Shown: positions 1-64,000 of the stretch, piece by piece
Position numbering within the stretch: position 1 is the stretch's first letter
How the letters are laid out: every line of letters begins with the position of its first letter
Notes under the pieces: model-generated
What the model was told of the DNA's origin: nothing
Databases searched by the model: none
Seen by the model: the letters and a program-made list of their open reading frames with translations, nothing else
DNA from: Candidatus Phycosocius bacilliformis
GTDB lineage: Bacteria; Pseudomonadota; Alphaproteobacteria; Caulobacterales; Aquidulcibacteraceae
Length of the DNA stretch: 64,000 nt
Direction of reading: 5' to 3'
NCBI RefSeq assembly: GCF_003112735.1
Contig: NZ_BFBR01000004.1
Location: 164,646-228,645 of the forward strand
Position numbers and translations under genes: made by a program

Positions 1-55
1 GCACTAACTTCGGGTATCCCACGGGGCTGCGCGGCACATCCGGTGAGCTTGCTGA

Positions 56-98
56 TTGCCGCAAAGAACAAACCGGCCTACATACCCCACAGGGGTAT
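56..98 (+). promoter_or_regulatory. CsoR-regulated promoter and operator, copy 1
   Basis: A sigma-70-like promoter is visible: -35 TTGCCG (56-61), 17-nt spacer, -10 TACATA (79-84). A perfect inverted repeat, ATACCCCACAGGGGTAT (82-98), overlaps the -10 and start region. Arms of the TACCCC/GGGGTA type are characteristic of CsoR/RcnR-family operators. The site lies 21 nt ahead of the csoR start, so repression by apo-CsoR and release by Cu(I) is the natural inference. The -35/-10 call is by eye. Confidence 0.75.
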
Positions 99-118
99 AA
101 GGAAGCTGGAGACCTCTG

Positions 119-385
119 ATGGATCATGAGACGGCAAAGTCAGCGCTTGCCGGTTTGAAGCGCATTGAAGGCCAAGTGCGTGGCATCAGCCGGATGGTTG
201 AAGAAGGCCGCTATTGCATCGATGTGGTCACCCAGATTGAGGCTGCCCGTGCTGCCTTAGGGCGTGTGGAGGCCGATCTCTTGCGCGGCCATCTGGGCCA
301 TTGCGTCGCTGCGGCCATGAAAGCACCAGACCCTGCAGAGCAACAGCGTGTGATCGAAGAACTGATCAAGGTATTCCGCCGATGA
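119..385 (+). CDS. csoR: CsoR-family copper-sensing repressor (copy 1)
   Basis: This is an 88-residue all-helical DUF156-family repressor. The Cu(I) ligand triad is present as Cys33, His58 and Cys62; the 25- and 4-residue spacings match the C-H-C site of characterised CsoR proteins. In that family the apo-tetramer binds a G/C-tract palindrome and copper releases it. Such a palindrome lies directly upstream at 82-98. The stop overlaps the start of the next gene (ATGA at 382-385), so csoR is the first gene of the copper operon and should be autoregulated. The protein is identical to the copy at 5195-5461. A nickel- or formaldehyde-type DUF156 regulator is less likely given the ligands and the copper genes downstream. 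Confidence 0.93.
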   Translation: MDHETAKSALAGLKRIEGQVRGISRMVEEGRYCIDVVTQIEAARAALGRVEADLLRGHLGHCVAAAMKAPDPAEQQRVIEELIKVFRR

Positions 386-1782
386 GCAATCGCGTGCTCC
401 TGATCCTCGCTGCAGGCTGCACGATGATCGCAGGCTGTGCCAATGTGCCGGATGAAAGCGCGACGGCCCTTTCGGAACGCATTAAGCGCGATGTGGGAGC
501 CGCGCCCTCCACTGTCCAAGGCTCAACTCAGCAATCCCGAGTCCGCGCTTTGCTCACAAAGCCGCTTAACGCAGATGCGGCCGTCGAGATTGCCCTGATC
601 AATCATCCCCGTGTGATTGGAGCCTTCGAGGCGCTTGGGATAGCGCGGGCTGACTATCTGCAGGCAGTCGTGCCTGGATTTGTTTCAGTGCACCAGATGG
701 TGTTGCGGCCGGACCATGCAGGCTCTGCTGGTTTGAAATGGGGTCTGGGACTGGATCTCGGTCGCCTCTTGTCCCTGCCCAATCGTCGCAAAGCAGCTGC
801 TGGCCAGCGGGCATATCAAGAGGCAAAAGCAACTGCTGAGATTTTGGCCGTGGCGATGGGGGCCCGACTAGCTTGGATAAACTTGGCTGCTGCCCGCCAA
901 AACGCAGATCTGATGGCGCAAGCCAATGACAGCGCCCAAGCCAGTGCCGCTGCTGCTGAGGCACTGTATGCGGCAGGCAACATTGCAAAAATCGAGCGGG
1001 ATCGCGAGGCCTTGTTTGCTGCCGAGGCGGGCATTGCCCATGCACAGGCCCAAGCTGCACTTGTGCCTGCGCAAGAGGCGCTTGTCGTCGCGCTAGGTTT
1101 GCGGGGCGAACAATCAGGCTTGGTTGTTGAGCTTGAACGCATGGCCGCGCCACCCGACAGCCCAATCAGCATGGGCGATATCGAGGCTCGCGTGATCGCT
1201 TCGAGCACGGACTTCGCCATGGCGTCGGGAACCTTGCACGCTGCGCGCGCGGATCAGGAAATCGGCTGGTTTGCATCCCTTTTTCCCGACCTTGCCTTAG
1301 ATGCCGAACGTGAGCGTGATGGGGGAGAATGGAAGCAAGGCAGCGGTCTCTCATGGGCTGCACCTGTGTTTGACCTCGGCAGCGGCGAACGATTACGACG
1401 GGGCGCAACGGCGCGCCGCGCTCTGGCCATGGCGCAAGCCCTCGAGCTGGAATTGCGCGCACAGGCTCGAATTGCGCGCGCTCAAGCTGAGGCCACTCGA
1501 CAGATCGCGATCACCCGCCGCAACACCATGCTGCCGCTTTCCGCTGAGGTTTTTGACGGTGCCGTGCGGGACTTCAATGCGATGGAGATTGGCATTCTTG
1601 AATTGCTGGTGGAACGCCGGGCACGCTTAGAGGCCGGGCGTGCAGCTATCGCGGCTACGGCCGACTATTGGCGCGCGCAAGCTGCACTTGATCTTTTGCT
1701 GGCAGGCGCGCCGGCCGGCCAGACGACCCTACTTGCATCAGACCCAGCCCCAAGCGCGCGCGACGCGAAGCCGGGCCACTAA
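382..1782 (+). CDS. TolC-family outer-membrane lipoprotein of copper efflux/resistance
   Basis: This is a 466-residue outer-membrane factor. I chose the ATG at 382, which overlaps the csoR stop (ATGA). It gives a clean lipoprotein signal, MSNRVLLILAAGCTMIAGC, with the modified Cys at residue 19; a longer frame open upstream would hide this signal. The mature part is alanine-rich and strongly helical, as in OEP/TolC proteins, where trimers form a beta-barrel and periplasmic tunnel. No RND pump or membrane-fusion partner follows, so it may serve the copper oxidase/CopCD module or a pump elsewhere. The first ~48 codons are duplicated at 5458-5602. The TolC fold is a confident call; the exact substrate is inferred from neighbours. 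Confidence 0.85.
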   Translation: MSNRVLLILAAGCTMIAGCANVPDESATALSERIKRDVGAAPSTVQGSTQQSRVRALLTKPLNADAAVEIALINHPRVIGAFEALGIARADYLQAVVPGFVSVHQMVLRPDHAGSAGLKWGLGLDLGRLLSLPNRRKAAAGQRAYQEAKATAEILAVAMGARLAWINLAAARQNADLMAQANDSAQASAAAAEALYAAGNIAKIERDREALFAAEAGIAHAQAQAALVPAQEALVVALGLRGEQSGLVVELERMAAPPDSPISMGDIEARVIASSTDFAMASGTLHAARADQEIGWFASLFPDLALDAERERDGGEWKQGSGLSWAAPVFDLGSGERLRRGATARRALAMAQALELELRAQARIARAQAEATRQIAITRRNTMLPLSAEVFDGAVRDFNAMEIGILELLVERRARLEAGRAAIAATADYWRAQAALDLLLAGAPAGQTTLLASDPAPSARDAKPGH

Positions 1783-1792
1783 AGGCAAAGCC

Positions 1793-3142
1793 ATGACTGC
1801 TGATTATTCCACCTCTGATACCCCAAACCTCGACCGACGCGGCATGCTGCTAGCAGCAGGTCTGGCGGCTGGTGCTGTGGCGGTCGCCGCAAACCCAGCA
1901 CAAGCTGCCGGGGCGCACGCCACATCTGTGGCCCACCCCCAAGCCTATCCGCCTGGCAGGCCCGGCAAGGATTATCAGCCAGTCGTAGCCCCCAACGCCA
2001 CCAAAGTGCCATTTCAAATTCGCGATGGAGTCAAAGTGTTTCACCTCACGTTGGGCGAGTATGAACATATGTTCGCGCCGGGTTTGGTGGCTCGTGTCTG
2101 GGGGTTCAACCAAGCAGCGGCAGGCGCGGTCATTGAAGCTGTCGAAGGTGACCGGTTACGCATTTATGTGACCAATAATCTGGGTGCGCCGACGGCCGTA
2201 CACTGGCATGGCTTGATCTTGCCGTCTGGCATGGACGGGGTTGGTGGGCTGTCCCAACCCAATATTCCGCCGGGGGAAACTTGGCTTTACGAGTTTGCGC
2301 TGGTGCAACATGGCACCTTGATGTTCCATGCCCACCATGACGAAATGGTGCAAATGGGATTAGGCCTCACCGGGCTTTTCATTATCCATCCGCGTAAGCC
2401 ACGCGCTGTTGTCGATCGCGACTTTGCCATCCTGTTGCATGAATGGAAGATCAGGCCTGGTGCCCGTCGCCCAGACCCCAATGAAATGACAGACTTCAAT
2501 GTCTTCACCTTAAACGGCAAAGTCTTCCCCGCGACCGACCCACTGGTCGTTGCCCAAGGCCAAAAAGTGCGTATCCGGTTCGGCAATCTGGGGATGCAGA
2601 ATCATCATCCTATGCACATCCACGGCTATAGCTGGACCGTCACAGAGACCGATGGCGGCGTGATCCCCGCAGCTGGGCGTTGGCCCGAAACGACGGTCCT
2701 CGTCCCGGTCGGCACCACGCGCACGGTAGAGTTCAGTGCAGATTATCCCGGCGACTGGGCGATGCATTGCCATATGCTGCATCATTTGATGAACCAGATG
2801 GGCCATGGTGCGCCCAATATGGTGGGCGTCGATACAGATAAGCTGCAAGCCCGCACAGCCGATGTGGTACCAGAAGCCATGATCATGGGCCGTGATGGCA
2901 TGGGTGAGCATGGCGAGCATGTTGCCATGGGTCATATGCCAGTTCCGGAAAATTCGATCCCGATGGTGGGTGCCGAAGGTCCGCGCGGTCACATTCCCAT
3001 GGGCGGGCTTGTCACCATTTTGAAAGTCCGACCCGGTATTACCAGCTATGGCGATCCCGGCTGGTATGAGAACCCGCCCGGCACCGAAGCCCGCAAGGCC
3101 ACACCCGAAGAATTGGCCCGCGATGGCGTGCCAGCACGATAA
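1793..3142 (+). CDS. Tat-exported multicopper oxidase (copper resistance)
   Basis: This is a 449-residue multicopper oxidase that probably oxidises Cu(I) to less toxic Cu(II) in the periplasm. The start at 1793 gives a twin-arginine signal (DRRGMLLAAG, Arg15-Arg16) and follows the TolC gene by 10 nt. All copper-ligand clusters are visible: HWHG (137-140), HAHH (179-182), HHPMHIHG (271-278) and HCHMLHH (325-331) followed by an axial Met. Residues ~360-415 are rich in Met and His, like the copper-collecting segments of CueO/CopA-type enzymes. It is shorter than CopA/PcoA (about 600 residues), so I do not assign the symbol copA. Downstream copC and copD support a copper role. Confidence 0.9.
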   Translation: MTADYSTSDTPNLDRRGMLLAAGLAAGAVAVAANPAQAAGAHATSVAHPQAYPPGRPGKDYQPVVAPNATKVPFQIRDGVKVFHLTLGEYEHMFAPGLVARVWGFNQAAAGAVIEAVEGDRLRIYVTNNLGAPTAVHWHGLILPSGMDGVGGLSQPNIPPGETWLYEFALVQHGTLMFHAHHDEMVQMGLGLTGLFIIHPRKPRAVVDRDFAILLHEWKIRPGARRPDPNEMTDFNVFTLNGKVFPATDPLVVAQGQKVRIRFGNLGMQNHHPMHIHGYSWTVTETDGGVIPAAGRWPETTVLVPVGTTRTVEFSADYPGDWAMHCHMLHHLMNQMGHGAPNMVGVDTDKLQARTADVVPEAMIMGRDGMGEHGEHVAMGHMPVPENSIPMVGAEGPRGHIPMGGLVTILKVRPGITSYGDPGWYENPPGTEARKATPEELARDGVPAR

Positions 3143-3158
3143 GCAGGAGAACCAGACC

Positions 3159-3539
3159 ATGCCCATCAAAATCAAAACGCAGCGCACGGGTCGTGCGGTC
3201 CTCATGTCGGTGGGACTACTTTGTGCCTCGTTTGCTATGGCGCAGGCTCATACGATGGAACGCGCCGTTTCCATCGCCAGCAATGCAGTCCTGCAGACCG
3301 CACCCGAGACCTTCACCGTCTCTTATGTGCATCCTGCCCGGTTTGGTTCGGTGCAATTGCGCACAGCTACGGGCGAAACCGTGCCCATTCGCTATCAGCC
3401 ACCCGCAAATGCCACGACAACTTTCACAATTCCCCTACCCAAACTGGCCCCCGACAGCTACCGCCTGACGTGGCGTGTTATTGCCGAGGACGGGCACGTC
3501 ATGACGGGCAATGTGACCTTTACCATTGCCCGGCGCTGA
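3159..3539 (+). CDS. copC: Periplasmic copper-binding protein CopC
   Basis: This is a 126-residue CopC/YobA-like protein. Signal cleavage after AMAQA leaves His as the mature N-terminus. The C-terminal DGH motif supplies Asp and His. His1 plus Asp-x-His is the Cu(II) histidine-brace site known for CopC. The rest fits the small beta-sandwich, ending DGHVMTGNVTFTI. The gene follows the oxidase by 16 nt and precedes copD by 7 nt, the usual copC-copD order. It should bind and hand over periplasmic copper. I see no Met-rich Cu(I) loop, so this looks like the Cu(II)-only type. Confidence 0.9.
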   Translation: MPIKIKTQRTGRAVLMSVGLLCASFAMAQAHTMERAVSIASNAVLQTAPETFTVSYVHPARFGSVQLRTATGETVPIRYQPPANATTTFTIPLPKLAPDSYRLTWRVIAEDGHVMTGNVTFTIARR

Positions 3540-3546
3540 GGGCCTG

Positions 3547-4395
3547 ATGTTGACCCTTGATGGTCTGGGGTTAGCGGGTCTTTCCGCCAAAGCGGCGTGG
3601 GTTGTCACCGGGCTGTTGGCCATTGGTCTTTCCATGCAAGCGGCGTGTGGAATCATAACGACCCGTGAGGCATGGGTGCGGCGCTCAATCCTCGTCGCGG
3701 CAACAGCCTTGGCCGTTGCGGTGGCCACGCGCACTGCAACAAGCGCGATGGAATTAGCCGGCGGCTGGGACGGTGCCTTGGGGTTAGCCAGTCTGGTTTT
3801 CGAGATGCAACAGACCTCCATCTTTGCCTCAGCGTTGGCGGTTGGCTTACTGGTCGCAGGGGCGGTCTTCCGGTCACGCCTGCTTCTGGCCAGTGGGGCG
3901 ATACTGGCTGCACTCGCCTTTGGCCTAACAGGCCATGCCCGTAGTCAAGGCATGCCGTGGCTAGCCGCTGGACTTGTAGGTCTGCATGTGGTGTTGGCCG
4001 GGTTCTGGGCAAGCGCACCGATGACCTTATGGCCAACCAATCGCCTTTCCTCAGTTGCGTTGGCTGCACGTAACCGCCGCTTTGGTCAGATCGCGATCAT
4101 GGCAGTGCCAGTGCTGATGATTGCCGGGGCCGTGTTGGCTTGGCTGTTCGGCGGGGGCGTCGAAGGCCTAACCCGCTCTGCCTACGGAACTATGATTGCC
4201 ATCAAGGCCATCTGCGCAGTGATGGCACTTTGCATAGGGGCTTGGAACAGGTTGCGCCTTGCCGGAGTGCTCGAAACAGATCCCCCTCGAGCCCGGTTCC
4301 TGCTTGCGCGTGCTATGGCGCTGGATTCTGCATTGTTTTCCGGCGCAATCCTGGCAGTTGTATTCGCCACAACCATCGCTGCTCCCATGACTTAA
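3547..4395 (+). CDS. copD: Copper-resistance inner-membrane protein CopD
   Basis: This is a 282-residue polytopic membrane protein with about eight hydrophobic segments, in CopD position directly after copC. I chose the ATG at 3547 (MLTLDGLGL); a longer frame from 3526 would overlap copC. Histidines within membrane segments (for example GLTGHARS and GLHVVLAGFW) are typical of the CopD domain, which is thought to move copper across the inner membrane together with CopC. It is the last gene of the copper operon; the next ~680 bp have no convincing gene. Confidence 0.85.
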   Translation: MLTLDGLGLAGLSAKAAWVVTGLLAIGLSMQAACGIITTREAWVRRSILVAATALAVAVATRTATSAMELAGGWDGALGLASLVFEMQQTSIFASALAVGLLVAGAVFRSRLLLASGAILAALAFGLTGHARSQGMPWLAAGLVGLHVVLAGFWASAPMTLWPTNRLSSVALAARNRRFGQIAIMAVPVLMIAGAVLAWLFGGGVEGLTRSAYGTMIAIKAICAVMALCIGAWNRLRLAGVLETDPPRARFLLARAMALDSALFSGAILAVVFATTIAAPMT

Positions 4396-5076
4396 GCCAT
4401 TGAGGACCGGTGCTGCAGATTTTCTCGCAGCCGAAGTCGCCGAAGTGCTCCGATCGAGGTCGCCGATGAGTGTCTGCTTTCGGGCTTAAGGGACTTGCGC
4501 ATGGGTGATGACCCCGCCCCGTCGTTTCTGCCAACTATTCGGAGGATCTGTTCGCCTTTTTTTGTTAGCTTGTGGGTGGTGGTCAAGGCCCGCTAAGTGG
4601 ACCATTGCATCGCTCAAGCGACATGGGCCTGGTTGGTCCCTTAGCCAAAAGCATACTTTGATTGTCACGGTGATCTGGAAATGCGCTGGCCACGCACACT
4701 TTCTTATGGAGTGGCTCAGAGCCAAGCCACCACCAAAAGAGCCTCCGAACAAGCGGATATCTTGCCAGTAGGGCCAGAGTATTTTATCCTCGCGTTTCAT
4801 AAAATTTGCAAAAATTTTGCAATTTCTGAGAAGCGGAAATGCGTCGGTTTGGACAAAAATGGTGTGACTAAACTCGCGTGACCGTCGCGATAAGGGCCAT
4901 TGATTTTCATTGATTTTGGGCCAAAAATGACAAGTCGTCATTTATATAAATAAATAAAATCAATCACTTATGATATTAGTCAAAGACCTCCGTCAGCCTG
5001 CTGGGCAATGGCATTCAAGAGATATCATCCATAGGCCATGCCCGGATTACGCCGGTTGAGCTCTACTGAAGGTATA
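4396..5076. other. Non-coding, AT-rich gap between copD and the second repeat
   Basis: About 680 bp without a convincing gene on either strand; the short frames present lack recognisable features. The right half is clearly AT-richer than its surroundings. It holds a perfect 17-nt palindrome, TTGCAAAAATTTTGCAA (4806-4822), and a 7-bp inverted repeat (arms 4925-4931 and 4937-4943, 5-nt loop). I see no terminator-like T-tract immediately after copD. The stretch could be scar DNA from the event that created the flanking direct repeat. Confidence 0.6.
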
Positions 5077-5131
5077 GCACTAACTTCGGGTATCCCACGG
5101 GGCTGCGCGGCACATCCGGTGAGCTTGCTGA

Positions 5132-5174
5132 TTGCCGCAAAGAACAAACCGGCCTACATACCCCACAGGGGTAT
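5132..5174 (+). promoter_or_regulatory. CsoR-regulated promoter and operator, copy 2
   Basis: Base-for-base copy of 56-98: -35 TTGCCG (5132-5137), -10 TACATA (5155-5160), perfect palindrome ATACCCCACAGGGGTAT (5158-5174). It should drive the second csoR. With two operators and two csoR genes the repressor-to-operator ratio is unchanged, but operator titration is possible. Confidence 0.72.
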
Positions 5175-5194
5175 AAGGAAGCTGGAGACCTCTG

Positions 5195-5461
5195 ATGGAT
5201 CATGAGACGGCAAAGTCAGCGCTTGCCGGTTTGAAGCGCATTGAGGGGCAAGTGCGTGGCATCAGCCGGATGGTTGAAGAAGGCCGCTATTGCATCGATG
5301 TGGTCACCCAGATTGAGGCTGCCCGTGCTGCCCTAGGGCGTGTGGAGGCCGATCTCTTGCGCGGCCATCTGGGCCATTGCGTCGCTGCGGCCATGAAAGC
5401 ACCAGACCCTGCAGAGCAACAGCGTGTGATCGAAGAACTGATCAAGGTATTCCGCCGATGA
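5195..5461 (+). CDS. csoR: CsoR-family copper-sensing repressor (copy 2)
   Basis: This gene encodes exactly the same 88 residues as the gene at 119-385, including Cys33, His58 and Cys62. The three nucleotide changes are all silent, so the protein is either recently duplicated or kept identical by selection or gene conversion. It retains its own promoter/operator but no longer heads a copper operon: the downstream TolC gene is truncated. It probably still contributes repressor to both operators. Confidence 0.92.
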   Translation: MDHETAKSALAGLKRIEGQVRGISRMVEEGRYCIDVVTQIEAARAALGRVEADLLRGHLGHCVAAAMKAPDPAEQQRVIEELIKVFRR

Positions 5462-5685
5462 GCAATCGCGTGCTCCTGATCCTCGCTGCAGGCTGCACGA
5501 TGATCGCAGGCTGTGCCAATGTGCCGGATGAAAGCGCGACGGCCCTTTCGGAACGCATTAAGCGCGATGTGGGAGCCGCGCCCTCCACTGTCCAAGGCTC
5601 AATTCGGTGCCGCCAAGCCATAGCGCTAAGTGGCCAAGAGGAGATGGTCTGGTTTGGGTGTGAGGTGCGGGAAAACTGTCGGTAA
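5458..5685 (+). pseudogene. Truncated 5' remnant of the TolC-type lipoprotein gene
   Basis: The first ~48 codons (lipoprotein signal with Cys19 and the start of the mature protein) are identical to the gene at 382. After base 5602 the frame runs into unrelated sequence and stops at 5685, giving about 75 residues instead of 466. None of the TolC coiled-coil or barrel remains, so it is non-functional as an efflux factor. A tiny lipoprotein could still be made because start, promoter and signal are intact. Confidence 0.88.
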
Positions 5686-5833
5686 AGCGTGAGAAACTTC
5701 CGGGAGTACACGGCCTGAATCCGGCGCAGGCAAGTTGTACCCCTTAAGGCTGCAATGTTTCATTTGACGCCCTGCCGGAAGAATGGGAGCAGTTGAGTTA
5801 AGCAGATTTGTAGCGCGAAAAAGGATCGAGATT

Positions 5834-6553
5834 TTGTTACGGGCAAACCCACTCAAGCTGCTACTCGTTCCTTTGCTGTTGATTCCAACCTTAGTTGGTT
5901 GCGGGGTGGCACCACCGCCTTCTCAAGAATCTCGCATTCAGTCAGAACAGAAGCCCTTAAATGTTGCGAGTGTTCAATCGGTACAAGAATTGGAGCAGCG
6001 ATATGCAGAACTAACGACTTTGAACCTTGGCAATATTTCAATAGCAGCCGAACTCGACCAAAAAAATAGGAGCCTGCTTGCTTCGCTTCAGAACAAGGGG
6101 ACCCTGACGAAGGACGAAGAGGCGCTGAAGGGGCGGTTGTTGGTATTAATGGGCAACAGAGGTCAGCAAAATTTCGAAGAGCTTATGGAATTAAAACCAA
6201 TTGGCCGTTGGTTCAATTCGAATGAACTTGACCCCGCCGGGCATCGCGCGGCGTTCATAATCCTGCAACATGGCGATATTTCAAAAGTTCTTGACCTTGT
6301 TCCGGAAATCAAGGCCGCTGCAGAAAGCGGGCTTCTTAGCAAGCAGCAATACGCCCTGTTCGCCGACAGAGTTGCCGTTGTTCGAGGGGAGCCACAAGAG
6401 TTTGGCAGTCAAGTAAACTGTGTAAATGGGGAGCCGATTTTCCCGCCCGTAAGAGACCCAAACGAGATCAACCAGCGGCGCAAAGAAGTTGGAATGTCAA
6501 AAACTCTCGAAGAGTATCAACAAGAGATCACGGACCTAAAAATGTGCAAGTAG
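5834..6553 (+). CDS. Hypothetical lipoprotein
   Basis: This is an unrecognised lipoprotein of 239 residues from a TTG at 5834, or 256 from an ATG at 5783. I prefer the TTG: a purine-rich stretch (aaggatcgag) lies just upstream, and the product begins with an ideal lipoprotein signal, MLRANPLKLLLVPLLLIPTLVGC. The longer form puts 17 charged residues ahead of it. The mature protein is charged and helix-rich with no motif I can name. Base composition is lower in GC than the neighbours. With its position beside a truncated duplication this suggests acquired DNA. No operon partner is apparent. Confidence 0.6.
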   Translation: MLRANPLKLLLVPLLLIPTLVGCGVAPPPSQESRIQSEQKPLNVASVQSVQELEQRYAELTTLNLGNISIAAELDQKNRSLLASLQNKGTLTKDEEALKGRLLVLMGNRGQQNFEELMELKPIGRWFNSNELDPAGHRAAFIILQHGDISKVLDLVPEIKAAAESGLLSKQQYALFADRVAVVRGEPQEFGSQVNCVNGEPIFPPVRDPNEINQRRKEVGMSKTLEEYQQEITDLKMCK

Positions 6554-6614
6554 CGAGTTTTGCACCCTAAAATGTCGTATTGGCGAAATGCACCCCACTA
6601 CACGAAGTACGCGT

Positions 6615-7391
6615 CTAGGTTATCGTCTCACCGCGCGCGACCAATTGCTCGGCAACTTTTCGAATAAAATCCCAAACGGCTTTATCAAATGGCATCTGGC
6701 CCGCCGTGGTGGGGTTGGCGAAGCCTTGGGCATAAAATTCGCGGCTTGAGGCAATCATGCCGGGATCGCTTTGCGTAAACTCGCGCACCAGCGAAAACCA
6801 GCGTCGGCCCAGCGCCATTGCCGCTTCCGAGGAGGGATCGCCGATCACGCGTAACCGGTCTGCTTCCGTGATGACAGAGGCCCAAGCCGCGCCGACGCGC
6901 TCTTGATCTTCAGACGTGAAGGGCCGTTCTTTCAGCGTATGGATTTGCTCAGGTGAAAAAGTGGCCTCCCACAATTTCTCGGTTGTTGGATTAATGAAAT
7001 TATTAGACATGTTGGTCTCCTGATGAAGGATGATGAGGGCATCAGCATCAAGATCGGCACCGCCAGCGAGTTTTTCTCGCGCTGCTAGGATCGCTTTTTG
7101 CGCACGTTGGATTTGCGATAATTGCTCATTCAACGCGTGTTCCTGCACTGATAGGATCACATCAAGACTAGGTGTGCCACGACTGAGCAAGGCTTTGATG
7201 GCGCGCAACGAGAAGCCCAATTGCTTGAGCGCCGCAACGCGCCAAGCGGCTGTGACATCCTCGTCTCGAAACACACGCCAACCATTTGCCAAGCGGTGGG
7301 GCCTCAACAGCCCTTCTGCCTCCCAAAGACGTAACGCCTTTAGGCCAATGCCAAGACGCTTGGCGATTTTTGCGGGTCGATCAGAGTTCAT
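6615..7391 (-). CDS. MerR-family regulator with TipAS-like ligand domain
   Basis: This is a 258-residue regulator. I start at the ATG of MNSDRPAKIAKRLG; a longer frame to 7451 only adds non-conserved residues. Residues 5-75 form a MerR winged helix (GIGLKALRLWEAEGLLRP, then GWRVF), followed by a coiled coil to ~115. The C-terminal ~135 residues resemble the TipAS antibiotic-recognition domain, an all-helical pocket that binds thiopeptides and similar drugs in TipA. It is monocistronic with no efflux pump adjacent, so its target may be itself or unlinked. The HTH call is firm; the ligand domain is moderately sure. Confidence 0.75.
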   Translation of the reverse strand: MNSDRPAKIAKRLGIGLKALRLWEAEGLLRPHRLANGWRVFRDEDVTAAWRVAALKQLGFSLRAIKALLSRGTPSLDVILSVQEHALNEQLSQIQRAQKAILAAREKLAGGADLDADALIILHQETNMSNNFINPTTEKLWEATFSPEQIHTLKERPFTSEDQERVGAAWASVITEADRLRVIGDPSSEAAMALGRRWFSLVREFTQSDPGMIASSREFYAQGFANPTTAGQMPFDKAVWDFIRKVAEQLVARGETIT

Positions 7392-7851
7392 GTCAGCACC
7401 TAATCTCAAGTGATCGGTTCGTTCTGCGCTCTGCCCCAAGGGCGGGGTCAATAAGCATTTTTATGGTTTGTACAGTGATGCACTTGGTGCCTTTGGGGTG
7501 AGTTCTGCAAGGAATGAACCATCTCCAATGTCACTGGCGACCTCCGAATGCGCCTTAAAGCGCCTTTCAACGTCCGCTTTCGCCCCCACGCCCCAAAGCA
7601 GACCATCTCCTTTCGGCCAAAAGTCGCCGTTGTATGACGGCCTGGCATTGAATCTGATCGCCAATAGCGCAGCCCATTTACCGTCGGGAACGCCTTGGCT
7701 ACAGGCGAGGCCCACGCAAACGCGTCGTTCGTGTCTGAGCGCGCAGGAAGAATTGTCGGAGGACTTCAAGGCAAGCGGCGCGACGCATTGAACCGTTCTA
7801 AGTAATTTGGATTCGGCCTCACCTAAACGTTCTCAGGAATTGCTTGACGAT

Positions 7852-7877
7852 GGTGCATTCCATCGATGGAATGCACC
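7852..7877. repeat. Perfect 26-nt palindrome
   Basis: Two 13-nt arms (GGTGCATTCCATC and its exact reverse complement) meet with no spacer. As RNA it could only form a loop by opening the centre; as DNA it suits a dimeric binding protein or a cruciform. It is flanked by GAT on the left and, after two bases, ATC on the right. No gene starts within 250 bp, so its role is unclear. Confidence 0.7.
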
Positions 7878-8072
7878 CTATCGCTTGCTGTGCTGGGGAG
7901 GAGCAGAAAACAAGGAAGGCGAGCAAGTTTTCGGGCGCCTAGTAGGCGTTCATTTTGACGCAGGAAGTAGATGGCAGCAGCACGATGCCCACCAGCATCT
8001 GTTACGTGGGCGGTCGGTCTGACCCGCCGTGTGGTGGTGGGTGTTGATATTGAGGGGGGGCCTTACGGAAGT

Positions 8073-8124
8073 TTGCCTTTTCCAGGCCATGCTGCTAGAC
8101 ATTAATTAGTTGATCAACTAATTG
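8073..8124 (+). promoter_or_regulatory. Promoter and ArsR-type operator of the dehydratase gene
   Basis: Candidate -35 TTGCCT (8073-8078), 17-nt spacer, -10 TAGACA (8096-8101). Directly downstream is the perfect palindrome AATTAGTTGATCAACTAATT (8104-8123), covering the expected start site. The pattern ATTAGTT-N6-CTAATTG at 8105-8124 recurs with identical arms and spacing at 9119-9138, ahead of the ArsR gene. That strongly suggests both sites bind that ArsR protein. Confidence 0.7.
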
Positions 8125-8144
8125 TCGAATCATTACCGCCGCCT

Positions 8145-9113
8145 ATGACGCCAGATCCTTCAATCCATCGGGGACCAGATTTGGACCTACATATTCAAAC
8201 CCCTCTTATCCAATCTCCAATTCTGAGTGCGGGCCAACAGGAAGTTTGGCTCAAGATGGAGGCGTTCCAACCCAGTGGGTCATTCAAGATCCGCGGCATT
8301 GGTCGGGCTTGCACAACCTATGCGCAGCGCGGGGCTGCCCGGTTTGTTGCGGCGTCAGGAGGAAATGCAGGAATTGCAGTGGCCTATGCAGGCCGGGCGC
8401 TCTCAATACCGGTCGTCACGGTGGTTCCCCAAACAACGTCCGTGAAAGCCTGCGATATTTTGCGGCTCTATGGCGCTGAGGTGATCATTGCTGGAGCAAA
8501 CTTTAACGAGGCCAATCGCTTTGCCCAGTCACTATTGCGGCCGACGGACGCCTTTATTCATCCGTTTGACGATCCCCATTTGTGGTCTGGACATGCCTCG
8601 ATGGTTGACGAGATCAAGGCCAGCAATATTCGTCCCGACGCGATCGTACTGTCGGTTGGCGGAGGCGGCTTGCTAGCCGGTGTCGCCGAAGGTCTTAATC
8701 GGCAAGGCTGGGGCCATATACCGATCATTGCCACAGAGACCTATGGCGCTGCATCACTCCATGCGTCCCTACAAGCGGGCAAGCTCACCTCATTGGAGGA
8801 AGTGGCGACACTTGCGACCTCACTTGCAGCCAAACAGATCTGCGGCCAGGCATGGGAAGTGTGCCAAACCAATAAGGTGATCAGTGCACGGGTCAGTGAT
8901 GCGCAGGCGGTGAAAGCATGTGAGGCTTTCTTGGAAGATCATCGCGTTTTGGTTGAACCTGCCTGTGGTGCAAGCCTAGCCCTTGCTTACAGCAGGGCAA
9001 ATGAGTTGGCCGATCTTCGAAAAATCGTGATCATTGTGTGTGGCGGAGCCACCATGTCGCCTCAGATGATGGCGACATGGCTCGAACAAACCAGCAGCGC
9101 ACGTTGTGATTGA
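8145..9113 (+). CDS. Serine/threonine dehydratase-like fold-type II PLP enzyme
   Basis: This is a 322-residue enzyme of the serine/threonine dehydratase family, which deaminates hydroxy-amino acids to 2-oxo acids. Visible landmarks are the PLP lysine in PSGSFKIRG (Lys48), the substrate loop SGGNAG (71-76) and the phosphate-binding loop GGGGLLAG (172-179). There is no ACT regulatory domain, so it resembles short catabolic serine dehydratases or serine/threo-hydroxyaspartate racemase relatives rather than biosynthetic IlvA. It is followed by an ArsR regulator and a PLP decarboxylase, suggesting an amino-acid catabolism unit. Exact substrate not determinable. Confidence 0.83.
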   Translation: MTPDPSIHRGPDLDLHIQTPLIQSPILSAGQQEVWLKMEAFQPSGSFKIRGIGRACTTYAQRGAARFVAASGGNAGIAVAYAGRALSIPVVTVVPQTTSVKACDILRLYGAEVIIAGANFNEANRFAQSLLRPTDAFIHPFDDPHLWSGHASMVDEIKASNIRPDAIVLSVGGGGLLAGVAEGLNRQGWGHIPIIATETYGAASLHASLQAGKLTSLEEVATLATSLAAKQICGQAWEVCQTNKVISARVSDAQAVKACEAFLEDHRVLVEPACGASLALAYSRANELADLRKIVIIVCGGATMSPQMMATWLEQTSSARCD

Positions 9114-9146
9114 CCAACATTAGTTATTTTGCTAATTGACATATTG
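9110..9146 (+). promoter_or_regulatory. Promoter/operator of the ArsR gene, apparently leaderless
   Basis: -35 TTGACC (9110-9115), 17-nt spacer, -10 TAATTG (9133-9138). The inverted repeat ATTAGTT-N6-CTAATTG (9119-9138) fills the spacer and -10. The expected transcription start is at about 9145-9146, exactly the GTG start codon, and no Shine-Dalgarno precedes it. This fits a leaderless, autorepressed regulator gene. Confidence 0.65.
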
Positions 9147-9445
9147 TGGAAATCCGAAAGCTCGCCTCAGCCTTGTCCTCCGCCAGCCGACTGTCGATCA
9201 TGACTTGGCTGAAATCGCCATGTGACCACTTCCCCCCGCAAGTACACGCCGATCTGGTCAAAGATGGGGTCTGTGGCGTCTTTATTGCGGAAAAATTGGG
9301 CATGACTCCAGCAACAGCCTCGGCGCATTTGAGCGTGTTGGTCGAGGCTGGTCTGGTCACGTCCAAACGTCTGGGGAAATGGACCTATTTTAAGCGCAAT
9401 GAGGCCTCTCTGCAGGCATTTAGCCAAGGCATTGCCGATTTATAA
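9146..9445 (+). CDS. ArsR/SmtB-type winged-helix regulator
   Basis: This 99-residue winged-helix protein has the ArsR recognition region around residues 44-70 (CGVFIAEKLGMTPATASAHLSVLVEAGLV) and wing VTSKRLGKWTYFKRN. The canonical metal-sensor ELCVCDL box is absent, so a non-metal ligand is more likely; Cys26 and Cys43 flank the HTH but do not form a known site. It starts with GTG, probably leaderless. It sits between the dehydratase and decarboxylase genes, 9 nt before the latter. Its likely targets are the matching inverted repeats at 8105-8124 and 9119-9138. Confidence 0.82.
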   Translation: MEIRKLASALSSASRLSIMTWLKSPCDHFPPQVHADLVKDGVCGVFIAEKLGMTPATASAHLSVLVEAGLVTSKRLGKWTYFKRNEASLQAFSQGIADL

Positions 9446-9454
9446 GGACGAAAC

Positions 9455-10819
9455 ATGGAAGAGCTTGATTTGATTGGTCGGGCTGACACCTATGCCGCAG
9501 ACTATCTGGCCTCGGTCACTCACAGGCGCGTCTTTCCAGATCAGATGGCCATCCAAGCATTATCGGCCTTTGATGAGCCGCTGCCGCAGCAAGGTTGCGA
9601 TGGTCTTGAAACACTTGCGCTGATGGCCGGCACAGGATCCCCTGGAACAGTTACCTCTAACGGACCTCATTATTTTGGATTCGTGGTGGGCGCGACCCTG
9701 CCCATTGCAGCGGCTGCCGAACGCCTCATGCTAGCCTGGGATCAATGTGCATCGTCATTTAACAATTCACCGATTGCGGCAAAGTTGGAATCCGTCGCCG
9801 CCGAATGGATTCTCGACGCGCTAGATTTGCCACGACAAAGTGCGGTCGGGTTTGGGACGAGTGCGACCGCGAGCACCGTCAGCTGCCTCACAGCGGCACG
9901 GCGGTCATTATTGGAACGTCATGGCTGGAACTTTGACGAAGACGGCCTCGTGCATGCACCCGAAGTTAAGGTCATTGTCTCCGACCTCGCCCATGTGACA
10001 GTCAAGAAAGCCCTGCGGATTCTTGGGTTTGGCATAAATCGCTTACTGATTGCTCGCACAGACAGCTTTGGGCGTATCGACCCGGATCAATTACCCCCGA
10101 TGGATGATATGACCATCCTTTGCCTGCAGGCGGGGGAGGTCAACACAGGGGAATTTGACCCCTTTTCAACCCTAATCCCAAAGGCCAAGCAGGCGGGTGC
10201 TTGGGTACATGTCGACGGGGCCTTCGGACTGTGGGCCCGCGCAACGCCACTGGCCGCCGACCTAGCACGAGATGTTGACCAGGCTGACAGTTGGACAACA
10301 GACGGCCATAAATGGCTGAATACACCCTATGACGGTGCCATGGCCATTTGTCGTGACCCTACAGCCTTGGCCAAGGCGATGAATAGCGATGCAGCCTACG
10401 CCATGGCCTCGGTTAATGCCCAAAAGAATTTGACCTTGGAGTTTTCGCGGCGTGCCCGTGGCATCCCAGTTTGGGCCGCTCTCCGGTCTTTGGGTCGCAA
10501 TGGTATTGCAAGCATGATTGAGCGGCACATAGATCAGGCCCAAAAAATTGGCCAAGCACTTAAGGCAGAAGGATTTGATATTCTCAACCGTATCGTCCTC
10601 AACCAAGTCCTTGTGCGCTGTGACGATGATCAAACAACTTTGGCGATCCAAAAATTGGTTTCCGACAGCGGACGGGCTTGGTTCGGGACGACCATATGGC
10701 GTGGCAGACCTGCATTCCGGATCAGCGTATCGTCCTGGCGGACCCAAGATGCTGATATTGATGACCTCGTGTCGACGATCATAGAAGCCCGCGACACCAT
10801 CCGGCACGCGGCGTCATAA
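9455..10819 (+). CDS. Group II pyridoxal-dependent decarboxylase family protein
   Basis: This is a 454-residue fold-type I PLP enzyme related to aromatic-amino-acid and glutamate decarboxylases. The PLP-contacting HVDGAFG (252-258) and the Schiff-base lysine in TTDGHKWLN (Lys286) are clear. Length agrees with the family, and the ATG at 9455 follows a short gap after the ArsR stop. With the dehydratase upstream it may degrade or convert an amino acid to an amine. Some members are aldolase- or lyase-like, so decarboxylation itself is inferred. No transporter is adjacent. Confidence 0.8.
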   Translation: MEELDLIGRADTYAADYLASVTHRRVFPDQMAIQALSAFDEPLPQQGCDGLETLALMAGTGSPGTVTSNGPHYFGFVVGATLPIAAAAERLMLAWDQCASSFNNSPIAAKLESVAAEWILDALDLPRQSAVGFGTSATASTVSCLTAARRSLLERHGWNFDEDGLVHAPEVKVIVSDLAHVTVKKALRILGFGINRLLIARTDSFGRIDPDQLPPMDDMTILCLQAGEVNTGEFDPFSTLIPKAKQAGAWVHVDGAFGLWARATPLAADLARDVDQADSWTTDGHKWLNTPYDGAMAICRDPTALAKAMNSDAAYAMASVNAQKNLTLEFSRRARGIPVWAALRSLGRNGIASMIERHIDQAQKIGQALKAEGFDILNRIVLNQVLVRCDDDQTTLAIQKLVSDSGRAWFGTTIWRGRPAFRISVSSWRTQDADIDDLVSTIIEARDTIRHAAS

Positions 10820-11120
10820 AACAGCCAAATGCCTGGCTTCGCCCTCCAAGACGAAAACTTGGCACAGAATTGGGCGTGAACGTCAGAACGCCTTGAAGAA
10901 ATCATGGGATTGAGATGGTGCCAAGTCATCACTGATCGGGACAAAGCATGCGAGAGAAAGGCCCATAAACCAGATAGGCTGGTGTCTTGCGGGGTCCCAT
11001 CTGGATCAAGACCACTTTTGCAACTTAAACCAATCATGCATCAGTCCATACATCGGGCAGCTCCTTATTGACTTCATGTTATTAGCCGGTAACCCAGCGG
11101 ATAGTCATGAGGTCCGGTGC
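10820..11120. other. Intergenic, nothing assigned
   Basis: About 300 bp between the decarboxylase and the next gene. I see no stem-loop with T-tract, no RNA gene and no convincing frame. A GAGG at 11109-11112 serves as ribosome-binding site for the ATG at 11121. Confidence 0.5.
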
Positions 11121-12605
11121 ATGAATAGCCTTAGCAAATATCTCGCTGGTCTTGCTGTTCTGATACCCAGCACGGCTTCTGCCAATTCTCAGACGCCCGA
11201 GTCGTCATACCTGTCAGCCTCAACGCCACCGGCAATACAACTCCTCGCAGAGACTCAAAACGTCAAAATCGTCATAGGCGGGGAAGAGGTTGGAACTTGG
11301 ACCCTTATCCCCGCAGACTATCCCAAGCAATTAAACCTCCCGGTCTCCACGACGGAAGCGACCGAGTTCTGTTTTGTTAACTTGGAACGACGGGCCTGCG
11401 CATCGTTCATGCCGGGAACTGAACGTAGGCTTGAAATCACATTCGCTGGTGTTATGCGGCCAACTGTGGTGCGCGCAGTCTTTGACCGACCACCGGCTCA
11501 TTTCACGCGTGACTACCAAGATGTGCACCGTGGCAAGGTTCTGGTCGAGGTCCCGGCAGCATACGAGCTTGTCAATATTGCGATTGCCCTTTCTGATTTC
11601 GGCATTGCAGACAAGGACCTGATTTATCAGAATTCAGATTATTATCGCGACGTTCGCCGCCATTTCGATCCGTTTAGAGATCACCCATTGGTCAGGAAAA
11701 TCAATGCCCAACTTTCTGAAAACAGGAATGTTTATTTTCCCCTGAAGATGAATGCCTATTCCCTAACCCTTGACCCGCTCGGAAAGGTGGTTCGCAGTGA
11801 TATTTATGATCGAACCGGGTTTGAAGGCTCTTATCAAAACGAAATCTTGCCATTGATAGATGACCTGAATGATTTTGCGGCACGATCCAACTTCCGGCAA
11901 TTCTTTTCCGACCATCAAGCGACATATCGTCAACAAGAAGCCTTTTTTGAGACCGAAGCAAATGTGGGCCAAATCAATGTTTGGCTTCGCCGTGAATTCC
12001 CGTCAGTTCCGGCTTACGACGGGGTAAAGATTGTCTTCTCGCCCTTGGTTGGCTTCAATCAGTCTCTGGCCATTGTTGAAGCAGATTCATATCGCGAGCT
12101 TCAGCCCCACATTAATTTCCCATATGGTCGAAATCCGTCACTTAGCGCGGGTGCGGATGCTATTGAAAGGTCCGCCATCCTGTTTACCGAAATGAACCAC
12201 GGCTTTATCAACCCAACCAGCGCGACATATGTGGATGACATCAATCGAATTTTCCAAGACCGCGCGATCTGGGCCGACGACACCAAAGCAACCCAATATT
12301 ACGGCAGTCCAAAGCTACTCTTCGATGAATATATGAATTGGGCGCTCACAAGCCTCTATTATCTGGACCGCATGTCGCCGCAAGACTTCGAAATCGCAAA
12401 TGAATCCTTGATCGCCAACATGGAAAACAGGAGAGGTTTCAAGAAGTTCGCTGAGTTTGATGCAGCGTTGCTGCGTCTCTACAAGGCGCGTCCTGCTGGG
12501 ACTCCCATTGAGGCGCTCTATCGGGACATTCTCGCCTGGTGTCTGGCTCTCGAAGTCGATCAGGGGTCGACACCGCGATCAGCGCCCAGCGTGGATCGAC
12601 GCTAA
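11121..12605 (+). CDS. Exported protein resembling DUF4932, degenerate zinc-protease motif
   Basis: This is a 494-residue secreted protein. The ATG at 11121 has GAGG 8 nt upstream and gives a signal peptide (MNSLSKYLAGLAVLIPSTASA). Residues ~45-130 look like a beta-rich N-terminal domain. The rest resembles DUF4932-type proteins, and from memory that family carries an HExxH-like motif. Here the motif reads FTEMNHGFINP: Glu357 and His360 are present but Thr356 replaces the first His. A possible third ligand is Glu403 in FDEYMNWAL. It may be an inactive or alternative gluzincin. No operon partners; the family call is from pattern memory and moderate. Confidence 0.5.
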   Translation: MNSLSKYLAGLAVLIPSTASANSQTPESSYLSASTPPAIQLLAETQNVKIVIGGEEVGTWTLIPADYPKQLNLPVSTTEATEFCFVNLERRACASFMPGTERRLEITFAGVMRPTVVRAVFDRPPAHFTRDYQDVHRGKVLVEVPAAYELVNIAIALSDFGIADKDLIYQNSDYYRDVRRHFDPFRDHPLVRKINAQLSENRNVYFPLKMNAYSLTLDPLGKVVRSDIYDRTGFEGSYQNEILPLIDDLNDFAARSNFRQFFSDHQATYRQQEAFFETEANVGQINVWLRREFPSVPAYDGVKIVFSPLVGFNQSLAIVEADSYRELQPHINFPYGRNPSLSAGADAIERSAILFTEMNHGFINPTSATYVDDINRIFQDRAIWADDTKATQYYGSPKLLFDEYMNWALTSLYYLDRMSPQDFEIANESLIANMENRRGFKKFAEFDAALLRLYKARPAGTPIEALYRDILAWCLALEVDQGSTPRSAPSVDRR

Positions 12606-12701
12606 GTCTGTTCTATGCTGACCCTATGTGCAGGAAAGTCGGTCCAGCTGCGATGCGGCACGGGCAAATGGCCGCCGCTTTTGCGCCCACCAAGGTCAGG
12701 C

Positions 12702-13742
12702 TTATGGCGGGGCGGTACTGGCGCGGACGACGAGCGAGCCTTCCACCAAGTAGGGCTCTCCGCTTGTCGAGGTTGATTGGTGGATCAACAACTCGACCGC
12801 TTTTGAGAAAGCCGCGGCAATGGGCTGATCAACAGCCGTGAGCTGGGGATTGGTAAAGCGCACCACAGGTGTGTTGTCGAAACTGATCAGAGACAGATCT
12901 GATGGAACATTCAGCCCGCGTTCCTGTGCAATATCGAGCGCGGCGAGTGCCATCTGATCATTGCTGGCGATTATGGCCGTCGGGGGTGCTGGCTGGTCCA
13001 AAAGGGCGCTGGCAGCCACCCGACCGCGCTCGTAGCTGAAGTCACCCTGCGCATATAGACCCGCATCCGAGAGGCCAGCCGCTGTCATCGCGTGCCGCCA
13101 GCCATCAACGCGCCAATGCGACAGATTGTAGTCAGGGGCACCGGCAATGAAGCCGATCCGCGTATGACCCAAATCGATCAGATGCCGCGTGGCCATAATA
13201 GCTGAGGCCGTATCGCCCATATGGATGGCAAAGCCGCTACCTGGGGTCAGGGATCCAATTCGGGCGAACGGGATCTGACGCTCTTCCAACAGATTGGTGA
13301 TCAGGGGATTTTCCGAGTGGGGTGGTGTGAGGATGATGCCATCTGGCTGCAGGGCTGCGATGGTACCACTCAACTCACGCTCAACATGGTCATGATGGGT
13401 ATCGACAAGTTCAAAAATCATTCGATAGCCATATTCGGCACATGTCAGCATGCCGCCCAATAGCATTTGGTCGACCCAATCGGCACCGCGACGCGCGCGC
13501 CATTCCGCAATCGTGCGTTCTCGGTCATTGATGACCAGGATCAAGTAGGATCGCGACCCACTCATGCGTTGGGCCGCAATTGAGGGGACATAATTGAGCT
13601 TTTCAATCGAGGCCTGCACGCGCGCCTTCATCTCTGGCCGGACATTGGGCTCATTATTGATGACGCGGCTCACCGTTTGCAGCGACACGCCCGCATCGGC
13701 AGCAACATGGGAGATGGTAACCGATTGCGTGCGGCGACCCAT
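12702..13742 (-). CDS. LacI-family transcriptional regulator of the beta-glucan locus
   Basis: This is a 346-residue LacI/GalR repressor: N-terminal HTH (TISHVAADAGVSLQTVSRVI) with hinge helix YVPSIAAQRMSG, then a periplasmic-binding-protein-like sugar domain (DGIILTPP, IASNDQMALAALD, LSLISFDNTP). It stands at the edge of a TonB receptor/GH3/GH16/MFS cluster and is its most likely controller, with an oligosaccharide as inducer. Candidate operators are the CGTTCACA-type sites at 17407-17437 and 23045-23058. I see no such site in its own promoter, so it may not autoregulate. Confidence 0.88.
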   Translation of the reverse strand: MGRRTQSVTISHVAADAGVSLQTVSRVINNEPNVRPEMKARVQASIEKLNYVPSIAAQRMSGSRSYLILVINDRERTIAEWRARRGADWVDQMLLGGMLTCAEYGYRMIFELVDTHHDHVERELSGTIAALQPDGIILTPPHSENPLITNLLEERQIPFARIGSLTPGSGFAIHMGDTASAIMATRHLIDLGHTRIGFIAGAPDYNLSHWRVDGWRHAMTAAGLSDAGLYAQGDFSYERGRVAASALLDQPAPPTAIIASNDQMALAALDIAQERGLNVPSDLSLISFDNTPVVRFTNPQLTAVDQPIAAAFSKAVELLIHQSTSTSGEPYLVEGSLVVRASTAPP

Positions 13743-14089
13743 ACTTTAGGACCCCAATGGCATGGCGAAGCCACGACCACGCATGAAAATGTGCGAAACA
13801 GGCAAAAGCACTGATGTGGAGGACCCGAAATCAACCGCCATAGGAACCGCCATAACCCTGATTGCCCGACAAATATCCAGTGCTGAGAGCCTAAGCATCA
13901 AACGCAAAACAATCAAAAGAATATATCAAATCCTTACAAAAATTTGATTAGGAAGCCGCTTGAGGACCACAAGATGTGGTGGTTGGAGCTGCAGATCAAT
14001 CTGGCATGCCTCAAGATTTACAGCAAACCTTGCTCAAAGAGCCGCAAGCGAGCCTTGGGTGTGCCCAAGGCTCGCTCTGGTCAGATCGA
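13743..14089. other. Intergenic region between LacI gene and TonB receptor 3' end
   Basis: About 350 bp. The only clear structure is the strong hairpin at 14047-14076. The AT-rich stretch around 13900-13950 probably carries the LacI promoter, but I cannot fix its boxes. No gene seen. Confidence 0.5.
14047..14076 (-). terminator. Strong hairpin after the TonB receptor gene
   Basis: A perfect 13-bp stem (AGCGAGCCTTGGG and its complement) with a 4-nt loop, starting 13 nt beyond the receptor stop. It lacks a long U-tract, so it could be an atypical terminator or a 3'-stabilising hairpin. Confidence 0.7.
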
Positions 14090-17000
14090 TCAGAACTCGA
14101 CCCGTGCCATGACGGTGAAGCGGCGGTCGTTGCGGAAGGCCGAGCGCGTCACACGCGTGCCCTTGAAGTCAATGACCTGACTGGTCTGGGTGACTTCATC
14201 CAACAAGTTCACACCCTGAATGCCGAACTTCACACGGGGGCTCCACGTATAGAAGATCGAGCCGTCAAGTTGACCTGTCTCCTCGCCATAAATGGGCGAG
14301 AAGGGGAAGATCACATCGCGTGGTGTCTGCAGGAATTCTGAGCGCCAATTATAGGCCAGACGCATCGCAATGGGGCCCCTCTCATAGAAGCCAACTGCGT
14401 TGATCGTATGCTCAGACACGCCTGCCAATGGCGTGGACCCAGCAAATGGGCTTTGCTCGGCACCCAGATTTGAGTTGCTGAAGTCACCCGCATCCACATA
14501 GGTATAGGTGAATTGGGCACCTAATCCGCTCAACAGGCCCGGCAAGAAGTCATAAGTCTGCTGATAAGAGATCTCGACCCCTTTCAGGATGCCGCCATCG
14601 CTATTGACCGGACCGTTGACCAGAATATCGCCGGACACACCCTTAGGACTGGTAAAGCGACGAACCGAGGCCCCGCCATTCACGATGCCCTTAATGTCCT
14701 TCATGAAGGCCGAAACCGAGACATAGCCCACTTTGGCAAAATACCACTCGTAAGACAGGTCATAATTCCAGGACTCAATCGGGCGCAGCAGGCGATTGCC
14801 CGTCCCAATCTGGAAAAGCGGCCCGGTGGCGAGCGTACCACCGGCCTTCAGATTGGCGGTATTGTCAGAAATGCCGCCGCCAGTGGCAAAGGCATTCAGA
14901 TCCGGGCGTGAAATTCCTTTCGAAATGGCCATCCGTACCAACATGCCATTGCCGAAATCCGCCTTCGCATTGAAGCTTGGCAGGACGTGGTCGAACTTGA
15001 TGTCGGCGCTATCGTCAATCTTCTCACCGGTAAAGAAGGAGGCAAACTCCGCCAAACGTGTGCTCGACAAGCTGCAATAGCCCGGCGCGATCTGCCCAGC
15101 TTGAACATTGCTGCAAGCTCGCTGCAATTCAGCCACGCTGACGATACCGTCGCCATTGCCGCCAATGTTCACGCCATTGACGATATTGGGATTGTCGAAG
15201 AACTCGCCGGTGGGCATCTGGATCGAGCCACCGCTTTGGACCGTGGTTTCCACATAGCGCAGGCCGAAATTGCCGGTGACCTTCAGATCACTGGAGAATT
15301 CCTTGCCGAAGTCCACACGGGCAAAGGCAGATGAGGTCAACTCCTCCACGTCGGAGATTTCACCCGGGGTCCATGGACCACCGGTCACATTATTGTTGCG
15401 CGCCGAGATCGGGAACCACGCATTTGGGGTCAGCGTGTAGGCAGTGATCGCGGCGGCCTGCTTGCGGATCTCCCCGCTCAGATAGTCGCGAACCGTGTTG
15501 TCACTGCCAAAGAAGAAGGCCGAACCGTCACCAAAGGGCACGGGGACATTACCCCGTTGGAAATTATTGCCGAATGGATTGCGGATGGCCGAAGACCCTG
15601 GGAAGTCTTTCACATAAGCGCCACCACAGCCGAAGGCTTGGAAGTCGCCGCAATTCCAATTGCCACCTCGACCGGTCCAAGGTGCACCCAGATTGCCCCA
15701 GTTTGAGAAGTTGGCGTTGCGGGTGATGCGTGAGCGATCAGCCCAACGTGCCCCGAAGCGGACACCTTTGAAGAATCCATCCTCTTTCAGATCATATTCG
15801 CTATCGAGACGGACGCTTGTCATCTCGCCTTCATTATAGACCTGATTGTCGAGCAAGAACCAATAGAAGGTCTTGGATGGATCTTTGAAATAGCTGGCTG
15901 GCGAATTGGCCGATCCTGGTTGCAGGAACTGCACCAGCGGTGTGTCGCCCGTATTGTCGATGAAGACGTCAGTGTAGGTCTGCATCGCCGAAATGAAGCC
16001 GTTCTCGGTGCGATCAGAGCCGATATATTGGGCTTCGAAGTTAAAGCGCCAGCGGTCTGACGGATTGAACTTCACCGACAGCGACACATCCTCCGTCGAC
16101 GCAGCGTCTTCACGTTGGAAGCGCAATAATTCGGTTGGGATGCCACGTCCGCCCGTAAACGGTTGCACTTGGGTGAGGGTGCCACGCACAAATTGATTGC
16201 CCGAGAAAGTCGGGGTGGTCCCAGGTGCGACAACCGGGAAAAGGCCATCATCATTCACCAAGGCCAATGCCGAATATTCTTCCAAAGTCGCTTCAGTGGT
16301 GGCTTTGAGATATTCAAGCGTGGCCAGCCAACGCTTGTCATTGCTTTCCCACTGGCCCACGACCGAAATCGCGTCGCGGTCACGAGTCAGATCGGTGGTG
16401 CGCACGCCAGCACCCTTCGGCACAAAGACGGCATTGGCCGGTGGGAAATTGGCTGAGGTGAAAGCCTGGCTGCCGCTAAAGCCACCCGAACCGACAGGGC
16501 GGACCCGGATACAGGCGGAAGTCAGCGACGCATCACGATAGCAAGGGTCTGTAATCTGCGAGGCGTCGGTCTTGGTCACCAGCTGAGACTGGGCATAGGC
16601 CAATTGCAGCCCGAAATTGCCGACTTCGGTCTCATAGGTGTTGGAGGCCAAGAAGGAGAAGCCAGGCGACCATTTTTTGGCCATGTCGCCGTAATTGCTT
16701 TCAATCGTGCCTGCAAAGCGTGGGCCCTTTTTGTCAAAAGGCTTGCGGGTGACCAGATTGACGGTGCCGGAAATCCCGCCATCGATCATGTCGGCGGTGG
16801 CATTCTTGAACACTTCAACACGGCCGAGCAGTTCGGGCGAAACGTCATTAAACGACAACTCACGACCGCCATTGGCAGAGAAAATATCGCAGCCATTCAG
16901 CTCTGAGCGCACATATGGCAGACCACGGATGATCACGCCCGACCCTTCAACCGAAAAGCGGTCAGGGTCATTGCGCTGTTCAAAGCGGGAAATATTGATA

Positions 17001-17335
17001 CCGGGGATACGTTGCAGGGCCTCTGCAACCGAGCGATCTGGCAGCGCGCCAATGTCTTCGGCAGTGACCACATCAACGACCGTGTCGAGGCTGCGCTTGA
17101 TCGACTGCGCGTTTTGCAGCGACCGCCGGAAGCCGGTGACCACAACCACTTCGACAGGTGCCTCCTCTTCGGCTGCAGGCGGCGTGGCTTCAGCTGGCTT
17201 GGCAGGCTCTGGCGCGGTCTGCGCGTGCGCGGGATGGGCAACCAAGGCCAGCAGGGCGAGGCTTGAGGCGGTGGTCAGCGCGGCTAAGCGCCGCGACCGG
17301 GACGTGGTGGTGCCTGCAGTGAGTCGATAGGCCAA
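14090..17335 (-). CDS. TonB-dependent receptor (Xanthomonas/Caulobacter type)
   Basis: This outer-membrane receptor imports oligosaccharides with TonB energy. I set the start at a TTG (17335), preceded by the near-perfect ribosome site GGGGAGGAAAAA, giving 1081 residues with signal ending ...LALVAHPAHAQ. Longer frames to 17416 have no comparable site and would overlap the operator. Plug landmarks: VVVVTGFRRSLQNAQSIKRS, then DVVTAEDIGALPDRSVAEAL and RIPGINISR. The C-terminal beta-strand ends in aromatic Phe. Divergent from the tryptophan halogenase gene with shared CGTTCACA-type operators between them. Substrate inferred as beta-glucan fragments from the GH16 and GH3 neighbours. Confidence 0.92.
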   Translation of the reverse strand: MAYRLTAGTTTSRSRRLAALTTASSLALLALVAHPAHAQTAPEPAKPAEATPPAAEEEAPVEVVVVTGFRRSLQNAQSIKRSLDTVVDVVTAEDIGALPDRSVAEALQRIPGINISRFEQRNDPDRFSVEGSGVIIRGLPYVRSELNGCDIFSANGGRELSFNDVSPELLGRVEVFKNATADMIDGGISGTVNLVTRKPFDKKGPRFAGTIESNYGDMAKKWSPGFSFLASNTYETEVGNFGLQLAYAQSQLVTKTDASQITDPCYRDASLTSACIRVRPVGSGGFSGSQAFTSANFPPANAVFVPKGAGVRTTDLTRDRDAISVVGQWESNDKRWLATLEYLKATTEATLEEYSALALVNDDGLFPVVAPGTTPTFSGNQFVRGTLTQVQPFTGGRGIPTELLRFQREDAASTEDVSLSVKFNPSDRWRFNFEAQYIGSDRTENGFISAMQTYTDVFIDNTGDTPLVQFLQPGSANSPASYFKDPSKTFYWFLLDNQVYNEGEMTSVRLDSEYDLKEDGFFKGVRFGARWADRSRITRNANFSNWGNLGAPWTGRGGNWNCGDFQAFGCGGAYVKDFPGSSAIRNPFGNNFQRGNVPVPFGDGSAFFFGSDNTVRDYLSGEIRKQAAAITAYTLTPNAWFPISARNNNVTGGPWTPGEISDVEELTSSAFARVDFGKEFSSDLKVTGNFGLRYVETTVQSGGSIQMPTGEFFDNPNIVNGVNIGGNGDGIVSVAELQRACSNVQAGQIAPGYCSLSSTRLAEFASFFTGEKIDDSADIKFDHVLPSFNAKADFGNGMLVRMAISKGISRPDLNAFATGGGISDNTANLKAGGTLATGPLFQIGTGNRLLRPIESWNYDLSYEWYFAKVGYVSVSAFMKDIKGIVNGGASVRRFTSPKGVSGDILVNGPVNSDGGILKGVEISYQQTYDFLPGLLSGLGAQFTYTYVDAGDFSNSNLGAEQSPFAGSTPLAGVSEHTINAVGFYERGPIAMRLAYNWRSEFLQTPRDVIFPFSPIYGEETGQLDGSIFYTWSPRVKFGIQGVNLLDEVTQTSQVIDFKGTRVTRSAFRNDRRFTVMARVEF

Positions 17336-17406
17336 TTTTTCCTCCCCTGTCTCCCTTCTTTTTCGAAGGAAGTTGATCATGTTGCTTGAGCCATACTCGC
17401 AATTGA

Positions 17407-17437
17407 GAGCGTTCACAAGAAAAAATGAACGTTCACA
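17407..17437. promoter_or_regulatory. Tandem LacI-type operator sites, receptor/halogenase promoter
   Basis: Two half-symmetric sites lie in the divergent region: GAGCGTTCACA (17407-17417) and TGAACGTTCACA (17426-17437), the latter with a perfect TGAACGTTCA core. The same word recurs at 23047-23058. A central CG within a palindrome is typical of LacI-family operators. The regulator at 12702-13742 is the likely ligand. Confidence 0.6.
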
Positions 17438-17500
17438 TTTGCGTCAAGCGTGCTAAATGGCAGGAAAATACAGTTAAGATACCTCTGGGAGTAACCATAA

Positions 17501-19006
17501 ATGTCGATTGAGACGATTGTAATTTTAGGCGGCGGCACCGCAGGCTGGATGGCGGCGGCGGCTTTGTCGCGTTTGCGGGCTGGCAGGCCGGTAAATGTCG
17601 TCGTGATCGAGTCAGAGCAGATCGGCACAGTCGGCGTCGGCGAGGCCACGATCCCGCCTTTCCTTGACTTCAATCGCCTGTTGGAAATTGATGAGCGCGA
17701 CATGCTGTCGGCGGTTCAGGGAAGCTTCAAACTGGGCATTCAATTTGTCAATTGGGGCAAGATTGGCGACAGCTATATCCACCCATTTGGTAATTATGGC
17801 TATCAATTGGACGGTGTCTCATTCCACCATATCTGGCATAAATTCAAACAGGCGGGCGATAAAAGGCCCATTCAGATTTTCAATATCGAAACCATGGCCG
17901 CCCATTTTGGCCGTTTTGCGCGGACCGAGGATTATCAGCGCGAAGACCTTCCGCCGATCAATTACGCCTATCATCTCGACGCAGGTCGTTATGCGAAATA
18001 TCTGCGTGCCTATGCAGAGGCTAGGGGTGCGGTCCGCATCGAAGGTAAGGTCCAGCATGTGGCCTTGGATGGTCAGACCGGCTTTGTGACAGAACTGACG
18101 ATGGACAATGGCAACATTGTCAAAGGCGATCTGTTTGTTGATTGCTCTGGCTTCCGCGGCATTCTGATCGAACAAGCCCTGCAGACCGGCTATGAGGATT
18201 GGTCGAACTATTTGCCCTGCAATCGCGCCGTGGCTTTGCCATGCAAACGTGAAGACGGCAGCCCGCCCCCACCCTACACACGCGCCACTGCCCATAAGGC
18301 GGGTTGGCAATGGCAGGTTCCACTGCAGCATCGCAACGGCAATGGCCATGTCTATTGCAGCGAGTTCATGGGCGATGATGAAGCCCTCGACATTCTGGTC
18401 AATAATATCGCCGGCAAACCACAGGCTGAACCGAATTTCCTGCGCTTTGTCACAGGACGGCGAAAGAAGTTCTGGAATAAGAATGTCGTCGCTCTCGGCC
18501 TTGCCGCTGGCTTTATGGAGCCTTTGGAATCAACCTCCATCCATTTGATCAACACAGGCATCAATAAGCTGATCGCGCTTCTTTCGCTCGATGGCATTAC
18601 CCAAGCGCAAGAGGATGCGTTTAACCGCCTGACCGGTAAGGAATATGCCCGTATCCGCGACTTCCTGATCTTGCACTATAATGCGACCACACGAGACGAC
18701 AGCCCATTTTGGAATTACTGCCGCAATATGGCTGTGCCTGAAAGCCTAACCGAAAAAACAGACCTCTTCCGGCTCAATGGACAGATTTTCCGGGAAGATG
18801 ATGAGCTATTTACCGAAACCAGCTGGGCTGCGGTGATGATGGGGCAAGGCATTACGATGCAAGGCCATAATGCGATGGCTGACACGCTGATTGAACCCAA
18901 GACCAGCGATGAATTGCGTGGGATTGAGCAATCCATCCAATTTGTGGTCCAGCACATGCCCACCCATGGCGACTATCTGAAGCATTATTGCCCGGCAGCC
19001 ATGTAG
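17501..19006 (+). CDS. Flavin-dependent tryptophan halogenase family protein
   Basis: This is a 501-residue flavoprotein monooxygenase of the tryptophan-halogenase family. The FAD motif GGGTAGW is at residues 10-16. The residue corresponding to the catalytic lysine of PrnA lies in SFKLG (Lys77). A WxWxxP-type motif is present (GWQWQVP). In Caulobacterales, Xanthomonads and marine bacteria such genes recur beside TonB receptors for polysaccharides, where no tryptophan halogenation has been shown to my knowledge. It is transcribed divergently from the receptor, with operators between. Family call is firm; halogenation activity and substrate are unknown here. Confidence 0.88.
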   Translation: MSIETIVILGGGTAGWMAAAALSRLRAGRPVNVVVIESEQIGTVGVGEATIPPFLDFNRLLEIDERDMLSAVQGSFKLGIQFVNWGKIGDSYIHPFGNYGYQLDGVSFHHIWHKFKQAGDKRPIQIFNIETMAAHFGRFARTEDYQREDLPPINYAYHLDAGRYAKYLRAYAEARGAVRIEGKVQHVALDGQTGFVTELTMDNGNIVKGDLFVDCSGFRGILIEQALQTGYEDWSNYLPCNRAVALPCKREDGSPPPPYTRATAHKAGWQWQVPLQHRNGNGHVYCSEFMGDDEALDILVNNIAGKPQAEPNFLRFVTGRRKKFWNKNVVALGLAAGFMEPLESTSIHLINTGINKLIALLSLDGITQAQEDAFNRLTGKEYARIRDFLILHYNATTRDDSPFWNYCRNMAVPESLTEKTDLFRLNGQIFREDDELFTETSWAAVMMGQGITMQGHNAMADTLIEPKTSDELRGIEQSIQFVVQHMPTHGDYLKHYCPAAM

Positions 19007-19064
19007 TGTCGTGCCGATGCGGGCATCAGAGCCCGCAAAGGCGAAGCTGATCGGGTGACACTCA

Positions 19065-19117
19065 TCCAACAAAGTTCCCGCTTGGCGCGTCGCGTCGGCG
19101 GGAATGACTTTGTTGGA
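19065..19117. terminator. Bidirectional hairpin between halogenase and GH3 genes
   Basis: An 11-nt arm TCCAACAAAGT (19065-19075) is matched exactly by ACTTTGTTGGA (19107-19117), with an inner TCCCGC/GCGGGA pairing. It lies between convergent genes, so it can terminate or protect both transcripts. U-tracts are weak. Confidence 0.6.
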
Positions 19118-19167
19118 CGTGGATCATGATCTTGAAAGGCCCTTAAGGCGCCCTTTCACCGGCAGCC

Positions 19168-21639
19168 TCAAAAGCGGCAGGACGTCTCGCCGCCATCATC
19201 CACCAAGGTCACACTCGAGATCGACATCTCAAAGCGACCGCTCGATTGGATGGATAATGGCAGACCAATCTGCGGGCCCTTTCGGAAACAAGACAGGGGC
19301 ACAACCGCCGTGAGCCATCCCTTTTGCTCCGCCAAAGCTACCGATGCCGTAATATCAATCTCGTCACGACAATTCGGGCCACAACTCATGGACAAGGTCA
19401 CGGGTCCAGATGGGCGGGTTCCGACCTGATACTCGATCCGAAGTGCACGGCCTTGTCCCAAGGCAGCTGGATTCAGCGTCCCAGCCAGGTCAAAACCAAA
19501 TGCACCGCCAGCCGTCCAAGAGATGGTTCGGGCATCTTCTTGCGCAGACCGATCCATCGCGACCACACTTACCTTGCCATCAGCACTGCGCCCCTTCGCG
19601 CTGGCAAGACGGATACGCTGCCCCTGCCCGTCAGCGGCAAACAGGGCAAATGGTGCCAAGCTCTGGCCGCGGGCAAACACCGCCACATCATTGTCAGCAT
19701 TGGGTTTGCTCAAGGCACAGGCCTCACCCAGCGGGGTCCAAGCGGCCTTGGTGGCATAGTTCAGACCAAACCCATACTCAAACAAGGGCTTGTAACCAGC
19801 CTCGCCGGGATTGAGCGAATAGGTATCGCAGGCCTGCGGCCACGAGAACGACAATTTTCCTTTGAAGTCCTTTTGGATCTGTCCATCCTTGGTCTTCAAC
19901 AAGACGTCGGCCACGCCACCGCCTTCGCTGCCGGGCAGCCATGCCGCAACAAAGGCATCAGCAGCATTGAGTTCCTTATTGACCCAAAGCGGACGGCCGG
20001 TGAGGAAAACAGCCACGGTAGGGATTTTCTCAGCCTGGAACTTCTTGAGTAATGTCAAGGGCTTGGCGTCGGTATAGGACAGATTTTTGACGTCGCCCAT
20101 AAACTCCGCATAGGGCTTTTCGCCAAATACCACGATCGCAACATCGGGCTTTTGCGTATAGCTGCCATCAACCGACAAGATGGCTTTTCCCCCTGCCGCC
20201 TCAGCCTGCTGAGCAATGCCGGCAAAAATGGATTGCGCACCGGGGAAGTCGGCATTGCTGAGATCGCCACCGCCTTGCCAGGTGATCGTCCAACCTCCCG
20301 ACTGCTTGGCAATATTGTCAGCCCCCTCGCCAGCCACCAAAATCGTGCGGCGCGGGTCAATTGGCAACACGCCCTCATTTTTCAACAGAACCAGCGATTC
20401 TGACACCGCCTTGCGGGCGACAGCGCGATGTTCTGGCGCACCCAAAAGCGCAAATTGCCCCCCGAGCTTGCGGGCTGATGGGGCGGGCAAGTCAAACAGG
20501 CCATAGCGCATCTTCACGCGCAGGATGCGACGCACAGCATCATCCAAACGGGCTTGTGATATTTTGCCGCTATCGACCGCTGCCTTGGTATTGGTGAGAA
20601 GCGCCTTCCAATCTTCGGGCACCATGAAGATATCGAGGCCTGCATTGATCGATTCAGGGCAATCACTATTGGTGCAGCCGGGGATGCGGCCATGGCCATT
20701 CCAATCACCGACAACCAAGCCATCAAAACCCATTTCCACCTTCAGCAATTCGGTCAAATAGGACTTGCTGCCATGCATCTTCTGGCCGTTAATGCTGCTG
20801 AATGAGGCCATCACCGTTTGGGCGCCCGATTGAAGCGCGGCGCGATAGGGGAAGGCGTGCAGGGCTACCAGATCGGCTTCTTTGCCGACCGTATCGCCGG
20901 TATCAACGCCGCCGGTACCGCCATCACCAAAGAAGTGCTTGGCAGTCGCGATCACACGTTCTTGGGAGAGGAACTCAGAACCGACTCCCTGCAAGCCTTC
21001 AACCATGGCCGCACCCAAATCGGAGACCAATTGCTTGTCTTCGCCATAGCCCTCATAGGTCCGGCCCCACCGATCATCGCGGACCACTGCCAGCGTCGGA
21101 GCAAAGGTCCAGTCGATACCGGTGACTTTGATTTCTGCAGCCGTGATGCGGCCAATTTCGCGGATCAAAGCAGGATCACGTGTCGCACCCAAACCGATAT
21201 TGTGCGGGAAAATTGTCGCGCCCACCACATTATTGTGGCCATGGACAGCATCGGTCGCCCACAAAACCGGAATGACCGGACTACCGTCAGCATGGGGGGT
21301 ACGCGAGGCGGCCCAGAATGCATCCGCCAGCTTCAACCACTCTTCTGGCTTTGCACGTTCATTGCCATAGGGGCCGGAATTGCCGCCGTTCAAAATGGTT
21401 CCAAAGCGATATTTGGCGACGTCCTCAGGCGTGATCGTCGAAATATCAGGCATGATGAGCTGAGCGACTTTTTGCTCCACGCTCATCTTACTTATGATTT
21501 CGGTGATCCGGGCTTCCACTTGATCATCCTTCTTGGGTCCAGAGGCGCAACCCACCAGACTGAAACAGGCTGTTAGGATCCCAACCAGACCCACGCGGAC
21601 CACCGTTCCGAGACGGGGATTCAGAGCGCGATTCTTCAT
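19168..21639 (-). CDS. GH3 family exo-beta-glucosidase lipoprotein
   Basis: This is an 823-residue glycoside hydrolase family 3 enzyme that should release glucose from beta-glucan oligomers at the cell surface or periplasm. The lipoprotein signal has two possible lipoboxes (LTAC25 and LVGC31). GH3 landmarks are KHFFGDG (234-240) and the nucleophile Asp312 in VVGDWNGHGR. The GH3 C-terminal domain follows (~410-600), and a further ~180-residue beta domain, likely carbohydrate-binding, ends the protein. The gene starts 15 nt after the MFS transporter stop, so it is in the same transcript. The nearest characterised type is the CelD-like exo-1,3/1,4-glucanase. Confidence 0.9.
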   Translation of the reverse strand: MKNRALNPRLGTVVRVGLVGILTACFSLVGCASGPKKDDQVEARITEIISKMSVEQKVAQLIMPDISTITPEDVAKYRFGTILNGGNSGPYGNERAKPEEWLKLADAFWAASRTPHADGSPVIPVLWATDAVHGHNNVVGATIFPHNIGLGATRDPALIREIGRITAAEIKVTGIDWTFAPTLAVVRDDRWGRTYEGYGEDKQLVSDLGAAMVEGLQGVGSEFLSQERVIATAKHFFGDGGTGGVDTGDTVGKEADLVALHAFPYRAALQSGAQTVMASFSSINGQKMHGSKSYLTELLKVEMGFDGLVVGDWNGHGRIPGCTNSDCPESINAGLDIFMVPEDWKALLTNTKAAVDSGKISQARLDDAVRRILRVKMRYGLFDLPAPSARKLGGQFALLGAPEHRAVARKAVSESLVLLKNEGVLPIDPRRTILVAGEGADNIAKQSGGWTITWQGGGDLSNADFPGAQSIFAGIAQQAEAAGGKAILSVDGSYTQKPDVAIVVFGEKPYAEFMGDVKNLSYTDAKPLTLLKKFQAEKIPTVAVFLTGRPLWVNKELNAADAFVAAWLPGSEGGGVADVLLKTKDGQIQKDFKGKLSFSWPQACDTYSLNPGEAGYKPLFEYGFGLNYATKAAWTPLGEACALSKPNADNDVAVFARGQSLAPFALFAADGQGQRIRLASAKGRSADGKVSVVAMDRSAQEDARTISWTAGGAFGFDLAGTLNPAALGQGRALRIEYQVGTRPSGPVTLSMSCGPNCRDEIDITASVALAEQKGWLTAVVPLSCFRKGPQIGLPLSIQSSGRFEMSISSVTLVDDGGETSCRF

Positions 21640-21654
21640 CTCTTCAGCCTTTGC

Positions 21655-22947
21655 TTAATTCGCCGAGGCAGCGTTTTGACGGTGGATAAATAGGCCGAAA
21701 TACACAAGCCACGCGTAACCAAGGATCGGCACGATCAAGGCCAGCGACAGGCCGATATGATCCGCGGCATAACCTGTGACCAGTGGCAGGATGGCCCCGC
21801 CCACAATGCCCATGCACAGCAATGCTGCTGCTTTGGGAGTGTCTTCATCGTTCAAGCCAATGACAGTTTGCGAGAAGATGGTTGGGAACATGATGGAGTT
21901 GAACAGGCCGATCGACAAAATGGCAATTGCCGCAAACTGACCGCTCAAAACCATCGCCAAACCGGCCAGGCCAATTGCGATAATGGCAAAGGTAGCAAGC
22001 ACTTTGCCAGCAGGGAAACGACTGAGAATGAATGACCCTACAAAGCGGCCAACCATCGCCCCGCCCCAATAAAGGGCAACCAGTTGGCCTGCTTTGGCCT
22101 CTGTGGTGCCCAAGACGCTGGCCTGGCTAAGATAATTGACCAGAACCGAGCCGATGGCCACTTCAGCACCGACATAGGCGAAAATCGCAAGCACGCCGAA
22201 CAAGATTTTGCGGTTGGCCAACAGATGAAAGCCTACACCCTTGGATGTCTCAGCCTTGGCCAAGGGTGGCAGGAGATCGCGCTTCAAATAGAAGACAATC
22301 ATGATCAGAACCAACACACTGGCAATACCCAGATAAGGGGTTTGCAAGGCGGCGGCTTCGGCTGCCCGCAAGGCCTCCAGCGCATCCGGGGTGAGGGTCG
22401 AAATGTCCTTGGGAATCTCTGGCCCACCCTCCAAGATCAGCTTGGCACCAACATAGGGGCCAATGAATGTGCCGAAGCTATTGAAGGCCTGTGCCAGGGT
22501 CAGGCGGGCTGAGCTGGTTTCTGCGGCCCCGGCAATCGAGATAACCGCATTGGCTGCCACTTGCAGAATGGTGATGCCCGCCGCCAAAACAAATAGGGCA
22601 AACAGAAAGCCCGAATAAATTTCAAGATGGGTCGCCAAAACAAACAAAAGACAGCCACCAATCATCACGGCAAGGCCCGCAATAATGCCCCGCATATAGC
22701 CGACTTTGGCCACCAGATTGCCTGCCGGGATCGAGAATACAAAGTAACCGAGGAAGAAAGCTGATTGAGTCAGCATGGCTTCCGCATAGCTCAGATTATA
22801 GAGTCCGCGGAATTTTGGGATCAGAATATCGATCAGGACCGTGGCAAATCCCCAGATGAAGAACAAAGCCAGCGACATGAAGAACAGGGTTCTGTCGTTC
22901 ACATTACCCGCTTGAGGCTGCACGTTGACTGCGCTTGGTCCGGCCAT
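21655..22947 (-). CDS. MFS sugar transporter, FucP/GluP type
   Basis: This is a 430-residue, 12-segment major-facilitator permease of the fucose/glucose-galactose:H+ symporter subfamily. Landmarks are the N-terminal FFMSLALFFIWGFATVLID and helix 2 QSAFFLGYFVFSIPAGNLVAK, typical of FucP/GluP. It likely takes up glucose or short glucosides released by the GH16 and GH3 enzymes. It lies 72 nt after GH16 and 15 nt before GH3. A CGTTCACA-type operator candidate ~100 nt upstream, inside the end of the GH16 gene, suggests its own regulated promoter. Confidence 0.88.
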   Translation of the reverse strand: MAGPSAVNVQPQAGNVNDRTLFFMSLALFFIWGFATVLIDILIPKFRGLYNLSYAEAMLTQSAFFLGYFVFSIPAGNLVAKVGYMRGIIAGLAVMIGGCLLFVLATHLEIYSGFLFALFVLAAGITILQVAANAVISIAGAAETSSARLTLAQAFNSFGTFIGPYVGAKLILEGGPEIPKDISTLTPDALEALRAAEAAALQTPYLGIASVLVLIMIVFYLKRDLLPPLAKAETSKGVGFHLLANRKILFGVLAIFAYVGAEVAIGSVLVNYLSQASVLGTTEAKAGQLVALYWGGAMVGRFVGSFILSRFPAGKVLATFAIIAIGLAGLAMVLSGQFAAIAILSIGLFNSIMFPTIFSQTVIGLNDEDTPKAAALLCMGIVGGAILPLVTGYAADHIGLSLALIVPILGYAWLVYFGLFIHRQNAASAN

Positions 22948-23019
22948 TTCGGTTTCCTATCCAAATATTTTTTGTTTCTTTGCGACGTTTGCCGAGCCGC
23001 CCGTGACACCGCCAGCCCG

Positions 23020-24027
23020 TCAATCCCCACACAAACTGCTATCATGTGAGCGTTCACATTTATAGACCCTAACCCAATCAATTTCCATTGTCTTGGGAAA
23101 ATTCTTTGAACTGACCCCGCCGAGGTTGCGGCCTTCGGGGAGTTTTCCGCCGATGGCAAGGTTCAAGATCAAATAGAATGGCTGATCGAAGGGGGCTGAT
23201 GGCCGCAATGGGCTTTGATCGACATGCCAGGTAGCTGGGGTTTGGGTGGCGTAAGGCACGCCGTCGATCGACCACACCATTTTATTGGCATCCCAATCCA
23301 AGGTGAAGGTGTGAAAGCCGTCCAAATCTCCAGGCAAGGGGGTGGTTTTCGACAAAAACGTGTTTTTGGGCCAAGCTCCGCCATAATGCAGGGTGCCGAG
23401 GATGGTGTTTTCAATCCCGCCCGGACAGGCTGGGCAAGGCTCACCCAGATTGACCGCCTCCATAATGTCGATCTCACCAGAGGCAGCCCAAGGCCCATAA
23501 AGCTCGCGGCTTGGCAGCAACCAGATCGCCGGCCATGTCCCTTGGCCTTGGGGCAGGCGCGCCCGCACCGAAATCCGGCCATAACGCCAATCGGCTTTGC
23601 CTTTGGTCGTCAGTTTTGCCGAACTATAGGGCAAGGTGACAGCTTGTTCGCGCGCTGCCTTGGTGGTGCGTTGTTCAAGCGGGAGGGCATAGCCGCGTCG
23701 GCGTTCCTTGCGCGCTTGGATGACGAGTTTACCATCGCGGATAAAGCTGTTCTCTGGCCGCTCGGTATAGCATTGCTGCTCTTCATTACCCCCACCCCAA
23801 CAATCGACAGTGTGGGTCCATTTGTTGGGATCAATCATCGGCCCGTCAAACTCGTCGGACCAGACAAGCGTCCAGCCAGGCCTTGCCTCGCCCTGTATCG
23901 TCGGCTCAACGCCTGAACCGGCTTGGGCTTGAGCGACAGAACTTGTCAAAAGCACCAAGCCAACACTCAGAGCGCCGATCATATTTGCCCGCCTGCGCGC
24001 ATTGCTGTGAACCCCGCGATCATCCAC
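23020..24027 (-). CDS. GH16 endo-beta-glucanase (laminarinase-like)
   Basis: This is a 335-residue secreted family 16 glycoside hydrolase. The GTG at 24027 follows a good ribosome site (GGGAGG, 5 nt spacing) and gives signal ...LLTSSVAQAQA; a longer frame from 24051 has none. The catalytic signature GEIDIMEAV (ExDxxE) and WSDEFDG, TWPAIWLLP are characteristic of the bacterial laminarinase group. It should cut beta-1,3(-1,4)-glucan outside the cell. It heads the GH16-MFS-GH3 set. The last codons overlap an operator-like palindrome. Confidence 0.9.
   Translation of the reverse strand: MDDRGVHSNARRRANMIGALSVGLVLLTSSVAQAQAGSGVEPTIQGEARPGWTLVWSDEFDGPMIDPNKWTHTVDCWGGGNEEQQCYTERPENSFIRDGKLVIQARKERRRGYALPLEQRTTKAAREQAVTLPYSSAKLTTKGKADWRYGRISVRARLPQGQGTWPAIWLLPSRELYGPWAASGEIDIMEAVNLGEPCPACPGGIENTILGTLHYGGAWPKNTFLSKTTPLPGDLDGFHTFTLDWDANKMVWSIDGVPYATQTPATWHVDQSPLRPSAPFDQPFYLILNLAIGGKLPEGRNLGGVSSKNFPKTMEIDWVRVYKCERSHDSSLCGD
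23045..23058. promoter_or_regulatory. LacI-type operator candidate inside the GH16 3' end
   Basis: TGTGAGCGTTCACA is palindromic except for one position pair and is followed by TTT, as at 17426-17440. It lies in the final GH16 codons, ~100 nt ahead of the MFS gene. It would allow the MFS-GH3 part to be controlled together with the receptor. A shorter CGTTCACATT at 22896-22905 inside the MFS gene may be chance. Confidence 0.5.
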
Positions 24028-24160
24028 TTGACCCTCCCACTGTCTTACCAATCTGTCTTGGTGCAGGCCGCTTGCCTAGACCCCCCGAAAGCAAACCGCG
24101 AAGAAAGCATCTCCTGACGCAGTCAGAGCGACTGCGCGATACCCCTCATTTGGTCTTGCT

Positions 24161-24189
24161 TGCACAATGATTTGTCGGGACCTAATGTC
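24161..24189 (+). promoter_or_regulatory. Candidate sigma-70 promoter of the glycine-rich/VWA operon
   Basis: -35 TTGCAC (24161-24166), 17-nt spacer, -10 TAATGT (24184-24189), giving a ~25-nt leader before the ATG at 24220. Identified by eye; no operator is obvious. Confidence 0.45.
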
Positions 24190-24219
24190 ATTTGAAGTGT
24201 CATATCTGGAGACTTGACC

Positions 24220-27200
24220 ATGGCAGGATTTCTGACGCGTATCTTGGCAAAAACCAGCCAAAAAGCCCGATTTGGTATGGTTTTGCTGGGCGTTCTGCTG
24301 CTGGTGGTTGGCCAGGTCGCGGTGGCGCAGGATCAATCATTGCGTAGCCTTTCTGAATTGAGCCAAGCCCTGTCGGCCCGCAAGGTTGATGATGGCGACG
24401 GCTTTTTGAACACGCTGCGTCGGACACGCGACATCCTGCGTAGTCTTCCACCCCAGTCAGCTGAGCGGGCTCGGGGATTGGGCAATCGGCTTGCCGATCT
24501 GTACACGGAACCACCGCAGTTGCGTTACGGCGATGTGGCACTTTTCCAGTCCGAAGTCCGGGTTCTGGCCAGCCAAGCTCTTGCAGGCACAGCTGAAGAC
24601 TGGGCTGCAAGCCCGCTGCTGACATTATGGAGTGCCGCGACGGGGGAAGAGCGTAACCGTCTTGGCCAACTGGCCATCAGTTATTTGGGCGAACGCCTGC
24701 CGGGCTGGCCCAGCGATCGGCGGGCAGCAGCAACCGCCCGCCTGCTGGTAGGGGAATTGCGCGATATGGGCGGGGTCCCCTCAAGTGCTTTGCAGGCTGC
24801 CGAACGCAAGGCGTTTAATCTTGAGACGCTAACCTCAGACGTGCGAAACTTGCCGGCAGCCCGGCTTCGCCATGCTGTCGGGGTTCTCGTGGTTTTGAGT
24901 GAACGCGAGCCTGATCCCCGCAAACTTGACCGTGCTTATAAGGCTTTTTTGGCCCGCCAAGCGCAAATGGATGAGGCAACCCGCAACCTGTTATATGATG
25001 GGTTGGCCCGCAGGCTTCCGGCGGTGGCGGCAGCAAATCCAGCCGTTCAGACAGCCAGCGACCCGCAAGGTCTTCTCAGACTTTTCACCATTGCCCGCGC
25101 CATACCCGCCCAAGCCGGACTTGGGGCCAATGCGCTGACGCGACTGCCTGCGGCGCGGACCGCATGCCAGACCTTTGACTGCACGTTCAGCCTCTTTGCG
25201 GCGGCACAGGCCCAAGCCGGCATCGGCAGTGATCTGGTTCTTGTTGAAGCCCGCCGGGAGGCGCTGGAAGAGGACCAAGGGCGGATCGAGCAAAGGACCG
25301 CAGCTTTCATTTTTCTGGCCAAAGCCGATGGTGCCGGTGCGGCCAGTCGCGCCCGGCAAGAGCGCAGTTTTATCGAGCGGGACTTAGCCAAAGCCAGCCC
25401 AACCGCCATGGAACGCTATTTGGATCTGGCTGCTCCCGCCCTCTTGGCGCAAGACCGGCCTGCAGGTGGACGCTCACTGGAGCGTTTATTCCGCGAAGCG
25501 CAAGAACGGGCTGGGCGCACAGAAGGCGTCATCAAGGATTTCCCGCGGGCGAGCTTTCTTGAGGCGCTTGTCCGCAATCAGGCGGTGCAGGAAGAGGCCG
25601 TGGGCGGCTCGACCCAATCGGTGATCCGAGAGCTGATGAATTGGGACCCTGTCACGGGCATGGCCGTGGTTCATGCAGCGTTGCAGGGATATGATGCGGC
25701 CAAACTGGCACCGGTCCTTGCCGGCAGCCTGGCGCGCCAAACGTCGGCCGATGAGGTTGAACCAGGCCTCACCCTAGGCTCAGCCGACCGCGCAACTCTT
25801 CTGGTGCTTTATGCGGATTTAGTTGCGCCATCCGCTGCCAGGATGGACGACAGCCAAACGTCTCGGGTCGCAGACTTGTTCAGCCGCGCGATCGGTGAGC
25901 GAACGCCCATCCAGGAAAGCCTCACCATCGCCCAAGCTGGCCTGAGCGTGCAGAACGCCGGAAGTGCCGGAGGTGAGCGCATCGAACGGGCCTTACAGCG
26001 CCGCCTTGATATCGAGGCCCGTCGGCGCAGCGACGGTCAAGGCAGCGGCCCGATCCGGGGCATGGGTGTGACCACAATTCCTGACATTTCGCGGTTAAGT
26101 GTTGGCACATCCGCTAACCTTTGGCCGTATCAGGGAGGATTGTTTGCCGACGCCCCCCTTTTGGGGCCCAGCTTTGATGTGTCCAGCAATTTGATCGGCT
26201 TGCAAGTCGTGTCACGCAAGGCCGCAAACCTGCGCACCCCGGCATTCGATACACCTGTGAGAGCCAAAGTGGTGTGGGACTCAGCGCCCATCTATTCGGT
26301 TTATGCCGGCCAAGGCCCAGCACCCGCTGCCCTGATCGTTTTTGACAAGGATGGCCGCATGGCCTTCTCGCCGGATTGGGGCTCCGCCACAGGCTGGGCG
26401 GCTTTCCCGGTTGATTTGACCCGACTGACGGTTGAAACCAATTTTGGCCGCGCCGTGCTCGCAAAAGGACGGCGGCTCAGCGTGTCGAACATCCGGCTTG
26501 AGCGGGCCGCAACAACGGCGCTCGAAATCCGCATCGCTTGGGGCGGCAAGACAATCAGTGAGCCGTTGGAGCTCATCCCCAATTTTAAGCGACAAAATGG
26601 CTTCCGTCGTGCCTTTGATGGGGCCGCAGGCAGCCCGGGGTCTAATGGCTATGCAGGCTCGGGCGGCGAGCAGGGCTATGGCGGCGAAGATGGTCAATCA
26701 TCCAATCAATATGCCGGGGGTGGCTATAGTGGAGGACGCGGTGGCAATGGCTCCTCGGGGTCTAATGGCGGCAGTGGCAGCCGTGGCGGGGATGGCGCTG
26801 CCGGGGCTTTCGTGGCCGTGGTCGTCAAACCGCTCGAAGGCGTTGTTGGCCGCGAACGCCCGTTCCAAGTCCGATTTGCTGGATCAAGCGAGAGCTGGAT
26901 CATGCCAGAATCCGAAGTAGCCGAGATTTCAGCGCGCGGCGGGGCCGGTGGGCGCGGGGGCGCAGGCGGTGCTGGTGGCTATGGCGGGGCTGGGGGTAGC
27001 GGTGGTGATGGCGGGGCCGGAGGGCAAGGCTATCCGGGTCGACAAGGATCGCCTGGGTCTTATTGTAATTTCTTTGGTTGCGATTGTAATGGCGGTCAGG
27101 GCGGCAATGGCGGAACTGGCGGCCCCGGTGGGCGCGGTGGCCCCGGTGGCAATGGCGGCGACGGGGGTAACGGCGGCAATGGTGGTAATGGTGGCAATGG

Positions 27201-27687
27201 CGGAGCCGGGGGTCGTGTGTGTGTCCTGGTCGAGGGTTCCACCACACAAATCAGCTTGGTTAGACCCCGATTGAAGATCAGCATCAACCCCGGTGCCGGT
27301 GGCGGGGGCGGGTCTGCCGGATCAGCAGGCCAAGCAGGTAGCTACGGTGCGGGTGGTTCGGGCGGCAATGGTGGCTGGGGCGGCGTGGGTGGCATGGGCG
27401 GCATTGCTGGTACCGGCTCGGTGTTTAACGCCCAAACCGGCATCTCGACCCCGCTTTACTGCAGCATGGGCAGCTCTGGCTATTCGGGATCAGGCGGACG
27501 GTCTGGCGATGATGGGACCTCGGGGTCATCAGGATCAAGCGGCCGCAGCGGCAGTTCGGGCTCGCGCGGTTCTGACGGCCCTCAAGGCTGGATACGCTAT
27601 GGTGTCGTCAGCGATGGCTTCCTCGCCAACAACCCATCCGATGCTGCCATCACCCAAGCCTGTCAATCGGCAGGGGATGCACCCTGA
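24220..27687 (+). CDS. Large exported protein with glycine-rich collagen-like tracts
   Basis: Unrecognised 1155-residue protein. The ATG at 24220 has GGAG 8 nt upstream and gives a hydrophobic signal (GMVLLGVLLLVVGQVAVAQ). Residues ~36-620 are helical and rich in Ala, Arg and Leu, possibly a repeat solenoid. Residues ~625-795 look beta-rich. Three glycine tracts follow at ~800-862, ~906-1002 and ~1024-1124, made of GGX/GXY triplets (for example GGNGGNGGNGGAGG). They are interrupted by short beta segments and by a small Cys-rich stretch (CNFFGCDC). Such tracts occur in surface-exposed collagen-like or PE-PGRS-like proteins. The gene overlaps the following VWA gene by one base, so the two are co-translated. 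Function unknown; a structural or adhesive envelope role is only a guess. Confidence 0.7.
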   Translation: MAGFLTRILAKTSQKARFGMVLLGVLLLVVGQVAVAQDQSLRSLSELSQALSARKVDDGDGFLNTLRRTRDILRSLPPQSAERARGLGNRLADLYTEPPQLRYGDVALFQSEVRVLASQALAGTAEDWAASPLLTLWSAATGEERNRLGQLAISYLGERLPGWPSDRRAAATARLLVGELRDMGGVPSSALQAAERKAFNLETLTSDVRNLPAARLRHAVGVLVVLSEREPDPRKLDRAYKAFLARQAQMDEATRNLLYDGLARRLPAVAAANPAVQTASDPQGLLRLFTIARAIPAQAGLGANALTRLPAARTACQTFDCTFSLFAAAQAQAGIGSDLVLVEARREALEEDQGRIEQRTAAFIFLAKADGAGAASRARQERSFIERDLAKASPTAMERYLDLAAPALLAQDRPAGGRSLERLFREAQERAGRTEGVIKDFPRASFLEALVRNQAVQEEAVGGSTQSVIRELMNWDPVTGMAVVHAALQGYDAAKLAPVLAGSLARQTSADEVEPGLTLGSADRATLLVLYADLVAPSAARMDDSQTSRVADLFSRAIGERTPIQESLTIAQAGLSVQNAGSAGGERIERALQRRLDIEARRRSDGQGSGPIRGMGVTTIPDISRLSVGTSANLWPYQGGLFADAPLLGPSFDVSSNLIGLQVVSRKAANLRTPAFDTPVRAKVVWDSAPIYSVYAGQGPAPAALIVFDKDGRMAFSPDWGSATGWAAFPVDLTRLTVETNFGRAVLAKGRRLSVSNIRLERAATTALEIRIAWGGKTISEPLELIPNFKRQNGFRRAFDGAAGSPGSNGYAGSGGEQGYGGEDGQSSNQYAGGGYSGGRGGNGSSGSNGGSGSRGGDGAAGAFVAVVVKPLEGVVGRERPFQVRFAGSSESWIMPESEVAEISARGGAGGRGGAGGAGGYGGAGGSGGDGGAGGQGYPGRQGSPGSYCNFFGCDCNGGQGGNGGTGGPGGRGGPGGNGGDGGNGGNGGNGGNGGAGGRVCVLVEGSTTQISLVRPRLKISINPGAGGGGGSAGSAGQAGSYGAGGSGGNGGWGGVGGMGGIAGTGSVFNAQTGISTPLYCSMGSSGYSGSGGRSGDDGTSGSSGSSGRSGSSGSRGSDGPQGWIRYGVVSDGFLANNPSDAAITQACQSAGDAP

Positions 27688-30600
27688 TGGCTGTGCGCAC
27701 CCGTTCCCTGGTTACATGGCTCGTCGGCGTCCTCCTTGGGCTCATCTGTGTGGTGGGCCAGCCGGCTTGGTCCCAGCAAGCTCCTTTGGACAAATCAGTC
27801 TACATCCTGCTCGATACGTCAGGCTCTATGAGTTCGGGAAGCCGGATGGCCTCCGCCAAACAAGCAGTTGGGGTGTTGCTGGACCGGCTGGAAGCCGAAG
27901 GTGATTATGATACGGGCCTGATCCTGACCAATGGTGGCAATGTCGTCGTTCCATTAGGGCCTGGCAATATCAATCGCATCAGATCAATTGTGAACGGCTT
28001 GTCCCCCAGCGGCGGGGACAATCCAATTACCTCGCTGGATGCTTTTGTCGCGCGCGTGTTGCCGGGAATTTCCAACCGCTGTCATATGATTGTGGTGGTC
28101 ACAGACGGCAATGACGGCGTTAATCCAGCCGCCTCTGCAGCACAGGTGCGGTCCAGTTGTTCCCGCGTGTTCGTGGTCGGCGTGGACTTGAGCGATGTGA
28201 CCATCCTGCGCGATACAGCCATCGCCGGAGGTGGCCGCTTTTGCAATGGCCAGGAATCTGAAGCCATTGTGCGCTGTATGATTGGCGTGTTCAAACGCTT
28301 CGCATTTGATGAAGCCAGAAAAGCATGCGTGGATGATGCTGGGATTTCCGGTCTCAACCCCGCACCCACCGCGCTGGCGGCCCAGCGTCTGGGGGACCGC
28401 AATTTCAATGATTGGAATTGCATCGACTTTACCACAATCAACCCCATCGCTGGCCCATGGTCTTCGATCTTGTTCCGACCTTCCTATGACTATCGCGGCA
28501 GCCGCTTTGCGCGCCTGGACCTGCGCAGCAAGATGGTGGCCGGGCAGCTGGCTGGGGCTGATTTTTCTGGCGCGGACCTGTCATCGGCCAGCATATCGCT
28601 GCCGCCCGCGACGGATGGAGTCCTGCTCACGGGAGCTAATCTGAGCGGTGCGCGCCTGCTTGGCCAAGGCCGCGAAGCAGGTTGCGTTCGCGGTCTCGAC
28701 TTGACGGGCACCCAAGCGGACCCAAATGTCCGGCGAACTGACATGTCAGAGGTCAAGAATATCCATTTGTGTGAGGCACGCCTACCCGCCCGGTTTGCCC
28801 CTCAGACACTGGAATCCGTTCGGCTCTCATCACCCCGCACCCCAGCCGGGGAGCTGAGCCTGACGTCTCGCTACATGACCGATTTGGCTCTCAATCAGCT
28901 GAATCTGACAACGCTTCTTGTCAGCACTGAGGATGGGACGGGCTCTGATGCGTCGGTCACCCTGACCAATGTGACGGCGCGCACCCTCACCTTTTCCAAC
29001 CGCAACTTCAAGAAGCTGACCCTGAATGGCGTGCGGGCCAATGAGGAGCTCAAGATCTTGGATGGCCACCAATCTGATGTCGTGGCGTCCAACCTTGTGG
29101 TCAACAAGCTAACGGTGGAGCGGCTGGGGTCGATGTCCATCAATGTCGGTGAAATCCAGACCATGTCATCGCGCTTTGTCACCAAGCTCACCATGTTTGC
29201 AGCCCCAATCCGGGTCGGCGGCAAGTTCGAGGAGATTACAGGTCAAATCTCGATGCGCGGCGATACCACCAGTGTGAACAATTTGCGCGTCTGCACAGCC
29301 TGCACCTTTGACTCGCGCGGCCTGCTCGCGTTTGAGGATATGACGCTGCCCAATGCAAGCTTTAGCGGTGATTTCACAATCAATGCGGTGGATACGAGTT
29401 TCAAAAATGGCCGCTGGCGTGCCTCTCCTAACCCAAACAGCGCCTTTACCCGTGTCGATATCTCCGGCAGCCGGTTTGAAGGAGGCAGCAGCCTTGGGTA
29501 TGCGCTGGGCTTTCCAAAGGCGAATTTGAACGCACGCGAGACTTTCTTCTGCGCCGAATGCCGAATTCAAATCGTTGACGGGGATGATAAGCTCGATTTT
29601 GGGCAGGCCATGATCGAGAGCGTCATTGAGCTGCGCAATCCTGCGATGCGTGACCTCAATCTGGCGGGAGCCAAAGGGATTGCTCTGTCTGGGCAGACCG
29701 AGGTTCCAGCTGGCGCGGTTCGGTTGGCCGTCAAGGAATCCCGCGGCGTCAGCCTGGAAAGATTGGATCTGACGGGTACAAATGCCCATGTTTCCATGCT
29801 CGAAGGGCCCTTGGAATGCCGATCGTGCCGGATTGACAAGGCCAATCTTTCGGCCAGCTGGACCAAATTGACTTTGATCGGGGCCAGCGCCCGCGAGGCA
29901 AGTCTGAACCTTGCCGGCGCAACCGCCCTCACATTGGAACGCGGCGATTATAGCAAGTCGCGCTGGCCCGGTGGCATGATCAGCGCAGAATGTGACGGTG
30001 CGGTGCTGAGCGGGGCACAAATCCCCTTAATCCAAAAGTCCCGTCTCTATCGCTGCAAGCTCGATGGCGCAGCCATTGGCGGCGCACTGGGCGGCTTCAA
30101 AGATGTGGAAAGTGACGGGGTGGACTTTAGTGGCGCAAAGATCAGCCGGGCCACGCTTGAAGGCTCAAGTTTTCGAGGCGGAAGTTTCGCGCGGACCCAG
30201 TTCGACGAGGCGCGTCTGATCAAGTCCACATTCGGCTCAACCAGCTTTGACGGCGCGCAGTTTAAATCTGGCTTTATCAGTGAGACGACATTTGAGGGGG
30301 TGCGCTTCAATGGCCCCAATGGACCGGCAAGCATTACCGAAATGGCCGGTGTGGCCTCAACCATGCAAGGTGTGAAATTCATCGACACCGATTTCTCAGG
30401 TCTCAATCTCGCCAACTGGACCATGCAGGGGGTGGAATTGAGCAATGTCTCCTTCGCCCGCGCAGACTTAAGTCGGATCAATTGGCGGATCATGGTGATG
30501 AATGACGTGCGCTTTGATGGCGCGACGCTGGATCAAGCCACATTGCATGGAAAACTGATTGGCTTGCGGTTCCCAAATGCCAAGGTCAATCGGTTGTCCG

Positions 30601-30917
30601 TATCCGGCAGCTTGGCGAGTTCATCCTTGACCGGTGTCAGTCACGATCCTCTGACCGGGATTTTCATGTTGCCGTTTACAATGGATGGGGTTGATCTGCG
30701 CCGTGTCGATTTATCGACGACCATTCTGGAGCCCTTGGGCTCGACAGCGCGCTTAACGGCCCTTGATCTGGATGGGGCGCGGGTCTCGTGTAGTTGGAAG
30801 TCGGCGATCACTGCAGCGGGGCCAAGCGCGGCGCGGGGCAGTTTCACCTACACATCCTATCAGATGGGGCCTGCCGCCTTTTTGGCCGATGGAACATGTG
30901 ATCCGATCATGCCGTGA
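27687..30917 (+). CDS. Exported VWA-domain protein with long pentapeptide-repeat region
   Basis: This is a 1076-residue secreted protein: signal peptide to ~30 (PAWSQ), then a von Willebrand A domain at ~35-210. It has a complete MIDAS (DTSGSMSS at 43-50, a Thr in NPITSLDAF, and Asp in VVVTDGND). From ~270 to the end there are degenerate A(D/N)LXX pentapeptide repeats (LAGADFSGADLSSASIS, LTGANLSGARL, LSNVSFARADLSRI), predicted to stack as a quadrilateral beta-helix. The start codon overlaps the previous stop (TGATG), so both proteins probably act together. VWA domains bind partner proteins in a metal-dependent way. The joint function is not known to me. Confidence 0.78.
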   Translation: MAVRTRSLVTWLVGVLLGLICVVGQPAWSQQAPLDKSVYILLDTSGSMSSGSRMASAKQAVGVLLDRLEAEGDYDTGLILTNGGNVVVPLGPGNINRIRSIVNGLSPSGGDNPITSLDAFVARVLPGISNRCHMIVVVTDGNDGVNPAASAAQVRSSCSRVFVVGVDLSDVTILRDTAIAGGGRFCNGQESEAIVRCMIGVFKRFAFDEARKACVDDAGISGLNPAPTALAAQRLGDRNFNDWNCIDFTTINPIAGPWSSILFRPSYDYRGSRFARLDLRSKMVAGQLAGADFSGADLSSASISLPPATDGVLLTGANLSGARLLGQGREAGCVRGLDLTGTQADPNVRRTDMSEVKNIHLCEARLPARFAPQTLESVRLSSPRTPAGELSLTSRYMTDLALNQLNLTTLLVSTEDGTGSDASVTLTNVTARTLTFSNRNFKKLTLNGVRANEELKILDGHQSDVVASNLVVNKLTVERLGSMSINVGEIQTMSSRFVTKLTMFAAPIRVGGKFEEITGQISMRGDTTSVNNLRVCTACTFDSRGLLAFEDMTLPNASFSGDFTINAVDTSFKNGRWRASPNPNSAFTRVDISGSRFEGGSSLGYALGFPKANLNARETFFCAECRIQIVDGDDKLDFGQAMIESVIELRNPAMRDLNLAGAKGIALSGQTEVPAGAVRLAVKESRGVSLERLDLTGTNAHVSMLEGPLECRSCRIDKANLSASWTKLTLIGASAREASLNLAGATALTLERGDYSKSRWPGGMISAECDGAVLSGAQIPLIQKSRLYRCKLDGAAIGGALGGFKDVESDGVDFSGAKISRATLEGSSFRGGSFARTQFDEARLIKSTFGSTSFDGAQFKSGFISETTFEGVRFNGPNGPASITEMAGVASTMQGVKFIDTDFSGLNLANWTMQGVELSNVSFARADLSRINWRIMVMNDVRFDGATLDQATLHGKLIGLRFPNAKVNRLSVSGSLASSSLTGVSHDPLTGIFMLPFTMDGVDLRRVDLSTTILEPLGSTARLTALDLDGARVSCSWKSAITAAGPSAARGSFTYTSYQMGPAAFLADGTCDPIMP

Positions 30918-30959
30918 CGCCAGTCCGGCCATGACGGCAGATCTGGTATGCGTGGCTCG

Positions 30960-31454
30960 TCAGAGTGACGGGCTTGTCGGAAGGCCAAACGGGCGATTGA
31001 GCTTGACGATCGCCAGATTGAGGAATGTGGCGAAGGAGACCCATAAAAGATAAGGCACCAGCAAGACACTGGCGAGCGGCGACAATGGCAAGACGCCGAC
31101 ACACAGCGCCAAGACCGAAATCCACAAAAACCCTGACTCAATCAGCGCCCAATCCGGTCGCTTGAACATGAAGAAGAGTGGCGACCACAAGAAATGCAGG
31201 ATGAAATTGGCGCCATAAAGCCCGATTACCCACCCGTGTTCATGCGGCGCAGACGCACCTTCCCAAGCCAGAATCGCGGCCCATGCCGCCAATCCCAAGA
31301 TCACAGTCCAAGCAGGACCAAACAGCCAGTCCGGCGGCTGCCACTTTGGCTTTTTGAGGTTTCGATACCATGGACTAATTGTGGTGAGGGCGCCGCCGGC
31401 CCCGCCCAGAACAAGCGCCCAGACAATCGCGGCCATGATGTGGGGTTCAGGCAT
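30960..31454 (-). CDS. tspO: TspO/MBR family tryptophan-rich sensory protein
   Basis: This is a 164-residue, five-helix membrane protein. Diagnostic stretches are SPWYRNLKKPKWQPPDWLFGPAWT, HFLWSPLFF and the C-terminal PYLLWVSFATFLNLAIVKLN. TspO proteins bind porphyrins and cholesterol-like ligands and in alphaproteobacteria modulate oxygen- and light-dependent genes. It is monocistronic, convergent with the VWA operon, and unrelated to the catabolic genes that follow. Confidence 0.9.
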   Translation of the reverse strand: MPEPHIMAAIVWALVLGGAGGALTTISPWYRNLKKPKWQPPDWLFGPAWTVILGLAAWAAILAWEGASAPHEHGWVIGLYGANFILHFLWSPLFFMFKRPDWALIESGFLWISVLALCVGVLPLSPLASVLLVPYLLWVSFATFLNLAIVKLNRPFGLPTSPSL

Positions 31455-31532
31455 AGGGCGGATATGGGCCTGTTGGTGGGCGAGGGCAAGTCATGATCGC
31501 CAAGACGTGAACCCGCTTCAGGTCTTCAAGGT

Positions 31533-32282
31533 CTAGCCCCGAATGGCTTTGTCCAAAGCTGCGGCCCCCTGCAAGATGAAATCATGGTCCGAGCCCAAAA
31601 CGAACAGGCTTGCGCCGCGGTCGCGCCAAAGTGGCACATCGCACGATCGCGCCAGAAACATGCCTGTAACCCGCCCTGCCGCCTGGCCAGCTGCGACAAT
31701 CTTTTCAACCGCTGCCACGACAATCGGATCATCGGGCGTGGCAGCACCATAGGCCACTGTGAGGTCCGCGCGACCGATGAACAAAGCATCAATACCGTCA
31801 ACACGGGCGATGGCCTCAATGTCCTCGACCGCCTCAACATCTTCAATCTGGGCAATTATCACGACATGCTTGGCCGCTTCGCGATGCTTGGTCATGCCCT
31901 TGGTGGTGTAGCCGGCCGCGCGGCTTGAACCGGCATAGCCGCGACCTCCTGGACCATAATGGCAGGCTTTAACAGCCTCTGCCGCCTCTTGCGCACTGCG
32001 GATATGGGGCAGAACCACGCCATCTGCCCCGCAATCAAGCGCATTGAGAATATGTTCATGACCGGAAGTCGGGGGACGCACCAGCACCGGCTTGGCATAG
32101 GACCGCGCTGCCAGAATGCACAGATCAAGGCTTGCCCGATCAAAAGGGGCATGCTCGGCATCCAAAACGAGGCAGTCCAGAGACGTGAGGCTGAGCACTT
32201 CGACAATGATTGGACTGGGCGTCTTGACCCAGGTCGCGGCAATGATGTCACCGGCGCGAAGCCTGTCGGCGAACGGATTCAT
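31533..32282 (-). CDS. HpcH/HpaI-type 2-oxo-acid aldolase
   Basis: This is a 249-residue class II aldolase of the HpcH/HpaI family, cleaving 4-hydroxy-2-oxo acids to pyruvate and an aldehyde. The ATG at 32282 overlaps the MetE-like stop (ATGA); upstream sequence in the same frame belongs to that gene. Landmarks are the catalytic DAEHAPFD (His44), VRPPTSGHEHILNALDCGADGVVLPHIRS, IAQIEDVEAV and FIGRADLTVAYG. Last gene of a five-gene overlapping operon with HisD-like, LacI, hydrolase and MetE-like genes. It probably performs the terminal carbon-carbon cleavage of the pathway. Confidence 0.87.
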   Translation of the reverse strand: MNPFADRLRAGDIIAATWVKTPSPIIVEVLSLTSLDCLVLDAEHAPFDRASLDLCILAARSYAKPVLVRPPTSGHEHILNALDCGADGVVLPHIRSAQEAAEAVKACHYGPGGRGYAGSSRAAGYTTKGMTKHREAAKHVVIIAQIEDVEAVEDIEAIARVDGIDALFIGRADLTVAYGAATPDDPIVVAAVEKIVAAGQAAGRVTGMFLARSCDVPLWRDRGASLFVLGSDHDFILQGAAALDKAIRG

Positions 32283-33430
32283 GCTGCCCGACCCCACAGC
32301 CGTGAACTCGCCAGAGCAGCCCCCTCCGCCAGGGTCTTGAGTTTGGCCCAAACGATATCGGGATCGACCGCGCCAAAGCCGGCGAAAGTCGAGAAGCCAC
32401 AATCGGTTCCGGCAATGACCCGGTCCCGCCCGACGATACCTGCAAAGCGCTCAATCCGTTCGCAAACCACACGCGGATGCTCGATAAAATTGGTTGTGGA
32501 GTCGATCACGCCCGGGATCAGGACTTTGTCCTCCGGAATGATATTGGCCATTTCCACGAAATAATTCCAATCGTGCTGGTGGCGGGGATTGGAAGTCTCA
32601 AACAACAGGCCAGCTGGTTTGGCGCGCATCAGAGTGGGCAGGATGACCCCCATTTCAACATCATGATGATGCGGTCCTTCATAATTCCCCCAACAGACAT
32701 GCATCCGAACCCGATCCGCCGGGACATTGCGGAGGGCGTGATTGAGCACCTCGACATGGGTCCCAATCAGTTTGAGATAATCAGCATCGGTCCGATCCTT
32801 ATACATCATATGCCGACCAAGCCCGAGATCGGGGCTATCAAGCTGAAGGATCAGCCCTGCGCCGACGATCGCCTCATACTCAGGCCGCATGGCCTCAGCG
32901 AGAGCTTCAAGATAGGCGTCTTGGGTCGGATAATGCTCATTGGGCTGGAACAGGGCGATAACGCCGGGGGAGGCAGCATTCATGAACCCGCCAACTGGCT
33001 TATACTTGGCCATGGCTGAGGCCATGAAGCCGAGATCGGCTTGCAGCGGCTCCATCGACTTGACGGCGACTGGGCCGATACATTTGGGCCGTCTGTAGGT
33101 GGGTGTCCCACCACTCGATGCCTGCCGCTTTAAAAATCCGGGGAAGGCCTCGAGGTCCGAGGGTGGGGTCCGTGGGCTGTCACCATCAAATCCCGTGATG
33201 CGATCTTTGATGTAGGTGGCATAGGAGATCTTCGACATTTCCCCGTCCGAGACCAGATCAATTCCAGCACGGACTTGTTGGGCAACAGTCTCATCCACGG
33301 CGCGACCAATCACATCATCAAACTCTGCCCGGTTAATGGGGTCGCCACGCTCAGCGGCAAAAATAAGGTCAGTCACCGCTTTGGAACGGGGCAAAGATCC
33401 GACATGTGTGGTGAGGATGTGCGCGCTCAT
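32279..33430 (-). CDS. MetE C-terminal-core zinc protein (methionine synthase II-like)
   Basis: This 383-residue protein corresponds only to the catalytic half of cobalamin-independent methionine synthase (MetE is about 750 residues). All four zinc ligands are visible: His244-x-Cys246 (MHVCWG), Glu278 (LFETSN) and Cys344 (GTDCGF). TTHVGSLPR starts the domain. Such stand-alone cores include alkyl transferases to thiols, such as epoxyalkane:CoM transferase. In this catabolic operon a methyl or thiol transfer on the substrate is more plausible than methionine synthesis. ATGA overlaps join it to both neighbours. Confidence 0.82.
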   Translation of the reverse strand: MSAHILTTHVGSLPRSKAVTDLIFAAERGDPINRAEFDDVIGRAVDETVAQQVRAGIDLVSDGEMSKISYATYIKDRITGFDGDSPRTPPSDLEAFPGFLKRQASSGGTPTYRRPKCIGPVAVKSMEPLQADLGFMASAMAKYKPVGGFMNAASPGVIALFQPNEHYPTQDAYLEALAEAMRPEYEAIVGAGLILQLDSPDLGLGRHMMYKDRTDADYLKLIGTHVEVLNHALRNVPADRVRMHVCWGNYEGPHHHDVEMGVILPTLMRAKPAGLLFETSNPRHQHDWNYFVEMANIIPEDKVLIPGVIDSTTNFIEHPRVVCERIERFAGIVGRDRVIAGTDCGFSTFAGFGAVDPDIVWAKLKTLAEGAALASSRLWGRAA

Positions 33431-34164
33431 GCATTGATCTCCTGATGAAGTTTGGTTGTTGGATGGACAAGCCAGTCCTCGATGGCGGCAGTGAAGGCTG
33501 CGGGCTGTTCCAGCGGCACGAGATGGCCAGCATCAGCAATCTCGACATAGCTTGCCCGACGGTGACGGGCGGCCATGGCCATATGCCAAGCCGGTGGGCA
33601 CAGGGTGTCATCACTGCCCGCGATGATCAGGCTGGGACCCGCAAAGCTGCCCAGCACGTCGCACAAGCCCGGACGGGTACGCAGTGCCTCACTTTGACGG
33701 AGGAAAGTCTCAGGGCCGAGATCAAGGCCCATCGCAAGTGTTAGATCCAGAATATCGCGGCGTCTTTCGCCCTGTGTGGCGGGGCTGAGATAATGAGGCT
33801 TAAGTTCGTCGCGCACGACTTTTTCCAAATCTCCGCCGCGGACCTGTGCCTGTTGAGTCAAGCGGGCCGCGGACCGCTCAGGCAGATCGGCCGTGCAATT
33901 GGTACTGGACAGGATCAGGCCCAAAACGCGTTCTGGCGCGAGTTTGGCCAGCATAAGGGCAACGATGGCCCCCATGGAAAAGCCAATTGGCACAATTGGG
34001 CCTGGAATTGTGTCGAGCAAATTGCGGGCTAACAGGTCGATGCGATCCAACACGTTGATCGTGGCATAGACGTGCGGGAATGAATTGATTGCGCCCAAAT
34101 CACGCCACAGCCTGCGATCACACATGTGACCGGGAATCCATACAAGGCTGGGCTGGCCACTCAC
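33427..34164 (-). CDS. Alpha/beta-fold hydrolase
   Basis: This is a 245-residue alpha/beta hydrolase starting at GTG (34164), overlapping the LacI stop (GTGA). The nucleophile elbow is GFSMGA, the acid lies near GSDDTLCPP and the catalytic His is in DAGHLVPLE. Probably an esterase or carbon-carbon hydrolase acting on an intermediate. It lies between the LacI regulator and the MetE-like gene in a chain of 4-nt overlaps. Substrate unknown. Confidence 0.82.
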   Translation of the reverse strand: MSGQPSLVWIPGHMCDRRLWRDLGAINSFPHVYATINVLDRIDLLARNLLDTIPGPIVPIGFSMGAIVALMLAKLAPERVLGLILSSTNCTADLPERSAARLTQQAQVRGGDLEKVVRDELKPHYLSPATQGERRRDILDLTLAMGLDLGPETFLRQSEALRTRPGLCDVLGSFAGPSLIIAGSDDTLCPPAWHMAMAARHRRASYVEIADAGHLVPLEQPAAFTAAIEDWLVHPTTKLHQEINA

Positions 34165-35195
34165 AACAGGCGTGCCGACCGCCCCGACAGCAATTCCCCC
34201 GCAAAGACGCGCTGTTCGGGTGAAATGTCCGGGCTTTCGATCCGCTCCAGCAACATGGCTACAGCGGCTTGGGTCATCCGGCGGACCGGCTGACGGATTG
34301 TGGTTAGCTGATAGGCCTCCCAGGTGGCGGGACTGACCCCGTCAAATCCTGTGATGGACAATTCCCCCGGAACTTTCCGGCCAATGATGTTTCGTGCTGT
34401 ATCCATCGCGCCAATGGCCATCAGATCATTGACGCAAATGAGGGCATCCAGCTGATTATCCGTCCGCGCCATCAAGGTTTTCAGCCCCTCGCCGCCACTT
34501 TCATAATCAAACTGACCCCGGACAAATTCAGCCTTTAGGCCATGGTGGGCAAGGCGGTTGATAGCAGCATTGGCGCGTTCTTCCCCGACATAGGAATCGG
34601 CGGGTCCGCCAATAATCCCGAAACGGCGATGTCCGGCCTGCACCAAACCATCGACCAAGGCACGTTCGCCCAAGTCAGAGTCACAGCAGACACTGGCCAC
34701 AGGGACCCCTTCGCCAATGCGGTTATACAGAACGAGGGGAACCCCACGATTGGCAAAGGCCGATAATTGCTCCGTAGACAGACGGGCTGCAACAATTGCC
34801 CCATCAACCCGGTAGCGCCAGACTTGCCCCAGGACCTCCTCGACGTCAGATTCAGCGGCAAGGCTGAACAAAAGGACGCGCACGCCGTGCTGGGAAAGGC
34901 GTTGGGTCAATTCAGCAAGGACTTCGGGATAATATAGATTGGTCAGGTTGGAAATAATGATCGCAACCAGATTTGAGCGCTTGGTGATTAGGCCTTGGGC
35001 AATGGCATTGGGCTCATAACCCAGTGCCTGCGCAGCCTCGACAATGCGGGCGCGTGTTGCGGGTGCCACAGAGGCCCCCTGACGGAAAGCCCGACTAACC
35101 GCGGACTGGGAGACCCCTGCCCGCCGGGCAACATCATAGGAAGTTACCCCAACCTTCTCGGTCATATTTGGATCAAGCGGCTTCTTTTTTGCCAT
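34161..35195 (-). CDS. LacI-family regulator embedded in catabolic operon
   Basis: This is a 344-residue LacI/GalR protein: [24 protein letters not shown], hinge [15 protein letters not shown], then a sugar-binding-type effector domain. I chose ATG 35195, overlapping the HisD stop by ~23 nt; ATG 35165 is an alternative and neither has a strong ribosome site. It is co-transcribed with the enzymes, so it is likely autoregulated. The 17-nt motif at 36515-36531, 40078-40094 and 42884-42900 is the probable operator, with a pathway intermediate as inducer. Confidence 0.87.
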
Positions 35196-36462
35196 AGCGT
35201 CGCACCCGGATGTCTGCCTGCTCTTGATGGCCTGCAAAGCCTTCAATGGCGCAAAGGCGTGAGCAATACTCCCCTATCATCACACTGGCCTCATCGGTCA
35301 AGACGCGCTGATATGTGCAGGTTTTGATGAATTTGCCGACCCACAGTCCGCCGGTGAAGCGGGCGTTGCCGCGCGTTGGTAGGGTGTGATTGGTCCCGAT
35401 GACTTTATCGCCATAGCTGACATTGGTGCGCGCGCCCAGAAAGAGAGCGCCATAATTGGTCATATGGGTGAGGAAATAATCAGGATCGCGCGTCATCACC
35501 TGAACATGCTCGGACGCGATTTGGTCGGCAATGGTCACCATCTCCTCATAGCTGTCTGCAACAATCACCTGGCCATAATCGGCCCACGCTTTCCCAGCGA
35601 TGGCTGCGGTGGGCAGAATCGTCAGTTGGCGGTCAATCTCCGCCAAAGTGTCGCGTGCCAGCTTTTCGCTATTGGTCAACAGAACCGCAGGCGAGTTTGG
35701 ACCATGTTCGGCTTGGCCCAAGAGGTCTGCTGCACATAATTCGCCATCCACGCTGTCATCAGCAATCACCAGCGTTTCGGTTGGCCCAGCCAAGAGGTCA
35801 ATCCCAATGCGACCAAATAATTGACGCTTGGCTTCGGCAACATAAGCATTCCCCGGCCCGACGATCATGTCGACGGGCGCGATGGACGACGTCCCCAAGG
35901 CCATGGCAGCAACGGCCTGCACCCCGCCGACACAATAGATTTCATCAGCGCCAGCCATATGCATGGCCACGACGATCGCCGGGTTGGGCGCGCCTTGATA
36001 GGGTGGGGCGACCGACACAATGCGCTTTACACCGGCGACCTTGGCGGTGACCACACTCATATGCGCAGACGCCACCAGAGGATATTTCCCGCCGGGCACA
36101 TAGCATCCAACACTGTTCACCGGCAGGTTCTTGTGGCCGAGCACCACCCCCGGCAAGGTCTCAACCTCGACATCACGAAGTGCGTCGCGCTGGATCTGGG
36201 CAAAGTTGCGGACCTGGGTTTGAGCAAAGCGAATGTCGTCAATTGTCTGCGGGCTTAGCGCCGCATAAGCGGCCTCTATCGCTTGCCCGTCGAGGCGGAA
36301 GTCGTCTGGAGCCCACTGATCGAACTTTGCCGACCAGTCGCGCACGGCAGCATCACCGCGGGACTTGATGTCCTGGATGATGGCTTCCACAGTGGCACGG
36401 ACGCTGGCATCAGCCTCAGCCGCGGCGTCTTCGCTGATTCCGGTCTTGAGATATCTGGCCAA
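35173..36462 (-). CDS. Histidinol-dehydrogenase-family alcohol dehydrogenase
   Basis: This is a 429-residue zinc- and NAD-dependent dehydrogenase of the HisD family. A TTG at 36462 has GGAGG exactly 5 nt upstream; an earlier in-frame TTG (36477) lies before that site. Zinc and catalytic positions are conserved: Gln250, His253, Glu318-His319, Asp352, His412. No other his gene is nearby and neighbours are catabolic, so it more likely oxidises a primary alcohol to a carboxylate, as sulfopropanediol dehydrogenase (HpsN) does. First gene of the five-gene operon, divergent from an SDR gene. Confidence 0.85.
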
Positions 36463-36514
36463 AAGAGCCTCCTGCAACTTGTCTTAGGAATGAATTGAGG
36501 GATAGGCTAACGGA

Positions 36515-36531
36515 AATGACTGCGAATGCAA
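36515..36531 (-). promoter_or_regulatory. Shared regulatory motif, site A (HisD-operon/SDR)
   Basis: AATGACTGCGAATGCAA lies between the divergent HisD-like and SDR genes. It differs by one base from site B. Read on the minus strand it begins TTGCAT, a plausible -35 for the HisD operon with a weak TAGCCT -10 downstream. Probable operator of the embedded LacI protein. Confidence 0.6.
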
Positions 36532-36566
36532 AGGCGAAATCGCGTGATAGTGAACAGGATGCAGTA

Positions 36567-37322
36567 ATGGGCACACAAACCAAGATTCCAAGCTGGGCTG
36601 CGGGCCTCTCAGGAGCCAGAGCGGTTGTAACAGGTGCCAGTCGGGGGCTGGGTGCTGCCATTGCGCTGGCTCTTGCAGAAGCCGGTGCCCACGTTCTGGC
36701 TGTGGCGCGCCACGCCGAGGAGCTGGAGGCGCTGGCAGCCCATCACACAGAGATTGAGCCGTGGGTCGGCGATGTTACCGACGCCGACTTTGTCGCAGAA
36801 CTTGCCGGCAAGGATATTGATATTCTTGTGAATAATGCTGGCACAAATCACCCCATGCTGATGGAAGACGTCGACACGCAGACGCTGGACCGCATGCTGA
36901 ATCTCAATGTGCGTGCGGCGTTTCTGGTGGCTCAAGCCGCAGTAAAATCTATGTTGGAGCATGGGCGAGGTGGCTCCATCATCAATGTCACCAGCCAGAT
37001 GGGCCATGTCGGCTCACCCAAACGCACCGTCTATTGCATGACCAAGCATGCGCTTGAAGGCCTGACCAAGGCCATGGCCGTCGAGCTTGCTCCACGCGGA
37101 ATACGGGTCAATTCCGTGGCACCCACCTTTATCGAAACCCCGATGACAAAGCCGATGCTGGATGATCCAGCCTTTATGGCCTTTGTGACCGACATGATCC
37201 CGCTGGGTCGACTGGGCCAACCCGAAGATGTCGCCGCAGCAATTGTCTATCTCGCCAGTCCGGCAGCCAAAATGGTAACCGGCACCAGCCTCTTGGTGGA
37301 TGGCGGCTGGACGGCGCGTTAG
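36567..37322 (+). CDS. Short-chain dehydrogenase/reductase
   Basis: This is a 251-residue classical SDR. The ATG at 36567 (MGTQTKIPSWA) has AGGA 8 nt upstream; in-frame starts at 36495 and 36516 would add a tail that overlaps the regulatory motif. Landmarks are the cofactor loop TGASRGLGAA, NNAG, active-site YCMTKHA and C-terminal DGGWTAR. It probably reduces or oxidises a hydroxyl of the pathway substrate, with NAD(H) or NADP(H). Divergent from the HisD-like operon. Confidence 0.87.
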   Translation: MGTQTKIPSWAAGLSGARAVVTGASRGLGAAIALALAEAGAHVLAVARHAEELEALAAHHTEIEPWVGDVTDADFVAELAGKDIDILVNNAGTNHPMLMEDVDTQTLDRMLNLNVRAAFLVAQAAVKSMLEHGRGGSIINVTSQMGHVGSPKRTVYCMTKHALEGLTKAMAVELAPRGIRVNSVAPTFIETPMTKPMLDDPAFMAFVTDMIPLGRLGQPEDVAAAIVYLASPAAKMVTGTSLLVDGGWTAR

Positions 37323-37331
37323 AGTGAAAAA

Positions 37332-37354
37332 GGGGCCGGTGCCAAACCGGCCCC
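37332..37354 (-). terminator. Intrinsic terminator of the second TonB receptor gene
   Basis: A 9-bp GC stem (GGGGCCGGT/ACCGGCCCC) with a 5-nt loop. On the minus strand it is followed directly by five Ts (37327-37331 complement), a classical terminator for the receptor gene. It also lies after the convergent SDR gene. Confidence 0.82.
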
Positions 37355-37385
37355 AGCCCCTTCACGGCATGTTATGAACAGATGA

Positions 37386-40034
37386 TCAGAAGCGCAGATT
37401 GGCTTTGATCCCCCAAAGTTTCGGGGGTGCATAGCTGGCCTGCAAGGCACCACCGCCACCCCAAACAAAGCGTTGGGCCGTGGCTTCATCGGTCACATTA
37501 TTGACGAAGGCCGCCAGCGACAAATTGTCATTAATGTCCCAAGTCACACGCAGATCGAGCTTGGTGTAGGCGTCCTGCTTGTCAAGGATCGAATTGGCTG
37601 GCTGGCCATAGAAGCCACTGTTGAAGGTCAGCACGGCCAGCGGCGTGACTTGTCCCAGACCACCCAGGTCAAAGACATATTGCGCCGAGAAGCTGCCCGA
37701 ATAATCCGAAGCATATGGCAGCTTTTTGCCCGTCAGGTCACAACCGAAAGCCAAGGCGGGTGCACCAGGCGCGCCCGTCCCAGTCCCCGGCACAGGACCG
37801 CATTTATAGCCAGGAGCAAAGATGCGACGCTGTCCGGCATTGGCAATGGTGACGCCATTCACAACAGTTGGGGTCAATTGGGTTGCATCAGCCACCACAA
37901 TCGAGGTCCCAAACGGCAGGGGCACATTGGTATAGTCGGTGTATTTGGCATCGAGTACCGACAGTGACAGGTTCAACGTGAGATCATCAATCGGCCGCCA
38001 CACAGCCTCGATTTCAGCCCCTTTTGCTTCTGCCTTCCCGCTGTTTTCAATGATCGACAAGGTGGTATTGCCGGCCGGAATCTGGCGCTGCTCTTGCAGG
38101 CTGTCATACTGATTGAAGAAGGCAGCAACATTCAGCTGCAAACTATTGTCGAGGAAGCGGTTCTTGCTGCCGATTTCATACGCCGTCACTTCTTCGGGCT
38201 TGAAGGTCGGGGTCAGCGCCGCCTGATTTTGACCAGAGTTGAAGCCACCCGAACGGAAGCCCGTCGACACCGAACCATAGATCAAGCGGTCCTCACTGAT
38301 CTGATAATCCGCTGCCAGACGCCATGTCAGCTTTTCAAACTCGGCTGTGTCATAGGTTGCCCCTGTCAGCACGGCCGGGTTGGACGCCAAGCAGGCAAAA
38401 CCCGGACGCGGCTGAATCGCCGTGGGTGCGAACACGCAATTGGTGGCTACCCCACGTGACCCAAAGGCACTGTCGGGAATGCCGCCGGTGCGCAGGGTAA
38501 TGGCAGTGCCGACTGGTGTGGGCGGGGTCCCTGTCAGGGGCAGAACCGCCGCAGCATTGGCGAAGCGGAAGTCCTTGGTGTCGCGGGTAAAGCGCAGGCC
38601 TGCGGTCAATTTCAGGGCTTCGGTAACCGCATATGTGCCTTGGGCATAAGCGGCAATCGACTTGGTGTCGGCACGCTGCTCATCATAGAAACCTGCCCCT
38701 GCAACAGGCAGGGATACCGGCGCACCAACACCCCGGACTGTGCGGGCGACCTGCTCGTTGATGAAGACGCCCCGCAGTTTATCGTCGAAATAATAGGCCC
38801 CAACCACATAGCTGAGCGGACCGTTCCCACGCGAAAGAACTTGCAATTCCTGGCTGAAGGTCTCAGCCGATGTCAGCTGGTAATCGGTGCCAATCGTACT
38901 GGCCGAAAAGTCAGTATCAGAGGTTCGCACCGCGACAAAATCGGCAAAGCCTGTGATCGACTTGATGGTGAAGCTGTCGAAATCATAGGTGATGTTTACA
39001 CTGGTATTCTTGGATGTGAGATCCAACACGGTTTTTTGGTCGGTATCAATCGTGTACGGATCACCAGCAGCAAACAACGGAATACCGGCATCAATCGTCA
39101 ATGGCGCATCGACCACGCCGTCACGGTTACCGCCACGCGTGTTTAGATTGCGGATCGGTGTTGCATTGAACAATTGCTGGTTGGACGGGACGTCAAAGAA
39201 CGTACCCACCAATTTATAGCCAAAGGCTGATCCGCCGGCACCACCCCGGCTTCCCCGGTCAATCTTGATTGTGGCGGTCAACCTGTCGGTCGGCTTCAGC
39301 AAGAGGGCCGCGCGAGCATAACGGGTGTTTTCGTCAAACAGATTATTGCCGCTTGGGTTCACGTTTTTGACGTAACCATCATCATCCTCAGACACACCAC
39401 TGATCCGCAGAGCAGCAATGTCAGACACAGGGATATTCACAAACGGCTCGATCCGCACCTTGTTATTCTCGCCGACCGTCACGTCGAGCCCCGCTTTGAA
39501 CTGGCCAAGCCGGGGCTGAGCGGTCGCAATCGAGATGTTTCCACCGAACGTATTGCGGCCATACAAGGTGCCCTGAGGCCCACGCAGCACTTCAACACGC
39601 TCAAGATCGACAAAGCCCAAAGTGGCTTGGGCGGCGCGCGACTGATAGACCCCGTCAATAAAGAAGCCGATGGTGGTATCGCCATTGACGCCAACATTTT
39701 CAGTGCGAACACCGCGTATGGCCGGACGCGCATCCACGCCCGAACGGCCGAAAGTCAAACCAGGGACCGCATTCTCCAGACGCGACATATCGGTCAAACC
39801 GCGCGACTGGATCTGAGCCGCGCTAAAGGCCGAAACCGACAGCGGGACATTCTGCAGGTTTTCTTCCCGACGCTGGGCAGTCACAACCACCGTCTCAATC
39901 CCGCGCTCGGGCTCGGCCGTGGCTTCAGATGTGCTTTGCTGGGCGAAGGCTGGGGTCGCGACCACAAATGCCAAGCCTGAAATGGTTGCTAAAAGAGTCT
40001 TTCTTGTCGCGTGAGTGACGAAATCATTAAGCAT
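37386..40034 (-). CDS. TonB-dependent receptor (FecA/FyuA-like)
   Basis: This is an 882-residue outer-membrane receptor from the ATG at 40034, which has a GGGGGAT purine stretch upstream and gives signal ...FVVATPAFAQQ. The plug begins VVVTAQRREENLQNVPLSVSAFSA and contains RGVRTE and LRGPQGTLYGRNTFGG. The barrel ends in Phe. This receptor type in sphingomonads and Caulobacterales often imports aromatic, terpenoid or other small hydrophobic compounds. Its promoter carries site B of the shared motif, tying it to the LacI-controlled catabolic island. Confidence 0.9.
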   Translation of the reverse strand: MLNDFVTHATRKTLLATISGLAFVVATPAFAQQSTSEATAEPERGIETVVVTAQRREENLQNVPLSVSAFSAAQIQSRGLTDMSRLENAVPGLTFGRSGVDARPAIRGVRTENVGVNGDTTIGFFIDGVYQSRAAQATLGFVDLERVEVLRGPQGTLYGRNTFGGNISIATAQPRLGQFKAGLDVTVGENNKVRIEPFVNIPVSDIAALRISGVSEDDDGYVKNVNPSGNNLFDENTRYARAALLLKPTDRLTATIKIDRGSRGGAGGSAFGYKLVGTFFDVPSNQQLFNATPIRNLNTRGGNRDGVVDAPLTIDAGIPLFAAGDPYTIDTDQKTVLDLTSKNTSVNITYDFDSFTIKSITGFADFVAVRTSDTDFSASTIGTDYQLTSAETFSQELQVLSRGNGPLSYVVGAYYFDDKLRGVFINEQVARTVRGVGAPVSLPVAGAGFYDEQRADTKSIAAYAQGTYAVTEALKLTAGLRFTRDTKDFRFANAAAVLPLTGTPPTPVGTAITLRTGGIPDSAFGSRGVATNCVFAPTAIQPRPGFACLASNPAVLTGATYDTAEFEKLTWRLAADYQISEDRLIYGSVSTGFRSGGFNSGQNQAALTPTFKPEEVTAYEIGSKNRFLDNSLQLNVAAFFNQYDSLQEQRQIPAGNTTLSIIENSGKAEAKGAEIEAVWRPIDDLTLNLSLSVLDAKYTDYTNVPLPFGTSIVVADATQLTPTVVNGVTIANAGQRRIFAPGYKCGPVPGTGTGAPGAPALAFGCDLTGKKLPYASDYSGSFSAQYVFDLGGLGQVTPLAVLTFNSGFYGQPANSILDKQDAYTKLDLRVTWDINDNLSLAAFVNNVTDEATAQRFVWGGGGALQASYAPPKLWGIKANLRF

Positions 40035-40071
40035 CGCAAGATCCCCCTCGGTTTTTCGTGCAAAGATATGA

Positions 40072-40094
40072 TTGCATAATGACTTCGAATGCAA
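40072..40094 (-). promoter_or_regulatory. Shared regulatory motif, site B (TonB receptor)
   Basis: The site holds AATGACTTCGAATGCAA (40078-40094) and a wider inverted repeat with outer arms TTGCAT/ATGCAA 11 nt apart. On the minus strand TTGCAT followed after 17 nt by TCATAT makes a promoter, with the symmetric core in the spacer. It ends 38 nt before the receptor start. Operator function inferred from recurrence. Confidence 0.62.
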
Positions 40095-40256
40095 GCAGAA
40101 TTTATCAGGCTGATCCCAACCCCAGACACAAAAATGGGCACTTACGCACGAGAATCAGACAAGTGTTGCAGAATTGTCGACACGGCCCGCGTCCATAGAC
40201 GGTGGCGTACTGATTGCTGGATCGATTATACGCATGCGCATGCAAGCCTGATGAGA

Positions 40257-41861
40257 TCAGACCATATGCTCAAACAGCGCAAGCCCCACCAAGGTTGCCG
40301 CCAGATAGGCCAAGAGCCAAAGGCTTTGCCGATCAATCGCGCCGGGCATGGTGTTCCAATTGCCATCCTTGAGCGGTCTGCCCTCGCGCGCAAAGCGGGC
40401 TTGCTGGCCCGGCACCGAGAAAGGTGACCATTCGGCTTGCTTGCCGTCGAGCAGGCGGCTGGCCGTCCAGCCCACAACAATGGTAGCTGTTCCTCCGATC
40501 AGGCAGAACCAGGGCCATGCAATCTCGGTCTGCGTGGCCACAAACGAAATGATGGCAAAGCCCGCCACCACACCTACCATGAGGCCACGTTCGGTGGTGT
40601 GTTTGGAAAAAAATCCCAAGCCATACATGCCGAGCTTGGCACCGACAAAATAGCTGCCAATCTTGCTTAAGACCTCAAGGATCGAGCCGCTGGACTGGGC
40701 ATAGAGGATCGCCGGGCCAATGATGATGACAGCCCACAACACTGTCGCATACCGGGTCGCGCGCAAATAATGGGCATCATCGCCATCTTTCTTGAAGTAG
40801 CGTTGGTAGAAGTCGACGACACTGGCGGTTGCCATGGAGTTAAACGCCGAACTTAAAGTCGACATAGAGGCAGCAAGGACTGCCGCGGCCAAAATGCCCA
40901 GAAGGCCTGGAACGCCTGATTCAGCGGCAAATTGCAGAATGATCTGATTGGGCTGATCAAATGGCTTACCGTCATAATAGCCATAAGCCAGCACACCGAT
41001 GAAAAAGAAGAGGAAATAGATTGGAAACGCGGCATAGCCCATCAACAGATAGGATTTCTTGGCATCGCCAATACTCTTGGCCCCCAGCGTGCGCTGAACC
41101 ATCATTTGGTTGGCACCATAGACAGTGATGTGGAACAGCGTCATGCCCAAAAGGCCTGAATAGATCGTTGTGGCGACGGTTGGGTCCGGGGTTGTGTCAA
41201 TCGCGCTGAGGCGTCCCAATTGCTTCAGATGCGCCAATACCTCACCGACCGGGGTGGGCATGGATACAAATAAAGCGATCAGAATGATGATCGCGCCACC
41301 AAACAATACAACGGCCTGAAAGACATCGGTCCAGATCACAGCAAGCATGCCGCCCATGGTTGTGTAAATCAGCGCCATAATGGTGATGATGACCACAGCC
41401 GCAGGAATGGAAATGCCGGTGATAAACTTCAACACAAGGGCCGTGGCAAACAGAATGGCTGCGGTGGAAAGTCCCTGCGTCACCAAAAAGATCGACGACA
41501 TCACGGCCCGCGAAAGCTGACCAAACCGGCGCTCTTGATATTCATAGATCGAGGCGACGCCACTCATGTAAAAGAAGGGCAGGAAAAAGCCGGTTACAAG
41601 AATGATAACAATCGGATAGTTCAGATGTATGGCCAGAGCTGCCAGACCGTCCTTATAGGCCCAAGCCGGTGCACCCAGGAATGACAGCGCACTGATATAG
41701 GTTGCAATCACAGACAGGCCGATGGCCCACCAAGGTGTGTTGCCGCTGCCGAGATTAAATTCCTTCGCGGTGGTGACTTTGCGGCCAAGAATATAGCCAA
41801 GCACCAGATTGCCGATCAAAAAGGCGATAACGATTGCCCAATCCAGTGCTTCAAATTTCAT
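40257..41861 (-). CDS. Sodium:solute symporter (SSS family)
   Basis: This is a 534-residue integral membrane protein with about 13 hydrophobic helices in SSS order. The N-terminus reads DWAIVIAFLIGNLVLGYILGRK with ATYISALSFLGAPAWAYKDG after it, and YQRRF-like loop YEYQERRFG follows helix 3. It should carry the pathway substrate or an intermediate across the inner membrane, complementing the TonB receptor. The start overlaps the SnoaL-like gene stop (ATGA), so both share a transcript controlled from site C. Confidence 0.87.
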   Translation of the reverse strand: MKFEALDWAIVIAFLIGNLVLGYILGRKVTTAKEFNLGSGNTPWWAIGLSVIATYISALSFLGAPAWAYKDGLAALAIHLNYPIVIILVTGFFLPFFYMSGVASIYEYQERRFGQLSRAVMSSIFLVTQGLSTAAILFATALVLKFITGISIPAAVVIITIMALIYTTMGGMLAVIWTDVFQAVVLFGGAIIILIALFVSMPTPVGEVLAHLKQLGRLSAIDTTPDPTVATTIYSGLLGMTLFHITVYGANQMMVQRTLGAKSIGDAKKSYLLMGYAAFPIYFLFFFIGVLAYGYYDGKPFDQPNQIILQFAAESGVPGLLGILAAAVLAASMSTLSSAFNSMATASVVDFYQRYFKKDGDDAHYLRATRYATVLWAVIIIGPAILYAQSSGSILEVLSKIGSYFVGAKLGMYGLGFFSKHTTERGLMVGVVAGFAIISFVATQTEIAWPWFCLIGGTATIVVGWTASRLLDGKQAEWSPFSVPGQQARFAREGRPLKDGNWNTMPGAIDRQSLWLLAYLAATLVGLALFEHMV

Positions 41862-42871
41862 TGTGTCCCCCGCGGCTCCGCCGATGCACCAAGGTCAGCA
41901 AACAGATCAATGCCAAATTGTTTGAGAAGATCGACCATGTCGATGAAGACCCAATTCTCGTCCAAGAAATCCCCGTCACGACGCCAGAAGTCCATCACCC
42001 GCATCGTGATACGCTTGCCCGTTGCGCTCAGCCCCAGCCAGCCGTCTCCGGCATGCGTGGCATTGATGCTGGGCCATCCCGAGGACGCGACATAAGTCCC
42101 CTCGCCAATCCGGCAGCGATGATTGCCGCCGATCCGGTCAGGGAAGGCGGTCAGAAATGGGCGCTGGTGGGTTTGTTCATAATTGTGGTGACCACGGGCG
42201 CTGCCAATGCCACCTGGGCCGTACCAATAAAATTCTGGCGTCCAAAACTGCGTCATCCCCATGCTTTTGAGGGATTTTCCATCATAACGCATCAGACCTG
42301 CAATCATGGCCTCGACCAGCTTCAAGCTCTTGTCACCCTCCGTAGGGTCGATGCCCACAAGCCCCAGCCCATCCTGCGTCCGCGGCACCGGCGACCACGT
42401 TTCGCCCAATTGCGCCCGCAGAGGCCAGGCACCACACTCAATCAGCAAGCGGGCGATATCAAGAAGGACAATGCTTTCAACCACCTGCCCCTGTTCAACC
42501 CGCTCAAACCAGCCAAAACGTAGCCAGTGGAATCGCGATGTCGGCTTAAGTCCGAAAAATGGCCTGTCGAAACGACCGACCAGCCAGCCATAACTGGCCA
42601 GCCAGTCACCGCCCTTAAACTGGCCCTGCAACAAAATGTCTGTTCGCCGCTCAAGACCTGAAAAGGAGGCCAGAAGAGGCGCGAAGAAATGCTGCTTGAT
42701 GGCCTCGCGCCCCACCAGAGCATCTCCGGCACTGCGGTCGAACGGCGCACAGACAGATAGCGTTGCATTGGACGCATAAAGATGCCCCAGCAAGCGATCG
42801 ACATGGGTCGCCATGTCGCTGTTGGTTTGCAAAATCTGCCAGTAATCGCGCTTCAGGTTTTTTGGATCGAT
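41858..42871 (-). CDS. Double SnoaL/NTF2-like domain protein
   Basis: This ~337-residue protein is apparently made of two NTF2/SnoaL-like alpha+beta barrels. The C-terminal half (GSARGHHNYEQTHQRPFLTAFPDRIGG ... MRVMDFWRRDGDFLDENWVFIDMVDLLKQFGIDLF) reads like a SnoaL ester-cyclase. The N-terminal half is more divergent. Such folds act as cyclases, isomerases, hydratases or epoxide hydrolases. I show the ATG at 42871; ATG 42883 or one near 42814 are alternatives, and none has a ribosome site. Coupled to the symporter gene. Biochemical step unknown. Confidence 0.7.
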   Translation of the reverse strand: MDPKNLKRDYWQILQTNSDMATHVDRLLGHLYASNATLSVCAPFDRSAGDALVGREAIKQHFFAPLLASFSGLERRTDILLQGQFKGGDWLASYGWLVGRFDRPFFGLKPTSRFHWLRFGWFERVEQGQVVESIVLLDIARLLIECGAWPLRAQLGETWSPVPRTQDGLGLVGIDPTEGDKSLKLVEAMIAGLMRYDGKSLKSMGMTQFWTPEFYWYGPGGIGSARGHHNYEQTHQRPFLTAFPDRIGGNHRCRIGEGTYVASSGWPSINATHAGDGWLGLSATGKRITMRVMDFWRRDGDFLDENWVFIDMVDLLKQFGIDLFADLGASAEPRGTQ

Positions 42872-42883
42872 CATCCAAAGCAT

Positions 42884-42900
42884 ATTGACTTCGAATGCAA
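42884..42900 (-). promoter_or_regulatory. Shared regulatory motif, site C (SnoaL/symporter and cupin genes)
   Basis: ATTGACTTCGAATGCAA, one base different from site B, with outer GCAT/ATGC arms at the same 11-nt spacing (42880-42897). It overlaps the apparent start codons of both divergent genes. So one or both starts are misplaced or the messages are leaderless. Same orientation as sites A and B relative to minus-strand operons. Confidence 0.6.
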
Positions 42901-43931
42901 CGGTCGTAAACCCTTATTTTGAGGCCCGACGCTTTTGGGGTGTTGAAAATGTCTGTGGACTGGCAGGCTCAGCTGATTGGATGGTTTGGGTGACCCAAGA
43001 TTTTGTCTCTACCGCCCCAGAATCGCAGGACTTAACGACACGGCGGGATTGGGAAGCGCGACTTGTCCGCTATGTTGATCTGCGTCCCTGCTACAACGCC
43101 TTTATCGACTGCAGAACACCTGGGTCTGAAGCCAAGGAAAATTTCACCATTATTGGGCCGGGCGTCTCGGAGAACCCAGAACAATATGTTCATATTGCCG
43201 AACCGCACGGCTTTAACATCGGTGGCGCACGCCAGCCGCCCGCCTGTGTCAATTCCCAACACAGCCATGACACCGCAGAAGTGTTTCTGGTGCATTCGGG
43301 GCACTGGCGTTTTGACCTTGGTGAGTATGGTCAAGATGCGCAGGTCAAACTGGGGCCTGGGGATGTCATTTCCATTCCCACCGGCATGTTCCGTGGCTTT
43401 ACCAATATCGGAAGCGATACGGGGTTTCTTTGGGCCGTGTTGGGCGAAGATGATCCCGGTCGCGTCTTGTGGGCCCCGGAGGTCTTTCGGCTCGCCCGCG
43501 AACATGGGCTCGTGCTGTTGGAATCAGGCCAACTGATTGATACGATTGCCGGTCAAAAAGTTCCCCCAGACGCTGCCATCATGCCGGAAACCACTGCTGA
43601 GCAAGTTGCCGCTTTACACGTGCCAAGTGCTGCGGAGGCAGCAGGCTTTGTGGCCAAGGCCAAACCTGGCTCGCACCCGATCATCCATAAGGATGGCATA
43701 TTGCGCGGCGAACATGGCTTCTCCCTGTCGCAAGTCAGCCTTAAGCCGGGTGATTTGCTGACCGATTGTGCCGGCAGCGTTATCTTCATTCATCAAGGTG
43801 CCGCCAAGCTGGTGTGCGATGATGGCGCCTTGGATCTTGCCGCGGGCGATACTTTGTCCATACCCCTGGGTCGCCAGCCTGCTATCATTGCCGCAGCCGA
43901 CAGCCTCATTCATGTCGTGAAGAAAGTTTGA
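42885..43931 (+). CDS. Double-cupin protein
   Basis: This is a 348-residue protein starting at a TTG without ribosome site; later in-frame starts would remove conserved-looking sequence (VNPYFEARRFWG). Residues ~115-195 form a cupin with metal-type residues (NSQHSHDTAEVFLVHSGHW ... PGDVISIPTGMFRG). A second, more degenerate cupin is near 270-345 (LKPGDLLTDCAGSVIFIHQG). It resembles gentisate-dioxygenase-like or isomerase cupins, but function is unassigned. It leads a plus-strand operon with two SnoaL-like genes. Confidence 0.72.
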   Translation: MTSNATVVNPYFEARRFWGVENVCGLAGSADWMVWVTQDFVSTAPESQDLTTRRDWEARLVRYVDLRPCYNAFIDCRTPGSEAKENFTIIGPGVSENPEQYVHIAEPHGFNIGGARQPPACVNSQHSHDTAEVFLVHSGHWRFDLGEYGQDAQVKLGPGDVISIPTGMFRGFTNIGSDTGFLWAVLGEDDPGRVLWAPEVFRLAREHGLVLLESGQLIDTIAGQKVPPDAAIMPETTAEQVAALHVPSAAEAAGFVAKAKPGSHPIIHKDGILRGEHGFSLSQVSLKPGDLLTDCAGSVIFIHQGAAKLVCDDGALDLAAGDTLSIPLGRQPAIIAAADSLIHVVKKV

Positions 43932-43938
43932 AGCCGCG

Positions 43939-45003
43939 ATGACTGCTTTGGGCCTCTATGGCCGTGACATTTCTGACCTGTTAGGTCCCCAAGGACCCCG
44001 ACGACAGCCCTTGCAAGGCTTTGATGATCTCTATGTCGATATTGTGGATTATATCATCCGCTGCACCCATCGGATCTGGGAAGAAAAAGATATAGGCCTG
44101 ATCACCACCCATTATGGTGCCGATTGTCCGATCCATTTGATGAGTGGGGAAGTCGCCGGGGTCGATGGCGTGATTGCCGGGACGTTGAAGACGCTCAATA
44201 GTTTTCCCGACCGAACTCTGGTCGGTGAAGCGGTCATTTGGTCGGGGAACGAAACGGCGGGCTATCACTCATCCCATCGCATCACCAGTCATGCCACCCA
44301 TCTTGGCGATGGCGAATTTGGGCCCCCAACTGGGCGGCAAGTCTGTTTTACCACCATCGCTGACTGCTTGTGCCGCGAAAATCGCATCATTGAAGAATGG
44401 CTCGTCCGGGACAATGCGAAGATCGCCCGTGACTTGGGCTTATGCGCGAAAACCTTAGGCCAGGCACAAGCCACGCTTTCGCCAGCTGCGCGTCTGGGTA
44501 TTGCTGATTGGCGCCAGCGGCACATGGACGACATCCTATCCCAGAACATGCCGGCATTCTCCACGCCGACCTTCCCCAATCCTGCTGATAAGCCTGAAGA
44601 ATTTGCGCATCTGGTCTTCGCGCAAATCTGGAATTTGAGGCGGTTGGCGCGGGTGCGGGAGGTTTATGCCCCCCATGCGCATTGGGCAGGCCCTGACGCG
44701 CGCTACTTGTTTGGGCATGGTGAGATTTCAGGATGGATTGGCGCGCTCCTCTCAATGTCCCAAGGTGCACGGATACGGGTGGATCACGTCGGCGCAGTCC
44801 AAGAAGGTCCCTATACCGACATTGCGGTCCGCTGGAGTCTGGCCGGACGCCACGACAGCACCGGACTCTATGGATCAGCAACCGGAGTGCCGCTTTATAT
44901 CCTCGCGGTCAGTCACTGGCGCACATTGGACGGTGTGATTGTGGACGAGACAACGATTTTTGATGAGATCGCCCTGTGGCACCAGCTGAGTGGCGGGTCG
45001 TGA
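43939..45003 (+). CDS. Double SnoaL/NTF2-like domain protein
   Basis: This is a 354-residue protein 7 nt after the cupin gene. Residues ~30-170 look like a SnoaL/ester-cyclase domain (RIWEEKDIGLITTHYGADCPIHL ... IIEEWLVRDN). Residues ~205-345 look like a second NTF2-like domain (VFAQIWNLRRLARVREVYAPHAHWAGP ... HWRTLDGVIVDETTIFDEIAL). Same two-domain plan as the minus-strand neighbour, so probably a paralogue. Possible cyclisation, hydration or isomerisation step. Confidence 0.72.
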   Translation: MTALGLYGRDISDLLGPQGPRRQPLQGFDDLYVDIVDYIIRCTHRIWEEKDIGLITTHYGADCPIHLMSGEVAGVDGVIAGTLKTLNSFPDRTLVGEAVIWSGNETAGYHSSHRITSHATHLGDGEFGPPTGRQVCFTTIADCLCRENRIIEEWLVRDNAKIARDLGLCAKTLGQAQATLSPAARLGIADWRQRHMDDILSQNMPAFSTPTFPNPADKPEEFAHLVFAQIWNLRRLARVREVYAPHAHWAGPDARYLFGHGEISGWIGALLSMSQGARIRVDHVGAVQEGPYTDIAVRWSLAGRHDSTGLYGSATGVPLYILAVSHWRTLDGVIVDETTIFDEIALWHQLSGGS

Positions 45004-45008
45004 CAGCC

Positions 45009-45740
45009 ATGACTTTTGTTGACCTGCTCAGCGCACTTTATCTCGATCACGATGTTGCAGCCCTTGATCGGCTCTATCTGCACCGCGCCATTCGGCGGCA
45101 GCAGGGTGGGCGGCTGTTCGGGCGAAGCGCCATTCGTCAGGCAATTCTGTCAGACTTGGCCCGGTTTGAAGGCTGGGACGTGACCATACATGCCGGAACC
45201 GACACATTTGTCGATCTGGAATGGCTATCGCCCGATGGCGTCCGGGTTCGCCGACACCATTGGGCCTGGTACGAGAATGATCGCATCGCTGCCGATGTGG
45301 TGATTACGCAGGGAAAAGCCGAAACACCGCTTTCTACCCATCATGGCCTTTTGGGTGAGTTGGATTCTGGGCGCGGGCAAATCGGACCTGGGCCGCTATC
45401 GGGCTTTAGCGAGACAAGTTGTCAGCTTCACACACTCTGGAATGGCCGGTCCCTGGCAAGCCTCAAACAGCTTTATCACGACGGGCTGGTCTGGCAGGGC
45501 CCTGAGGATCGTGGCGGTCTCCGTGATCTGAAGGCATGGTGGTTGAAGCAGTTTTTGACCTATCCCCAGTCGCACATCATTTTTGAACGTGAAGTCGCCT
45601 TTGGGGGCCATATCGCCCTGCTCTGGCAATGGGGCCGCATTGATGGGCAAGGCGTACGAACCCGCGTGACCGGCAGCAGTCTTCTGAACAGTGTGGATGG
45701 CAGAATTGCCGTTGAGACCCTGCTCACCGACGAGGGCTAA
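45009..45740 (+). CDS. SnoaL/NTF2-like protein, shorter
   Basis: This is a 243-residue protein, third of the SnoaL-like set. The ATG at 45009 follows the previous stop; a GTG at 45000 overlapping that stop (GTGA) is equally possible. Residues 1-110 (LLSALYLDHDVAALDRLYLHRAIRR ... WAWYENDRIAADVVITQG) and 135-235 (LASLKQLYHDGLVWQGPEDRGG ... GRIAVETLLTDEG) each look like an NTF2-type fold. Function unknown; context suggests the same pathway. Confidence 0.62.
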   Translation: MTFVDLLSALYLDHDVAALDRLYLHRAIRRQQGGRLFGRSAIRQAILSDLARFEGWDVTIHAGTDTFVDLEWLSPDGVRVRRHHWAWYENDRIAADVVITQGKAETPLSTHHGLLGELDSGRGQIGPGPLSGFSETSCQLHTLWNGRSLASLKQLYHDGLVWQGPEDRGGLRDLKAWWLKQFLTYPQSHIIFEREVAFGGHIALLWQWGRIDGQGVRTRVTGSSLLNSVDGRIAVETLLTDEG

Positions 45741-45758
45741 ACCCACCCTAACCGCGAT

Positions 45759-46544
45759 CTAACGCGCCATGCATCCACCATCGACAGGCACAATCGTGCC
45801 AGTCAGGAAGGACGCTTGCTCTGAGATCAGAAAAGCAAAAACACTGGCGATCTCGTCGGGTTGGGCATAGCGGCCCATCGGTATACCTTGGGTGAAGATT
45901 GGCCGGGCGGCTTGAGGATTGTCGGGCATCACCGCGCGCTCTGCATAGGCCATCATGTCCGTGTCCGTTGGAGACGGACACACGGCTACAACCCGCACCC
46001 CAAGTGGCGCATAATGGACCGCAGCCGATTTCGTCATGCCAATGACCGCATGCTTGCTGGCGGTATAAGCAAAGATATTGCCGCCCCCACCGAGCCCGCT
46101 GATTGAAGCAACATTGACGATCACACCCCGGCCCTGCTGGCTTAGGTGCTGGCCGACATATTTGAGGCCGAGATAGACCCCCCGTGCATTGATCGCCATG
46201 ACCCTGTCGAAGTCTGCTTCCTCATAGCGTGAGACCGGCTGTGCTGGCCCCGATATCCCGGCATTTGAGAACAAAAAGTCCAGCCGACCAAAATGATCGA
46301 GGGCGCTGGCCACGGCCTGTTGCCAAGCCAGACTTTCACAAACATCGCCAATAAAGGCACGGATTTGCACATGATCGGGTGTTGGAATGGTTTTGAGCTC
46401 TTCGGCCCATGCCGGATCGACGTCCCATGCCAGCACATGCACACCTTCGTCGATCATTCGGTGCAAGGCAGCCCGGCCGATGCCGCGGGCTGCCCCGGTG
46501 ATCATGGCCACCCGCCCAAGCAATCCCAAATTAGTGTTCGCCAT
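45759..46544 (-). CDS. Short-chain dehydrogenase/reductase
   Basis: This is a 261-residue classical SDR from ATG 46544 (MANTNLGLLGRVAMITGAARGIG), with AAGGA 7 nt upstream. It overlaps the upstream hydrolase stop by ~12 nt. Landmarks are the cofactor loop TGAARGIGRA, SNAG, active-site YTASKHA and C-terminal DGGCMAR. Last gene of the VOC/hydrolase/SDR operon. Likely an NAD-dependent alcohol dehydrogenase of the pathway. Confidence 0.87.
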   Translation of the reverse strand: MANTNLGLLGRVAMITGAARGIGRAALHRMIDEGVHVLAWDVDPAWAEELKTIPTPDHVQIRAFIGDVCESLAWQQAVASALDHFGRLDFLFSNAGISGPAQPVSRYEEADFDRVMAINARGVYLGLKYVGQHLSQQGRGVIVNVASISGLGGGGNIFAYTASKHAVIGMTKSAAVHYAPLGVRVVAVCPSPTDTDMMAYAERAVMPDNPQAARPIFTQGIPMGRYAQPDEIASVFAFLISEQASFLTGTIVPVDGGCMAR

Positions 46545-47466
46545 CATCGTGTCCTTGATCAAGAAAACCAGCCATAGCGGCCGCCACGCGGGCCGGTGCA
46601 TCACGTAGGGGATTGTGCCCGATATCGGGCAGACATGCGACAGTCAGCTGGTTGAAATAACTGGCCATGGCCTCACGCGTTTTGGCTGTAAAGACAGGAT
46701 CAGCCTCCCCCCAGATCAGAAGCGTGGGTGCCGTGACGTGCCAATCGCCTGCCTGCACCCAATCAGGCAGGTCAGGACCCACGTCAAGGTCAAATGGGCT
46801 GGCCCGATACCAGTCAATCGCCGCCCGCCAACGATCGGGGTCCGCCCAGGCCTTGGCATAAAGTGCGGCTTCATCGGCCGGCATACGACCATCACTGGCG
46901 GCTTGTTGGAACCAGGCTGTAAACGGATTGCTGCTGGGGTCGCGTTGCCAAGCAGCTTCCAACGCCCCAGACTTAAACCCAGCCATATAGGCTGAGGCCG
47001 CCCGCTGATCACCGTCTAGGATCAAGGCTTTCTGTAGGGCTGCAGGATGAACCGCATTTATCAAAATGAGTTGGTGTACGTGCTCAGGAAAGCGAGCCGC
47101 AAACCAAGCGGCCAAGACCCCACCCCAATCATGACCGGCCAGAACCACACGGCCTGTTTGGGAATGGACCATGATCAGTTCTTTGATATCCCCCAATAGG
47201 CGTTCGGGGGCGTAGGCGTCCAAGCCTTCAGGCTTGTCTGAAAGATGATAACCGCGCTGGTCAGGCATGATGTAGAGCCTGTCGGCTGGCAAGTGACGAA
47301 CCGTTTCGCGCCAGATCGTCCAGATATCGGGAAATCCATGAAGACACAGGACAGGCAGGGCAGACCCATTTCCCCCGACCCTGCGCGCGACATGCAATCG
47401 CACCGAGTTGATGGACTGAAAGCCAGTCTGAAAAAGCTCCCCATCCGTCAGGCCGGGACCGATCAT
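46531..47466 (-). CDS. Epoxide-hydrolase-like alpha/beta hydrolase
   Basis: This is a 311-residue alpha/beta hydrolase with the soluble epoxide hydrolase pattern: oxyanion HGFPDIWTIWR, DQRGYHLSDKP, nucleophile Asp in GHDWGG, acid near WGEADPVF and His in LPDIGHNP. An Asp nucleophile separates it from serine esterases; haloalkane dehalogenase is the main alternative. Start overlaps the VOC gene stop (ATGA). It may open an epoxide formed or imported in this pathway. Confidence 0.82.
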   Translation of the reverse strand: MIGPGLTDGELFQTGFQSINSVRLHVARRVGGNGSALPVLCLHGFPDIWTIWRETVRHLPADRLYIMPDQRGYHLSDKPEGLDAYAPERLLGDIKELIMVHSQTGRVVLAGHDWGGVLAAWFAARFPEHVHQLILINAVHPAALQKALILDGDQRAASAYMAGFKSGALEAAWQRDPSSNPFTAWFQQAASDGRMPADEAALYAKAWADPDRWRAAIDWYRASPFDLDVGPDLPDWVQAGDWHVTAPTLLIWGEADPVFTAKTREAMASYFNQLTVACLPDIGHNPLRDAPARVAAAMAGFLDQGHDDGEH

Positions 47467-48443
47467 CCACCGACCCCGGTGTTATTGCGGCTGCGGTAAT
47501 AGTGCGCAACCAGCTGATCAATCTGGGCAGGCAGATCCTTTCCGCTCACCCAATCAAGTGAGAGATGCTCATGGCCGGGGAGCACTTGGAGAAGCTCAAA
47601 AACATTGCCGTCCGGGTCTCGGCCATAAACAAAGCGAACGGCTCCATTGCTCATCGGCGGGCTGTGAAACGCCACCCCGGCCGCCATCAGGCGGTGGTAG
47701 TCAGCATCAAGATCATCGACTTCCAGCGCAAAATGGCTCCAGCCCAGGCCAGAGGCATCCGCTTTGGGTTTGGATAAAGTCGGTGGCTGATGATATTGCC
47801 AAAACTCAAGCGTCAAGGGGCCTGCTTTGACCCAAGCCCCGTCAAAGACAATATCATCCAAGCCAGCAACCACATCATATTTGCGATTTGGGCCAAAGTG
47901 GCCCGAAGCATGCACGGGTGCACCTGTCACCTCTGCGTAGAAATCTGAGAGGCGTTTGATATCAGGCGTGACCAAAGCCACATGGGCAAACCAAGGCGGG
48001 CTTTCGACGCCTTCAGCATAAGGCAGACCTTCAAGCTCGAGGATATTGTCCTCAGGGTCCCGCACGTAACAATAGAGATTGCCGGTGCCCAGTCCTGAAG
48101 GCCTCGCGTGGCTCTTGGCCCCGGCGGAGACTAGGTCATCATAGAGCTGGTTGCCGTCCACTGCTTGGATGCATATGTGGCGCAGGCCAGCCTCAAAAAC
48201 ATTGGGCCGCCCATGGCTCGGTGTGGGAAAGGCGAATTCAAATAATTCTAAAAACCCGGTCGGACCGCGCAAGAGCGCAATCTCGCACTGGGAATTGGCC
48301 ACCCCCATCATCACCCGTAAATCGGTACGATCTGGCACGGCGAAGCGACTGATCAGCTCAAAGGCTTGCGCACTCTGATAGAAAGCCATCGCCGCTTCAA
48401 GATTTGCCACACTCAGACCTGCATGGTGCAATCCTTTGATCAC
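47463..48443 (-). CDS. Two-domain VOC (glyoxalase/extradiol-dioxygenase fold) protein
   Basis: This is a 326-residue vicinal-oxygen-chelate protein. I start at GTG 48443 (MIKGLHHAGLSVANLEAAMAFYQ), which has GGGAG 7 nt upstream; the frame stays open to 48659 but that part lacks VOC features. The first module spans ~1-120 and the second ~140-300 (WFAHVALVTPDIKRLSDFYAEVTG ... DPDGNVFELLQVLPGHEH). Possible metal residues are His6 and the Glu residues in LELEGL and VFELLQ. Could be a ring-cleavage dioxygenase or a lyase/isomerase. First gene of a three-gene operon facing the LysR gene. Confidence 0.78.
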   Translation of the reverse strand: MIKGLHHAGLSVANLEAAMAFYQSAQAFELISRFAVPDRTDLRVMMGVANSQCEIALLRGPTGFLELFEFAFPTPSHGRPNVFEAGLRHICIQAVDGNQLYDDLVSAGAKSHARPSGLGTGNLYCYVRDPEDNILELEGLPYAEGVESPPWFAHVALVTPDIKRLSDFYAEVTGAPVHASGHFGPNRKYDVVAGLDDIVFDGAWVKAGPLTLEFWQYHQPPTLSKPKADASGLGWSHFALEVDDLDADYHRLMAAGVAFHSPPMSNGAVRFVYGRDPDGNVFELLQVLPGHEHLSLDWVSGKDLPAQIDQLVAHYYRSRNNTGVGG

Positions 48444-48720
48444 GCTGAAGCTCCCTATCGGTCGCACGGGTTCGCCCGGCGGGTCTTTATGGTCCAGCGC
48501 GATGGTAACCGCCGTCCCAACTCGGTCAAGCACAAACGACCGGACACATTGAACGGCCTCTGTCCCAAGTCTGGGCCCAAGCCAGCGACGTGTCGTTTTT
48601 TTCAGGCTCAACGTGACATGCTTAGTGGGCAGCCTCTCTGAAGATACGTGCCGCAGCATGCAGGGCTGTTTAATGGCAGGATGAAGCCTTCAAGGAATAG
48701 GCGGCTTACGCCTGACGGAC

Positions 48721-49608
48721 CTAGGCACCATAGCCCCGGCAAAGCTCTGCCGCGAGAAAGTCATAGACCCGCCGGACGCGGCGGCTCGTCCGTAACTCGG
48801 CGTGACACGTCAGCCAGATCGGCAAGTCGGCCAGGGATTGGTGTGGTAAAACCGCCACGATATCAGGTGCATAATCGCCGACCTCCCTTTGGATAAAGCC
48901 GATCCCAAATCCGGCCAACACCATCTGCCACTGAACATGGCGACTGTCACAGCGAAAGCGAAAGGTTTCAGGCCGTAGATCAACACCCGCCGCCTTGAAA
49001 CCATCCTCAATCTCGGTGTTGCGATCGCCGCAGATTAAGACATGATTGTTCAAGTCCTCCGGGGACTGCGGTATGCCGTGACGGTCAAGATAATTCCGTG
49101 CAGCATACATACCGATTTTGACAGATCCCACCTTCCTCGTGATCAATTCTGCTTGGGTAGGGCGGAACATACGCACCGCAATATCGGCTTCGCGCATCAA
49201 AAGATTGGAAGATTGGTCCGAAGAGACCAACTCAATTGTTATCTCGGGCTCAAGCTGATTGAGTCTGGTCAAAAGAGGCGGCAAGACCCACGTCGCCATG
49301 ATGTCGCTGGCTGAAATCCGGATGGTGCCAGCGATCGACTCAGCCTGACCAACGGCTGTTAGGGCAAAGCGTTTGGATGCCTCGCCCATGCGCCGGGCCT
49401 CTTCATACAGAGCAACGCCGGTTGGTGTCAGCACAAGGCCTGACCCGGTGCGGTCAAACAATTGAACACCAAGCTTGGCCTCCAACACCGCCATATGACG
49501 GCTCATTGTTGGTTGACTGCCACGTGCCAGGCGCGCGGCACCGGCCAGCGAGCCGGCTTCCACAACCGCCGTAAAGGATTGAATCAGGGACCAGTCGAGA
49601 GTCTGCAT
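48721..49608 (-). CDS. LysR-family transcriptional regulator
   Basis: This is a 295-residue LysR regulator from ATG 49608, preceded by AAAGGTGA. N-terminal HTH: QSFTAVVEAGSLAGAARLARGSQPTMSRHMAVLEAKLGVQLFDR. The effector domain follows (GTIRISASDIMATWVLPPLL ... DIAVRMFRP). It reads in the same direction as the VOC operon, whose start is ~280 bp beyond its 3' end, so it is not a classical divergent pair and its target is uncertain. Confidence 0.88.
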   Translation of the reverse strand: MQTLDWSLIQSFTAVVEAGSLAGAARLARGSQPTMSRHMAVLEAKLGVQLFDRTGSGLVLTPTGVALYEEARRMGEASKRFALTAVGQAESIAGTIRISASDIMATWVLPPLLTRLNQLEPEITIELVSSDQSSNLLMREADIAVRMFRPTQAELITRKVGSVKIGMYAARNYLDRHGIPQSPEDLNNHVLICGDRNTEIEDGFKAAGVDLRPETFRFRCDSRHVQWQMVLAGFGIGFIQREVGDYAPDIVAVLPHQSLADLPIWLTCHAELRTSRRVRRVYDFLAAELCRGYGA

Positions 49609-49774
49609 CGCGTCACCTTTCCACGGCAATTCATTCAAAAATGAATGCTGATTATTCAATTTAAGTCAATCGCATCCAGATTTGATTAGTGCGACGGTCG
49701 CACGACCCGCCAACCCAAGGCCAACCAGCAGATTTTGAGATGACACCTCGCTGTTGTTGCCTGAACGGAAAGAC

Positions 49775-50503
49775 ATGCTGATGACATCCCGACTCGCAGT
49801 TCGCGCCATTGGTCTTCTGGTGATTGCCGAAGCGCTCCTTATCTTTGCGCCTTTGATCATTCTGGGGGCTGCCATCGAATGGCCCGCCAGTCTGGATTTT
49901 CCTCCAGCCATGGTTCTGCCTATGATCTTGGAACATCTCGACCAGGTACGCCTAGGTTATGGCATTTACCTGCTTTATTCCCTGCTCTGGATTGTGGTTG
50001 GGGCCAGCATTGCTTGGCTTGCCAATGGCCAGAGCGAGCGGCCATCGGTTCTGGTCAGCTTGGCAGTATCACTGGGGGTCGCCTCTGCGCTCGCCCGCGC
50101 CATCGGCATCATTCGCTGGCTGACAGCATCCACCGACTTAGCAGAAACTTACGCCGCCCCACAGGACCCAGTCGCGCAGAGAGCCATTGAAATCACTCAA
50201 ACCGCCGTCAATAGCTGGGGCGGGTCCATCGGGGAGGTTCTTGGTGTCGCCCTGTTGGCGTCTGCTTGGTTGTTCACCATTTCACTTCTGATTGTGACGA
50301 AAAAACACCTGCCACCGCTACTTGGCTATATCGGCTTTGTCACCGCAATCATTGTCGCCCTGCCCGCCTGCGAGTTGTTCGGCTTTGAAGGCATTAGTAT
50401 CGCGATGACCACCACGGCGATGCATATCTGGCTTCTTGCTTTGGGCGTAATCATCATACGACAAACATGGACAAAGCCGAAAGTGCCTGCCTTGGTCGGC
50501 TAG
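49775..50503 (+). CDS. Multi-pass membrane protein of unknown function (DUF4386-like)
   Basis: This is a 242-residue inner-membrane protein with about six hydrophobic helices (for example AIGLLVIAEALLIFAPLIILGA and YGIYLLYSLLWIVVGASIAWLA). The ATG at 49775 follows GGAAAG; an ATG at 49781 is better spaced from it. Layout resembles DUF4386 proteins, whose function is unknown. Alone on its strand between LysR and an NmrA-like gene. Confidence 0.6.
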   Translation: MLMTSRLAVRAIGLLVIAEALLIFAPLIILGAAIEWPASLDFPPAMVLPMILEHLDQVRLGYGIYLLYSLLWIVVGASIAWLANGQSERPSVLVSLAVSLGVASALARAIGIIRWLTASTDLAETYAAPQDPVAQRAIEITQTAVNSWGGSIGEVLGVALLASAWLFTISLLIVTKKHLPPLLGYIGFVTAIIVALPACELFGFEGISIAMTTTAMHIWLLALGVIIIRQTWTKPKVPALVG

Positions 50504-50581
50504 CCACCCGCGCCCGATACCCGCGCGACATCCGGGCCAGCCTGGCTGCTCCAGCGCCTGACTGGCATTTGTAAAGAGGCC

Positions 50582-51418
50582 CTACCCCAGCCATAAATCC
50601 TTGAAGTCTTGTGCATAATCGGCAAAGCGACGCGGCTGTACGCCTGTAATTTGAGCAACAGCGGGAGTTACGGCTTCTGCATAGCCCGCCTTGAAAAAGC
50701 CGAGGATCACAATGAGGAAGCGCGCATAGTCTTCTGGCAAACCTGCGGCCCGCAATTGGCCCAGCATGTCCTCCTCTGAAATCTCCTCATAGACGATCCG
50801 GCGCCCGGTAGCCGCTGACAGAAGTGCTGCAGCCTCATCATGGTCAAGCGCCTCCCCACCAGTGAGGTCAAACGCCTGATTGTCGAATTTTGGTGTCGCC
50901 AGCAAGACCGCTGCCACCGACGCAATATCGCGGGCGTCAATAAAGCTGCCCTTCGCCTTGCCAACGGGCAACAGGATTTTGCCCTCCGTCAAAATCGGCT
51001 GAAGCCAGAAGGTATGGAAGTTCTGCATGAACCAATTTGGGCGGATGATGTTATAGGTCAGACCAGATTGCTCCAGATGGCGCTCGACTTGACGCAAGGG
51101 ATTGGCCTCGTCCGCATTGGCCCCCATCGCCGTCATCAGAACGATCTTGCGGACACCCCTGGCAACAGCCTGATCAATCACCGGATTGAGCAGCACGTTC
51201 TGATTGGTGTGGCCCGGAGGTGAGAGCAAGAATGCAGCATCAACCCCAGCGACAGCATCGCCAAGACCTGCCCCCGTCACAAGATTGAGGTGAACGTCTC
51301 CAGCAGCTTCAGGGGGCCGACTGGTGGCCCGGCGAACATTATGGCCCATGTCGGCTAAATGGCCGACCAAATGTGTACCGACTGTACCATTGGCACCGAT
51401 CACAAGAATTGTTGACAT
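50582..51418 (-). CDS. NmrA-like NAD(P)-binding oxidoreductase
   Basis: This is a 278-residue atypical SDR with an N-terminal nucleotide fold (LVIGANGTVGTHLVGHL). The classical YxxxK active site is replaced by the NmrA/QorB pattern (IIRPNWFMQNF). Such proteins sense or use NADPH, for example quinone reductase 2-like enzymes. Divergent from the AraC regulator at 51547, which is its probable controller. Confidence 0.82.
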   Translation of the reverse strand: MSTILVIGANGTVGTHLVGHLADMGHNVRRATSRPPEAAGDVHLNLVTGAGLGDAVAGVDAAFLLSPPGHTNQNVLLNPVIDQAVARGVRKIVLMTAMGANADEANPLRQVERHLEQSGLTYNIIRPNWFMQNFHTFWLQPILTEGKILLPVGKAKGSFIDARDIASVAAVLLATPKFDNQAFDLTGGEALDHDEAAALLSAATGRRIVYEEISEEDMLGQLRAAGLPEDYARFLIVILGFFKAGYAEAVTPAVAQITGVQPRRFADYAQDFKDLWLG

Positions 51419-51546
51419 TGGGATTCTCCTTCAATTCGAAGGCTTGCATTTAAAGTCGTGAGGTGGGATGAAGAATGGCTAAAATCTCATTTTTCATGTC
51501 AATGAGTTCGGAATATAGATTGGCATGACAGCTAGCAGGCAGGGCA

Positions 51547-52494
51547 ATGGATCTCCTAACTGACGTTTTGCATGAGGCGGGCTTGAAAAGGCGCGTATTG
51601 GACTTGCGCAATCTGGACGATTTGACGGCGTTGGAATTCCCCTGTGATCGCAGCATGGGCCTGCATGTCGTCACGCGCGGACAAATCCACATACATGCCC
51701 CCAGCCTCGCCGAGCCCTTGGAATTAGCGGCTGGTTCGGTCGCCTTGATGGCCCGTGGCTGCACACATGTGCTGAGCACATCGCGCAGCTATGATCCCAT
51801 GCACAAGGTTTCTGTCGCCGGGGAATTTGCTCAACCCGGTCCGGATTTTGCGCCGTGCCCGGCGACGAGCAGTTTGATCAGCGGCGCTTATCAGTTTTGG
51901 AATAACCCAATCCATGCGCTCTTCCGTGAAATCCCCGATTGGTTTGTCCTCAACACCCAAAGCCTCGGGAGTTTCCACCCTTTGACCCTCACCATCGGGC
52001 TATTGGACGAGGAATTGCGTCGACCGTCACTGGGTGGACAGACGATCATCTACGGGCTTTTGGATGTGATTTTCACCTATCTGATACGTGAAATGGTCAA
52101 TCGTATCGGCCATGCCAAGCCCGGCTGGAGCTATGCCATTGCCGACCTGCAAATCCGTAAGGCTGTTGCCGCGCTGCACGCAGACCCGACAGAGGCTTGG
52201 ACGTTGGACGCGCTGGCCGGGCGGGCGGGCCTCTCACGCACAGTTTTTGCTGAACGGTTTCGTCGCGCCATGGGAGACACACCTTTAAGCTATCTGCGCA
52301 ATCTGCGGGTCCAACGGGCGATGAACCTGTTGGCAGAGACCCCCCAAACATTGGAACATGTGGCCCGTGTGGCGGGTTTCAGTGATGCGTTTGCCTTCTC
52401 CAAAGCCTTTAAGAAGATTGTCGGCCAATCCCCCAAGGACTTCCGTCTTCAGGCAAAACTGGATCAGGCCTCGCCTTGGCGCTTGCATCGCTGA
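51547..52494 (+). CDS. AraC-family transcriptional regulator with cupin sensor
   Basis: This is a 315-residue regulator. The N-terminal ~190 residues form an AraC-type cupin (cupin_6-like), and two HTH motifs end the protein (WTLDALAGRAGLSRTVFAERFRRAMG and LEHVARVAGFSDAFAFSKAFKKIVG). Divergent from the NmrA-like oxidoreductase gene with 128 bp between, so autoregulation and control of that gene are likely. Confidence 0.88.
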   Translation: MDLLTDVLHEAGLKRRVLDLRNLDDLTALEFPCDRSMGLHVVTRGQIHIHAPSLAEPLELAAGSVALMARGCTHVLSTSRSYDPMHKVSVAGEFAQPGPDFAPCPATSSLISGAYQFWNNPIHALFREIPDWFVLNTQSLGSFHPLTLTIGLLDEELRRPSLGGQTIIYGLLDVIFTYLIREMVNRIGHAKPGWSYAIADLQIRKAVAALHADPTEAWTLDALAGRAGLSRTVFAERFRRAMGDTPLSYLRNLRVQRAMNLLAETPQTLEHVARVAGFSDAFAFSKAFKKIVGQSPKDFRLQAKLDQASPWRLHR

Positions 52495-52518
52495 CCCTGC
52501 CCGGACTATCGATGGGGT

Positions 52519-53325
52519 ATGACGATACAACTTGCCATAGCCGGGGCGGCCGGTCGCATGGGGCGGGCTTTGATCGCCGCAGCCAGCGACGAACGGGGTC
52601 TGGCGATTGTCGGCGGTAGCGAGCGCGCGGACAATCCAGCTCTCGGGGCAGATTTGGGCATACTGGCTCAGGGGGACGCCTTGGGTGTGGTCTGTTTGGA
52701 CAGTCCTGAAGCTGCCGCACATAAAGCTGAGGTCTGGGTTGATTTCACAACACCGTCGGCTTCCCTGTCGGCGCTTGATGCGCTCAGAGCCACACGCGTG
52801 CGTGCGATCGTGCTGGGCACGACTGGTTTTGATGTCGCACAAGAGGCCCAGATTGCTGAGGCCGCGCACCATTTCGCCATTGTCCGCAGTGGTAACTTCT
52901 CACTTGGGATCAATCTCTTGATGGGCTTGGTGAAGCAGGCTGCCGAAAGGCTGGGACCTGACTGGGACATTGAGATTTTTGAAGCGCATCACCGCCGAAA
53001 AGTCGATGCACCGTCCGGGACAGCCCTAATGTTGGGGCAGGCCGCAGCAGAGGGGCGGCATGTCAGCCACTCTGAGGTGGCCAGCTATGACCGCCATGGC
53101 GGCGCATCTGCGCGCAAGGCTGGCGAGATTGGCTATGCAAGTGCGCGTGGCGGCGGGATTATTGGTGAGCATGAGGTGATGTTTGCCAGCGATGACGAAG
53201 TGATCCGCTTCAGCCATTCGGCCCTTAACCGGACCATTTTCGCAAAAGGGGCACTGGCTGCCGCGCGCTGGGCTGTAGGCCAGAAACCCGGCCTCTATTC
53301 CATGGCTGACGTCCTGGGGCTTTAG
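52519..53325 (+). CDS. dapB: 4-hydroxy-tetrahydrodipicolinate reductase
   Basis: This is a 268-residue DapB, catalysing the NAD(P)H-dependent reduction step of lysine and meso-diaminopimelate synthesis in the cytoplasm. Cofactor loop GAAGRMGRALI is at residues 7-17, and the signature EAHHRRKVDAPSGTALML contains the catalytic His pair and Lys. Length and ends agree with the family. It starts 24 nt after the araC stop but is functionally unrelated. Confidence 0.95.
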   Translation: MTIQLAIAGAAGRMGRALIAAASDERGLAIVGGSERADNPALGADLGILAQGDALGVVCLDSPEAAAHKAEVWVDFTTPSASLSALDALRATRVRAIVLGTTGFDVAQEAQIAEAAHHFAIVRSGNFSLGINLLMGLVKQAAERLGPDWDIEIFEAHHRRKVDAPSGTALMLGQAAAEGRHVSHSEVASYDRHGGASARKAGEIGYASARGGGIIGEHEVMFASDDEVIRFSHSALNRTIFAKGALAAARWAVGQKPGLYSMADVLGL

Positions 53326-53625
53326 GGTCAGGTCATTCCCGTCGGAGAGAGAGAACCTCTTTGCGCATGTGCGCCACAAGATCCCGGATCGGCTTCGCCG
53401 TCCGGGATGACAGCGGCCTATAGATTTCCACTTAGAACCGCTTTGGTGATCAGATTGGGCACCAAAGGGCTTCCAGACAAAAACCTTCTCTAAACGATGT
53501 CATCCCCGCCGGAGCGAAGCGCAGAGCGGGGACCCCCTCGCGCATGTGCGGCACAAGATCCCGGATCGGCTTCGCCGTCCGGGATGACAGCGAATCGGTG
53601 ATCAAACCCCGTGCGAACCATCAAG
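53326..53625. repeat. Two tandem REP-like hairpin units after dapB
   Basis: Two related ~85-95 bp units lie at about 53333-53416 and 53500-53592. Each begins TCATYCCCG(C/T)CGGAG, contains CGCATGTGCG and CACAAG, and ends in the same hairpin ATCCCGGATCGGC...GTCCGGGATGACAGCG (53381-53408 and 53558-53585). Such units recur in alphaproteobacterial intergenic regions and can act as bidirectional terminators. No gene seen in this 300 bp. Confidence 0.8.
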
Positions 53626-54051
53626 TCAGCCTGGCACTAGCCGTCGACTTGAGACAATTGAACCCAATTGGCGCAGCGTCTTGCCATTGATTGGCACGGT
53701 CGTATGAGCCGCTCGGATGGCCTCAAATTCCTTTGCGATTCCCGTATAGCCATCCTGGTTAGGATAGCCGACCACCACAACCATATCCCAATCAGGCGCG
53801 TTGCCTGTTGAGACGAGGAGTCGATAGTCAACCATCAAACCGCGCTCAACCGCAATTTGGTCCATAGCAAACCAGTTTTGTCTGATGAAGCGCGCCAAGG
53901 AATCGTTTTCGCCATCATTGGCCTTTAAGAAGGTTAGTTCAACCGAGCCAACGTGCGACTGCCCACCAGTCTCCCCTGCGGCTGCGGAGGTGGTGGTGCC
54001 GAACATTCCCATCAATCCGAAGCCAAAATCCCGCTTTGAAAGGACAAACAT
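53626..54051 (-). CDS. Small exported protein of unknown function
   Basis: This is a 141-residue protein with GGAG 7 nt ahead of its ATG. The first ~25 residues are weakly hydrophobic (FGFGLMGMFGTTTSAAAG), plausibly a signal peptide. The mature part is alpha/beta with no motif I recognise; VELTFLKANDGENDSLARFIRQNWFAMDQ and DWDMVVVVGYPNQDGYTGI hint at a dimeric ferredoxin-like barrel. No operon partner. Confidence 0.6.
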   Translation of the reverse strand: MFVLSKRDFGFGLMGMFGTTTSAAAGETGGQSHVGSVELTFLKANDGENDSLARFIRQNWFAMDQIAVERGLMVDYRLLVSTGNAPDWDMVVVVGYPNQDGYTGIAKEFEAIRAAHTTVPINGKTLRQLGSIVSSRRLVPG

Positions 54052-54198
54052 CGCACACTCCAGACTTGTTTCGACTGCGAAGCAAAAGCGCTTCGCGATG
54101 GGCGAGCTTTGGCAACACCCGTCGCAGGGTTCAAGACAGGGTGGGATTAAAAAGGTTTCATCCGAGGCGTTCTGGCCGAGCGACGCGCCCTTAAGTCG

Positions 54199-54969
54199 TC
54201 ACGCCACTCCCAAGAACGCCACCAGTGCGTCGCGGAAAGCAGGCTCTGCCACGGCGCTGAGGTGATTGCCGGGCACCAATTGGCATCGGGCATTGCCCAG
54301 ACCAGCGGCAAGAGCCACAGGATCGCCATTGTCCTGATCCTGTTCGCCATTGACCACCACGACCGGGACGGTGATGCTGGCCAGCACGTCCGGCGGTGTG
54401 GAAAGCTGTGTGCCCAAGACATTCAAGGCTGCTTCCGGGCTCATGCCGCGGTCCTTGAGGATTGCATGCACATAGGTTCCGGCACGGGCGTCGCGGGCCT
54501 TGGGACCATTGCGGATCGCATCTTCAAAATAGGCCATACGTGTTCCGACCGTGGTGATACCCGCCAGCCCCATCCCGCCAAGAAACACGTTGCCCGGTCT
54601 GACATGGCCTCGGGCAAGCAGTCGAACCGCCATCCGAGCCCCCAGAGAATATCCCACCAAGTCGAAATCGGTGACTCCCAGCTGGGCCAACAGCGCCTCT
54701 TGGTCCTGTGCCAATACATCCTTGGGATAGAAGGCGGCATCCTTTGGGGCATCTGACCGGCCATGACCGCGAAAGTCGGGCAGGATCAAGCGGCGCCCTG
54801 TTTTGGCCATGGCAGCAACCAATCCGGGCTCAACCCAGTTCAACTGGGCGCTGGCCAGAAAGCCATGCAGGATCAATGTGGGTCGCCCACTGGGCGCACC
54901 AGCCTCAGTCCATGCGAGGTTTAGACCGTCAGACGTCTTGAAGCGGAAGGTTGTGTAGTCCATGTCCAT
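54199..54969 (-). CDS. Alpha/beta-fold hydrolase
   Basis: This is a 256-residue alpha/beta hydrolase with HGFLASAQLNW, DFRGHGRSD, nucleophile GYSLGA, acid in NGEQDQDNGD and His in PGNHLSAV. Its start codon is 3 bp from the start of the divergent phosphatase gene (54973), so at least one transcript is leaderless or promoted from within the other gene. Substrate unknown. Confidence 0.85.
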   Translation of the reverse strand: MDMDYTTFRFKTSDGLNLAWTEAGAPSGRPTLILHGFLASAQLNWVEPGLVAAMAKTGRRLILPDFRGHGRSDAPKDAAFYPKDVLAQDQEALLAQLGVTDFDLVGYSLGARMAVRLLARGHVRPGNVFLGGMGLAGITTVGTRMAYFEDAIRNGPKARDARAGTYVHAILKDRGMSPEAALNVLGTQLSTPPDVLASITVPVVVVNGEQDQDNGDPVALAAGLGNARCQLVPGNHLSAVAEPAFRDALVAFLGVA

Positions 54970-54972
54970 GTG

Positions 54973-55767
54973 ATGACCTCATCCTTACCGCCCCCCTTTA
55001 TTCACGTTGACGGCGTCCGAAATTTCCGTGATTTCGGGGCCTATCCAACCCAATCTGGTCGCACGGTGCAAGCGGGCATTTTGTACCGCTCGGCCAATTA
55101 TGCGCAATTGACCCAGCAGGGCCGTGAAGCCTTCGCCCAAACAGGGATCAAAGTGGTGGTGGATTTGCGCCGCGGTCAAGAACGAGACCTGCAACCCAAC
55201 CAACTCGACGGCCTGGAGGTCGATATCTTGTCCTCCACACTGGGTGATGGCGATGGGGAGACCTTGCCGCCCCATTTGCAATTCATCCGCGACGGCGAGC
55301 TTAGTCCTGCAGCGACCCATGAGCACATGATATCATCCTATCGGCGCATCCCGTGGGAGCCCCAACATCTGGCGCTGTTTAACCAGACATTCGACCGGCT
55401 GGTTGCAGGCCATGGGCCGGTCGTCATCCATTGTGCCGCCGGCAAGGATCGGACAGGCATCTTATGTGGGCTGATCTTGCACGCGCTGGGCGTGGACCCC
55501 GACACTATTTTGCAAGATTATCTTCTGACCAATCACGTCGCCCAAGACCCGGCTCTGGTGCACGGCTATGCCCAAATGATGGGAAATCGCTTTAACCGGG
55601 TGATAGACCCCGAAGCCTTGCGACCCATGGTCGGGGTGCATCAGGACTTCCTGCAGGCGGCATGGGATGAGATGGTGGCCCGCGATGGCGGCATCGACGG
55701 CTATTTGCTGCGGATCGGGGTCGACGCCGCCAAACAGCGCGCGCTGGCCGACTATCTGCTGAGGTGA
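54973..55767 (+). CDS. Tyrosine-type protein phosphatase
   Basis: This is a 264-residue dual-specificity/tyrosine phosphatase of the bacterial LipA/Y_phosphatase3 type. The P-loop HCAAGKDRTG has the catalytic Cys and Arg, and the N-terminal GVRNFRDFGAYPT with YRSANYAQLT is the family hallmark. Cytoplasmic, no signal. ATG 54973 chosen; a GTG at 54970 precedes it. Targets may be phosphoproteins or phosphoinositides. Confidence 0.88.
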   Translation: MTSSLPPPFIHVDGVRNFRDFGAYPTQSGRTVQAGILYRSANYAQLTQQGREAFAQTGIKVVVDLRRGQERDLQPNQLDGLEVDILSSTLGDGDGETLPPHLQFIRDGELSPAATHEHMISSYRRIPWEPQHLALFNQTFDRLVAGHGPVVIHCAAGKDRTGILCGLILHALGVDPDTILQDYLLTNHVAQDPALVHGYAQMMGNRFNRVIDPEALRPMVGVHQDFLQAAWDEMVARDGGIDGYLLRIGVDAAKQRALADYLLR

Positions 55768-55816
55768 CCTTGGGGCATCGGCTTGCACACCGGCCACGGG
55801 CGTCTAGACTGACCCC

Positions 55817-57364
55817 ATGAGCTGGAAACCCGAAATCGACCACTTGCGCGCCCGTGAGGCGCTGGCTGAAAAAATGGGCGGCGACGAGCGCGTCTCCCGG
55901 CAAAAGTCGCAAGGCAAACTGACCGCGCGGGATCGTGTCGACGCCCTGCTTGATCCGGGATCGTTCCACGAGATTGGCAAGATTGCCGGGGTGGCCGATT
56001 ATGCCGCCGATGGCAGCTTGGCCAGTTTCACCCCGTCAAACATGATCACGGGGCGCGGGCGGATCGAGGGGCGGCCTGTCGGTGTGATCGCCGATGACTT
56101 CACCGTGCGTGGCGGGGCCGCTGATGCGGCGATCTGGCAGAAAATGGTGCAGGCTGAGAAGTTTGCTGGTGAATATCGCATGCCGCTGATCCGCATGGTC
56201 GACGGCACCGGCGGGGGTGGCAGCGTCAAAATGCTGGAAAAGGACCCCCGCACCTATATTCCCGAAACCCCTGGCTGGGAGGTTGTGGTCGCCAATCTGG
56301 GTCAGATCCCGGTCGTCTCGCTGGCACTGGGTCCCTGCGCCGGATTGGGAGCTGGACGCGTGGCCGCCAGCCATTATTCAGTCATGGTGAAAGGGTTGAG
56401 CCAGGTCTTTGTTGCAGGTCCTCCTGTGGCGCGCGCCATCGGTGAGGATATCGATAAAGAAGGCTTGGGCGGTTGGGAGATCCAAGCCCGCAATGGGGTG
56501 GTGGACGACGCCGTCGATAGTGAATTGGAAGCCATGGCGATGGCGCGCCGGTTTTTGTCTTATGTGCCAGGTTCGGTTGATGATCTGCCCGCGCGTTTGC
56601 CCAGTCGCGATCCGATAGACCGCAAGGAAGAATTCCTTGTCTCCATCGTGCCGCGCGACCGCGTAACCCCCTACAAAAGCCGCAGGATTGTGGAAGCCTG
56701 TGTCGACGCAGGCTCATTTTTCGAAATGGGCAAGGCGTGGGGTCGGTCGATTATCACCGGCTTTGCCCGGCTGGATGGGTGGCCTGTCGCGATCATGGCA
56801 GGCGACCCTTATGTCTTGGACGGGGCGTGGACAGCCGATGCGGCCCGCAAGGTGGAGCGCTTTGTCGATCTGGCGAACACCTTCCATCTTCCCATCGTGC
56901 ATTTTGTCGATTGCCCGGGTTTTGCTGTCGGTCGCAAGCATGAGCAGGCGGGCGTAACCCGCGCGGGCATTCGGGCAATGAGTGCCATCTATCAAGCCCG
57001 CGTGCCCTTCTGTGCGGTTGTAATGCGCAAAGCCTATGGGCTGGCGGGCTCGGCCATGTTCAACCCCTCGCGCGCCAAAGCCCGCTTCTGCTGGCCATCG
57101 GGAGATTGGGGCAGCCTGCCCATGGACGGCGGGGTGGAAGCTGCCTTCCGGCGCGAATTGGAGAGCCATCCAGACCCTGCAACCCGCTTGGCTGAGATCA
57201 AAGCCTGGATGGAAGGTCTGCGCAGCCCGTTCCGGACCGCTGAAAGCTTCTATGCTGAAGAAATCATCGACCCGCGCGATACCCGCCCCCTTCTGTGTGA
57301 GTGGGCAGGACTTGCCCGTCGCGTGTTACAAACCGGACCTGTCAGCACCCATATGCGGCCTTAG
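55817..57364 (+). CDS. Acyl-CoA carboxylase carboxyltransferase subunit
   Basis: This is a 515-residue biotin-dependent carboxyltransferase beta subunit of the propionyl/methylcrotonyl/acetyl-CoA carboxylase family. Both crotonase-like halves are visible: GKLTARDRVDALLDPGSFHEIG and VDGTGGGGSV; then TPYKSRRIVEACVDAGSFFEMG, VDCPGFAVGRKHEQAGVTRAG and KAYGLAGSAMF. No biotin carboxylase subunit is adjacent, so the partner must be elsewhere. Acyl preference not determinable from sequence. Confidence 0.88.
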   Translation: MSWKPEIDHLRAREALAEKMGGDERVSRQKSQGKLTARDRVDALLDPGSFHEIGKIAGVADYAADGSLASFTPSNMITGRGRIEGRPVGVIADDFTVRGGAADAAIWQKMVQAEKFAGEYRMPLIRMVDGTGGGGSVKMLEKDPRTYIPETPGWEVVVANLGQIPVVSLALGPCAGLGAGRVAASHYSVMVKGLSQVFVAGPPVARAIGEDIDKEGLGGWEIQARNGVVDDAVDSELEAMAMARRFLSYVPGSVDDLPARLPSRDPIDRKEEFLVSIVPRDRVTPYKSRRIVEACVDAGSFFEMGKAWGRSIITGFARLDGWPVAIMAGDPYVLDGAWTADAARKVERFVDLANTFHLPIVHFVDCPGFAVGRKHEQAGVTRAGIRAMSAIYQARVPFCAVVMRKAYGLAGSAMFNPSRAKARFCWPSGDWGSLPMDGGVEAAFRRELESHPDPATRLAEIKAWMEGLRSPFRTAESFYAEEIIDPRDTRPLLCEWAGLARRVLQTGPVSTHMRP

Positions 57365-57454
57365 GCGGAAGCCGCATTCTGGGCGATCCGACATGGTGAA
57401 CGTCAAACATCAACTCGGCTTGGAAGTGGCGCGGGGCTGGCCTAAAGTCGGGTC

Positions 57455-60361
57455 ATGACTCATCCAATTGGCCCCGATTCCCGCGTCACTCTGGTGGATG
57501 GCTCCGGCTATATTTTCCGGGCCTTTCATGGCTTGCCGCCTTTGACGCGCAAAAGTGACGGAGCCCCGATTGGTGCAGTATCGGGCTTTTGCAACATGAT
57601 TTTCAAGCTGTTGGCCGATGAGCGCGACGGCGACCAACCGACCCATCTTGCGGTCATTTTTGATGCGTCAGGCCCGACGTTCCGCAATGACATTTACCCC
57701 GCCTATAAGGCTAACCGCCCACCGGCCCCGGAAGATTTGGTGCCGCAATTTCCGATGATACGCGAGGCCACCCGCGCCTTTGGCCTGCCGTCTGTTGAAT
57801 TGCCGGGCTATGAGGCTGACGATCTAATTGCCACCTATGCGCGCCAAGCGGCCGAAAAAGGTGCGAAGGTGCGCATCCTGTCCTCGGACAAGGATCTGAT
57901 GCAGCTGATCACCGACAAGATTTTCCTGTATGATCCGATGAAGGACCGCCCGTTGGGGCCCGAAGCGGTGATGGATAAATTTGGCGTCGGCCCCGCCCAA
58001 GTCATTGATGTGCAGGCTTTGGCAGGCGACAGCACCGACAATGTGCCCGGTGCGCCGGGCATCGGGGTTAAGACGGCGGCAGAATTACTGGCAACATTTG
58101 GTACGCTGGAAGAATTGCTCGACCGTGCGCACGAGATCAAACAGCCCAAGCGGCGGGAGACGCTGATCCAGTTCCGCGAACAGATTGAGATTTCCAAGCG
58201 GCTGGTGACCCTGATGAATGATGTGCCCGTTCTGGAACATCTGGAACATTTTGGCGTTCGCGAACCCGAGCCGGAGGTGTTGCTGGAGTTTCTACGCCGC
58301 ATGGAATTGCGCACCTTGACCGGGCGGGTGGAAGCCGGGCTGCGGCGTGATGGCTATGTGGCTGACAAGGCTGACCATGGCCCAGTCGGCATCGGCGCGC
58401 CCGTGACCCCTGCCCCTGCCCAGCCGGCTGGCCCTCAAGCACAACCAGGCCAAGCGGTCATCCCCCCGGCCGTTTATGCCCCGGTCAAGCATTCAGCTTA
58501 TGAAACCATCACCGACTTGGCCCGTCTTGATGACTGGCTGGCGCGTGTGCGGACCCAAGGCCATGTCGCCTTTGATACGGAGACCGACGCCCTCAATAGC
58601 GTGTCGGGCAGTCTGGTGGGCCTATCTCTGGCCGTTGAGCCCGGCATTGCCTGCTATATCCCGGTCGGCCATCGTGGAGCGGGTGCACTGGGTGGCACTG
58701 GTGATCTCTTCGCCAGCCCAGAGGTCAGCCTCGCCCGCTTGCCCGGTCAATTGGGGTTGGGTGATGTTCTGGCCCGTCTCAAGCCGGTTTTAGAAGATGA
58801 TGCCATCCTGAAGATCGGCCAGAACCTGAAATATGATCTGTCGGTCATGGCCCAGCACGGCATCGCCATCCATCCAATTGATGACACCATGCTGATGAGT
58901 TTTGCGGTTGATGCCGGACGCAATAGCCATGGGATGGATGATTTATCGCTGCGCCTGTTGGGCCATCAGCCCATCGCATTCAAGGATGTGTGTGGCACGG
59001 GCAAATCCCAGATCAGCTTTGATCAAGTGCCGATTGACCGGGCCACGGCCTATGCCGCCGAAGATGCCGACATCACCTTGCGCCTGTGGCACATCTTGAA
59101 ACCGCGTCTGGTGCAGGAGCGTTGCACCACTGTCTATGAAACGCTGGAGCGCCCCTTGGTCCCTGTCATTGCGGCGATGGAGCAAGCTGGCGTCAAAGTC
59201 GATGTGGCGGAACTCTCGCGCCTGTCGCTCGATTTTGCCCAGCGCATGACTGGACTTGAAGCCCAAGCCCATGAGCAGGCCGGGGAAAACTTCAATCTGG
59301 GCAGTCCCAAGCAATTGGGCGACATTTTGTTTGGCAAAATGGCTTTGCCAGGCGGCAAGAAGACCGCAACCGGGCAATGGGCCACCGGGGCGGATGCGCT
59401 GGAGGACCTGGCCGCCCAAGGCCATGACTTGCCGCGCACCATTGTGGATTGGCGCACCTTGGCCAAGCTCAAGAGCACCTATACTGATAATCTCAAGGAT
59501 GCCATCGACGCGCGGACTGGCCGGGTCCACACATCCTTCAACATGGTTGGGGCGGCCACGGGGCGGTTATCCTCCACCGACCCCAATCTGCAGAATATTC
59601 CGATCCGCACCGAAGAAGGTCGCCGCATCCGCAAGGCCTTTGTGGCAGAACCGGGCAATCTGCTGATCTCTGCTGATTATAGCCAGATTGAGTTACGGCT
59701 GTTGGCCCATGTCGGCGACATCCCCCAATTGAAGCGCGCCTTTATCGACGGCCATGACATTCACGCCATGACCGCATCAGAAATGTTTGGCGTGCCGTTG
59801 GACGGGATGGACCCGATGGTGCGCCGCAAAGCCAAAGCAATCAATTTCGGCATTATCTATGGCATCTCAGCCTTTGGTCTGGCCCGTCAGCTCTCGATCC
59901 CGCAGGGCGAGGCCCGCGACTATATCGCCATGTATAAGCAGCGCTTCCCCGGCATTCAGGCCTATATGGACGCGATGAAGACAATGGCGCGGGAAAAAAC
60001 CTATGTCGAAACCATTTTTGGCCGCCGTTGCTGGGTCCCCGGCATTCATGCCAAGAGCCAAGCCGAACAGGCGTTTGCCGAACGTCAGGCCATCAACGCG
60101 CCATTGCAGGGGGCGGCAGCAGACATCATCAAGCGTGCGATGATCCGCCTGCCAGCGGCACTGAAAGAAGCCGGTTTGTCGGCCAGAATGCTGTTGCAAG
60201 TGCATGACGAGCTTGTATTTGAAGCGCCGGCAAGCCAAGCCGAAGCCACATGTGCGCTGGTTGCCAAGGTGATGGAGCGCGCCGCCCTGCCTGCTGTTGC
60301 CTTGACGGTGCCACTGGTGGTTGAGGCGCGTGCTGCCAGCACCTGGGCTGAGGCGCACTAA
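57455..60361 (+). CDS. polA: DNA polymerase I
   Basis: This is a 968-residue Pol I for repair and Okazaki-fragment maturation. The 5'-3' exonuclease spans ~1-290 ([42 protein letters not shown]). The 3'-5' exonuclease spans ~350-550 and looks active ([24 protein letters not shown]). The polymerase domain spans ~570-968: motif [13 protein letters not shown], motif [15 protein letters not shown], motif [12 protein letters not shown] Pro/Ala/Gln-rich linker (~320-350) separates the exonucleases. All catalytic residues seem intact. Confidence 0.97.
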
Positions 60362-60389
60362 ACCACTTACTTCTCTGGAATCTGCCACC

Positions 60390-62777
60390 ATGAAATTCAC
60401 CTTGTCTTGGCTTCGCGATCATCTGGCGACCGAAGCTGCTCTGCCGGAAGTGCTGGACGCCATGACGATGGCGGGCCTCGAAGTCGAGCATTGGGAGGAT
60501 CCAGCCGACAAACTGAAAGCTTTTTCAGTCGCGCGTATTGTCGCGGCCGCGCGTCACCCCAATGCCGACCGCTTGCAAGTCTGCCAGGTTGAAACAATCG
60601 ACGGCATGAAGGAAATCGTCTGCGGTGCGCCCAATGCACGGCCAGGCCTGACAACGGTTTATGCGCCTTTGGGTACTTTTATTCCCGGTAGCGGCATTAC
60701 GTTGGAGCCGCGGGCCGTGCGCGGCGTGGTCTCCAACGGCATGTTGTGTTCGGCGGCTGAGCTGGAAACCGCCGAAGAGAGCGATGGCATCCTTGAGCTT
60801 GATGACGCTCTGGCCGTTGGCACGCCCGCCGCTGCCGCTTTAGGCCTTGCTGACGCGGTGATCGACTTTGAAGTGACGCCAAACCGCCCCGATTGGCTCG
60901 GCGTGGTGGGTATCGCGCGTGAATTGGCTGCAGCCGGTCTCGGCACACTGAAAGATCATTCAGTTAAACCAGTAGCTGGCAGCTTCCCCTGTCCGGTGAC
61001 CGTGACCATCGACGCGCCTGAGGCCTGCCCCGCTTTCGCGGGCCGCTTGATTAAGGGCGTGAAAAATGGGCCAAGCCCTGCGTGGCTGGCGGATCGATTG
61101 CGCGCCATTGGCCTGCGCCCGATCAATGCACTGGTTGATATCACCAATTTCATTTCCTATGACCGCGCTCGGCCTCTGCATGTCTATGATGCGGCCAAAC
61201 TGACCGGCGGCATTGTGGCGCGTATGGGTGAGGCAGGCGAAAGCTTTGTCGCCCTCGATGGCAAGACGTATGAGTTGACCTCCGCCATGTGTGTCATTGG
61301 CGATGAAGCCGGACCTCTGGGCTTGGGCGGCATTATGGGTGGCCTGTCGTCGGGTTGCTCTGAAGAGACCGTTGATGTCTTTGTCGAGAGTGCCTTGTTC
61401 GCGCCTTTGACGATCGCTCAAACCGCGCGCGCCTTAGGCCTCCAATCTGATGCCAAATACCGCTTTGAGCGGGGTGTTGATTCAGGTTTCATGGTGGATG
61501 GGCTAGAGCTTGCCACCGCAATGATCCTGGAGCTGTGCGGCGGCACCGCCTCAGACGTCATTATTGCCGGGGAAGTTCCTGCGGCCCCAGAAGCCGTGCC
61601 CTTTGCCACCAAGGAAGTGCATCGCTTGACGGGCCTAGACCTCAGCGATGGCGAAATTGACACCATCCTGACTGCTTTGGGCTTCTCACCGGACGTGACC
61701 GGGGCGGGAACCCGCAAAGTTGGCGTCCCCACGTGGCGGCGGGATGTGGCAGGCCCCGCTGATCTGGTCGAAGACATTGCGCGCATCGCTGGCTTTGACC
61801 GCTTGCCGACGGCCAAATTGCCAGAGCGCAAAGGCAGGAAAGAGCCCCTACTAACCGCGGCGCAAAACCGGGTCCGTTTAGGCCGACGCAGCCTCGCTGC
61901 CCGCGGCTGGATGGAAGCGGTGACGTGGAGCTTCGCCAGCCGCGCGACCTGTGAGTTATTTGGCGCTGCCCAGGGCGGCGGGGCTTTGGTTCTGGCCAAC
62001 CCCATCGCCTCAGACCTCGATTGCATGCGACCCAGCGCCTTGATCCATCTGCTATTAGCAGCCCAACGCAATGCCGATCGCGGCTTTGGCGACCTCGCCT
62101 TGTTTGAAGCCGGTCCGGTCTATCGCGGCGATGGGCCGAAAGATCAGGAGATGGTTATTGCCGGTGTCACGCGGGGTCATGTTCGCCATTGGGATGGCGC
62201 GGCCAAACCAGATGTATTCAGCGTGAAAGCCGATGTGTTGGCCATGCTGGAGGCCATGGGGGCCGCCATGGGTGGCCTACAAACCGTACAAGGTGCGCGG
62301 GCGTGGTGGCATCCTGGCCGGTCTGGCACATTTAAGCTCGGCCCTAAGACCATACTGGCGGAGTTTGGCGAACTGCATCCGCGCGTCCTCAAAGCCATGG
62401 GGGTGGACGGACCGGTCTATGGTTTTGAGCTTTTCCTCGATGCCCTGCCACCGGCCAAGGTGAAGCCCACAAAGACCAAGGCCAAGCTGGATGCTTCAGC
62501 CTTACAACCTTTGTCACGTGACTTTGCCTTCTTGGCGAAAGCCGACATGGCAGCTGGCGACCTCCTGCGCGCAGTGGGCCAGGTCGACAAGACATTGATC
62601 TCCGACGTCAGTCTGTTTGACCGCTATCAGGGGCCCGGTGTGGCCGATGGCCATGTGTCGCTGGGGGTGCAAGTCACCTTGCAGCCGCGTGAGCATACGC
62701 TGACAGAGGCCGAAATTGAGGCCGTCAGCACCAAGATCATCGCAGCTGCCGACAAGTTGGGTGCTCGTCTGCGCTAG
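60390..62777 (+). CDS. pheT: Phenylalanine--tRNA ligase beta subunit
   Basis: This is a 795-residue PheRS beta chain from ATG 60390 ([12 protein letters not shown]). It has a tRNA-binding OB fold at ~40-150 ([28 protein letters not shown]), a B3/B4 editing domain, a B5 domain, a catalytic-like core, and a C-terminal anticodon-binding FDX-ACB domain ([16 protein letters not shown]). It needs PheS for charging tRNA-Phe, yet pheS is not adjacent upstream or anywhere in this window. Follows polA by 28 nt. Its stop shares a CTAG with the convergent VOC gene. Confidence 0.96.
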
Positions 62778-63364
62778 CGGACGCTGGGCGGGTCGGACTT
62801 GGGAAACTCGTAAAGCACGATCACATTCCCATCCCAATCCAGAAAGCCCTGTTCAACACCATCACCCTGCCCGAGCGAGGGCAAGACGCGCGGACCGAAA
62901 ACCGTCAGACCCATCGCCTTGGCCTGCGCGATGATGTCAGCCAAGCGCCCATTGGCATTGATGACCGCCCCCGTGGTGCGAATCCCGGTCTTGGGCGGCA
63001 GCGCCACACCCTTAACCTCCAGCAAGGCGAGGGTTCTCACCTGATTGGGGCCCGCACTTAACGTGCAAAAGCGCATCTGGGCTTCTGCAGGAATATTGAA
63101 TACTTCGCGCGAGTAGGAATTGGGGCCAGAAACCGTGATGGCACCGGGCTCCAGGCCCATCACGTCGCGCCACAATGTCAAAGCCCGCTCCATATCGGTC
63201 ACCACATAGAGCTGACGCTTGTAATATGCGCCCTGATAAGGAGCCTCAGCAGGCTGAGAGGATGGCATTTGCGGGCCGGTCTGTGCCAGTGCCGGGGTGA
63301 GAGGGACTGTAGCCAGAGCCAGACCAGCACCCAGAGCACGAAGGCTAAACCATTGAGTCGTCAT
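62774..63364 (-). CDS. Exported VOC-family protein
   Basis: This is a 196-residue vicinal-oxygen-chelate (glyoxalase-like) protein with signal peptide [28 protein letters not shown]. One VOC module spans ~40-190 ([27 protein letters not shown] ... [16 protein letters not shown]). Export is unusual for this fold, which usually acts in the cytoplasm. Convergent with pheT with a shared CTAG stop. Ligand unknown. Confidence 0.75.
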
Positions 63365-63440
63365 ATGAAGTCTCCTGACATCCGAACCAATCTCATGAAC
63401 CGGCGCGGTTTCGAATTGACGCCAGCCTATATCAGGTTAA

Positions 63441-64000
63441 ATGTCCGGACAAATGAAAAGCTTTCGCTCACTTCTCTTCGTGCCAGGTTCACGCCCGGAC
63501 CGCTTTGACAAGGCGCTGGCCGCCGGGGCCGATGCGGTGTGCATCGACTTGGAAGATGCTGTGCCACCGCAAGATAAAGCCGATGCGCGGGCCGGGGTGA
63601 TGGCTTATCTGACCGGCCGTGAGCGGGGCCAAGCCTGCGCGATTGGGGTGCGGATGAATGGGCTTGATACGCTCGACGGGCTAAAGGACATTCTTGCCTT
63701 GGCCGAAGCGGGGGTAAAGCCTGATTATCTGATGGTGCCCAAAGCAGCCTCTGGGCCCGCCTTGGCCAATCTGGTGCATTTGCTCGATTTGGCAGGCTCT
63801 GGTCAGGAGCGGGTCGGCCTGTGGGCGGTTGTTGAATCCGTTGGTGGCCTCAAGAATGCAGCCGAGATTGCCGAGATTTGCGGCAGTTCTGGGGGAATCT
63901 TGTTTGGCGGTGCTGATTTTTCCCTCGCCATTGGCACCGGTATGGACTGGGAAGCCCTTTTCCATGCCCGCACCACTTTGGCCACTGAAGCCCGCGTTGC
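63441..64000 (+). CDS. CitE/HpcH-type aldolase or lyase, 5' part
   Basis: Open frame running off the window end, ~186 residues so far. ATG 63441 (MSGQMKSFRS) follows AGGTTAA; ATG 63453 is an alternative. The product begins SLLFVPGSRPDRFDKALAAGADAVCIDLEDAVPP, the hallmark of the citrate lyase beta/malyl-CoA lyase branch of the HpcH/HpaI family. RMNG, VPKAAS and AVVESVGGLKNA follow. It probably cleaves a CoA thioester such as malyl- or citramalyl-CoA, using Mg2+. The 3' end is outside the window. Confidence 0.85.
   Translation, partial: MSGQMKSFRSLLFVPGSRPDRFDKALAAGADAVCIDLEDAVPPQDKADARAGVMAYLTGRERGQACAIGVRMNGLDTLDGLKDILALAEAGVKPDYLMVPKAASGPALANLVHLLDLAGSGQERVGLWAVVESVGGLKNAAEIAEICGSSGGILFGGADFSLAIGTGMDWEALFHARTTLATEARV

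Follow-up and report, generated by a model that had tools for sequence, protein, structure and literature searches.

Organization of the island

The stretch of DNA analysed here, hereafter the window, is 64 kb long and carries a catabolic gene island in which a LacI-family regulator is accompanied by three copies of a short motif, putative operator sites A, B and C, and by a weaker element D. Its features are the following.

31533-34164, minus strand: remainder of the hisD-lacI operon, with an alpha/beta hydrolase (33427-34164), a MetE-like protein (32279-33430) and an HpcH/HpaI aldolase (31533-32282)
34161-35195, minus strand: LacI-family regulator (Pfam LacI and Peripla_BP_3), predicted binder of sites A, B and C
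35173-36462, minus strand: HisD-like dehydrogenase (Pfam Histidinol_dh), first gene of the operon that holds lacI
36515-36531, minus strand: putative operator site A (16-bp core 36516-36531), between hisD (minus) and SDR1 (plus)
36567-37322, plus strand: SDR dehydrogenase (SDR1), divergent from hisD across site A
37386-40034, minus strand: TonB-dependent receptor, with site B at its upstream side
40078-40094, minus strand: putative operator site B (core 40079-40094), before the TonB receptor
40230-40245, minus strand: element D, a weaker operator-like site (ACGCATGCGCATGCAA, 13.5 bits), 151 bp from site B
40257-42874, minus strand: SnoaL1 (41858-42874) and sodium:solute symporter (40257-41861), behind site C
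42884-42900, minus strand: putative operator site C (core 42885-42900), between SnoaL1 (minus) and the cupin gene (plus)
42981-45740, plus strand: cupin (42981-43931), SnoaL2 (43939-45003) and SnoaL3 (44976-45740), divergent from SnoaL1 across site C

Gene starts in the island are readings from the sequence rather than mapped starts: that of hisD is read as the TTG at 36462, preceded by AGGAGG, that of the cupin gene is taken from an alignment of congeners, and that of SnoaL1 is uncertain, 42874 being likely. The regulator matches PF00356 with 47.7 bits and PF13377 with 85.8 bits, as a LacI-family transcription factor does. The nearest solved relative of the HisD-like protein is sulfopropanediol 3-dehydrogenase; we recognised no enzyme known to cleave sulfonates among the island genes and therefore do not propose sulfopropanediol as the substrate. 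Comparison with solved structures and a literature search gave no answer as to the substrate of the island.

The motif and its three sites

The preliminary description had placed a 17-bp word at 36515, 40078 and 42884, in a single orientation; all three occurrences, each with at most one mismatch, and their common orientation are confirmed. When up to three mismatches are allowed, the window contains three matches against 0.19 expected, a number reached in none of 100 shuffles. Across all 21 contigs of the genome (3.33 Mb), the pattern WWTGACTNCGAATGCAA has 53 matches with up to three mismatches, of which three (sites A, B and C) have none and the other 50 have three; its backward control has 28 matches in the same genome at the same threshold. 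Genome-wide scatter, named beforehand as an outcome that would refute a regulon, is thus not seen, since sites at 0-2 mismatches number three. The core of the motif is a 16-bp near-palindrome with a central CG, (A/T)TGACT(T/G)C|GAATGCAA, and the dyad centre of the sites is the CG of TTCGAA (TGCGAA at site A).

With the inferred gene starts, the centre of site A lies 61 bp before hisD (36462) and 43 bp before SDR1 (36567), that of site B 52 bp before the TonB receptor (40034), and that of site C 88 bp from the cupin start (42981) and 18 bp from the likely SnoaL1 start (42874). Each site had been described as upstream of a minus-strand unit, which holds for the hisD, TonB receptor and SnoaL1 units but gives only part of the picture, as A and C also face the plus-strand SDR and cupin genes. 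In the passages considered from a study of LacI-family regulons, more than 75% of the sites lie 140-30 bp before the gene start (Ravcheev et al. 2014; PMC4052901); at 18 bp, site C is nearer to the likely SnoaL1 start than is usual. In the same passages, 1251 of 1303 LacI motifs are even palindromes and 1173 have a central CG (PMC4052901). The 16-bp core has this operator shape, an even palindrome of 16-22 bp with a central CG.

Conservation within the genus

A lacI ortholog (E at most 1e-60) is present in six of the 60 genomes of the family, all of one genus and including that of the window. Among these 60 genomes, WTGACTKCGAATGCAA without mismatch is confined to the same six, where B and C are found in all and A in four; with one mismatch, eight further genomes of the family have one match each. 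In the six-genome alignment, 17 of 17 columns are invariant at site C, together with 18 columns beyond the 17, as are 16 of 17 at site B and 14 of 17 at site A, whereas the interval from B to element D (40106-40229) has a mean pairwise identity of 54%. Two congeners have TGACTGCGAAGTCA at site A, with a right half GTCA instead of TGCA; as read from the sequence, this change is a switch to another recognised half. The outer GCAT/ATGC arms noticed earlier around sites B and C do exist in the window, but none of the five congeners retains the GCAT arm at B and one has lost that at C; on these losses the arms were rejected as a recognition element.

The motif beside lacI relatives elsewhere

A protein search with LacI yielded 78 loci, five from the genus, 72 from outside it (LacI identity 50-73%, median 56%) and one from Bacillus (26% identity), the last without a match in the first pattern scan. 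Sites were then scored with a symmetric matrix built from four words of this genus alone, with a cut-off of 15 bits. This matrix finds 226 sites, spread over 67 of the 72 out-of-genus loci, the other five containing none at this cut-off. For 200 matrices with permuted half-site columns, the mean was 7.9 sites (maximum 80) in 7.0 loci (maximum 42). Of the 226 sites, 212 lie close to a cluster-gene start, taken as up to 300 bp upstream with a tolerance of 75 bp; four are inside a cluster gene and ten elsewhere. The expectation that the motif would stand beside orthologous LacI genes is thereby borne out, upstream of the equivalent cluster genes.

The neighbours of lacI in the 72 loci are SnoaL2 (64 loci), aldolase (62), MetE-like (60), cupin (59), HisD-like (57), TonB receptor (56, with a query carrying one extra residue ahead of its start), SnoaL1 (51), hydrolase (46), SDR (45) and symporter (23). 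Loci in which a site precedes the gene number 50 of 56 for the TonB receptor, 41 of 59 for cupin, 35 of 72 for lacI, 30 of 64 for SnoaL2, 29 of 57 for hisD, 26 of 51 for SnoaL1, 26 of 45 for SDR, 9 of 46 for hydrolase, 6 of 23 for symporter, 2 of 60 for MetE-like and 1 of 62 for aldolase, counts that are not independent because the loci take in close relatives. In Alpha-, Beta- and Gammaproteobacteria alike, lacI relatives are accompanied by both cluster and motif, and the cluster recurs in Aquidulcibacter, sphingomonads, Woeseiaceae and Betaproteobacteria. In the window, a further site at 51430 (15.2 bits) was left out as weak and compatible with chance.

A survey of 299 genomes of the order identified a lacI relative (E at most 1e-70) in 21. 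The strict pattern WTGMMTTCGAAKKCAW is present in 18 of these 21 (62 sites), three being without it, and in 24 of the 278 lacI-negative genomes (28 sites); as its backward control occurs in 2 of the 299 genomes, some of this background is particular to the pattern itself. Five genomes have five or six sites each; of these 28 sites, 25 share a contig with lacI and lie no more than 16 kb from it, and three are on other contigs.

Which factor recognizes the sites

The sequences argue that this motif serves as operator for the LacI-family protein encoded at 34161-35195, a reading to which we give a probability of roughly 0.88. The nomination of this protein as binder in the preliminary description is therefore very likely correct, supported by the motif beside lacI relatives and by helix conservation. 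The recognition helix SQS(A/G)VSR and the hinge leucine are kept in all 70 extracted LacI proteins, with the Q and S of VSQSxVSR and the following R identical in all 70, although the helix-turn-helix was read in these 70 of 77 loci by an expression that itself fixes V-S-x3-V-S.

Co-occurrence alone cannot single out LacI, because the cluster genes travel with lacI, and the sites might belong to another regulator travelling with the island, such as the LysR protein (48721-49659), or to another of the four LacI proteins encoded in the genome. This is improbable: LysR is found in none of the five congener stretches (one of which stops short of its position) and in only one of the 72 outside loci, no site lies in the 3.1-kb neighbourhoods of the three remaining LacI genes, and the central-CG dyads match LacI-type operators. 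The whole SDR2-hydrolase-VOC-LysR block (45759-49659) is placed outside the regulon on the same kind of evidence, hydrolase and VOC being likewise missing from the five congener stretches (one ends too early) and SDR2 being found in 1 of the 72 out-of-genus loci. Plasmid relatives of hisD, seven of them picked from the 15 matches listed (381 records in all), bear on the pairing of LacI with its sites: the two without a LacI match have no site, one with a 55% identical LacI has several, and the four whose LacI is 35-39% identical are divided, two with sites ahead of hisD and two with none at the 15-bit cut-off.

The common orientation of A, B and C would also suit a mere promoter element, TTGCAT being the -35 box of the minus-strand genes, and among 108 de-duplicated sites a hexamer with at least four matches to TATAAT does stand at spacer 17 in 16% of cases, compared with 5% on the mirrored side. 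At that spacer the mean similarity to TATAAT differs little, however (1.84 against 1.70), conservation spans the entire 16-bp dyad and not one hexamer, and the pattern tracks the lacI relative across the genomes of the order, so that we hold this explanation to be very improbable; TTGCAT may overlap a -35 box while still being part of an operator. Least credible of all is a coding coincidence, in which plus-strand genes with a common N-terminal MT(S/A)NA peptide would begin at A and C. Site A does overlap an ATG (36516) and site C a TTG (42885) of plus-strand frames, which are open at both sites in the window; four of the five congeners likewise have an open frame at A. An in-frame TAG follows A in one of the five, however, a stop or frameshift follows C in four of the five, and site B has no such gene. 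The shared leader peptide was rejected from the congener alignment, and for C it is refuted outright.

Proposed regulon

We infer LacI binding, repression and the existence of an inducer by analogy with the LacI family. A LacI dimer would sit on A, B and C and repress five units, namely hisD-lacI-hydrolase-metE-like-aldolase, SDR, the TonB receptor, SnoaL1-symporter and cupin-SnoaL2-SnoaL3. Upon binding of a catabolite by its sugar-binding-protein-like domain, LacI would leave the operators. It would also limit its own expression, since lacI sits in the operon behind site A. LacI may alternatively activate rather than repress the units of the island. The plus-strand SDR and cupin/SnoaL units are probably members too, since A and C sit between divergent genes, and both sites could serve either direction because the plus-strand frames starting inside them are not coding leaders. 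The regulon proposed earlier, made up of three minus-strand units, keeps these members and is widened by the divergent plus-strand units.

Relation to known systems

In the passages considered from their study (Ravcheev et al. 2014; PMC4052901), local LacI-family regulons resemble the present system in having LacI inside the controlled cluster, an even palindrome with a central CG as operator, sites before several units and likely self-control, and those passages name none with such a cluster. The island differs from them by a gene content unlike plain sugar use and by operator halves that are mostly unequal. Another likeness is offered by the four plasmid neighbourhoods with a 35-39% identical LacI mentioned above (Mesorhizobium, Roseomonas, Delftia and Variovorax; L174-L177), in which a HisD-like gene of 73% identity adjoins the LacI gene, an SDR of 51-59% identity is present in three of four, and the three readable recognition helices are SQSAVSR. 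The sites immediately before hisD in two of them are of the TTGCATACGTATGCAA type; their operator centre is TACGTA and not TTCGAA, and their transport genes are different. The closest solved sequence relative of the island LacI is CcpA of Bacillus (PDB 1zvv and 1rzr; E about 1e-36), whose biology differs.

The motif strings had no match in the papers searched, and searches for the gene combination gave nothing or only apparently unrelated papers. A local LacI regulon is of an ordinary kind, and it is the operator and the pathway that are apparently undescribed. What began as a bare motif can now be tested as the regulon of a catabolic cluster that is apparently uncharacterised and comprises LacI, HisD-like, SDR, MetE-like, aldolase, hydrolase, cupin, SnoaL, TonB receptor and symporter genes, and the operator offers a handle for gathering the full gene set and for reaching the substrate via the inducer.

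Unequal operator halves

Half-sites were sorted as TGCAT, TGACT or TGTACT in 211 sites, reduced to 167 by removal of similar flanks, a step that removes shared ancestry only in part from the statistics that follow. Mixed sites, pairing TGCAT with another half, number 118, against 43 symmetric TGCAT sites and six without TGCAT; random pairing predicts 79 mixed sites, and none of 20000 shuffles reaches 118. In a subset made of loci L068-L101 and the window, 39 are mixed against 28 expected, which 38 of 20000 shuffles reach. Symmetric sites make up 22 of 38 at units containing lacI and 20 of 120 elsewhere (Fisher p 3e-6; the six sites without a TGCAT half and three without an assigned gene are omitted). 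Tentatively, and with the odds against it, this LacI group might use deliberately unequal halves (TTGCATTC with TTGACTTC or TGTACTTC) at structural genes, keeping the symmetric form mostly for controlled units that include lacI, the choice of half grading repression.

Site A, ahead of the lacI operon, is itself mixed, which counts against the association of the symmetric form with lacI. The TGCAT half points away from the gene in 31 cases and toward it in 15 for single-direction sites within 130 bp, in 3 and 4 beyond that distance, and in 48 and 15 between divergent genes; a rule of orientation, with TGCAT away from the gene, is true only in part. In a small way, the unequal half-sites bear on the reading of DNA by a homodimer.

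Element D

Element D was absent from the preliminary description. All 15 columns at 40231-40245 are invariant and the distance to B is 151-152 bp in the five congeners. In the genome, its 14-base core has one match without mismatch and three with one mismatch. An invariant element at such a fixed spacing recalls the second operator of a LacI-type loop, yet D is weak at 13.5 bits and the genomes are separated by few indels; it may be an auxiliary operator.

Predicted operators and the LacI regulator

In two plasmid HisD-SDR-LacI neighbourhoods (L175 and L177), sites of the TTGCATACGTATGCAA type were found at L175:9965, L177:9936 and L177:9962, and the LacI relatives encoded there belong to the 35-39% identity class and carry a recognition helix identical to that of the island LacI. 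The change between the island and this class therefore seems to be limited to the centre of the operator.

At site C, the predicted operator between SnoaL1 and the cupin gene, about 35 bases (42884-42918) are invariant in the congener alignment. No ribosome-binding site was found upstream of the likely SnoaL1 start within the region 42868-42918; the divergent promoters may overlap here, or the message may be leaderless. A weak operator-like word (51430-51459, 15.2 bits) is flanked by an NmrA-like gene and an AraC-type gene; such a hit is roughly what would be expected by chance.

Genomic surroundings

The regulon is adjoined at 45759-49659 by a block of SDR, hydrolase, VOC and LysR genes, which does not share its conservation and appears to be a separate insertion. 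The cluster also occurs in three records (L068, L090 and L138) titled Maricaulis salignorans, Actinobacteria and Chloroflexi, which may reflect wrong bin names or gene transfer. Elsewhere in the window, two large predicted proteins are encoded consecutively:

24214-27687, long protein that contains a repeat region rich in glycine
27687-30917, another very large protein, next after the glycine-rich one
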